This document shows, piece after piece, positions 1 through 46,464 of a DNA stretch of 46,464 nucleotides. Location of the stretch: positions 1 through 46,464 of the forward strand of contig QVQE01000054.1 of NCBI GenBank assembly GCA_003584865.1, given 5' to 3'. How positions within the stretch are numbered: the first letter of the stretch is position 1; every line of letters begins with the position of its first letter. The position numbers and the translations under genes are program-made. A model generated the notes under the pieces. That model saw only the letters and a list, made by a program, of their open reading frames with translations, searched no databases and was not told the DNA's origin. Source of the stretch: Methylococcales bacterium (GTDB lineage Bacteria > Pseudomonadota > Gammaproteobacteria > Methylococcales > Methylomonadaceae).

Positions 1-52
1 TCGGTTAGAGCAGTTATTTATGGATTTAATTGATACCAGTACGGCAGGCTAA
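1..52 (+). CDS. C-terminal end of an upstream ORF, probably the ABC transporter ATPase partner of the next gene (truncated by window edge)
   Basis: Open frame from base 2 (RLEQLFMDLIDTSTAG*) ending 5 bp before the ABC-2 permease start; identity inferred from gene order. Confidence 0.45.
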   Translation, partial: RLEQLFMDLIDTSTAG

Positions 53-57
53 ACGTT

Positions 58-822
58 ATGAAATATTCTATTGCTTTACGTACCATCATAGTTAAAGAGA
101 TTTTTCGCTTTGTGCGGATTTGGCCGCAGACTTTATTGCCGCCTGCGATTACCACGGCACTGTATTTCCTGATTTTTGGAAAATTGATTGGGGACAGAAT
201 TGGTACCGTCAATGGTGCTACGTATATGGATTATATCGTTCCGGGCGTTATTTTAATGTCGGTCATCAGTCATTCTTACGCCAACGTGGTTTCGTCCTTT
301 TATTCAACTAAATTTCAACGTAACATTGAAGAGTTATTGGTCGCACCCGTACCTAGTTGGGTGATTTTGAGTGGTTATGTCAGTGGTGGCATCATTAGAG
401 GCTTATTGGTCGGCTTAGTGGTGGCTTTAATATCCATGTTATTTGACGAAATTGTCATCAATAACTTAACGATTACCTTATCGGTGGCTGTTCTGACCGC
501 GACTTTATTTTCCTTGGCGGGTTTTATTAATGCCCTATTGGCAGAAAGTTTTGATGACATATCCATTATTCCCAATTTTGTGTTGACCCCATTGAGTTAT
601 TTGGGTGGCGTATTTTACTCTGTTGACATGTTGCCGGGTATTTGGCAAACCCTATCTAAGGGGAATCCTATTCTCTATATGATTAATGCCTTTCGGTTTG
701 GGCTGATCGGTGTGACGGATGTTAATATCGAGTTAGCGTACATCATTACCGGTGGATTTATTGTATTATTGGCATCGCTTAGCTTGCTGTTGCTGCATAA
801 AGGCATTGGAATCAAAAATTAA
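58..822 (+). CDS. ABC-2 type transporter permease (YadH/NodJ-like)
   Basis: 254 aa, about six hydrophobic segments, ABC-2 features such as PLSYLGGVFYSVDMLP and NPILYMINAFRFG. Confidence 0.85.
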   Translation: MKYSIALRTIIVKEIFRFVRIWPQTLLPPAITTALYFLIFGKLIGDRIGTVNGATYMDYIVPGVILMSVISHSYANVVSSFYSTKFQRNIEELLVAPVPSWVILSGYVSGGIIRGLLVGLVVALISMLFDEIVINNLTITLSVAVLTATLFSLAGFINALLAESFDDISIIPNFVLTPLSYLGGVFYSVDMLPGIWQTLSKGNPILYMINAFRFGLIGVTDVNIELAYIITGGFIVLLASLSLLLLHKGIGIKN

Positions 823-917
823 AACTCAATTAATGGCTCAAAACGAGTAATTTTTCAGACAAATGCGTAACAAATCGTTATCATGACCCATTTTTTAATT
901 TTAAATAAGGTTTAATC

Positions 918-1397
918 ATGCAAGTTGCTGACAATATGGCGGTTTCTATTCACTACACATTAACGAACGATGAAGGCGAAGTGATTGATAGTTCGGTAGG
1001 TGGTGAGGCATTAGTTTTTTTACAGGGCGCTGGTAATATAATCTCTGGTCTGGAATATGCGTTAGTTGGTAAGACAGTAGGTGACAAACTCAATGTGCGT
1101 ATTCCGCCAGAAGAAGCGTATGGTGAGTTAGTTGATGACATGATTGATGTTATTTCCAGAGAGATGTTTGAAGGCATTGATGAAATCGAAGTGGGTATGC
1201 AGTTTCATGCCGACGTCAGTTCAGGCCCAGGTATTGTGACTGTGGTTAGTATTGATGGCGATAATATTACTATTGATGGTAATCACCCTTTAGCGGGTGT
1301 GGCCTTGACATTTGATGTTGAAGTGGTTGATGTAAGACCCGCAACAGCAGAAGAGTTATCTCATGGCCATATACATGGCGCGGGCTGCCATCATTAA
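918..1397 (+). CDS. slyD: FKBP-type peptidyl-prolyl isomerase, SlyD family
   Basis: 159 aa, FKBP/SlyD fold motifs (VSIHYTLTNDEGEVIDSS, GLEYALVGKTVGD, NHPLAGVALTFDVEVVDVR) and a His/Cys-rich tail (HGHIHGAGCHH). Confidence 0.9.
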   Translation: MQVADNMAVSIHYTLTNDEGEVIDSSVGGEALVFLQGAGNIISGLEYALVGKTVGDKLNVRIPPEEAYGELVDDMIDVISREMFEGIDEIEVGMQFHADVSSGPGIVTVVSIDGDNITIDGNHPLAGVALTFDVEVVDVRPATAEELSHGHIHGAGCHH

Positions 1398-1420
1398 TTC
1401 AGTTTAACCGGTCTTCGTTT

Positions 1421-1483
1421 AATTGGAGTAAAATAGCTTTAGCTGTTTTTACAGCTAATAGCTGAAGCTATTGCACTCCAATT
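1421..1483. repeat. Nested palindromic element (REP/MITE-like hairpin)
   Basis: AATTGGAGT...ACTCCAATT outer arms, ATAGCTT...AAGCTAT middle arms, AGCTGT-tttt-ACAGCT core. Confidence 0.7.
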
Positions 1484-1821
1484 TTACAAGCACCTGAACG
1501 AAATTATCTTTATTACAATGGTATCCGTTAGCATCCAGATTATTGCCCGAAAAAGTGATAGGTGAGCCGTCGATACTGATTTGTACAAGGTATTTACCCC
1601 AGCACTGGCCCTTCTAAGCGGTTGGCTTGCGCTTATAACGATTGTCCTGGCGCTTAGAGGGAATGCGGTGAAGGTTCGGGTTGTTTAGGCGGTAGTGTAA
1701 GTTGACGCGTTGACAGTCTGGGTTAATGCGGTCGGAGGTTTAGGTTCTGCAGCCAGTGTTCGAGGGATAGCGCCCGCAGTTCGAGGGGCTGCGCTAATGC
1801 TTGTAGGGAAGGCACTAACAT
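1455..1821 (-). pseudogene. Degraded ORF B: MLVPSLQALAQPLELRALSLEHWLQNLNLRP, frameshift, DRINPDCQRVNLHYRLNNPNLHRIPSKRQDNRYKRKPTA*KGQCWGKYLVQISIDGSPITFSGNNLDANGYHCNKDNFVQVLV
   Basis: Manual reverse-strand translation; coding-like composition broken by one frameshift near 1726-1733 and one stop at 1614-1616. Confidence 0.55.
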
Positions 1822-2004
1822 TTAAAATCTGACACGAATGTTCTCAGTGCTTGCGCCGGGAGTGTTAATCCTACCGCCCAGACTATTAATGCTTGTGCTT
1901 AAAGTCTGGCTGATCTTTTTAGGATCTTCGGCAGTTTCATAGAGACCCTCAGTGTTCTTCTTAACACCTTCAGCCGTTCCCTTGATCCGATGTTCCGCAC
2001 CCTG
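1822..2004 (-). pseudogene. Truncated ORF A fragment (QGAEHRIKGTAEGVKKNTEGLYETAEDPKKISQTLSTSINSLGGRINTPGASTENIRVRF*)
   Basis: 61-codon open frame with no start; stop directly followed by ORF B ATG (TAAATG). Confidence 0.5.
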
Positions 2005-2175
2005 CTACACTCGGATTAGCGTATAAGAGAACATAACGCTCACTGAGTAAGTTAAGCCGTTGAGGGTGGTAAATATAGCAGTTCAGAACGACGTTCCGGT
2101 AACTTCGGCTTAACTGAAATAGTTGTCTGTCGGGGACGCTGTATGGGGAGACGTTTTGTCGTGAAAACGGATGCT

Positions 2176-3699
2176 TTACTCTTTAATGGTCAAAAGTCTT
2201 TTGAAGGTCAATTGATTATCGATATGACTGAACGTTTGAAACTTTACTGAAAAGTCTTTACGCGCTTTCTCTTTTAAACCATCCAGGTTTTGTATTAATA
2301 CGCCCATCGCTAAAAAAGTATTGGCAGATATTTTTTTGTTTAGCATTTCTTCGCTGAACAATTTCAATGTGTTTTCCTGAACCGCATAATCCTGAAAATT
2401 ACCCAACACTTCTTGTAGACCTTTTAGATTTGTAATGAAATGTTTAACCGAATTTTCTGGATACAGGCTTTGAAAAAATTCCATTAAGTAGCGTAATTTT
2501 TTACACGACTTTCTTAAATCATGCAGTGCTTCACTGGGTGATTTCTCATTGATTTTATTACCCTGTTTTAAAATACGCTGATAGCTTTTTAATAGCCTGC
2601 TATTGGCGAATTGCTCTATGGTCAGGTTGGCATTAGGTTCAGTGGGTTTAATAGGGGCTTGTTCTTTTAGGTAGTCTTTCCACTCAGATAGAATCGATAA
2701 GTACTGAATTGAGCTGAGTTTTTTGGCAAGTTCTTTTTGAGCTTTTTGTTGTTTGAGTAAAAGGAAGTCGTAAAGTGGATCAAGATCATCTCGGATAGAG
2801 AGAGGAAGACTCTTTTTGTAGCTAGCAAAATTTAACAAATAAACATCCAAATCTCTGGTGGGGCTGGTTATTTGCCCTAACCAGGAAAAGAAATCCGCAT
2901 AATGGGCGCTCATTTTATCGGGTATAACCCCTTTAAATTGACTGAGTCCGGCGCGTGTTCTACGAACAGCAACTCTAAAATCATGTAGAAATTCACTATC
3001 AATATCGGCAATAGCGCCTTGTTCATTGTCTTTTATAGCTTTTAAAAGATGGCTATAGATATATTTAATCGCAATGTCAGCACGCATATCAGGGTCTAGA
3101 TTGATATTGATTTTTGATGAGTAGTCGTTGGGTTTTCTTCCCTGTAGTTTTAACGTACTACCCAGTAACGATTTATTGGTGGCTGTTAACTCTAGTTTTG
3201 TGGTTATAACCGAAATGATGCGCTCTGTGGTTTTTTCGTAGCCCTTAACAGGGAGTAAGATGACCCGATTATTTAATAGCTCATGATCTTCGATCATTAA
3301 GCGGAGTAAGGTTTTTTTATCTTTATTTAAAACGTTTAGATCAAGTTTTTCATAATCAAGATTGCACATCGGTAATAAAGCACGCATCTCCAATAGAGGA
3401 GCCAGCAGATTATAAATCTCTTCAGAGTGGAATTGTTTACTGAATTTTGGAACTTCTTTGAGTTCTGTACTGGCAATAACAAGGTTATTTTCGATGTCTC
3501 TAATCAGTAGTACGGATTCCGATTTTGAGCGATTGAATTCACAGGTTATGTTGTTTTTGTAAAGTCTCCAGTCAAAGCTGTCGTAATAAGTTTTCAGTGT
3601 ATATTGTCTTGAAACAACTTCGATATCCACTTTATCGCTTAATTTTGAAATAAATTTTTCACTGGTTAAGTTTGATGGGAAATTAAACTGTAAGGACAT
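2176..3699 (-). CDS. CHAD domain protein with N-terminal CYTH-like region
   Basis: CHAD motifs HDFRVAVRRTRAGLSQF and LHDLRKSCKKLRYLMEFF; N-terminal region resembles CYTH but lacks a clear ExExK. Confidence 0.85.
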   Translation of the reverse strand: MSLQFNFPSNLTSEKFISKLSDKVDIEVVSRQYTLKTYYDSFDWRLYKNNITCEFNRSKSESVLLIRDIENNLVIASTELKEVPKFSKQFHSEEIYNLLAPLLEMRALLPMCNLDYEKLDLNVLNKDKKTLLRLMIEDHELLNNRVILLPVKGYEKTTERIISVITTKLELTATNKSLLGSTLKLQGRKPNDYSSKININLDPDMRADIAIKYIYSHLLKAIKDNEQGAIADIDSEFLHDFRVAVRRTRAGLSQFKGVIPDKMSAHYADFFSWLGQITSPTRDLDVYLLNFASYKKSLPLSIRDDLDPLYDFLLLKQQKAQKELAKKLSSIQYLSILSEWKDYLKEQAPIKPTEPNANLTIEQFANSRLLKSYQRILKQGNKINEKSPSEALHDLRKSCKKLRYLMEFFQSLYPENSVKHFITNLKGLQEVLGNFQDYAVQENTLKLFSEEMLNKKISANTFLAMGVLIQNLDGLKEKARKDFSVKFQTFSHIDNQLTFKRLLTIKE

Positions 3700-3843
3700 A
3701 TATGGACAAAAAGACTTTGAAAAGATGGAAAATCCTAGGTATTTTAATCATTTAATATTAATATTTAATGACAGTGTAACAATTACTCGTTATGTTAACA
3801 GCTTTTATCAATAGTTCAGAATAATATAAGGACGGTATTCGTA

Positions 3844-4362
3844 ATGAGTAGAGAGTTATGGTTATTAAGGCATGGCAAATCTGATCGTGATCTTGCCGTC
3901 GATGATTTTGATAGGCCGTTGAAAAAGAGAGGTAAGCAGGCTGTTCAGCGAGTTGGATTATGGTTGCTAAAAGAAAGTCTAACGCCTGATTATTTTTTAA
4001 GTTCACCCGCAAAACGAGCTATTTCGACAGCAAAAATAGTCCATAAAATAATTGCCAATGACTCATTGCCAATTATTCAGGATAAGCGTTTATATCAAGA
4101 GGGTTTTGAGCGTTTAAAAACGGTGTTATCTGAGTGTTCGATCGAAAATAAGCAGGTATTACTGGTCGGGCATAATCCTGAACTTGAGGACTTGCTTATT
4201 TATTTGGTTGGTGCCAGTCATTTGCCGGATACCGACAAGTTATTGCCGACAGCAACGTTGGTTAGATTAAAAATGCCAGAGGATTGGATTTATTTAGACG
4301 CGGGTTGTGCCACGCTTTTATCGATGACTTACGCTAAATTACTTCCCGAAGAAGTTATTTGA
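3844..4362 (+). CDS. sixA: Histidine phosphatase, SixA family
   Basis: RHGKS motif (LWLLRHGKSDR), LSSPAKRAISTA, LLVGHNPEL. Confidence 0.9.
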   Translation: MSRELWLLRHGKSDRDLAVDDFDRPLKKRGKQAVQRVGLWLLKESLTPDYFLSSPAKRAISTAKIVHKIIANDSLPIIQDKRLYQEGFERLKTVLSECSIENKQVLLVGHNPELEDLLIYLVGASHLPDTDKLLPTATLVRLKMPEDWIYLDAGCATLLSMTYAKLLPEEVI

Positions 4363-4409
4363 TCATAAATTGTATTTTTCTTTCTAAAAAGAAAGGCAAG
4401 ATTATGGTG

Positions 4410-4449
4410 CTGTCATAATCATGTCATATAATGTTCATATTCTTGTTAC
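4410..4449 (+). promoter_or_regulatory. Tandem Pho box upstream of pstS
   Basis: Half-sites every 11 bp: CTGTCAT(4410), ATGTCAT(4421), TGTTCAT(4432), TTGTTAC(4443). Confidence 0.75.
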
Positions 4450-4493
4450 GTTGACTATACATAATAGCTTTAAAATAATTAACTAGGGATTCT

Positions 4494-5480
4494 ATGATGA
4501 AATTTTCTTATAAAACAAAATCGCTGATTGCAGCGATGGGATTCGCAACTGTTGCATTGGTTAGTGGAACTGCAAGTGCCGTACAATCTGTTGATGCCAA
4601 TCTACCCACTTATCAAAAAGCAGCGGGTATTGCTGGTAACCTATCTAGTGTAGGATCGGATACGCTGGCAAACTTGATGACGCTCTGGGCTGAAGAGTTT
4701 AACCGTGAATATCCCAATGTTAATGTACAAATTCAGGCGGCAGGCTCTTCTACTGCGCCACCAGCCTTAACAGAAGGCACTTCAAATCTTGGACCTATGA
4801 GTCGTGAGATGAAGGATGATGAGTTAGAAGCCTTTGAAGATAAGTACGGTTATAAACCAACCGCAGTGCCAGTTGCTATTGATGCGTTGGCGGTATTGGT
4901 TAACAAGGATAACCCAATCAAAGGTCTGACCATTCCTCAGGTGGATGCCATATTTTCGTCTACTTTAAAATGTGGAAATCCTGCTGATATTACCACATGG
5001 GGTGAAGCGGGCGTGGCTGCCTGGGGTTCAAAAAGTATTCAGTTGTATGGACGTAACTCAGTATCAGGTACTTATGGATACTTTAAAGAAAACGCTTTAT
5101 GTAAAGGTGATTTCAAAAGCAACGTAAATGAGCAACCTGGTTCAGCTTCAGTTGTTCAATCAGTGACTTCATCTCAAAATGGTGTGGGTTATTCGGGTAT
5201 GGGTTACACCACGTCTGGAGTACGTATGGTGCCTTTAGCTAAAAAAGAAGGTCAACCGTTCGTCGAAGCTAAACCTGAGAATGCTTTAAATGGCACTTAT
5301 CCATTAACTAGATACTTATATGTTTATGTTAATAAAAAGCCAAACCAACCTTTAGCCCCTTTAGAAAACGAGTTTCTAAAAATGGTATTATCTAAATCAG
5401 GTCAGCAAGTTGTAATAAAAGATGGCTATATTCCATTGCCTGCTAAGGTGGTTGAAAAGGTTCTGACTACTTTAAAGTAG
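4494..5480 (+). CDS. pstS: Phosphate ABC transporter substrate-binding protein PstS
   Basis: Signal peptide, [40 protein letters not shown]; followed by pstCAB-phoU. Confidence 0.92.
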
Positions 5481-5584
5481 TTCGACTAAAAAGGAATCAA
5501 GAGTTGTACATGGATGTATCGATAAGTAAATTATTCTATATTAACATAGCCTTTTTCATCTAAGTAAACGTTAATATAGACTGA

Positions 5585-5627
5585 AGTGACCAAGATTTAG
5601 AATTATAGGTCTTGGTCGCTTTTTTTT
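5585..5627 (+). terminator. Intercistronic hairpin/terminator between pstS and pstC
   Basis: GTGACCAAGA...TCTTGGTCGC followed by T8. Confidence 0.8.
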
Positions 5628-5671
5628 GTGAGAGTTATATCATTGTCACATTTCAACTTTAGAATCTCTGC

Positions 5672-7951
5672 ATGTCTAAAATAAACATACCAACTAAATC
5701 TTCTTTAGCCCTTAATAATTCAACTGGAGGGGTTCATGAACGCTGGCGACTTATCAAAGATGCGGTGGCTCGTTATGGTGTTATCGTGGGGGGGCTGGGG
5801 GTTATCTTTGCTATTGTATTGATATTCTTCTATTTGTTGTATGTGGTCTATCCCTTATTCATTTCGGCAACCGCTCAAGCAGTGAGTCAGTATGATGTGC
5901 CTGAGTCTGCACAGGGAAAAACGGTTTTATTAGGTATAGAAGAGCAAAACGAAGTTGGCGTTCGATTCACTGACAGTGGGCAGGTTATCTTCTTTTCAGT
6001 AGAGACCGGTAAAACGATTTTAAATCAAACGATTAAAATCCCAGAGGGAACTAAAGTCGTTAGTTTTTCACAGGGTAGTCCGAATAATGAAGGTGCTGTG
6101 ATTTACGGTTTGTCCAATGGTAAGGCGGTTATCGTTAGGCATCAATATAAAGTGACTTATCCTGACAATATTCGGTTAATTACGCCGTCAATTGATTATC
6201 CTATGGGCGAAGAGCCTATCGTCATCAATGAGTCAGGGGCTGCACTAGACAAAGTTGCCGTGATCATCGGCGAAAAAACAAGTGCGATTGTTGCTAAAAC
6301 CGCCGATAAAATTCATTTAAGTGCTTTTATAAAAGAAAAAACCTTATTTGCTGATGAAGCCACCGTCACTCGTACAGATGCGACGCTAGATTATTCGGCT
6401 ACAGAGGTTGCCGATATATTAATCGATAAAGAGGGTCATAATCTCTATCTAATCAATAAGAACGGTCAATTAGGTTTATTTGATATGGCTGATAAAACGG
6501 CTCCTGCTTTAATATATCAGCAAAATGTCATTGAGGTGGGTCAAGTAGTCACAAGCAGTGCCTTTTTAAATGGCGATCTTTCATTAATGATAGGTGATTC
6601 CAGTGGTTTAGTCTCTCAATGGAGTAAAGTGCGGGATAAACTGAATCACTTTGCAATGCAAAAGATCCGAGTCTTTAAAGTGTCAGATAAAGCGGTTGTT
6701 ACCATTAATCCAGAACAACGTCGTAAAGGTTTTATGACCTTGGATGCAACTGGACATTTAGGGGTTTATCATACAACTTCTGAAAGAAAAATGATTGATG
6801 AACCTATGGTAGATTCAACTCCCGTTGCAGCCGCCATATCACCACGCGCTAATGCCTTATTAGTCGAAGCAGAGAATGGTAAAATTAATTACTGGACTTT
6901 GGATAATAAGCACCCCGAGGTCTCTATACGTTCTTTATGGCAAGAAGTCTGGTATGAAAGTTATCCAAAGCCGGATTATATTTGGCAGTCATCTTCCGCT
7001 AACAGTGACTTTGAGCCTAAATACAGTTTAACACCTTTAGTTTTTGGTACGCTTAAAGCGGCTTTCTACGCGATGCTAGTGGCTATGCCATTAGCATTGA
7101 TGGGGGCTATTTATACGGCCTATTTTATGACGCCAAAAATGCGTCAATACGTTAAGCCCACTATTGAATTAATGGGCGCGTTACCGACGGTTATTCTGGG
7201 GTTTCTTGCCGGATTATGGTTAGCACCGGTGATTGAAGAACACCTCGCTGGCTTATTTGCTTTGTTCCTTATAGTGCCTTTAAGTGTGATGCTGTTTGCT
7301 TATGCCTGGCAGTTTTTTCCTAAAGCGCTGTTGCAAAATATACCAGAAGGCTGGGAATCTGCCATATTAATCCCCGTTATTATATTAAGCGCCTGGTTTG
7401 CTTTTACCGTGAGTGTGCCTTTGGAAGCCTTCTTATTTCATGGCACCTTGCGTGATTGGTTTAAAACAGAGTTGGGTATCGGTTATGACCAGCGCAACGC
7501 CTTAGTGGTGGGTATTGCCATGGGGTTTGCAGTGATCCCTACTATATATTCTATTGCCGAAGATGCTATCTTTAGTGTGCCTAAACATTTAACAGTGGGT
7601 TCCTTAGCCTTAGGGGCTACTACTTGGCAAACAATGACTAAGGTTGTCTTATTGACGGCTAGTCCGGGTATTTTTTCAGCGGTAATGATTGGTCTAGGGC
7701 GTGCTGTGGGTGAAACCATGATTGTGTTAATGGCGACAGGGAATACGCCAGTGATGGATTTAAGTATCTTCCAGGGCTTACGTACTTTAGCTGCTAATAT
7801 TGCCGTAGAAATGCCTGAATCAGCGGTTGATAGTACACATTATCGGGTGTTATTTTTGGCGGCTTTGGTGTTGTTTTTGTTTACCTTTGTTTTTAATACC
7901 CTGGCTGAAATTATTCGTCAGCGCTTACGCGAAAAATACAGTTCATTATGA
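5672..7951 (+). CDS. pstC: Phosphate ABC transporter permease PstC (long form with large N-terminal periplasmic domain)
   Basis: 759 aa; C-terminal permease motifs AVGETMIVLMATGN, ALGATTWQTMTKVVL. Confidence 0.92.
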   Translation: MSKINIPTKSSLALNNSTGGVHERWRLIKDAVARYGVIVGGLGVIFAIVLIFFYLLYVVYPLFISATAQAVSQYDVPESAQGKTVLLGIEEQNEVGVRFTDSGQVIFFSVETGKTILNQTIKIPEGTKVVSFSQGSPNNEGAVIYGLSNGKAVIVRHQYKVTYPDNIRLITPSIDYPMGEEPIVINESGAALDKVAVIIGEKTSAIVAKTADKIHLSAFIKEKTLFADEATVTRTDATLDYSATEVADILIDKEGHNLYLINKNGQLGLFDMADKTAPALIYQQNVIEVGQVVTSSAFLNGDLSLMIGDSSGLVSQWSKVRDKLNHFAMQKIRVFKVSDKAVVTINPEQRRKGFMTLDATGHLGVYHTTSERKMIDEPMVDSTPVAAAISPRANALLVEAENGKINYWTLDNKHPEVSIRSLWQEVWYESYPKPDYIWQSSSANSDFEPKYSLTPLVFGTLKAAFYAMLVAMPLALMGAIYTAYFMTPKMRQYVKPTIELMGALPTVILGFLAGLWLAPVIEEHLAGLFALFLIVPLSVMLFAYAWQFFPKALLQNIPEGWESAILIPVIILSAWFAFTVSVPLEAFLFHGTLRDWFKTELGIGYDQRNALVVGIAMGFAVIPTIYSIAEDAIFSVPKHLTVGSLALGATTWQTMTKVVLLTASPGIFSAVMIGLGRAVGETMIVLMATGNTPVMDLSIFQGLRTLAANIAVEMPESAVDSTHYRVLFLAALVLFLFTFVFNTLAEIIRQRLREKYSSL

Positions 7952-8012
7952 TGAATATTAACGTTTTTGAGTATTTACGCGAAACATATAACTTATAAAA
8001 GTATAACTTATT

Positions 8013-9668
8013 ATGATTAAATTATGGTTTAAAAGCGGATCGCCCTGGATATGGCTTAATGCAGCCGCAGTAAGTGTCTGTATGCTGATGGTTGTGGGTG
8101 TATTGGGTTTGGTTATTGTCCGAGGGGTCGGTCACTTTTGGCCGTCTCAAGTTGTCCAGTTTAGTTATCAGGAAGAAGGCAAGCAACCGCAGACCATTAT
8201 CGGCGAAAAAGTTGATTCAAGTGTCATGCCCGCTTTAATGGCTAAGTCAGCCGGTCATAAAATGACCGATAATGAAGAGACTTTAATTCAGTATTTGATT
8301 AAAGTTGGGAACCGTGACGTTACAGGCACTGATTTTCGTTGGATAGAAGAGCGCAATATAAAAGAACGCAGCGAGCCCCTTGAGTTGATGGTGATTGAGC
8401 GTAGAGAATGGGGCAATTTCTACGGTCGTTTGCTTGAAGTTAAAGAAGCCGGCAATACGCTTGCGACGGGGGCTGACGCTTGGTCGGTGCTACAAGTCAA
8501 GTTAGCCGAAGTACTGGTTGTCTATAAGCAAATAGCTCATTTAGAGAAAAAGGAAATTGGAGCCATTAATTATGGTCTTGAGCGTTTAAGGCTTAAACAA
8601 AAGAGATTACAGTTAGATAAGCAATGGGATGAAGCGGCTAAGCAACAAATAGCCTCAGAAACGGCTGCTTATGATGTTAAGTACAAAGAATATCAGGCAC
8701 AGCTAGCCACCTTATATCAACAAATAAGACGTTGTACGTTGGTGGCTGAGACAGAAAGCGGTACGCAGATAAAAATACCCTTAAATAAAGTAGTTAGAGC
8801 TTTTCAGCCTAATGCCATGTCAGTGCTGGATAAAATAGTTCATTACGGGGTTAAAGTCGTCGAGTTTTTAACGGAAGACCCACGTGAAGCCAATACAGAA
8901 GGCGGTATTTTTCCGGCTATCTTTGGTACCATTATGATGGTTATGATGATGTCGGTGATAGTGACCCCTTTTGGTGTTATTGCCGCTGTGTATTTACGTG
9001 AGTATGCTAAGCAGGGCTTTGTGACGCGGTTAATTAGAATCGCGGTTAATAATCTTGCCGGTGTACCCTCGGTGGTTTACGGGGTGTTTGGTTTAGGGTT
9101 TTTTGTCTATATTTTAGGCGGTAATATTGACCAACTGTTTTTCCCTGAATCTTTACCGGCACCGGTTTTTGGTACGCCTGGTTTGTTGTGGGCTTCAATT
9201 ACCTTGGCGTTATTAACATTGCCGGTTGTGATTGTGTCTACTGAAGAAGGCTTAGCGCGTATCCCTAGCTCGATCAGAGAAGGCAGTCTAGCCTTAGGAG
9301 CTACCAAGCTTGAAACCTTATGGTTAACTGTCTTGCCTATGGCGAGTCCCGCTATGATGACCGGGTTAATTCTTGCAGTAGCGAGAGCAGCAGGGGAGGT
9401 GGCTCCGTTAATGTTGGTGGGTGTTGTCAAGTTAGCACCTACATTACCACTCGATGGAAACTTTCCATTTTTGCATTTAGATAGAAAGTTTATGCATTTG
9501 GGTTTTCATATTTATGATGTTGGCTTTCAAAGTCCCAATGTAGAGGCGGCGAGGCCATTAGTTTATGCGACGGCATTATTATTGGTATTAGTGATTATAG
9601 GTCTAAATCTAGCTGCAATCATCATAAGAAATAATTTGCGAGAAAAATATCGGGCACTGGAAGGTTAA
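8013..9668 (+). CDS. pstA: Phosphate ABC transporter permease PstA
   Basis: 551 aa; NLAGVPSVVYGVFGLGFFV, SLALGATKLETLWLTVLPMASPAMMTG, AAGEVAPLMLVG. Confidence 0.93.
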   Translation: MIKLWFKSGSPWIWLNAAAVSVCMLMVVGVLGLVIVRGVGHFWPSQVVQFSYQEEGKQPQTIIGEKVDSSVMPALMAKSAGHKMTDNEETLIQYLIKVGNRDVTGTDFRWIEERNIKERSEPLELMVIERREWGNFYGRLLEVKEAGNTLATGADAWSVLQVKLAEVLVVYKQIAHLEKKEIGAINYGLERLRLKQKRLQLDKQWDEAAKQQIASETAAYDVKYKEYQAQLATLYQQIRRCTLVAETESGTQIKIPLNKVVRAFQPNAMSVLDKIVHYGVKVVEFLTEDPREANTEGGIFPAIFGTIMMVMMMSVIVTPFGVIAAVYLREYAKQGFVTRLIRIAVNNLAGVPSVVYGVFGLGFFVYILGGNIDQLFFPESLPAPVFGTPGLLWASITLALLTLPVVIVSTEEGLARIPSSIREGSLALGATKLETLWLTVLPMASPAMMTGLILAVARAAGEVAPLMLVGVVKLAPTLPLDGNFPFLHLDRKFMHLGFHIYDVGFQSPNVEAARPLVYATALLLVLVIIGLNLAAIIIRNNLREKYRALEG

Positions 9669-9672
9669 ATAA

Positions 9673-10506
9673 ATGTCAACACAACAAGTACGTACACACG
9701 CAATCGATATGAGTTCTGTTTTGCGTAATAAAGGTAGTGATAATGGGCAGAACGAAACGTGTATTAAGGTAGAAAATTTAAACCTTTTTTATGGCGAGAA
9801 GCAGGCACTACATAACATTAATCTGGAAATGCCCAAGAAAAAAGTGACGGCTTATATAGGCCCCAGTGGCTGTGGTAAGTCAACGTTATTACGCTGTATT
9901 AACAGAATGAATGATTTAGTGGATAGTGCAAGAATTGAAGGTCAAATTCTGCTGGATGGTGAAAATATCTATGATAAATCAGTCAATGTAGCCGCGTTAC
10001 GTCGACGTGTAGGTATGGTGTTTCAGAAGCCGAATCCTTTTCCAAAGTCCATTTTTGAAAATGTCGCTTACGGCCTTAGAATTCAGGGCATTAATGATAA
10101 GCGGATTTTAGAGGAAACGGTTGAAAACTCTTTGCGCGGTGCGGCGCTTTGGGATGAAATGAAAGATCGCTTGAATGATAACGCGCTGGGTATGTCAGGT
10201 GGGCAGCAACAACGATTAGTGATCGCTAGGGCGATTGCAATAGAGCCTGAAGTACTCTTACTCGATGAACCTGCCTCGGCATTAGATCCTATTTCAACGT
10301 TAAAAATTGAAGAGTTGATTAATGAGCTTAAAGAAAAATATACTATCGTGATTGTTACACATAATATGCAGCAGGCGGCACGTGTTTCTGATTATACTGC
10401 CTTTATGTATATGGGCGAGTTGATTGAAATGGGAACCACCAGCGAACTTTTTACCAATCCTGAAAAAAAACAAACAGAAGATTATATTACCGGTCGGTAC
10501 GGATAA
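9673..10506 (+). CDS. pstB: Phosphate ABC transporter ATPase PstB
   Basis: Walker [10 protein letters not shown], signature [16 protein letters not shown], Walker [14 protein letters not shown]. Confidence 0.97.
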
Positions 10507-10519
10507 TCAGGAGTAGACA

Positions 10520-11236
10520 ATGGACAACAGCAAAATCGGGCATCATATTTCAGAACAGTTCAATAAAGAACTTGAAGATATACGTAATAAAGTGTTAATG
10601 ATGGGGGGCTTGGTTGAGCGCCAGATAGAGCAAGCAATAGAGGCTTATACGACGGGCAATATGGAGTTAGCAGAGCAAGTCATTAAACAGGATAATGATG
10701 TTGACTTATTAGAGGTTGCTATCGATCAGGAGTGTACTCAGATTTTAGCGTTAAGGCAACCGACTGCGTTTGATTTAAGACTGTTAATCACGGTCATTAA
10801 AATTATTCATGAGATCGAGCGAGTCGGTGATAAGGCGGAACGTATAGCTGAAATGGCTATAAAATTAGCCAATGCGGAAATTAAAATGTCGCATCATGAG
10901 TTGGAGCACATGGCTCAACTCGTTAAAGGCATGATGCATGATGCCTTAGACTCTTTTGCTAGAATGACACTCGATGAGGTACCCGCTATTACTGCGCTAG
11001 ATGTTAATGTTGATAGGGAATATGACAGTATTCTTAGACAGTTAATTACCCGAATGATGGAAGACCCTAGAAATATCACCCGGACGTTAGATGTACTATG
11101 GACGGTTCGAGCTTTAGAAAGAATCGGTGATCACGCTTGTTATATTTGCGAACATCTGGTTTATATGATTAAAGGCGAAGATGTGCGGCATTTGAGTCAG
11201 GAAGAATTGGAAAAAAGGGTTAGAATTCCAAGATAG
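10520..11236 (+). CDS. phoU: Phosphate signalling protein PhoU
   Basis: Two PhoU repeats (EIERVGDKAERIAE, ALERIGDHACYICEH). Confidence 0.96.
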   Translation: MDNSKIGHHISEQFNKELEDIRNKVLMMGGLVERQIEQAIEAYTTGNMELAEQVIKQDNDVDLLEVAIDQECTQILALRQPTAFDLRLLITVIKIIHEIERVGDKAERIAEMAIKLANAEIKMSHHELEHMAQLVKGMMHDALDSFARMTLDEVPAITALDVNVDREYDSILRQLITRMMEDPRNITRTLDVLWTVRALERIGDHACYICEHLVYMIKGEDVRHLSQEELEKRVRIPR

Positions 11237-11266
11237 ACTTTTATTTGTTTATTTGTTTACTTGTTT

Positions 11267-11301
11267 CTACAGTTATCGTGTGCTTTTATCGATGACTGTA
11301 G
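11267..11301. terminator. Hairpin between convergent phoU and ubiB
   Basis: CTACAGT-t-ATCG...CGAT-g-ACTGTAG stem. Confidence 0.5.
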
Positions 11302-11334
11302 GGCGGGATAATTTAAACCAGCTTTAGAATATAT

Positions 11335-12885
11335 CTACCTAAACAAAATAATTAAACTGATAACAGCCGTGCTAATAATCATCGTCCATAGTGTGGTATT
11401 GTGGTTATTATTGAGTTCCTGGCGTATCAAGTTTATTTCTCTTTGCAGTGCTTCGGCTTGTTGTTGTGCTTGAGCCGTATTGTTCAGTGCCTTGTAAATC
11501 AAAGAGGGTACTTCTGGGAATTGTTCGGCAAACTCCGGAAATTGTTTGATGATCTTGTTAATCTTGGCTTTAGGACTTATTCGATCCTGGAACCATTTTT
11601 CAAGATAAGGTTTAGCGGTTTGCCATAAATCCAGATCAGGATAAAGCTGTCTGCCTAAGCCTTCGATATTCAGCAGTGTTTTTTGTAACAACACCAGTTG
11701 CGGTTGTACCCGCATATCAAAGCGTCGCGCTGTTTGAAATAGACGCAGTAAAAGTTGCCCAAACGAAATGTCTTTTAGTGGCTTTTCAAAGATGGGTTCA
11801 CAGACACTGCGAATGGCAGACTCAAATTCTTCTATCCGAGTCGTACTCGGTACCCAACCTGATTCCACATGCATTTCTGCGACTTTTCTATAGTCACGAT
11901 TAAAGAATGCTAAAAAGTTTTCTGCTAAGTAACGTTGATCAGATAACGATAGTGTGCCAACAATACCAAAATCAACAGCGATATATTTATCAGGAAGATC
12001 AACAAAAATATTACCGGGGTGCATGTCGGCATGAAAAAAGTTATCTCTAAAGACTTGGGTAAAGAAGATCTCCACACCTCGTTCTGCGAGTACTTTAAAG
12101 TTTGCGCCTCCTTCTCTAAGTTGTTCGATTTCTCCCACAGGGATACCGTGAATTCTTTCCATGACCATCACTTTCTTACGTGTTAATGGCCAATGAATTT
12201 CGGGTATATAAATCAACTCAGAGTTTTCAAAGTTACGGCGAAGTTTAGAGGCATTCGAGGCTTCTCTTAACAGGTCGAGTTCATCCAGCGTTGTTTTTTC
12301 AAATTCAGTCACGACTTCCATTGCCCGTAATCGTTTAGCATCAGGCCAGAATTTCTCGGCAAAACGCGCTAACTCATACAGTAAGCCAATATCAGAACGT
12401 ATTCTTGTTTCGATATCGGGACGCAATACTTTAACGATAACATTTTCGCCGCTATGTAAAACCGCTGTATGGACTTGAGCAACGGAAGCAGAGGCTAAGG
12501 GAAAAGGATCAAACTCTGCAAAAGCTTCCTCAATCGTCATATCGAGTTCTTTTTCGATAATATTACGAGCAATTTCATTAGCAAAAGGTGGCACTCGATC
12601 TTGAAGCTTGACGAGTTCATCCGCGATATCATCAGGGAGGATGTCTTTACGAGTTGAGAGTGCTTGGCCAAATTTGACGTAGATGGGACCTAGATCTTCT
12701 AAAGCGCGTCTTATTCTTACTGCATGAGATTCAGTTCTGGATTTAAGCCAAAAGCTGGGAGTAATAAAGGCTAGATAACGAATGGGACGGAATAAATGGG
12801 TCTTTAAAACGATTTCGTCTAGGCCATGGTATACCAGAACCCAATTAATATGGATTAGGCGTAAGATTAAGTGAGGTCGAAGCAC
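11335..12885 (-). CDS. ubiB: Ubiquinone biosynthesis protein kinase-like UbiB
   Basis: [52 protein letters not shown]. Confidence 0.96.
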
Positions 12886-13505
12886 GAGTTACCTATGTTA
12901 AGAATTTTTTCTAAACGTTCAATGCGACTTTGTAAACGATCAAAGTCAGTGCGTAAGTCATCAACTTGTACGTAATAAATATCCAGTTCCGGTGCTGCGG
13001 GAAGTTGACGAGTTTCTTCTTGAATAAATTCCGAGCAGTTAAGTCTGAACGTTTCAATAGACTCATGACTCCAGCTTTGCCCTGCTTTAAAAAACTGACC
13101 CAGGCTATCAGCAATCTTATCACCGATGTAAGGCGCTAACAGTTGTTCTAAATTAAGATCTAGATTAGCTAACAGTTCCTGAAACTTTCGACCCGTGTGT
13201 GCATCACCTTCAATGCTTACCTGACCCGAAAAAATTGAACGCATCGGCTTTGAACTAAGCCCCATCAAGCTAAAAGCAAGAGCCGAACCGGTTAATGTGG
13301 TATCTATTTTATCAGTACTGTAATCCAGTAATTGAATTGAATCAGTCGTTGGGTACAGATAAAATGTTTCATTAAAGGGTTGAAGAGTGATGGCAATCAC
13401 TTTTCCACTTAAAGGCTCTAAATAAGCACGACTGTTCTGATTTAAATCAAGAAAGGCATTAAGTGCCGTTTCAAATGCACCCATTATCAATGGTTTGATT
13501 ACCAT
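12867..13505 (-). CDS. ubiJ: Ubiquinone biosynthesis accessory factor UbiJ (SCP2 domain)
   Basis: Between ubiE and ubiB; SCP2-like domain and C-terminal coiled coil; likely start ATG at 13505 ([18 protein letters not shown]). Confidence 0.87.
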
Positions 13506-13506
13506 G

Positions 13507-14256
13507 CTAGATTTTATAACCTCTATGCACAGCCACAATGCCTTGTGTCATATTAAAATATTCGCAGCGTTCTAAGCCCGCTGCTATCATCATGTTTTTA
13601 AGTTCTTCTTGCTTAGGGTGCATACGAATAGATTCAGCTAGATAACGGTAACTGTCTTCATCTTTTGCAACCACTTTACCAATCTTCGGTAGTAACTTAA
13701 AGGAATAGAAGTCGTACATCTTTTCAGTGATTTTATCGATAGGATGCGAAAACTCCAGCACAATCACTCGTCCACCCGGTTTTAATACGCGATACATAGA
13801 CCGTAAGGCCGCATCTTTATCTGTGACATTACGAAGACCAAAAGCGATACAGACACAGTCGAAGGTATTGTCTTCAAAAGGAAGGCATTCCGCATTAACC
13901 TGCACATAGCGAATATTACCGGTCAAGCCTTTGTCTATGAGTCTATTACGACCTGTACGTAACATTTCAGAATTAATATCCGCTAGTACAACCTGGCCAT
14001 CTTTGCCCACACGTTGCTCAAACAGTACCGTTAAATCGCCAGTGCCACCGGCTAGATCAAGCACTTGTTCACCTTTTCGAACATTACTTAACTGTACGGC
14101 AACACGTTTCCAGATACGATGAATGCCGAGTGACATCAAATCATTCATGATGTCGTATTGTCCCGCAACCGAATCAAAAACACCGCGTACCAGATTAACC
14201 TTGTCTTCAGTTGCAACTTGTTTGAAACCAAAATGAGTGGTTTTATCGTTTGTCAT
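13507..14256 (-). CDS. ubiE: Demethylmenaquinone/ubiquinone C-methyltransferase UbiE
   Basis: [56 protein letters not shown]. Confidence 0.97.
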
Positions 14257-14264
14257 TTTTATAC

Positions 14265-14654
14265 CTAATTTTTTAATGTTTCTTTACGCTTATGGCCCGC
14301 AGCTTCTAGGTTATTAAGGTAATTGACCCACAAGACTTGATATTCAGCGCCTAATTTGTACAGTAAATCCCACGTATAAATACCACTGTTATGGTCATCG
14401 CTAAAGACCGGAGAAATAGCATAATTACCAATGGGTTTAATTTCTTTAATCGTTACATCTTCTTTATTTAACTGTAATATCTCTTGACCAGGGGCATAGC
14501 CTATCGCTTCAGCAGAAGGCGTATAGACACGCAGATATTCACAGGGTAATTGAAAAACACTACCGTTATCAAAACTAATTTCGAGAATATTCGAAACCTG
14601 ATGAAGTTTGATTTCAGTAGGCCATGTATTGCAGGGTTGTACAGTTAGGCGCAT
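14265..14654 (-). CDS. DUF971 / gamma-butyrobetaine hydroxylase-like N-terminal domain protein
   Basis: [49 protein letters not shown]. Confidence 0.85.
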
Positions 14655-14691
14655 AGGATTTTATAAAATATGATTCAGTGATGATATGCTA

Positions 14692-16029
14692 TTACAAAAT
14701 ATAACGACTCAAGTCTTCGTCATCGGCAAACTCAGTTAAGTGTTGATCAACATAAGCGGCATCAATAATAAGGCTTTGATCTTTAAGATCGGGGGCATTA
14801 TAAGAGATGTCTTCAAGCAACCGCTCCAGCATAGTGTGTAGTCGTCTTGCGCCTATATTTTCGGTGCGTTCATTAACCTGCCAGCCGAGTTCGGCAATAC
14901 GTTGAATACCGTCTTTAGCAAACGATAAAGAAACACCTTCTGTGGCAAGTAGGGCAGTGTATTGTTCGGTTAAAGATGCATTGGGTTCAGTTAAAATGCG
15001 CACGAAATCGTCTGCTGTCAAGGCACTAAGCTCAACTCTAATGGGAAAGCGACCTTGTAACTCAGGAATCAAGTCTGAAGGTTTTGCAACATGGAACGCC
15101 CCTGAAGCAATGAATAAAATATGATCTGTTTTAATAGCGCCATATTTTGTACTGACTGTACTGCCTTCGACTAACGGTAATAAATCTCGCTGTACCCCTT
15201 CGCGAGAGACTTCACCGCCACCCCCGCCGAGTTCAGAGCGTTTACATATTTTGTCTATTTCATCAAGAAAGACAATGCCATTTTGTTCTACAGATTCAAC
15301 GGCGCGAAAGCGAATATCATCTTCATTGACCAGCTTAGCGGCTTCTTCTTCCTGTATCGCTTTTAAAGCTTTTTTAATGGGCATCTTACGTGACTTGGTT
15401 TTTCCAGAACTTAAGTTTTGAAACATACCTTGCAACTGGCTAGTCATTTCTTCCATGCCAGGAGGCGCCATAATTTCTACGCCCATTGATGCAACATGTA
15501 CATCAATTTCAATTTCTTTGGTATCAAGATCACCTTCACGTAATTTTTTACGCATTTTTTGTCGGGTTGATTCTTCGGTTTCGGAGAGCATTCCCCCTTC
15601 TGCACGGGGTAATAGCATATCCAAAACTTTTTCTTCTGCTGCTTCGTAAGCTTTGTTTTCAACTTTTTCCATTTCTGCTGTCCGGGTCATTTTGACAGCC
15701 GTATCGACCAGGTCTCGGATAATGGATTCAACATCTCGACCCACATATCCGACTTCGGTAAATTTTGTTGCTTCAATTTTAATAAAAGGGGCATTTGCCA
15801 AGCGTGCGAGACGGCGGGCAATTTCAGTTTTACCAACACCGGTTGGGCCAATCATTAAAATATTTTTAGGGGTGATTTCATCACGTAAGGAAGAATCAAC
15901 CTGTTGACGGCGCCAACGATTTCTTAAGGCGATTGCAACCGAGCGTTTAGCACTGGCTTGACCAACAATATGTTTATCAAGTTCACTTACAATTTCTTTA
16001 GGGGTCATCTGTGTCATGCGGTTACTCAT
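14692..16029 (-). CDS. hslU: HslUV protease ATPase subunit HslU
   Basis: [43 protein letters not shown]. Confidence 0.98.
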
Positions 16030-16567
16030 TGGGTTCTGCGTCTAATTCTTCAATGCGGAGATTATGATTGGTATAGATACAAATATCTGCCGCTATATTT
16101 AATGACCTTTCTACAATCTCGCGGGCACTGAGGTCGGTATTTTCTAATAATGCCCGTGCAGCCGCTTGAGCAAAAGCACCACCCGAACCTATTGCCATTA
16201 AGTCATATTCTGGCTCAATGACATCACCCGTTCCAGAGATAATGAGAGACGTTTTAGCATCTGCGATGGTTAGCAAGGCTTCTAGCTTACGCAAGGCGCG
16301 GTCTGTGCGCCAATCTTTAGCCATTTCTACAGCCGCACGTGTTAAGTTACCACGATGCTTTTCGAGCTTACTTTCAAAATGCTCAAATAAAGTAAAAGCA
16401 TCAGCGGTTGCGCCAGCAAATCCAGCAATCACTTTATCATGATACAGGCGGCGCACTTTACGTGCATTGCCTTTCATGACGGTATTGCCAAGAGTGACTT
16501 GGCCGTCACCACCAATGACTACTTTATTGCCTCGGCGCACAGAAAGTATGGTTGTTCCTCTAAACAC
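16022..16567 (-). CDS. hslV: HslUV protease peptidase subunit HslV
   Basis: [41 protein letters not shown] start; overlaps hslU by 8 bp. Confidence 0.98.
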
Positions 16568-16666
16568 GTTAATATCCTATTAATATAAAAAAACAGGTTG
16601 CTGATTTTACAGGGTATGCACTTAAGATGTGGGAAAAATATATCAACAACGTAAGTGTTTGCAACA

Positions 16667-17092
16667 TTATTTTATAAAGCAGCTTTTTTCAGCTGAGGCT
16701 TCTGCTTCTTTAAGGCGAGATCTTAAATCTTTAGATTGAGCGGGGTCACGGAAAACTGCCCCTGCATCACCTGTTTGTCCCTTACTTAAATAAGTAAAAG
16801 TCTTTGCCGATTCAAACTCGCTAAAGCTTAGTTTTTCAGCAATTTTGTCTATTTTACAGCCACAAGCGTATTGATTGATATAGCTAAGGCCGCCATGTTG
16901 AGCCACACAGTTTAAGACATATTCAACACGATCGCGGGTTGGGTAATCATTGACTACAGCAGGTGCTTCAACCGGTGCTTGCTCAAGTGGTTTTTCGGAT
17001 GTTGTTGAGCAGCCGAATAAGAGAGTACTTAATAATATGACTAATTGATAGGTGCTGTATTTAATTTTCATTGGTGATACTGATTCCATCAT
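16667..17092 (-). CDS. Small lipoprotein of unknown function
   Basis: Lipobox LLFGCSTT; likely start MKIKYSTY at about 17071; conserved Cys in mature part. Confidence 0.65.
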   Translation of the reverse strand: MMESVSPMKIKYSTYQLVILLSTLLFGCSTTSEKPLEQAPVEAPAVVNDYPTRDRVEYVLNCVAQHGGLSYINQYACGCKIDKIAEKLSFSEFESAKTFTYLSKGQTGDAGAVFRDPAQSKDLRSRLKEAEASAEKSCFIK

Positions 17093-17288
17093 TAATAAAG
17101 TAAAAAGGTTATTGGGTGAACAAAGTTATTTCCATTTATATTAGAATACCTATCATTTTAACTGAAAAATGATTTTGTATTCTACAGTTAGGTAAGACGC
17201 AATAATAAACCACTCCATCTAGAGGAGGGTATTTTATTTAGTGTGAGTTACCTTAGGAGCAGAACAACAATTTTCCTGAGTTAATAAT

Positions 17289-17879
17289 ATGGATAATCAA
17301 AAAGTGATAGCGGGTGTCATTTTAGCGGGTGGGCTTGCCAGACGAATGAATAATCAAGATAAGGGCTTAGTATTGTACAAAGGGAAGCCATTGATTAGCT
17401 ACGCTATAAAAGCACTCTCTGGGGTCACCGAGGAAATACTTATCAATGCAAATAGAAATCTGGCCGTTTACCAGACTTTTGGATTACCCGTTGTTACTGA
17501 TCTGACGGCAGATTTTCAAGGCCCCCTGGCAGGAATATTGAGTGCAATGGTATTTACAACTGCCGATGTCCTGGTTGTTGTTCCTTGTGACTCACCGTTG
17601 ATTAAAGCTGAACATTTACAAAAATTACTAACGATGCGTGCCGAAACTAATGCTGCTGTAGCTGTTGCATTTGATGGAGAAAGATTGCACCCTGTTTTTT
17701 TAGCGATAAAAACATCATTAAAGTCTAGTTTACAAAATTATTTGGAGAGTGGTCATCGTAAGGTTGATCAATGGCTAAAACAGCATCCCATGGTGATCGT
17801 CGATTTTAGTGACCAGCCTTGTATTTTCAGTAACATAAACACATTAACTGACTTAGAGGTACTTGAAGCTTTAAAGTGA
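17289..17879 (+). CDS. mobA: Molybdenum cofactor guanylyltransferase MobA
   Basis: GVILAGGLARRMNNQDKGLVLYKGKPLISYAI; VVPCDSPLI. Confidence 0.95.
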   Translation: MDNQKVIAGVILAGGLARRMNNQDKGLVLYKGKPLISYAIKALSGVTEEILINANRNLAVYQTFGLPVVTDLTADFQGPLAGILSAMVFTTADVLVVVPCDSPLIKAEHLQKLLTMRAETNAAVAVAFDGERLHPVFLAIKTSLKSSLQNYLESGHRKVDQWLKQHPMVIVDFSDQPCIFSNINTLTDLEVLEALK

Positions 17880-17896
17880 GCCTGACTATCAATAAA

Positions 17897-20800
17897 TTAA
17901 TTACCTGTTTTAGGCGGCTCATTTAATGGGCTAATAGCAGGGGCATCTGGGTATCTGTAATATCGGGTTTTACTGTCATTGTTGTCTTTAGGTGTGGTCT
18001 TCTCCTCGACTATTGTTTTGGTCGTTTTAGGTGCTAGTGTTGGCGAAATCTGTTTAACTTCATTAGCCGGTAGCTTTTTGAATGCAGGCGTTATGTCTAC
18101 AATAGCAGGCTTGTTAACTGGGGGCTGAGTTGGCTTAACAATTGGCTTTTTAGGTAAAGGCTGAGGCACTTTAACAACGGGCTTATCAAGAGTAGGCTCT
18201 GCCACTTTAAGGGCTGTTTTATCAACCGAAGGCTGAGCTGGTTTAACAGTTGGTTTTATCGGTAAAGACGGAGGGGCTTTAACAACTGACTTATCAGGCG
18301 TAGGTTCTACTGCTTTAACGACGGTTTTATTAACCGAAGGCTGAGCTGGTTTAATAGTTGGTTTTATCGGTAAAGTCGGGGGGACTTTAACAACTGACTT
18401 ATCAGGCGTAGGTTCTGCTACTTTAACGACGGATTTATTAACCGAAGGCTGAGCTGGTTTAACAACCGCGTTTATCGGTGAAGGTTGAGGTGCTTTAACA
18501 ATCGGTTTATCAAGAGCAGGCTGTGTCACTTTAACGACGGTCTTATCAATCGAAGGCTGGATTGGTTTTGCTGTTGGTTTTTTAGATAAAGGGGCAGCGA
18601 TTTTAGCCTGAGGCTTCTCAACCGTAACCGATGGGGCAAGAGTATCAACCGTTGCAGGCTCAATAACAGGCTTAATCGTGTCCGTAGATATTACCCGTGT
18701 CGTCGGTGAAACGGGGCTATTGTTTGTCACCGTGTTATTAATCAATGGTGATAATATTGGCTTTAGATATTTGACTATTTGTACCGGTAATGCGCTGGTA
18801 AAATGATAGAGTCCTGAATTATCTCCTTCAACATAGGCTGTGATAACGCCAAAAAAACGATCCCCAACAAAGAAAGTAAAAGTAGCAGCACGACTGATAA
18901 ACTTCGAATCAAGCAATACGCCGCCAGCTCCCCATATTTGTTTGCGATGATCACCGGTACCGGTTTTTCCTCCGACCGCAAGTAAGTTATTATTCGCATC
19001 CGTATAACTGCCATTAAGACGAGATGCAGTTCCGCCTGTCACAACACCTATTAGGGCGCCACGGGACACTTTTGCAATTTCCGGAGCAAAGATACGCTCA
19101 CCTTCATCGGGCGCTTTGTTCAAGAGTGTTTCATAAGGTGTTCCTACTGCGTAATGAAAGCTTTGGAACCTTACCACGGGTAACTTTACCCCATCATTAA
19201 CTACAATACCCATCAGTTCGGCCAGTGCCGCAGGTCTATCACCAGAAGCACCTATAGATGTTGCATACGAGGGTGTTAATTCTTCAAAGGGATAGCCTAC
19301 CCGTTTCCAGGCTGCATGAATTTCATTAAAAGCTTCTTCTTCCAAAAGCGTCATGATTCTTTGTTGTTGAGCATTGGCTCGGTGATTATTAAATAACCAG
19401 CGGTAAACGTTTTGCCGAGATTCGGTACTCGCTTCAATGACCTCTTTTTTTGTTGCGTGAGGATGTTGAGCCAGGTACCCGACTAACCATAACTCTAAGG
19501 GATGAATCTTGGTAATATAACCTTGATCCTGTAAATCAAATTTCTTTACTGAATATCTATCGTATAAGTCATAAATATCTTCCTTGGCTAAGGTGGCTTT
19601 ATCTAACTGCTTATTAAGAAAAGCATTGAGCGCCATTTCGTCATTATTGGGATAAATAGCCCGATACAACATAGTCAGACGTGAAGCGGTTGGAAATACT
19701 CTTTTAACGAGCATGTCCATGGCTTCTTCTGGCGACTTACCTTCATAACGGGAGAAGAACCTTTGTAAATAAACCTGGCCTTCGTTATTTGCAAAACGTT
19801 CTAGATATTCTTTACGTTTGGGGCTATCTGGCGTATCAAGCCAGCTTGCGATACCCTCTGGTTTATAGAGATGATGATAAACAATTTCACGCATCAAACG
19901 AATAAAAACCAGATTGACGGAATCCCGTAATGCATCCCGCACTGACATGACTTTATAATCTTCATTCTTAGTAAAATTATTGAAGTGATGAAGCCCCCCC
20001 CCTGTAAAGAAGTATTCACCCGGGCTAGCTGAAAAGCGTTTATCAAGCGCAAGATTAAGGAAAGATTCTAAATCAATTTTGGGTGATAGTTTTAACTGCT
20101 CGATTACCCACGCCGATATATAATCCCGAGGATGTAAGGTGACCTGGTTTAGAGCGGATGTTGAAAAGTTTTTATATTGCCGATAAGTATCGGTTACCAA
20201 TTCAAGATAATGCACCATCGTGCGGAACTTGGATGTTGACCCCAAATCGATTCGAATACCTTCATTAATATCCAGTGGTTGATCATAGTTATCGGTTTGT
20301 ATGCGTAACAAATTGCCCGATTTGTCCTTTTCAAACAGCATTAAGCTATAAACAATGGGTTTAAGATCTGTGTTTTGATTGAGCATTCTAAATCCAAGGA
20401 TGCCGGCTGCACGTGCTTCAATGGGTTCACTGAGTTGTTTCAGGGCGTGATTAACGGCTTGTTGGGTTGTATAGTCCAACGTGCTTTTAACCGTTAAATC
20501 GAGTCGATCCAGATCATAGTTAGATTTAACGCCTAAGGTAGTCGCCAGACGGGCACGTAACACATTCTGGGTCTTTTTTTCTGTAAAGAATTGAGGTTCT
20601 GCGGGTTCTATTTTAGAAGGGCGATCACTGTGAATCTGTAATGCCGCATCTCTAAGTGCTGTTGAAATAACACCCTGCTCCGTCATTATCCGTAGATAGC
20701 GGTCAGTAAGGGTCTGTAAAGCATCAAAGCCACGACCTAATAAATACGAGGGACGTCTTTGAGATAATAAAATGTTCAACACCTGTCGATAGGCTTTGGC

Positions 20801-21754
20801 CTGTTGAGGCGTTATCTGTCGGGGTGTTTTTAAGGCATCCGGATTTAGTAAGCGATTGACCCGATTAAAGTCGGCACCAAACCAGGCCGATAAGCCGTCA
20901 CCTAAACCATGCACTTCGCCTAATTTAGGCGTTGCAGCTAAAGGCATTGAATTCAAATAAGATAAGGCAATTTCTTGTCTCATCTCCAGAGTATTGGGAC
21001 CCATCATATAAGCTCTTAAAGAGGCCGTGCCCATTTGTCGAAACTTATCAATGACTGAGTTCGTGTAACCATTCTTTGAATGACGATACTTTTCTAGTTG
21101 AGTCGCTAGTGTACTTCCACCGGGCACGGAACTTGTAGCACCTAATTTGTTCGCCATTAACTGTAGGGAAGCAAACCCTAAGCGATCCCATTCAATGGCT
21201 GGGTTAATGGTCAGGTTTTCGTCGTTAAGGAGTTCTCTATTCTCTATAAAAAGCAAGGTGTTGAGAATAATAGGAGGTATTGACTTAAAATCCGGGTAGC
21301 CGTAAGTAGGATAAATGGCGCTAAAGATAACTTGGTCTGATTTATCCACTATATGAAGCCCGGCCTGAGTTTTTTCATGATAGATATTAAACAAACCGTA
21401 ATTAGCTAGTTCTGTCATCATGGGTGAAAAAGAGGCCTGAGAGGTAATACGATAACCTGATTGATCTAAACGATTGATAACATCAGGTAACAGGGTATAA
21501 CCTAATCTTTGGTCATAAGGGCCGTATTCTGGGTATTGGATTGATGAACTAGGGCCTGATGTGAGCTTAAAACCTAATTGTTGACTTATTGCCGATAAAT
21601 ACCTGGCTTGATATTTTGATGTTCTAACCTCGTCGCGGATGAGTTTAAAAACGACAAAACAAACTGCAATAGATATAACAATGATATAAAGTAATAAAAA
21701 TCTCTGAAGACCATTGTTAGTTCTTCGATGTTTAGATATTTGGCGTCTTGGCAT
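17897..21754 (-). CDS. Divergent class A penicillin-binding protein (GT51 plus transpeptidase) with Pro/Lys/Val repeat tail
   Basis: N-terminal TM; GT51-like IENRELL and PGGSTLATQLEKY; transpeptidase GSTSK, SVN, GKTGTGD; 1285 aa. Confidence 0.85.
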   Translation of the reverse strand: MPRRQISKHRRTNNGLQRFLLLYIIVISIAVCFVVFKLIRDEVRTSKYQARYLSAISQQLGFKLTSGPSSSIQYPEYGPYDQRLGYTLLPDVINRLDQSGYRITSQASFSPMMTELANYGLFNIYHEKTQAGLHIVDKSDQVIFSAIYPTYGYPDFKSIPPIILNTLLFIENRELLNDENLTINPAIEWDRLGFASLQLMANKLGATSSVPGGSTLATQLEKYRHSKNGYTNSVIDKFRQMGTASLRAYMMGPNTLEMRQEIALSYLNSMPLAATPKLGEVHGLGDGLSAWFGADFNRVNRLLNPDALKTPRQITPQQAKAYRQVLNILLSQRRPSYLLGRGFDALQTLTDRYLRIMTEQGVISTALRDAALQIHSDRPSKIEPAEPQFFTEKKTQNVLRARLATTLGVKSNYDLDRLDLTVKSTLDYTTQQAVNHALKQLSEPIEARAAGILGFRMLNQNTDLKPIVYSLMLFEKDKSGNLLRIQTDNYDQPLDINEGIRIDLGSTSKFRTMVHYLELVTDTYRQYKNFSTSALNQVTLHPRDYISAWVIEQLKLSPKIDLESFLNLALDKRFSASPGEYFFTGGGLHHFNNFTKNEDYKVMSVRDALRDSVNLVFIRLMREIVYHHLYKPEGIASWLDTPDSPKRKEYLERFANNEGQVYLQRFFSRYEGKSPEEAMDMLVKRVFPTASRLTMLYRAIYPNNDEMALNAFLNKQLDKATLAKEDIYDLYDRYSVKKFDLQDQGYITKIHPLELWLVGYLAQHPHATKKEVIEASTESRQNVYRWLFNNHRANAQQQRIMTLLEEEAFNEIHAAWKRVGYPFEELTPSYATSIGASGDRPAALAELMGIVVNDGVKLPVVRFQSFHYAVGTPYETLLNKAPDEGERIFAPEIAKVSRGALIGVVTGGTASRLNGSYTDANNNLLAVGGKTGTGDHRKQIWGAGGVLLDSKFISRAATFTFFVGDRFFGVITAYVEGDNSGLYHFTSALPVQIVKYLKPILSPLINNTVTNNSPVSPTTRVISTDTIKPVIEPATVDTLAPSVTVEKPQAKIAAPLSKKPTAKPIQPSIDKTVVKVTQPALDKPIVKAPQPSPINAVVKPAQPSVNKSVVKVAEPTPDKSVVKVPPTLPIKPTIKPAQPSVNKTVVKAVEPTPDKSVVKAPPSLPIKPTVKPAQPSVDKTALKVAEPTLDKPVVKVPQPLPKKPIVKPTQPPVNKPAIVDITPAFKKLPANEVKQISPTLAPKTTKTIVEEKTTPKDNNDSKTRYYRYPDAPAISPLNEPPKTGN
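18125..18556 (-). repeat. Four in-frame 36-aa (108 bp) tandem repeats, each of three 12-aa PxxxKxxVKxxx subrepeats
   Basis: PSVNKSVVKVAE-PTPDKSVVKVPP-TLPIKPTIKPAQ and three related units read from the translation. Confidence 0.85.
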
Positions 21755-21778
21755 GATTAGCTTTTTTATTTGAGTTGT

Positions 21779-23562
<1,784 letters not shown>

Positions 23563-23854
23563 CTATTTTCAGTATTCAAGAAAACCAGAGCTAGCATGAT
23601 ACCTTAAATTTACATAGTCGAGTAGATTGGCTGTTCAGATTGGGGCAGAATTTACAGTCCTATAATGCGTTGAATGGCTGCTGACGTTAACCCTGCTTGC
23701 CATTGAGGGCTATTTCAGAGACAATAACCTACTCGTTATATGTCTTCATTTGTGTGTTTTTGGCGTTAATGCACGACGCAAAGTTTCGGCAGCGAGTTCT
23801 TGTTTTTGTCCCGCCCTAAGTGGGTGTTTATATTGTTATAATAGTGGTGGTAAC

Positions 23855-24619
23855 ATGAAAAAAATACTGATTAATTTAACCTTGGTTGGTTCTTTAGCTT
23901 TTGGTTCTAATATGGCATTTGCGAATTGCGCTGCTTTACCGAACTATAATGCCCTCGTTTCCGCATTATCTACAGCACGTCATCAAGAAAATGGTGGCTT
24001 TAGTTTAGATATGTGGGGTACGATTGTTGACAGAGATGGTATCGTTTGTGCCGTTGCTTTTACGGGGGTAGATCGTGGTGACCAATGGCCAGGTAGCAGA
24101 GTAATTTCAGCCCAGAAAGCAAATACTGCTAATGCGTTTAGTCTCCCAGGGCTTGCTTTATCAACAGCGAATCTTTACAGTGCTGTACAACCAGGAGGTA
24201 GTTTATTTGGTTTACAAGCAAGCAACCCGGTTGACACTGCTGCCGCTTATAGAGGGCCATCGGTTAATTATGGCAAAACTTTTGATCCTTTAGTAGGTAA
24301 TAAAATAGGGGGGGTTAATGTGTTTGGCGGTGGCTTGGCACTATATGATCATACGGGTAAATTATTGGGTGCTATTGGGGTGAGTGGTGACTCTTCTTGT
24401 GCGGATCATAATATTGCCTGGAGAACGCGTAATGCACTTAACCTGGATTATGTGCCAGCTGGAGTTGCAAAGGGATTTGCTGGAGATACCACGCATCCCG
24501 ATAATATCGTTTTTGATATAACCACCAATACATCTGGAGTCAGTTCAAGTGCAAGCGGATGGGGGCATCCTTCATGCTACAATACATATTCTGTTAGTCA
24601 GTTACCCGCAACGAAATAA
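23855..24619 (+). CDS. Secreted GlcG/HbpS-like heme-binding family protein
   Basis: Signal peptide from MKKILINLTLVGSLAFGSNMAFA; GGLALYDHTGKLLGAIGVSGDSSCADH typical of GlcG/HbpS; start corrected from the ORF track. Confidence 0.75.
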   Translation: MKKILINLTLVGSLAFGSNMAFANCAALPNYNALVSALSTARHQENGGFSLDMWGTIVDRDGIVCAVAFTGVDRGDQWPGSRVISAQKANTANAFSLPGLALSTANLYSAVQPGGSLFGLQASNPVDTAAAYRGPSVNYGKTFDPLVGNKIGGVNVFGGGLALYDHTGKLLGAIGVSGDSSCADHNIAWRTRNALNLDYVPAGVAKGFAGDTTHPDNIVFDITTNTSGVSSSASGWGHPSCYNTYSVSQLPATK

Positions 24620-24699
24620 GTTAATCTGGTTGTGAAGCCGTTGGATTTAAATCAGCGGCTTTTTAATTTTCTTTGTGGTTTGCTTGGGTAATTAAGGGT

Positions 24700-24906
24700 A
24701 TGAAATTAACGCTTCAAATCGCTTTAGGCGTATTTTTGGGTACGCTATCATCACAATTAATTATTGATACTTGGCGCTCCAATCAAACAAATATCGCTAA
24801 ACAAAAAGAAGAGCGGGTTCGGGCGGAACAAGAAAAAGTCCGACAAGAGCAGGGGGAGCGTATTCGAGCTTTGTTACTACAAAACAATAAGCACCTTAGT
24901 CAATAG
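24700..24906 (+). CDS. Small membrane-anchored protein with charged coiled-coil tail
   Basis: One N-terminal hydrophobic segment then KQKEERVRAEQEKVRQEQGERIRALL; ATG at 24700. Confidence 0.55.
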   Translation: MKLTLQIALGVFLGTLSSQLIIDTWRSNQTNIAKQKEERVRAEQEKVRQEQGERIRALLLQNNKHLSQ

Positions 24907-24983
24907 CTTATTGACTGGATGATTCGATCAGGCAGATTTTGTTGCTGTTAACAGGGCATTAACGGAATTACGATAATGTTTTT

Positions 24984-25014
24984 AAAAAGGGTGGCGATTC
25001 AATGCCATCCTTTT
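24984..25014 (-). terminator. Terminator of the amyloid gene cluster
   Basis: On the - strand AAAAGGATGGC...GCCACCCTTTTT, 11 bp past the last stop. Confidence 0.75.
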
Positions 25015-25025
25015 AGGCTGTCTAC

Positions 25026-26180
25026 TTATTGTTGGGTTATCGTTATAGTATTGCTATAACCACTCTGGATTATGTTGGCAATATCTGTGTGACCGCTATC
25101 ACTGTTGGTATTTTGATTGATAGTGGCACTATTAGTGTCGCCGGATTGACTGACAGTGGCACTGTTGTTCTCAGAGCCGCCCTGGTTAACATTTACATAA
25201 CTATTCGTTGCAGCAGATTGATCAACATTTGCAGTGTTGTTATCACCTGTTTGATTAATAATTTGTATATTCTGATTATTCCAGATGTTATCATTAATGG
25301 TGATCGTATTGCCTGAGCCGGATTGGGTGATTTGCGGGCTGGTGTTGTCAGTTTGCTGAATAGTAACAGAGTTGGAATCACCTACTTGTAAGATGCCGGC
25401 CTGAGCATTACTGGCTGTTTGGGAAATACTGGCGCTATTATAGTTACCCTGTTGATTAATAGTCGCTCTGCTGTTGGAGCCTTCCTGGCTAATAGAGGCT
25501 TTATTGCTTGAGCCATATTGCGTAATAGACGCTGTATTACCCGAGCCGATGTCCTGAGTAATCAGAGCCGTGTTATATCCCCACAAACCACCTGTGTTAT
25601 CTTGAGAAATACTGGCGCTATTGGCACTGTTCAAAGCTGTTTGATTTATCGAAGCACTGTTAAGATTACCCCATTGCGAGATGTCTGCGCTATCGCCATT
25701 GCCATAAAATTGATTAATACCAGCGCCATTAGAATAACCCGTTTGAGCAATTGTTAACCAGTTTGTTCCAAGCTGATAACCTTGAAAAACACCAGTAGAA
25801 TTGCTTATACCTTGTTGATCTATGATGGCGACGGAAATATAGTGATCACTGCCGTAGCTATTATGGTTGTCTTGATGGACGCCCACGGAGTTGCTATCAC
25901 CTACCTGAGAAATATTAGCGACTCCCGATCCGTTGCCGTAAGAATACCCCTCAGCAGATTGGGATACGGATACAGCGTTAGTATTGCCACTTTGTTTGGT
26001 TGAGCTTTGGTTGTTATCATTCGATTGAGTGATAGAAATAGAGTTGCCATCTCCACCCTCTTGTGAAGCAGTAATCGTATTGTAATTGCCTGCTGCATCA
26101 GCGGTAACTGTATTGTCTGCCATACCTACTGGGGTACATAACACCGTGCTAATGGCGAGTACTAACGGCTTAATTTTCAT
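25026..26180 (-). CDS. Curli-like amyloid subunit (large CsgA-type paralog)
   Basis: Signal peptide MKIKPLVLAISTVLCTPVGMA; many ~11-aa GxxNxAxIxQ repeats; start corrected to ATG at 26180. Confidence 0.87.
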   Translation of the reverse strand: MKIKPLVLAISTVLCTPVGMADNTVTADAAGNYNTITASQEGGDGNSISITQSNDNNQSSTKQSGNTNAVSVSQSAEGYSYGNGSGVANISQVGDSNSVGVHQDNHNSYGSDHYISVAIIDQQGISNSTGVFQGYQLGTNWLTIAQTGYSNGAGINQFYGNGDSADISQWGNLNSASINQTALNSANSASISQDNTGGLWGYNTALITQDIGSGNTASITQYGSSNKASISQEGSNSRATINQQGNYNSASISQTASNAQAGILQVGDSNSVTIQQTDNTSPQITQSGSGNTITINDNIWNNQNIQIINQTGDNNTANVDQSAATNSYVNVNQGGSENNSATVSQSGDTNSATINQNTNSDSGHTDIANIIQSGYSNTITITQQ

Positions 26181-26254
26181 TAGGGTTACCCTTATATTGT
26201 TAATGAAATAGGGCGGCATGCTGAACGGCTGCACTCAAAATTAAAATCCCTCCG

Positions 26255-26659
26255 TTAGGGCTTACCCGTTTCGGTGATAACTACTTTTTTTCCATTACCT
26301 ACTTCTATAACTGTGCGGTTATTACCATCGCCTTCCTGATGATGTATCACCTGATTGTTCTGACCATCTTGTAAGGCGATAGCCGTATTATGTTGTCCAT
26401 TTTGGCCTTGTAGGCTGATATTATTGTTACCGGATTGTGCTACCAGGCTTCTATTAGTCGCTCCGCTTTGTGATTGTACCAGGGTATTGTTATGCCCCGT
26501 TTGTTGTACAATAACGTCCCCCATTGAACCTTTTTGAGTAACGTGTGCTTTATTATTGCCTGAACCTGTTTGAGTAATTGAAATCACATTGGCAGCATTG
26601 CTGGTCATAATAGAACCTATAAGTAAAGTAACAAAAACAAAGTGGTTAGTTGATTTCAT
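26255..26659 (-). CDS. Small curli-like repeat protein (CsgA/CsgB family)
   Basis: 134 aa; ISITQTGSGNNKAHVTQKGS...; ends GNGKKVVITETGKP. Confidence 0.75.
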   Translation of the reverse strand: MKSTNHFVFVTLLIGSIMTSNAANVISITQTGSGNNKAHVTQKGSMGDVIVQQTGHNNTLVQSQSGATNRSLVAQSGNNNISLQGQNGQHNTAIALQDGQNNQVIHHQEGDGNNRTVIEVGNGKKVVITETGKP

Positions 26660-26671
26660 AATAATTGGTTC

Positions 26672-27454
26672 TTAAGGTTGGATCACGGTAATCGAAACGC
26701 CACCTGATTCTGTGATATTAATAGATTGACCATTCCCCATCTGTACAATATTAGCGATGTTATTATTGCCATATTGGGTGATCCCTGCATAATTGTTCGT
26801 ACCGTTTTGGGTCAAATTAGCTTGATTGCCATTGCCGTTTTGTTCAATCTGGGCTTGGTTATAACCCTGTGACTGGAGAACACTGATCATGTTCGCTTCG
26901 CCGGTTTGTGATAACTTAGCATAGTTACCGATGTCTGATTGAGCTACTTGTACTGAATTAAGGACGCCTGACTGCATGATATCTAGTGTGTTAAAGCTGC
27001 CTGTTTGTGAGGCACTGACATAATTACCCGTACCGGCGGAACTATTGATTAAATTATCCTGGCTAATGGTAATGGTGTTATTGTCGCTGGTTTGTGTGAT
27101 GTAAGCCAGATTATCGGTACTCGCTTGAACCAATGTGGCTTGATTGTAGTTGCCGATCTGATCAATAGATGAATAGTCATTGTTGGCCTCTTGAGTTACA
27201 CCAATGTTATTATTGAGTCCAGTTTGCGACAATTGCGAAAAACTACCGACACTGCTCAATTCTATTGTGAATCCCATTTGCTCAATTGAACTTTGATTTC
27301 CAGCACCGGATTGAAAGACCAAGGCCGTCTGTTGATCACCCTCCTGATCGATATAAGCCAGATTATCAGCGCCAGCAGTATTGACCAAACATAAAAACAC
27401 ACTGCCTGCTAAACGCAATCGATACCCGGGATGATTAAACTCATTTCGTTTCAT
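26672..27454 (-). CDS. Curli-like repeat protein, CsgB-type nucleator candidate
   Basis: 260 aa; QNGTNNYAGITQYGNNNIANIVQMGNGQSINITESGG; directly downstream of csgG. Confidence 0.75.
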   Translation of the reverse strand: MKRNEFNHPGYRLRLAGSVFLCLVNTAGADNLAYIDQEGDQQTALVFQSGAGNQSSIEQMGFTIELSSVGSFSQLSQTGLNNNIGVTQEANNDYSSIDQIGNYNQATLVQASTDNLAYITQTSDNNTITISQDNLINSSAGTGNYVSASQTGSFNTLDIMQSGVLNSVQVAQSDIGNYAKLSQTGEANMISVLQSQGYNQAQIEQNGNGNQANLTQNGTNNYAGITQYGNNNIANIVQMGNGQSINITESGGVSITVIQP

Positions 27455-27506
27455 GTGGTTAGCCTTTATTAGAGTTTATCTCTTCGTGCCGTATTCAATA
27501 TTCCAA

Positions 27507-28415
27507 TCATTGGGTGACGGTATGTGCCTCAGTATCAAATACAGGCGGTGTATAAGGGACATTATCCGTTGATTTTTCCTGTTTATAATTAGCTACGATA
27601 GCTTCAGCTTGTTGAGGATCTTTAAACTGCCACAGGCCTTGTAAGACTCCATCAATAATTGTAGTATGTACTGCTTTTTCAATCGCTTCCAATACCGCCA
27701 GTTGCGCGGGTTCGTTACTGGTAAAGCCGGTTTCAACTTCCAGTAAATCTTTTAACGCCACAAACTTGAATACGCTTAAATCTACTTTGATTGAGAAAAT
27801 AGTTTTAGTCGTATCAACGGATTGTAAGATCTGCCCATTTTGTACAGAGACCGTTCTTAAGTAAATACTGACCGAATCACGTTGAAACTCGGTATCGCCA
27901 CCGACTCCCAAATACTTTGCACCAAAGCCACCGGTGAGTGAGTTGCTTTGATAAGAAATAACCCCGCCTTCCAGGATGAGCGGTGAATATAATAAGGGTG
28001 GTAAGCTAGGGGCAGGTTTATCGCCACTGTATTGTTGACGAGTCTGTTGAATGATTTTTCGTTCGTTTAATAAATTAGCAATCGATTCCCGTTCTAATAC
28101 CGTAAACCACTGACCATTACCAGCTTCTTTTAAGGCTTTGATCAACATGGCCGTGGCGCCTTGAGTAACGGCGGTTGAATAGGTAATGCCGGTGTTTTCT
28201 TTGTATTGACCCGTTTGATCTTTAAATTTATAGATCGTCAACACAATTTTTTCTTTAGGTGGTGGCAAACTGCGCAAATCTTGCGTCACTTGCGTGACAT
28301 AACCTAAAGAGGCTTTTGAAGACGGTATGGGTTGAATTTTGCTGCTACAGGCCGTCATTAAGAATATTGATAACAGTAATAAGCGGTAAATTGTTTTTAT
28401 ACAATAAGCGTTCAT
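27507..28415 (-). CDS. csgG: Curli secretion outer-membrane lipoprotein CsgG
   Basis: Lipobox LMTACSS; VTQDLRSLPPPKEKIVLTIYKFKDQTGQYK; FTVLERESIANLLNERKII. Confidence 0.96.
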   Translation of the reverse strand: MNAYCIKTIYRLLLLSIFLMTACSSKIQPIPSSKASLGYVTQVTQDLRSLPPPKEKIVLTIYKFKDQTGQYKENTGITYSTAVTQGATAMLIKALKEAGNGQWFTVLERESIANLLNERKIIQQTRQQYSGDKPAPSLPPLLYSPLILEGGVISYQSNSLTGGFGAKYLGVGGDTEFQRDSVSIYLRTVSVQNGQILQSVDTTKTIFSIKVDLSVFKFVALKDLLEVETGFTSNEPAQLAVLEAIEKAVHTTIIDGVLQGLWQFKDPQQAEAIVANYKQEKSTDNVPYTPPVFDTEAHTVTQ

Positions 28416-28807
28416 GGCGTAGTAGTCATAGAGTTTAAATCCAGGGTGACAAGTACTACGTCGGTCGTCTTGTTAATGATACTGACAGTATTATTGGTAG
28501 CATCAGTTACCACCGTATAATCACTCGCAGCATTAGTTACAATATTCTGTGACAGTGTGCTCAGCATTTGGTTAATGATGTTGGCCTGAAGTATTTGCTG
28601 GGGTGTTTTAGCGGCAGGGGGGACATAGCCCGTTGACCCACTCACTGTAAAGCTGTTTTGTGCGTTGGCGTTGGCTAAGAGTGGCGTGCCATTCAGTGGG
28701 TTGCCACCAAAATCGGGGTTAACAAAGCCATGAGTTAACTCACCCGCAAAACTTTGCGAGCCACACAGTATACACAGACTGAATATCAAATTTTTATACA
28801 TGGTCAT
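28412..28807 (-). CDS. csgF: Curli assembly factor CsgF
   Basis: Signal peptide then ELTHGFVNPDFGGNPLNGTPLLANANAQNSF; 4-bp overlap with csgG. Confidence 0.95.
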   Translation of the reverse strand: MTMYKNLIFSLCILCGSQSFAGELTHGFVNPDFGGNPLNGTPLLANANAQNSFTVSGSTGYVPPAAKTPQQILQANIINQMLSTLSQNIVTNAASDYTVVTDATNNTVSIINKTTDVVLVTLDLNSMTTTP

Positions 28808-29190
28808 AATCCTTGTAGTTCTTTAGAAATTAAGGCTTCTTGTACAATCACTTCAATGACTCTAGCGACTGCCGCTGCGACTAATTCACTGATACGATCG
28901 GCTTGTGGCGTAAGAATGGATTCAAATAATACGGTATCATTCATGCTGACAATAATAACTTTGCGGTATAAATCATTGCGTTCACTAATAACGATATTTT
29001 CATTTGAGTTCAAAGAACCAAAGAGCTCATTAAATGAGTCATAAAACTCATGTCCGCCTTTGGTCAGGGTTTCATCAATCACCAGGCCGGTAATAATGAA
29101 ATTATTATCATCCTCTTTGGGTTCGTTTGAGAACACTAGAGTACTATAGCTTAATAGTAAGACAATAATGACTTTTCTTAGCAAATACAT
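28804..29190 (-). CDS. csgE: Curli secretion specificity factor CsgE
   Basis: Signal peptide; GLVIDETLTKGGHEFYDSFNELF, VSMNDTVLFESILTPQ; 4-bp overlap with csgF. Confidence 0.92.
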   Translation of the reverse strand: MYLLRKVIIVLLLSYSTLVFSNEPKEDDNNFIITGLVIDETLTKGGHEFYDSFNELFGSLNSNENIVISERNDLYRKVIIVSMNDTVLFESILTPQADRISELVAAAVARVIEVIVQEALISKELQGL

Positions 29191-29210
29191 AATAATGATT
29201 CGGTAAACCC

Positions 29211-29237
29211 TAAAAAAGGGCGGGGTACCACCCTTTC
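29211..29237 (-). terminator. Intercistronic terminator-like hairpin between the first csgA-like gene and csgE
   Basis: On the - strand AAAGGGTGGTACCCCGCCCTTTTTT. Confidence 0.65.
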
Positions 29238-29248
29238 AGTGAGTTAAC

Positions 29249-30130
29249 TTATTGTTGGGTTATTGTTGCAGTATTGTCATAACCTGATTGCCTTACATTA
29301 ACAATATCATTGATACTGTTACCGCCACTGACATCTTGATTGATAGTGGCTATGTTCTTAGAACCACTCTGATTGACAGTGACTACATCGTATTCATTAC
29401 CCCCTTGAACAACAATCACACTATTGTTATCGCCATCGTTTTGATTGATAGTAGCAGTATTATTACTATTGTATTGAGAAATATCGGCAGAATTGTTTCC
29501 GATGACCGATGTAGATGCTTGACTTAGGTTGATAGTGTTGTTATCTCCTGTTTGAGAAACTTTAGCGGTAGAGGCATTACTATAAGACTGGTCAATACTA
29601 GCGGTGTTGTAATTGCCTGATTGAGAGAGTGTGGCGAAGCCAGCGCCACTATAGCTTTGATTAATGGTAGCAATGCCATTATTACCGGTTTGGTTGATCG
29701 CTGCAGAATTTGTTTCATTCTGAAACGTTTGATTAATAGTAGCAGCAGAACTGGTGCTAGACGTTTGATTTATAGTTGCATCAGAATGAGTGTTAGAAAC
29801 AGCATCCGAGGCTTGGTGTATTGCTGCGCTATTGCCATTACTATTCCCTATTTGGGTGATAGTGGCGGTATCTCCACCATTGGAATATCCAACACCAAAA
29901 TAATAATCTTGATTTATGGTGGCCGAGTTTGTAGAGCCATTTTGGTCGACTTTAGCCGTGTTAGAATCTGTCGCCTGGGTTATATTGATAGCGTTTTTAT
30001 CCCCGGCCTGTTGTGTAGTAGTAATCGTATTGTAACTACCGGACGTATCGGTGGTAACGGTATTATCTGCCCAGACTGCGGTGGAGCATAACACTGCGCT
30101 GATGGTGAATACTAACGGTTTAATTTTCAT
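29249..30130 (-). CDS. csgA: Curli-like amyloid major subunit (CsgA-type)
   Basis: Signal peptide MKIKPLVFTISAVLCSTAVWA; repeats such as GNNGIATINQ, GDNNTINLSQ; first gene of the cluster. Confidence 0.87.
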   Translation of the reverse strand: MKIKPLVFTISAVLCSTAVWADNTVTTDTSGSYNTITTTQQAGDKNAINITQATDSNTAKVDQNGSTNSATINQDYYFGVGYSNGGDTATITQIGNSNGNSAAIHQASDAVSNTHSDATINQTSSTSSAATINQTFQNETNSAAINQTGNNGIATINQSYSGAGFATLSQSGNYNTASIDQSYSNASTAKVSQTGDNNTINLSQASTSVIGNNSADISQYNSNNTATINQNDGDNNSVIVVQGGNEYDVVTVNQSGSKNIATINQDVSGGNSINDIVNVRQSGYDNTATITQQ

Positions 30131-30191
30131 AGTTTGATCCTTTAGTTTGGTTGTGTTGACAGTTTATTACGTTTTTTAACAGTATAGGTGA

Positions 30192-30201
30192 GTCAATTGA
30201 C
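30192..30201. promoter_or_regulatory. Palindrome GTCAATTGAC next to a TATACT -10-like box upstream of the amyloid cluster
   Basis: Perfect 10-bp palindrome about 60 bp before the csgA-like start. Confidence 0.35.
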
Positions 30202-30705
30202 CCTTAAATGTATTATTATCGTTATTGCCCATAGAAGAAAACTTGGCTAATAATTGGATAGCTAGTCATGTGCCTATGAGTGAATAAACTATTTCATCGT
30301 TTAATTAAAGTAAACGAATAACGCTTATACCTTAAAATATCAAACCAATCTTTAGCTTGCCACAAATGTAGTGTTTAAATGTCTAGTAACAATAATAATA
30401 TGGTTAATTTCTCTTTCGAGAATTTAGCATGTTTTATAGGTAAATACAAATAAAATTATGCTTGATATTGAACCGATGGCGTCAGCGTAAACTTAAATAT
30501 AACTTTAGCTGTTATTAAAGAATAATCCCTATCCCTCAAGGATTTCACTCCCAAAAAGCATCCAATAGCTTCACACACACCATCGATCGAGTTGACGTAA
30601 CTCATAGAATACTTCGTAAGACCGCACCCATTACCGCGAATGAGTACATATATGCTGTTTCTGCAAAGCATGATTGTTTTTTTTGCAGGTATTATCTAAC
30701 AATCA

Positions 30706-30771
30706 AGCGTAGCACCGGTTACCTGTAAGCAAAGCATCTGTGACTTGCAAGCACAGCATCAGTGACCTGAA
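30706..30771. repeat. Three degenerate 22-bp tandem repeats
   Basis: AGCGTAGCACCGGTTACCTGTA / AGCAAAGCATCTGTGACTTGCA / AGCACAGCATCAGTGACCTGAA. Confidence 0.65.
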
Positions 30772-30965
30772 GAGAAGAGGGGGTGAAAACGTCTTGTCTG
30801 CACCCTTGCTTGGTTGAGCTGTATTCGATGCCTTTAGCGTGAGTATTATATGCACTGCGTCATCGTATTGTATGAGGCACCACAACCTATTGGATGTGCT
30901 GTTAGTCATGGTGCCTTCATTTATTGCAAAGTATCGAGCAACCCCGACCCTTTTGTATCGACAGC

Positions 30966-33236
30966 TTATAGGCCGTTATCAATAATTAAGGTCGTTGCCG
31001 TTGTTACACCGTTCAAGACATAACCTTTTGATACCTGTACGTTATATCCATTACGAATTGCCTTCGTTAAGCCAGTCCAGTTTCCTTTCCATGTAATGCT
31101 GGCACAAGCAGGTACTGTCACAACCGTTTTTCCGATGGTTACGGTAGTGCCCGATACCGCAGTGACTGCGCCTTGCACACCGGCATACGTTTTAGCACCC
31201 GCAGGTATTGTACATGAACCCGCTATACCCGCTATAACAGGTGCAGGATTTACTACAATTGAAAGCGTAGTAATGTTGTACTTGTTTTTTTGTGCGTCAG
31301 TCACTGAAATGGCAACAGGGAAGGTACCACTTACTGTAGGTGTTCCACTGATTGTAGTGCCATTGAAGGTGACACCTTTAGGCAATGTTCCCGTTACGGC
31401 AATCGTATAGGGAGACCAGCCACCCTTCGGTGCAATTATATAGGGACCAAACGCAGTGTTAATCTGCACACTGGTAAAGGCAGGAGCGGTTAATCTAAGT
31501 GGCAAACTGACACTCATGGTATTGGCTAAACAAAATTGATTAGCAGCATCCATCTGACCACTGTAGGTAACCAACTGCCCCGCCGCAAATGCGCCAAAGG
31601 TTAAGCCGGGGGCAAAGGTTGTATTGGCTTTAGGTGCATAATAGACACTGATGCCGCCTTGAGCCAAACCACCACTAATATCAAGCCAGAACTTATTGGC
31701 AAATGAAATGACTGAGTTTGTTCCACTGCAAGCAGCAGCAGGTGTAACTACGCTTAAATTTGAACTGGCAATAGGGCTTAATACTCCCACACTGTCTGTT
31801 GCGGTAAATGAAAGTGTGACGATACCCACAGCGGTTGGTTTGCCAGAGATTAAACCTGTGGTTGATAAGGTAAGACCCGCAGGCAATTTGCCACTGGTTA
31901 AGGCATAAGTAAATGGCGCATCACCACCTGAAGCCGCTAATGAATAATTATACATAGCACCCGCCGTCGCATTCGGTAAAGTCGCAGTAAACACGATGGC
32001 AGGATCAGTGACCTTCATCGGGGTTGTGGCTGTCACCGGTGATGCACCATTCGATACGTCAGTTGCTGTTACAAGTACATTGAAGGTTCCAATTTGAGTA
32101 GCCATGCCTGAAACAGTATTATTAGCAGGATTGAAACTTAAGCCGTGCGGTAATCCTGTCACCGTCACATTAACAGTATCACCCGCATGACCCGGTGTAA
32201 CCGATATTATTTGTTTGTAGGTAACACCAGCAACCGCATCCGGTAAGGAATTATTAATAGCAGGTGCAACAGGAATAACGGCAGCCGGTACAACACCATC
32301 AAGATTAACAGCTGCATTTTGGGCACCTTGATAATCACCTTTACTGACATTAGGATCTAAGTCAAGTGCTTCATGGGTTTGAGGATCAAAGCGGCCTTTG
32401 TACGAGTAAATTTCAAAACGATAAACAATTGACTTGGCACCTGGATCAGGTGCAACACCCGTTAAATCAACTTTTCCTGAACCATTAGGATTGCCTGAAT
32501 CATATTGCAATAACTGCCATTCTGTTTGCGTGTTTTGCCCCAATTTAATGGCCGCATTTTCAGCAACTAAATCTTCTACCGCAACATTGTAGCCATAACC
32601 GGTCGCGGTTACTTTGTACCATTTAGGCTCACCGAATTCCCATGCCTGTGGAACAGGCGCAATCTTAATAGCAGGTACTGGAATTTGAGGTGCAGCAGGT
32701 TGTGCTACTACAGCAGCCGGAACAGCCCAGGACGTGCTGGGAATATTCGACACCGAACTGACCAGTGTTGAAGAAGAAGGTGATGTTTCTAATAACCACT
32801 CATAATCAACTGAGGTTGCAACGACTGAGGTGGATACACCGAAATGATCGCAGGGATAAGTGGTCGTATTGTAGTTTTTATCACCCAAAGGCCAACAGCT
32901 ATCAGTAGGGGCTACTGCCAGTGTGCCACTTTGAGTGCCAATAGGCCAAGCGTTTTTAGTGGGGTCAAAAGTTGCCTGGTAAGTCACATCAACATAGGAC
33001 ATATCAGGTGCATCCGTTACCGTAGGTACGCCGTAACGTTCCATGGTCGGCCAGCGATTAGCAGCACCGAATAGGGATGTAATCTCAGAACTGTGTAAAC
33101 CATGTAGGCGAATATGAAATCCGTGAGCTGTTTTGCCCGTATCATTGATGACATCAAAATTTTCTACGGGGCCAAAGGTAGTTGCGTTTGCTGACATTGT
33201 CATCAGCATACTGACTGTTAAAAGAATTTTTTTCAT
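30966..33236 (-). CDS. Secreted multidomain protein with putative Ig-like (He_PIG) domains
   Basis: Signal peptide; cadherin/Ig-like repeats (LPDAVAGVTYKQIISVTPG..., LPNATAGAMYNYSLAASGGDAPFTYALTSGKLPAGLTLSTTGLISGKPT); unfamiliar ~250-aa N-terminal region. Confidence 0.8.
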   Translation of the reverse strand: MKKILLTVSMLMTMSANATTFGPVENFDVINDTGKTAHGFHIRLHGLHSSEITSLFGAANRWPTMERYGVPTVTDAPDMSYVDVTYQATFDPTKNAWPIGTQSGTLAVAPTDSCWPLGDKNYNTTTYPCDHFGVSTSVVATSVDYEWLLETSPSSSTLVSSVSNIPSTSWAVPAAVVAQPAAPQIPVPAIKIAPVPQAWEFGEPKWYKVTATGYGYNVAVEDLVAENAAIKLGQNTQTEWQLLQYDSGNPNGSGKVDLTGVAPDPGAKSIVYRFEIYSYKGRFDPQTHEALDLDPNVSKGDYQGAQNAAVNLDGVVPAAVIPVAPAINNSLPDAVAGVTYKQIISVTPGHAGDTVNVTVTGLPHGLSFNPANNTVSGMATQIGTFNVLVTATDVSNGASPVTATTPMKVTDPAIVFTATLPNATAGAMYNYSLAASGGDAPFTYALTSGKLPAGLTLSTTGLISGKPTAVGIVTLSFTATDSVGVLSPIASSNLSVVTPAAACSGTNSVISFANKFWLDISGGLAQGGISVYYAPKANTTFAPGLTFGAFAAGQLVTYSGQMDAANQFCLANTMSVSLPLRLTAPAFTSVQINTAFGPYIIAPKGGWSPYTIAVTGTLPKGVTFNGTTISGTPTVSGTFPVAISVTDAQKNKYNITTLSIVVNPAPVIAGIAGSCTIPAGAKTYAGVQGAVTAVSGTTVTIGKTVVTVPACASITWKGNWTGLTKAIRNGYNVQVSKGYVLNGVTTATTLIIDNGL

Positions 33237-33403
33237 GGTGTTATCTCTCTCGTGTTATAACAAATTGATTTCACACCTTTTGCATACAACTGCATAGATC
33301 ACGGGTGTTTAATAGGTGTTATAATACAAGATAATTAAAGCTAACATATATCTATTTTAAAAAATAGGGTAAATTGCAGATTAAGGGAGGAAAGGAAAAT
33401 AAG

Positions 33404-33832
33404 ATGACAAACAAAATGATAAACAGACTGGTACGTTTAATTAAATTAGCCATCAAGTGGGCGCCAAAAAAGATCGTATTACGGGTCGCTAACTATAAAC
33501 TCAAAGGCATTGCAGACGTTAAGGATTATGCGGTAGATCTTGATGCTAAAACCGCTTATGCGCACATCCACTTATACGGTGAAGCCGAGTCGATTGAAGT
33601 GTGGGTAGAAAACTTTGGCATCATAATCGATGAGGACTCTTATAAGTTTATTCTTCAACAGGCTAAGTCTAATAAGCCTTGGCTTAATAACTCCTTTGCT
33701 TTTATTCTTGGGAAAGCCTGGAAAATACCTGTTATTCCACAATTGACTCCCTTTATGCCTCTGGCGTGTGCCTTGTTAAAAACAGAGGTTCCAGTGCAAA
33801 AAGTGACGGGTTACATTGAAAGTAGCCGTTGA
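33404..33832 (+). CDS. Conserved hypothetical protein
   Basis: 142 aa from MTNKMINRLVRLIKLAIKW; ORF track start is 33374. Confidence 0.6.
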   Translation: MTNKMINRLVRLIKLAIKWAPKKIVLRVANYKLKGIADVKDYAVDLDAKTAYAHIHLYGEAESIEVWVENFGIIIDEDSYKFILQQAKSNKPWLNNSFAFILGKAWKIPVIPQLTPFMPLACALLKTEVPVQKVTGYIESSR

Positions 33833-33909
33833 ATCACTAGCAGTTTTAATAATTGTTAATGACCAAAGTGATATAATTTTGTATATTGATGGGGTTTGAT
33901 TTTTTATAG

Positions 33910-33941
33910 CGGGATGAACACTTAACGGTTCATCCCGTTTT
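33910..33941 (+). promoter_or_regulatory. carA leader hairpin (terminator/attenuator candidate)
   Basis: CGGGATGAAC-acttaacg-GTTCATCCCG followed by TTTT, ending about 20 bp before the carA start. Confidence 0.6.
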
Positions 33942-33961
33942 GTCTATTTGAGGTAAGTTGT

Positions 33962-35086
33962 TTGGCTAAGTCTGCATTATTAGTGTTAGAAGATGGAACT
34001 GTATTTAACGGTGTATCAATAGGTGCTGACGGTTGTTCTGTAGGCGAGGTCGTTTTTAATACTGCGATGACCGGGTATCAAGAAATTCTTAGCGATCCTT
34101 CTTATGCGCAGCAAATTGTGACCTTAACGTATCCACATATTGGAAATGTGGGTACTAATAGCGAAGATGATGAGTCAGCAGGTGTTTTTGTCAGCGGCTT
34201 GGTGATTAAGGATTTACCAATTCTAGCCAGTAACTGGCGCAGTGAAAAAACCTTGCAACAATACTTATTCGATAACAAGGTAGTGGCTATCGCTGATGTT
34301 GATACGCGAAAACTAACGCGCTTATTACGCGATAAAGGGGCACAACGAGGTTGCATTATGGCAGGGGATTCTGTTTCTGTGGAGACTGCCACATCGGTAA
34401 TCGACGGTTTCCCAGGCTTAAAAGGCATGGATCTCGCCAAAGAAGTGACCGTTGCAAGATCTTATGAATGGACTGAAAACATTTGGAACTTAGAAGACGG
34501 TCATACCCAAGGTCAAAACTTAACGAAGCATGTCGTGGCTTATGACTTTGGTGTTAAACGTAACATTCTTAGATTATTGGTTAATCGTGGCTGTCGAGTG
34601 ACGGTTGTTCCTGCGACTACGTCTGCTGAAACAGTGTTGGCTCTGAAGCCAGACGGGGTGTTTCTATCCAATGGCCCGGGTGATCCAGAGCCATGTACTT
34701 ATGCGATTGAAGCCATCAAAACGATTCTAGAAAGTAAAGTCCCAGTGTTTGGCATTTGTTTAGGTCATCAGTTATTGGCTCTTGCTAGCGGTGCAAAAAC
34801 TGAAAAAATGAAGTTCGGCCATCATGGAGCGAATCACCCTGTGCAAGAAATTGCCACAGGTCGCGTGATGATCAGTAGCCAAAATCATGGTTTTGCAGTG
34901 AATGAAGCCAGTCTACCCGATAATGTAGTCGCCACGTATCGCTCGTTATTCGATGGAAGTTTGCAGGGGATTAAGCGTACTGATTGCCCTGCGTTCAGTT
35001 TTCAGGGACATCCAGAAGCCAGTCCAGGTCCGAATGATGTGGAAGGGTTATTTGATGAATTTATTGGGTTGATGGCTGATCGTTAA
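33962..35086 (+). CDS. carA: Carbamoyl phosphate synthase small subunit
   Basis: [56 protein letters not shown] start. Confidence 0.97.
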
Positions 35087-35089
35087 ATT

Positions 35090-35665
35090 ATGACTGCCCT
35101 GCAAAGGCTCGTTCATTTATCGGAACAGGAATATCTGGCAGCTGAATTGACTGCTGAGTTGCGTCATGAATATGTTGACGGGCAACTGTATGCAATGGCT
35201 GGTGCGAGTGAGCGGCATAACCGTATCAGTTTAAATGTCGGCTTTCATCTTCGTGCAGCGGCACGCGGTGGGCATTGTGGCGTGTTTGTCAGTGATATGA
35301 AGCTGAAAATAGCTTGGCGTAACGCTTATTATTATCCTGATGTGATGTTAGTTTGTAATGCGCAGGATAAAGGCGAATATTATAAGCAACAGCCATGTTT
35401 TATAGCTGAAGTCTTGTCGTCCAGCACTGCCAGTATAGACCGTCGTGAAAAGTTATTGGCTTACCAGAAAATACCGGGTTTACGTTATTACTTGCTGGTT
35501 AGTAGCGAACAAAAACAAGTTGAATATTTTGTTCGAGATGCCCAGGATGAATGGCAAACGGCATTGCTAGAGGCTGATGAAACACTGGCTATTGACTGTG
35601 ATTCGTTTCATGCAGTTTTGAGTTTAGCCGATATTTATGAGGATGTGGTGTTTAACAATGTGTAG
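35090..35665 (+). CDS. Uma2 family (DUF820) putative endonuclease
   Basis: LSEQEYLAAELTAELRHEYVDGQLYAMAGASERHNRI; YYPDVMLVC; PCFIAEVLSSSTASIDRREKLLAYQKIPGLRYYLLV. Confidence 0.92.
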   Translation: MTALQRLVHLSEQEYLAAELTAELRHEYVDGQLYAMAGASERHNRISLNVGFHLRAAARGGHCGVFVSDMKLKIAWRNAYYYPDVMLVCNAQDKGEYYKQQPCFIAEVLSSSTASIDRREKLLAYQKIPGLRYYLLVSSEQKQVEYFVRDAQDEWQTALLEADETLAIDCDSFHAVLSLADIYEDVVFNNV

Positions 35666-35694
35666 TGGGTGGGGCATATTTCGGGAAATGAGAC

Positions 35695-35823
35695 GTGACA
35701 AATTTTATAATCGCGATGACTGTTTTCCTGTCTATCGTAGGAATAAGTGTAGTCATTTGGTCTATTGTTGATAAAAGACATAAATACTATAATCGAAGAA
35801 ACTTTCATAGGTCGTTTAAGTAA
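35695..35823 (+). CDS. Unlisted small membrane protein (42 aa): MTNFIIAMTVFLSIVGISVVIWSIVDKRHKYYNRRNFHRSFK
   Basis: GTG start at 35695 (alternative ATG at 35716), one hydrophobic helix then basic tail; below the ORF-track length cut. Confidence 0.45.
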   Translation: MTNFIIAMTVFLSIVGISVVIWSIVDKRHKYYNRRNFHRSFK

Positions 35824-35889
35824 TGAAGTAATAATTGACCCTATAGCCATTTATATAGAACTGTAATCCGATATATTAACCAAAACATC

Positions 35890-36102
35890 ATGAACAACGA
35901 ATATACTGCAATAATAAAACAAGACGGCGATTGGTGGGTCGGTTGGATTGAGGAAATACAGGGAGTGAATTGTCAAGAAGCTACATACCGCGAACTACTC
36001 GACAGTTTAAAAATAACCTTACAGGAAGCCTTAACCTTTAATCGTGAAGAAGCATTATTAAATGCAGGGTCAGATTACCGAGAAGAACGTATTGCATTAT
36101 GA
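35890..36102 (+). CDS. hicB: HicB-like antitoxin (partial HicB fold)
   Basis: YTAIIKQDGDWWVGWIEEIQGVNCQEATYRELLDSLKITLQEAL. Confidence 0.88.
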   Translation: MNNEYTAIIKQDGDWWVGWIEEIQGVNCQEATYRELLDSLKITLQEALTFNREEALLNAGSDYREERIAL

Positions 36103-36287
36103 AGCGTTCTGAGTTGATCAGATATTTAAACGCACACGGCTGTGAATTATTAAGAGAAGGTGGGCGGCATTCATGGTGGCAAAATCCCTTGCAAAACAAG
36201 CGTTCCGCTATTCCGCGTCACAATAAAGTAAGTGATATTTTAGCTAATAAGATTTGTAAAGATTTGGGTGTGAAGCCAGTTAAATAA
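36099..36287 (+). CDS. hicA: HicA-like mRNA interferase toxin
   Basis: KRSELIRYLNAHGCELLREGGRHSWWQNPLQNKRSAIPRH; 4-bp overlap with hicB. Confidence 0.92.
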   Translation: MKRSELIRYLNAHGCELLREGGRHSWWQNPLQNKRSAIPRHNKVSDILANKICKDLGVKPVK

Positions 36288-36359
36288 CGCTACAAGTATC
36301 ATACTTTCAAAGAACTATCTCTAGCATATAGTAGAAAAACATAACATTAAAACAACAAC

Positions 36360-39300
36360 ATGCCAAAAAGAACTGACATAAAATCCATACTATTACTGGG
36401 CGCAGGCCCTATTGTCATCGGGCAAGCCTGTGAGTTTGATTATTCAGGTACGCAAGCCTGTAAAGCGCTCAGGGAAGAAGGTTATCGCGTTATTCTGGTG
36501 AACTCTAATCCTGCGACGATTATGACGGATCCTGATATGGCGGATGCTATTTATATCGAACCCATTGACTGGAAAACCGTTGAGAAGATTATAGCCAAGG
36601 AACGCCCCGATGCCATTTTGCCAACGATGGGTGGGCAAACGGCTTTGAACTGTGCCTTGGACTTGGATGCGAATGGTGTATTAGCCAAGTACAACGTAGA
36701 AATGATTGGTGCCACTAAAGAAGCCATTAATATGGCAGAAGATCGTCAGTTATTTAATGAGGCTATGGCACGTATCGGTTTTGAAGTGGCAAAATCAAAA
36801 ATTGCTCACTCCATGGAAGAAGCCTTAGCTGCGCAAAAAGAAGTCGGTTATCCAACGGTTGTGCGTCCGTCTTTTACTATGGGCGGAAGTGGTGGTGGCA
36901 TTGCCTATAATAAGCAAGAGTTTGTTGAGATTTGCGAGCGTGGTTTGTATTTATCGCCGACTAAAGAGTTATTGATTGAAGAATCTGTGTTGGGTTGGAA
37001 AGAATACGAAATGGAAGTGGTGCGTGATTCTAAAGATAACTGCATCATTGTGTGTTCTATTGAGAACTTTGATCCTATGGGTGTTCATACCGGTGATTCA
37101 ATTACCGTAGCACCTGCGCAAACCTTAACGGATAAGGAATATCAAATTCTGCGTAATGTTTCGATAGCGGTTTTACGTGAGATTGGTGTTGATACCGGTG
37201 GTTCTAACGTACAGGTAGCTATTAATCCAGTCAACGGTCGGATGATTGTGATTGAGATGAATCCACGGGTGTCTCGTTCATCTGCATTGGCCTCTAAAGC
37301 AACAGGTTTCCCCATTGCTAAAGTCGCGGCTAAATTAGCGGTAGGTTACACCCTGGATGAGTTGAAAAATGAAATCACTGGCGGAGCTACGCCTGCGTCC
37401 TTTGAACCGACGATTGATTACGTGGTAACTAAAGTGCCACGGTTTACCTTTGAGAAATTTCCGCAAGCTGATGATCGTTTAACCACACAAATGAAGTCAG
37501 TGGGCGAAGTCATGGCGATTGGTCGAACTTTCCAGGAGTCATTGCAAAAAGCCTTGCGTGGTTTAGAGATTGGCATTAGTGGTTTGGATGAAATTGTCGA
37601 CCTGAATGCCGATGATGCAAAAGAAAAGATGCACAGGGAAATGCGGCATCCGGGGCCAGACCGGTTATTGTATGTGGCGGATGCCTTTCGTAGCGGTATG
37701 TCGGTAGAGGAGATTCATGAGGTTTGTAAAATTGACCCTTGGTTCTTGGCTCAGCTTGAAGATTTGATTATTACTGAGCAATCCCTGTCCACGAAGACGC
37801 TGTCTACTCTAGTCGCTGGCGAGCTTTATAAGTTAAAGCGTAAAGGCTTCTCAGATAAGCGTATTGCTAAATTGCTGAATGCCTCTGAGAATGAAGTGCG
37901 TAATACCCGACATAAGCTGAATATTCGTCCAGTTTATAAGCGTATTGATTCCTGTGCGGCTGAATTTTCATCCGATACTGCGTACTTATATTCGACCTAT
38001 GATGAAGAGTGTGAAGCGCGGGTGTCTGATAAAGAAAAAATCATTATCTTAGGTGGTGGGCCTAATCGTATTGGTCAAGGGATTGAGTTCGATTATTGTT
38101 GTGTTCATGCGGCGTTAGCTCTGCGTGAAGACGGTTATGAAACCATTATGATTAACTGTAATCCTGAAACGGTTTCAACGGATTTTGATACCTCTGATCG
38201 CTTATATTTTGAATCTTTAACATTAGAGGATGTCTTGGAAATTGTGCATCTTGAAAAGCCTAAAGGCGTTATTGTTCAATACGGGGGTCAAACACCGTTA
38301 AAACTGGCTAGAGCCTTAGAGGCAGCGGGTGTGCCTATTATTGGTACTTCACCTGATTCCATTGATTTGGCAGAAGATAGAGAACGCTTCCAAAAGTTAT
38401 TAGAACGATTGGGATTAAAGCAACCGCCTAATGGCACGGCGCGTTCGATTGAGCAAGCGCTTATTGTCGCTAAAGAGTTGGGCTATCCTTTGGTGGTTAG
38501 GCCTTCTTATGTATTGGGTGGTCGTGGTATGGAAATAGTCTTCAATGACGAAGGCTTGCAGCGCTATATGAAAGAGGCAGTCAGTGTTTCGAATGATGCA
38601 CCTGTTTTACTTGATCGCTTTTTGGATGATGCGGTAGAAATGGATGTGGATGCTATCTATGACGGTGAGCGTATCTTGATTGGTGGTTTGATGGAGCATA
38701 TTGAACAAGCGGGTGTACACTCGGGTGATTCTGCCTGTTCGTTACCACCTTATGATCTTGCGCCCCGTATTCAGGATGAGTTACGTAAACAAGTGGCTAA
38801 AATGGCTGAAGCACTGGGTGTTAGGGGGTTAATGAATACTCAGTTCGCCATTCAGGGTGACGATATTTACGTACTTGAAGTGAATCCAAGAGCATCACGT
38901 ACTGCGCCATTCGTTTCTAAAGCGACCGGCTATCCCTTGGCAAAAATTGCCGCGCGGGTGATGGTGGGACAAACATTGGCGCAACAAGGTATGACTGAAG
39001 AACGTATCCCTGGTTACTATTCAGTTAAGGAAGCGGTGTTTCCTTTTGTGAAGTTTCCGGGGGTTGATCCTTTACTGGGCCCTGAAATGAAATCGACGGG
39101 CGAAGTAATGGGTGTTGGTAAAACCTTTGGTGAGGCTTTTGCCAAATCACAGCGGGCTGCGGGTGTCAGCTTGAATGAGAGTGGCAAAGTACTGATTAGT
39201 ATTCGTGACAATGATAAGTCTAAAGTGGCTGATATCGCGAAGATGTTGGTCGATAAAAAGTATGAGATTGTGGCTACAAATGGTACCGCAAAGTTTATTA

Positions 39301-39578
39301 GAGCCGCCGGTATTCCTTGTGAGGTCGTCTATAAGGTCAACGAAGGACGTCCGAATGCGGTTGATATGATTAAAAATGATCAGATTCAGTTGATCATTAA
39401 TACCACCGAAGGGAAAACCGCTATTTCAGACTCGTTCGCTATGCGTAGAGAAGCCTTGCAGCATAGAGTGGCTTATTATACGACGATGGCAGGTGCGCGG
39501 GCGGCTTGCTACGCCTTGGGTGAGTTAGAAGCAGGCGATGTGAATTGCTTGCAGGACTTACATAATAGTTTGATTTAA
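36360..39578 (+). CDS. carB: Carbamoyl phosphate synthase large subunit
   Basis: 1072 aa; [36 protein letters not shown]. Confidence 0.99.
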
Positions 39579-39659
39579 AAAGGTTAGTGGTAAAAAGCCC
39601 CATGTATTTTTTAACGGCGGCTTTTACACTATAAAGAAGATTAATGGAGCTTAAATAAA

Positions 39660-40136
39660 ATGAATAAAGTACCACTCACTGTAACAGGTGCTGAAAAACT
39701 GCGTGCAGAGTTGGATGAGTTAAAATCTGTTGTACGTCCGCGTATTATCGCGTCTATAGCCACAGCGCGTGCACACGGTGATTTAAAGGAAAATGCTGAA
39801 TATCATGCAGCAAAGGAGCAACAAAGTTTTGCAGAAGGACGTATCGCTGAAATTGAAGGCAAGTTATCTAATGCACAGATTATTGATGTGACCAAAGTCG
39901 ATGCTAATGGTCGAGTAGTGTTTGGAGCAACGGTTGAGATAGAAGATATTGAAGCTGAGAAAAGAGTGACCTATCAGATTGTCGGAGAAGACGAAGCCAG
40001 TATTAAAGAGGGACGTATTTCGATTGGCTCACCGATTGCGCGGGCTTTGATTGGAAAAGAAGTCGAGGATGTAGTGACGGTTAAAGCGCCCGGCGGTGAT
40101 GTTGATTACGAGATTCTTTCAATTAAGTATATTTAA
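39660..40136 (+). CDS. greA: Transcription elongation factor GreA
   Basis: [51 protein letters not shown]. Confidence 0.98.
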
Positions 40137-40141
40137 TTGAT

Positions 40142-40230
40142 TAAGCGTAGGTATTCAGTTCCCCTCTTTGAAAAAGAGGGATTGGGGGAGATTTTATTAG
40201 ATAAATCCCCCCGCGTCTTGCTTATGCTTA
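40142..40230. repeat. Palindromic repeat element between convergent greA and yhbY
   Basis: TAAGCGTAGG...CTTATGCTTA imperfect ends; CCCTCTTTgaaAAAGAGGG hairpin; GGGGGAGATTT...AAATCCCCC arms. Confidence 0.6.
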
Positions 40231-40494
40231 CTTATTTGGATTTAATCGATAAATAACGGCGATTTGACCAATAGTTTGAATAAGTTCTGCGCATGCTTCT
40301 GTACACATTTGCTCAATAATTAACTTTCGATCATCGCGTTCTGCACGTATTTTTACTTTAAGTAGTTCGTGTGTGTTAAGCGCTATGTCTAGTTCCGCAA
40401 GTACAGCGGCAGTAAGACCTGATTGACCAATCATAACAACCGGTTTTAAAGTGTGAGCCTCAGCTCGGCGTTTTTTCTTGTCTGCAGTGTTCAC
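40228..40494 (-). CDS. yhbY: Ribosome assembly RNA-binding protein YhbY
   Basis: CRM domain: LKPVVMIGQSGLTAAVLAELDIALNTHELLKVKI. Confidence 0.92.
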   Translation of the reverse strand: MNTADKKKRRAEAHTLKPVVMIGQSGLTAAVLAELDIALNTHELLKVKIRAERDDRKLIIEQMCTEACAELIQTIGQIAVIYRLNPNK

Positions 40495-40540
40495 TCGTTA
40501 TTCCTAAATCAAAAAGTTACCATGCACTATACAACATATT

Positions 40541-41161
40541 ATGGGTCGAAGTAAAAGCAGTAGTCGCTGGATGGCAGAACATTTTGAAGATGAGTATGTC
40601 AAAATGGCTCAGGCTCACGGCTATCGGTCGCGAGCTGTGTTTAAGCTAAAAGAAATTCAGGAGAAGGATCAATTGATTAAACCGGGGATGAATATTGTTG
40701 ACTTGGGAGCAGCACCCGGTGGCTGGTCTCAGTATGCAAGGCAGTTGATGGGTAAAAAGAATAAATTGGTGGCTTTGGATATTTTGCCTATGGATGCCTT
40801 GGAGGGGGTAGAGTTTATTCAAGGTGACTTTCGGGAAGATTCTGTGTTTGAGCAACTTCAGGTTGCTTTAGCGGAGGCACCTGTTACATTGGTCATGTCG
40901 GATATGGCGCCCAATATGAGTGGTAATAAAGCCGTTGATATGCCTAGGGCTATTTATTTAGGGGAACTGGCTTTAGAAACTGCAAGGGCCATTCTAAGTA
41001 AAGAGGGTTGTTTCTTGGTAAAGTTGTTTCATGGTGAAGGCTTCGAGGCGTTTTATCAAGATGTACAGCAAAGTTTTTCAAAAGTAGTTATCAGAAAGCC
41101 TAAAGCATCAAGGCCACGCAGTAATGAAGTTTATATTTTGGCGAAAGGGTTTAAATCATAG
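40541..41161 (+). CDS. rlmE: 23S rRNA 2'-O-ribose methyltransferase RlmE (FtsJ)
   Basis: [48 protein letters not shown]. Confidence 0.97.
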
Positions 41162-41298
41162 AATGCTGCCCTTATATCTGCAAAACGAGAATTTTGCCTG
41201 ACTTTAGACTAAGTTCAAGATAAATAACGACGGTCAGGAAGATGACTCCTGATATAATTAATCAGTTTTTTAAACCGACAGCCGTTCGGGGCTAGGGT

Positions 41299-43233
41299 GT
41301 GTTTGTGAATGATATGGTAAAAAATATAATCCTGTGGGTGGTCATCGCTGTGGTGTTGATGACTCTGTTTAACAATTTTGGCTCACAAGGAGAAAGAATC
41401 GATTCATCATTATCCTATTCGCAATTCATTGAGTCAGTGAAGGCGGGTCAGGTACAACAGGTGATGATTGATGAACACATTATCAAGGGTAAAACCCAGA
41501 ATGGTCAAGTTTTTAAAACTTATGCACCGAATGATGCCCATTTAATTGATGATCTGTTAGCGAATAATGTCGATATCAAAGCCGTTCCGCCAGAACAACC
41601 TTCGTTGTTAATGCAGTTATTGGTTTCTTTTGGGCCGATGCTATTGTTGATTGCTGTCTGGGTCTTTTTTATGAGGCAGATGCAAGGTGGCGGTGCGGGT
41701 GGTCGAGGTGCTATGAGCTTTGGTAAAAGTAAAGCCCGTATGCTTGAAGAAGATCAGATTAAAGTCACTTTTGCTGATGTGGCCGGTTGTGATGAGGCCA
41801 AAGAAGAAGTGGTAGAAATGGTCGACTTCCTTAAAGATCCTGCAAAATATCAAAAGCTGGGTGGCAAGATTCCACGTGGGGCATTAATGATTGGGCCTCC
41901 AGGAACGGGAAAGACATTGTTAGCCAGAGCGATTGCAGGTGAAGCTAAAGTACCGTTCTTTACTATTTCCGGTTCTGACTTTGTTGAGATGTTTGTAGGG
42001 GTCGGTGCTTCGCGTGTTCGTGATATGTTTGAGCAAGCCAAGAAACATGCACCCTGTATCATTTTTATTGATGAAATTGATGCGGTCGGTCGTCAACGTG
42101 GCGCGGGTTTAGGCGGCGGTAATGATGAGCGTGAACAAACCTTAAACCAGTTACTGGTTGAAATGGATGGTTTTGAAGGTAATGAAGGCATTATCGTTAT
42201 TGCTGCAACTAACCGCCCAGATGTATTGGATAAGGCATTGTTACGTCCGGGTCGCTTTGATCGCCAGGTCACAGTGGGTTTACCTGATGTGAGGGGGCGT
42301 GAGCAAATTCTGAATGTACACATGAAAAAAGTGCCTTCCGATAATGATGTTCAAGTTAAATATATTGCGCAAGGTACACCCGGGTTTTCTGGTGCGGACT
42401 TGGCAAATTTAATTAATGAGGCTGCCTTATTCGCTGCCAGAATGAATAAGCGTGTGGTCAACATGGCTGATTTGGAAAAAGCTAAAGATAAGTTGATTAT
42501 GGGTGCTGAGCGTCACACCATGGTCATGGATGAAAAAGAAAAGAAAATGACAGCCTATCATGAGGCTGGACATGCCATTGTTGGTAAATTAGTCCCAGAA
42601 CACGACCCAGTTTATAAAGTGAGTATCATGCCAAGAGGTCGGGCTTTAGGTGTCACTATGTTTCTGCCAGAACGAGATCAGTACAGCGCCAGTAAACAAA
42701 AACTGGATAGTATGATTTCAAGTTTGTATGGTGGACGTATTGCAGAAGAAGTTGTATTCGGCTGGGAACAGGTGAGTACTGGCGCTTCTAATGATATTGA
42801 ACGGGCGACTGAGCTAGCCAGGAATATGGTGACCAAGTGGGGTTTATCCCAACGCTTAGGGCCATTATCTTATAGTGAAGAAGAAGGTGAGGTTTTTCTG
42901 GGGCGTTCTGTGACCCAGCATAAAACAGTTGCAGAAGAAACGTCCCATACTATTGATGAAGAAATTCGTTCGTTTATCGATAGAAACTATGAGCGTGCTG
43001 AACGTATCTTAAAAGAAAATATTGATATTTTGCATTCGATGGCTGCGGCATTAATGAAATATGAAACGATTGATAAGTTTCAAATTGATGATTTGATGGC
43101 TCGTAAACCGGTAAGAGATCCTCAAGGTTGGGATGATAAGCCGCCTCGTGGTGATATTAATGTTGACGAAAAAAAAGGGCTCGATGAGAAGCAAAACGAT
43201 AAAGCTATTGGGCATACTGCAGAACAAAATTAA
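41299..43233 (+). CDS. ftsH: ATP-dependent zinc metalloprotease FtsH
   Basis: [23 protein letters not shown] zinc motif; real start may be a few codons downstream. Confidence 0.98.
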
Positions 43234-43252
43234 TTTGTTTTGACTATAGAAT

Positions 43253-43283
43253 AAGGAGAGGCCTGCTGCCTCTCCTTTTTTTA
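43253..43283 (+). terminator. Rho-independent terminator after ftsH
   Basis: AAGGAGAGGC-ctgct-GCCTCTCCTT followed by T-run. Confidence 0.85.
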
Positions 43284-43363
43284 TTGTGTTGAAGCTTGAT
43301 TATTGTAAGTTTTGATTGGTATTTTATAGGGTAAATCTCTATATTTTTAGAATGGTGAGTTTT

Positions 43364-44710
43364 ATGGTTATGGAAAGAAAATATTTCGGTACAGATGGTA
43401 TTAGGGGTAAGGTGGGTGAGTTTCCAATTACAGCAGATTTCTTACTGAAGCTCGGTTGGGCAGCAGGGAGAGTTTTTGCCAGTGAGGGGCATGGCTTTGT
43501 TCTTGTCGGTAAGGACACGCGTATTTCGGGGTATATGTTTGAATCTGCTTTGGAGGCGGGCTTATCTGCGGCGGGTGTAGATACTCGTATGTTAGGGCCC
43601 ATGCCGACGCCAGGGGTTGCTTATTTGACGCGTACCTTAAGGGCAAAAGCAGGTATTGTGATTAGTGCTTCACATAATCCTTATTATGATAATGGCGTGA
43701 AGTTTTTCTCAGTACAAGGTACCAAGTTGCCTGATGATATAGAAGAAAAAATCGAGTATTATATCGACTCTCCTATGACAACGGTGGAATCGTCGGAATT
43801 GGGTAAGGCAAAGAGAGTGGTTGATGCTTCGGGTCGTTATATTGAGTTTTGTAAGGCAAGTATCCCAACACGGTTTGATTTTAGCGGTATGAAGGTGGTT
43901 GTGGACTGTGCTAATGGTGCGACCTATCATATTGCTCCGCATGTGTTTAGTGAAGTAGGTGCGGAAGTGATTGTCATCGGAGCCGATCCTAATGGGCTTA
44001 ACATAAATGATGACTGTGGGGCGACAAAGCCTCAAAAATTAGTTGCCGCAGTATTGGCTCATCAGGCCGATATTGGTATTGCTTTGGATGGTGATGGTGA
44101 CCGGTTAATTATGGTTGATCACAAGGGCGAAGTGGTTGATGGTGATGAGCTTATTTACATTATTGCAAAATCAAAATTAACAGCAGGTCAGTTAGTTGGG
44201 CCGGTTGTTGGTACGTTAATGACAAATCTAGGTATGGAGCATGGTCTTGATCGCTTGGGCGTCAGGCTCTTAAGAGCAAAAGTAGGTGATCGTTACGTGT
44301 TGGAGATGATGGCTGATCATGATGGAATTCTCGGTGGAGAAAGCTCCGGACATATTATCTGTTTGGATAAAACTACGACGGGTGATGGTATAATTGCCGC
44401 GTTGCAAGTCTTGGCGGAGATGTATGATAGCGGTAAAAGCTTATTTGAGTTGAAGTTGGGTATGCAAAAATATCCGCAGGTGCTACTTAATATTAAGACC
44501 GGCAAAACGGTTGATTTGAGTAATAATACAGTGATACAAAAAGCGGTGTCTGCGGCTGAAAACAAGTTAGGTGATAAGGGACGTGTCTTACTAAGAGCCT
44601 CAGGAACGGAGCCTTTAATCCGTGTTATGGTTGAAGGTGAGTCCGAAACTTTAGTCAATAATTTAGCTCAGGAATTGGCCGAAGGTGTTAAGAAAGTAAT
44701 CGATGCTTGA
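43364..44710 (+). CDS. glmM: Phosphoglucosamine mutase
   Basis: [51 protein letters not shown]; start corrected to the ATG at 43364/43370. Confidence 0.97.
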
Positions 44711-44767
44711 ATTATGAGTTATAAGGCTATATCATTAGCGGTTTGATTCTTTGTGGGAGTAATGTTG

Positions 44768-45514
44768 ATGCGTCGGTCTCTGGTGGTCGGAAATTGGAAA
44801 ATGAATGGAACTCGCGAGAGTTCTGAGTCGCTTGCAAAAGGTATTGTTGCAGGCTTAGGTTCAAATCATGCGGATATCGCAGTCTGTGCGCCTTACGTTT
44901 ACTTGCCCTATATCGCTGAAGTGGTAAAAGGTACTGCGTTAGCATTGGGTTCACAAAATGTTGCTGATCAGTCTTCAGGAGCCTATACAGGCGAAATTTC
45001 AGCGACTATGCTGAAAGAAATTGGTGTCACCTATGCGTTGGTGGGTCACTCTGAAAGACGTAGCTATTACGGCGATACGGATGCCTCTGTTGCGGCTCGT
45101 TTTAAACAGGCGCAAGCACAAGATGTTGTACCTATTCTTTGTGTGGGTGAGACGTTGGAAGAACGTGAACAAGACAAGACTTTTGCAGTTATTAATGAGC
45201 AATTGGATGCAGTGATTGATCTAGTTGGCATTGCTGCATTTGATGCGGCAGTGATTGCTTATGAGCCTGTTTGGGCCATTGGTACAGGAAAAACAGCAAC
45301 TGACGAGCAAGCGCAAGAAGTTCATTATTATATTCGCCAATATATTGCAGCAAAAGATCAGTCGATTGCTGATAAAATACAAATTTTATACGGCGGTAGC
45401 GCTAAGCCGGATAATGCAAAAGGTTTATTTGCCATGCCTGATATTGATGGTGGCTTAATAGGTGGGGCTTCCTTGGATGCGGAATCCTTTTTAAAGATTT
45501 TTAATTCGATTTAG
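44768..45514 (+). CDS. tpiA: Triose-phosphate isomerase
   Basis: RRSLVVGNWKMNGT; YALVGHSERR; AYEPVWAIGTGKTAT; ILYGGSAKPDN. Confidence 0.97.
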   Translation: MRRSLVVGNWKMNGTRESSESLAKGIVAGLGSNHADIAVCAPYVYLPYIAEVVKGTALALGSQNVADQSSGAYTGEISATMLKEIGVTYALVGHSERRSYYGDTDASVAARFKQAQAQDVVPILCVGETLEEREQDKTFAVINEQLDAVIDLVGIAAFDAAVIAYEPVWAIGTGKTATDEQAQEVHYYIRQYIAAKDQSIADKIQILYGGSAKPDNAKGLFAMPDIDGGLIGGASLDAESFLKIFNSI

Positions 45515-45530
45515 AGCAGTTTAGACTTTC

Positions 45531-45980
45531 ATGTATCAGGTAATTATCGTTATTCATGTGTTGCTGGGTTTAGGTATTATTGGTTTAATATTAATGCAGC
45601 AAGGTAAGGGAGCAGATGCGGGTGCCACTTTTGGTACGGGTTCTGCGGGTTCTGTTTTTGGTGCTCAGGGAGCGGCTTCATTTTTGTCTCGTGCTACTGC
45701 AATTTTAGCAACATTGTTTTTTATAACAAGCTTGGGGCTTGCGGTCATTAATGGGCACAAAGGTGCAGCATTTGACCTTATTACAGGCAGTAGTGACAGC
45801 GAAAGCGCTGTTGATGTTGCTGGACAAAAAGAGGTAAACACACAAGCTGAAGTGCCATCAGTTCCAGAAGTTAAGTCAGCTTCTGAAGCTAAAGTTGATG
45901 CACCTGTTCCTAGTGCAGAGATTAAAAACACAGAAGTACCTAAAGCCGAAGAGTTGAAGACGATAGGTGAAGGTAAATAA
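45531..45980 (+). CDS. secG: Preprotein translocase subunit SecG
   Basis: LGLGIIGLILMQQGKGADAGATFGTGSAGSVFGAQGAASFLSRATAIL. Confidence 0.96.
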   Translation: MYQVIIVIHVLLGLGIIGLILMQQGKGADAGATFGTGSAGSVFGAQGAASFLSRATAILATLFFITSLGLAVINGHKGAAFDLITGSSDSESAVDVAGQKEVNTQAEVPSVPEVKSASEAKVDAPVPSAEIKNTEVPKAEELKTIGEGK

Positions 45981-46020
45981 ATCTTTGTTGAATTTGGATA
46001 AGGATGTAATAAAAGTTTAT

Positions 46021-46105
46021 GCCGACGTGGTGGAATTGGTAGACACGCCATCTTGAGGGGGTGGTGACGCAAGTCGTGCCGGTTCAAATCCGGCCGCCGG
46101 TACCA
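46021..46105 (+). tRNA. tRNA-Leu (anticodon GAG)
   Basis: 85-nt class II tRNA, anticodon loop TTGAGGG, T arm GCCGGTTCAAATCCGGC, encoded CCA; follows secG. Confidence 0.95.
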
Positions 46106-46137
46106 AATAGGGGTTCTAAGAGACCCAACGAAGTATT

Positions 46138-46174
46138 AAAGCCCACATGTTACCTGACTTGTGGGCTTTTTTAT
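46138..46174 (+). terminator. Terminator after tRNA-Leu
   Basis: AAGCCCACA...TGTGGGCTT followed by T-run. Confidence 0.85.
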
Positions 46175-46187
46175 TGTCCAACGAAAT

Positions 46188-46234
46188 ACAGTAACATTTA
46201 CAGTAACTTTAAATCAGAAAAAAAGTTACTGTAA
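46188..46234. repeat. Repeated ACAGTAAC motifs (two direct, one inverted) forming a 13-bp inverted repeat
   Basis: ACAGTAAC at 46188 and 46200; GTTACTGT at 46225; TTACAGTAACTTT/AAAGTTACTGTAA. Confidence 0.65.
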
Positions 46235-46464
46235 TTTTGATGGGAGTTGCTGAAAATACCTAGAGAATGTGCTTTGGTAACAGAAATAGTCACTCTATTA
46301 CCAGCGTACAAAAGTGAGGGGGATTTAGGCATCCTTCATTTACCGGTTTACACTTTATGCAATTCTTGGCTTTATAAAGTCATGAAAACGGGTTTCTTTC
46401 GATGTACAAATGAACACAAACCTTCAGTTCATTGTACAATGAAGGTTTATATCCATGCCATTAG

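Follow-up and report, generated by a model that had tools for sequence, protein, structure and literature searches.

The window, a 46,464-nt stretch of DNA from a Methylococcales bacterium, very probably carries a genuine curli locus (type VIII secretion) of an ordinary kind, in which an expanded and dispersed CsgA family is proposed to share one fibre and one core composed of csgEFG and the genes of two further repeat proteins (260 and 134 aa). Curli are protein fibres involved in biofilm building in many bacteria. The host is an uncultured, probably methane-oxidising bacterium, and the locus is a fresh example of an already known kind of multi-subunit curli, extending the record of such systems in the Methylococcales, presumably methane oxidisers.

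Gene content and layout of the locus

Based on the ORF list, seven genes lie on the minus strand between positions 30130 and 25026, in the order and orientation described in the earlier note. CsgA1 (29249..30130; 293 aa) contains ~12 repeats of 22-23 aa and matches PF07012 (2.4e-18, 6 stretches). It is followed by csgE (28804..29190; 128 aa; PF10627, 3.2e-17), encoding the adaptor or gating protein of the curli secretion channel, csgF (28412..28807; 131 aa; PF10614, 2.1e-14), encoding a channel accessory protein, and csgG (27507..28415; 302 aa; PF03783, 6e-54), encoding the outer-membrane lipoprotein channel; csgF overlaps each of its two neighbours by 4 nt. Further downstream on the same strand are csgB-like subunit 1 (26672..27454; 260 aa, ~10 repeats; PF07012, 6.1e-23, 8 stretches), csgB-like subunit 2 (26255..26659; 134 aa, five 22-aa repeats; PF07012, 7.2e-10) and csgA2 (25026..26180; ~16 repeats; PF07012, 6e-33, 9 stretches), which is 384 aa long from an ATG and 402 aa from an upstream GTG. 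The subunits thus differ in length (293, 260, 134 and 384 aa), as had been claimed.

The profile searches proposed in the earlier note agreed with its reading of a curli-type locus: all seven proteins passed the Pfam curated cut-offs, among them CsgE, CsgF, CsgG and the four repeat proteins with their Curlin_rpt (PF07012) domains, and NCBIfam matches were also obtained for all seven genes. CsgG scored 183 bits against a PF03783 cut-off of 20.8, and 216 bits with the NCBIfam CsgG model. The translations show a lipobox (LMTAC) in CsgG and Sec-type leaders on all subunits, that of csgA1 being MKIKPLVFTISAVLCSTAVWA, and each of the four repeat proteins contains 7-13 QxGxxN motifs in a repeat unit of 22-23 aa. 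The repeat proteins reach up to three times the length of E. coli CsgA and CsgB, which could suggest that they are other secreted Gln/Asn-rich proteins situated near csgEFG by chance. We consider this extremely improbable, and it is already contradicted by the sequence evidence, since all four pass the Curlin_rpt cut-off, the family occurs in only 5 of the 35 genomes of the genus, four of which have csgE, and the association of curlin repeats with csgEFG recurs in other genera.

When compared to the E. coli csgBAC/csgDEFG system (NC_000913), the order of csgE, csgF and csgG is the same, and both systems have CsgA- and CsgB-type repeat subunits with Sec leaders. The two CsgG proteins are about 40% identical, and at the constriction loop the window protein has N/T/Y aligned with Y51/N55/F56 of E. 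coli CsgG. Unlike E. coli, the window locus lacks csgC and csgD, its subunit genes flank csgEFG on both sides on a single strand, and the genome encodes two CsgB-like proteins together with two linked and one unlinked CsgA-like proteins. The single-operon csgBAEFG of Alteromonas and Pseudoalteromonas likewise lacks csgC and encodes its subunits on the same strand as csgEFG; however, it comprises two subunits and a divergent csgD, in contrast to four subunits and no adjacent csgD in the window (PMC3521004).

By analogy with E. coli, the subunits would cross the inner membrane via Sec, remain unfolded in the periplasm and be passed on by CsgE to the channel formed by CsgG and CsgF, leaving the cell in an unfolded state. 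The window genome contains exactly one csgE, so all subunits presumably use one machine. A second CsgG-domain protein (a 224-aa frame on contig G000:C79, beside two small lipoprotein-like genes) was considered as a second curli locus and rejected because the genome has no second csgE.

Two classes of curli subunit

The earlier note had described four different subunits. Four genes of differing length are indeed present, yet they fall into only two classes, since csgA1 and csgA2 are paralogous, which rules out four unrelated subunit types. A fifth intact subunit gene that the earlier note had missed, csgA3 (455 aa), is located unlinked on another contig. In the compared set, csgA1, csgA2, csgA3 and the csgA of a sister species (Methylococcaceae MAG VK_bin-0278, G012; loci L024, L020 and L056) are mutual best matches at 142-201 bits, in contrast to at most ~105 bits for any other. 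The 5' and 3' ends of the three genes show 70-79% nucleotide identity, and csgA1 and csgA2 are alike in leader-peptide and C-terminal sequence. These comparisons identify csgA1, csgA2 and the unlinked csgA3 as one paralogue family.

Doubled QxGxxN motifs number three in the 260-aa protein, five in the 134-aa protein and two in E. coli CsgB, against none in csgA1, csgA2, csgA3 and E. coli CsgA; they also occur in long CsgA-like proteins of relatives. All three csgA products thus combine the absence of the doubled minimal motif with CsgA-like ends, and, within the compared set, E. coli CsgA is matched best by the sister csgA, csgA2 and csgA3. The NCBIfam CsgB model scored higher than the CsgA model for the 260-aa protein (103.5 vs 65.8 bits) and the 134-aa protein (42.1 vs 25.7 bits), with the equivalog cut-offs not reached; the two models were dropped as a class separator because all but one of the curlin proteins examined scored higher with the CsgB model. 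The alignment of the 260-aa protein extends to the end of the CsgB model and its last repeat is degenerate as in CsgB, while the fifth repeat of the 134-aa protein is charged and degenerate. These features tentatively place both proteins with CsgB and suggest a nucleator or minor subunit in the 260-aa protein and a minor subunit in the 134-aa protein. The AlphaFold2 models, computed without an alignment, were of too low confidence for use (pLDDT 42 and 48 for the 260- and 134-aa proteins).

In the proposed fibre, the two CsgB-like proteins would serve as minor, nucleating or anchoring subunits, and csgA1, csgA2 and csgA3 would provide largely interchangeable bulk subunits of different lengths that stack as beta-solenoids into one fibre type of constant width. 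The earlier note had suggested graded fibre thickness. This is unlikely, since the lateral size of curli tracks repeat length, which is conserved at about 23 residues, and not repeat number (PMC10192328). Genomes with many subunit genes have been surveyed before, with maxima of six (PMC3521004) and 30 (PMC10192328) per genome.

Regulators and non-coding features

The absence of csgC and of a nearby csgD, as claimed in the earlier note, was confirmed by profile searches and by the ORFs of the locus. CsgC (PF10610) had no match in the window genome or in G012, even at E = 10, and no LuxR-type gene was present among the ORFs around the locus. The window genome is a draft, ~75% complete, so a csgD away from the locus may have gone unseen; its sole notable match to the CsgD model (31 bits; cut-off 250) lies on another contig (G000:C2) and is a generic response regulator with a receiver and a LuxR-HTH domain and no link to the locus. 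Both absences are in accordance with published reports, as csgC is restricted to two orders, Enterobacteriales and Aeromonadales, and is as a rule absent elsewhere, and most Pseudomonas have no csgD in the curli neighbourhood (PMC3521004). Having no csgC, the window genome and its sister species offer a handle on what restrains periplasmic amyloid when CsgC is missing, an already recognised open question that is not specific to this locus. In two relatives (G291 and G138), a LuxR-type regulator with an autoinducer-binding domain adjoins the curli operon, in contrast to the window genome, where no match to it and no LuxR solo like that of G291 was found.

The sequence GTCAATTGACTCA, containing the palindrome GTCAATTGAC, lies on the minus strand at 30189..30201, ~60-70 nt upstream of the csgA1 start. 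Exact copies in the window genome occur only upstream of csgA1 and csgA3, and another is found upstream of the G012 csgA. It is a candidate promoter or operator element common to csgA1 and csgA3, and the two genes may be switched on jointly. Since it was seen at three related genes only, common descent alone could account for it. A wider regulon was not indicated by one-mismatch copies (5 against 6 in a reversed-pattern control for the window genome; 13 against 7, not clearly above the control, for G012); with counts this near the control, only exact copies are cited here.

Two minus-strand hairpins followed by T-runs were identified. The first, between csgA1 and csgE (29215..29232; -20.5 kcal/mol over a 67-nt stretch), is a possible partial terminator, and the second, 3' of csgA2 (24985..25020; -15.0 kcal/mol over an 80-nt stretch), is the likely terminator of the locus, at the position where the earlier note had placed one. 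Both fold, yet neither was listed by the consensus terminator scan. The sigma-70 promoter scan was uninformative (23 sites vs 22.6 in shuffles), and an Rfam search of 20000-34000 gave no match.

Multi-subunit loci in relatives and csgA turnover in a sister species

Comparative analysis did not uphold the idea that a four-subunit locus is unusual. Two Methylococcales genomes, G098 (L093) and G092 (L094), each carry four curlin-repeat proteins and one csgEFG set on one strand and in the same order as each other, with one medium, two long and one short subunit (213/254, 533/483, 437/439 and 126/140 aa). Unlike in the window, all four subunit genes are 5' of csgE; their CsgG proteins are ~50-55% identical to the window CsgG and fall in another branch of the CsgG tree. 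Three curlin-repeat proteins accompany csgEFG in G291 (L101), G128 (L098) and G138 (L095), where every subunit gene again precedes csgE, unlike in the window. Across the three- and four-subunit loci beside csgEFG in other genera, one subunit has 213-264 aa, one or two have 241-533 aa and one has 122-140 aa. The earlier note had named a four-subunit layout already described for this lineage as grounds against its reading; in substance the searched genomes show such a layout, though the gene order differs, and no paper on curli in methanotrophs was found with the terms used. In the tree, the window CsgG clusters with Methylococcales CsgG proteins adjoining csgE and csgF. From a different phylum, the Nitrospina sp. 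MAG HKST-UBA01 (L021) has two curlin-repeat frames followed by csgE-F-G, with a CsgG 58% identical to that of the window and no subunit gene seen after csgG.

The sister species G012 has kept the csgE-F-G-260-134 core at 96-99.6% nucleotide identity, with zero amino-acid changes in the csgG pieces and in the 260- and 134-aa proteins. Neither csgA1 nor csgA2 is beside this core, and a single csgA is located at a different site. A 2.56-kb segment of the window (23695..26253), comprising csgA2 and an HbpS-like gene, is absent in G012 between the 134-aa gene and hemF. Copies of csgA come and go between sister species, which stands out slightly.

It is possible, although less likely than a shared fibre, that the subunits are functionally distinct, with expression tuned separately and each subunit building either a separate fibre or a particular zone of a composite one. 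Two clearly different subunit classes are retained side by side, the 260- and 134-aa proteins do not differ between the two species while the csgA genes vary, csgA1 comes with a leader region of its own and is separated from csgE by a hairpin, and extra copies have been suggested to modulate the fibre (PMC3521004). However, the three csgA genes have common ends and a common repeat grammar, and their presence or absence between sister species suggests redundancy. In addition, the unchanged 260- and 134-aa genes are situated in a low-dS tract, so their identity may stem from recent recombination and not from selection.

Decay of the locus, with curli being lost in the genus and some subunit genes being relics, appears improbable. 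It would be in line with the presence of csgE in only 7 of the 35 genomes of the genus and of csgF in 17 of the 311 of the order, with the probable disruption of the sister csgG by a multicopy insertion sequence, and with a broken csgA remnant carrying an in-frame stop on G000:C1, also missed in the earlier note. Nevertheless, the reading frames of all seven curli genes in the window are intact over their full length, leader peptides are present, and csgE has a dN/dS of ~0.14 between the two species.

Under the preferred reading of an ordinary curli locus with a dispersed CsgA family, the csgEFG-260-134 core would have stayed stable while csgA genes were repeatedly duplicated, relocated and lost, giving the present number of subunits. 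A more specific version, which we regard as rather unlikely, is that the csgA genes are dispersed, relocating cassettes, each with a conserved leader region bearing GTCAATTGACTCA, a conserved 3' end and a fast-changing repeat interior, served by the one core and controlled by a shared non-CsgD regulator acting on GTCAATTGACTCA. The window genome and its sister species offer a natural comparison for following short-term change in amyloid subunit number.

Locus layout and subunit classes

Seven open frames occupy the minus strand of the window from 30130 to 25026, and their order upholds that of the earlier note: csgA1 (293 aa), csgE, csgF, csgG, a 260-aa and a 134-aa repeat protein, and csgA2. 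In hmmscan, all seven exceeded the curated Pfam cut-offs, with Curlin_rpt matched by the 293-, 260-, 134- and 384/402-aa proteins and the remaining three matching CsgE, CsgF and CsgG. The start of csgA2 is most likely the ATG at 26180 (MKIKPLVL...), giving 384 aa, and the leader from this ATG is near-identical to that of csgA1. Based on the 4-nt overlaps of csgE/csgF and csgF/csgG, the 12 nt between the 260-aa and 134-aa genes and the remaining gaps of 52-74 nt, the spacing fits a single transcription unit, in which transcription may stop in part after csgA1, on whose 3' side lie a hairpin and a T-run.

Loci with four subunits are also present in two other Methylococcales genomes (G098 and G092), and G138, G128 and G291, likewise Methylococcales, have three-subunit loci. 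Reported numbers reach six csgA/B genes within a genome (PMC3521004) and 30 copies per genome, with subunits of 4 to 62 repeats (PMC10192328); the window locus is therefore a further example of the already known multi-subunit curli loci. One survey also limits csgC to Enterobacteriales and Aeromonadales, and finds no csgD near the locus in most Pseudomonas (PMC3521004). The suggestion that subunit length grades fibre thickness is argued against by the dependence of lateral fibre size on conserved repeat length (PMC10192328).

CsgB, unlike CsgA, commonly has two minimal repeats (PMC3521004). Counted as QxGxxN-x5-QxGxxN, the doubled motif occurs three times in the 260-aa and five times in the 134-aa protein, and is absent from csgA1, csgA2 and an unlinked fifth gene, csgA3; the same count gave 2 for E. 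coli CsgB and 0 for CsgA. The 134-aa protein has five repeats, as does E. coli CsgB, the final one being charged and degenerate; the final repeat of the 260-aa protein is also degenerate, and its alignment to the CsgB model reaches the last residues. Within the compared set, csgA1, csgA2, csgA3 and the csgA of the sister species (G012, from the same genus) are mutual best matches. On these grounds, the best reading is that three of the subunits are CsgA-like and two CsgB-like, with the caveats that doubled motifs are also present in relatives' long subunits and that nearly all of these relatives' subunits score higher with the NCBIfam model for CsgB than with that for CsgA. Structure prediction of the 260-aa and 134-aa proteins, run without an alignment, gave no informative model.

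The fifth subunit gene and a shared leader element

Intact csgA3 (455 aa; L009:6803-8170, on contig C1 of the same genome) holds a 132-nt tandem array of 3.5 copies, of a kind that a repeat check did not find in the window subunit genes. About 1 kb beyond it lies the remnant of another csgA, broken by an in-frame stop. Between the two is a GNAT/TacA-type toxin-antitoxin pair, adjoined by a glycyl-tRNA synthetase gene; pair and remnant fall in L009:8354-9141 and 9215-9320. Since no second csgE was found in this genome, csgA3 presumably depends on the window locus for secretion.

About 75 nt of leader are common to csgA1, csgA3 and the sister csgA, including GTCAATTGACTCA, within which lies the perfect palindrome GTCAATTGAC. 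No further exact copies of GTCAATTGACTCA were detected elsewhere in the two genomes, and csgA2, 3' of the 134-aa gene, is without it. We propose GTCAATTGACTCA as a candidate operator; given that the genes are related, its sharing may reflect common ancestry alone.

Surroundings and comparison with the sister species

The genome is 2.5 Mb and 75% complete, the window being a 46-kb contig. The curli locus is flanked by genes of an ordinary housekeeping kind. On one side these are hemF, a DUF2797 gene, a gene for a penicillin-binding protein and hslUV-like and ubiE-like genes; the other side has carAB-, greA-, FtsJ-, ftsH-, phosphomannomutase- and triosephosphate-isomerase-type genes. An HslV-like proteasome subunit and an HslU-like ATPase form a pair at 14692-16567 (Pfam Proteasome, AAA_2). 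Directly upstream of csgA1, on the same strand, a 756-aa protein (30966-33236) carries a leader and putative Ig (He_PIG) domains by Pfam, and a haem-binding HbpS-like gene (Pfam) follows csgA2 on the opposite strand.

The sister species keeps the core from csgE to the 134-aa gene, with nucleotide identities of 96% for csgE/F and 99.6% for most of csgG and the 260-aa and 134-aa genes. Locus comparison found no csgA1 beside this core; between the 134-aa gene and hemF, the sister species also lacks the 2.56 kb that carry csgA2 and the HbpS-like gene in the window. Its single csgA occupies a different site, between genes described by eye as PpiC-like and alpha/beta-hydrolase-like. Between csgG and the DUF2797 gene (21779-28415, both included), the two species show a synonymous divergence of 0.015-0.03, compared with 0.14 for csgE, 0.22 for the penicillin-binding protein and 0.37 for mobA. 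Because divergence is low in this tract and 0.14-0.37 on either side, the tract was probably exchanged recently by recombination; the identity of the 260-aa and 134-aa proteins therefore does not demonstrate strong selection, and the csgA2 segment was likely gained or lost recently.

Two contigs of the sister species end in foreign sequence inside csgG (L024:1-136, L020:1-137), the ends meeting at a duplicated TA that corresponds to window 28095-28096. The 136-nt end is found 28 times across the sister genome, most copies being at the ends of contigs. It is a multicopy insertion sequence, which would be IS630/Tc1-mariner-like judging from the TA duplication, and the sister csgG is therefore probably interrupted.

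CsgG channel and distribution of curli loci

By homology to E. coli, subunits would be exported by Sec, handed over by CsgE and secreted unfolded through CsgG-CsgF, with CsgB-type nucleation preceding CsgA polymerisation. In the alignment of CsgG (27507-28415), the E. coli constriction-loop residues Y51/N55/F56 correspond to N/T/Y; the window protein thus differs at 51 and 55 and keeps an aromatic at 56, as do most related CsgGs. Positions 51 and 55 are variable across its branch.

Among the genomes covered, csgE is present in 7/35 of the genus and csgF in 17/311 of the order. In a CsgG tree with few firm forks, the window protein groups with Methylococcales and one Nitrospina MAG, outside the branch holding most congeners. 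Within the genus there are at least three lineages of csgEFG, each in a different gene context, which points to either old duplication with loss or transfer, too few forks being firm to choose between them. LuxR-type neighbours include autoinducer-binding LuxR solos at the curli loci of G291 (L101:3908-4789) and G138 (L095:11866-12639), and receiver-LuxR response regulators before csgE in the congeners G017 (L026:3694-4359) and G008 (L028:2696-3376). Between csgE and csgF, these congeners encode a protein of 424-435 aa (L026:1661-2968 in G017, which matched no Pfam family, and L028:658-1932 in G008); it is possibly a divergent subunit representing a third curli type in the genus.
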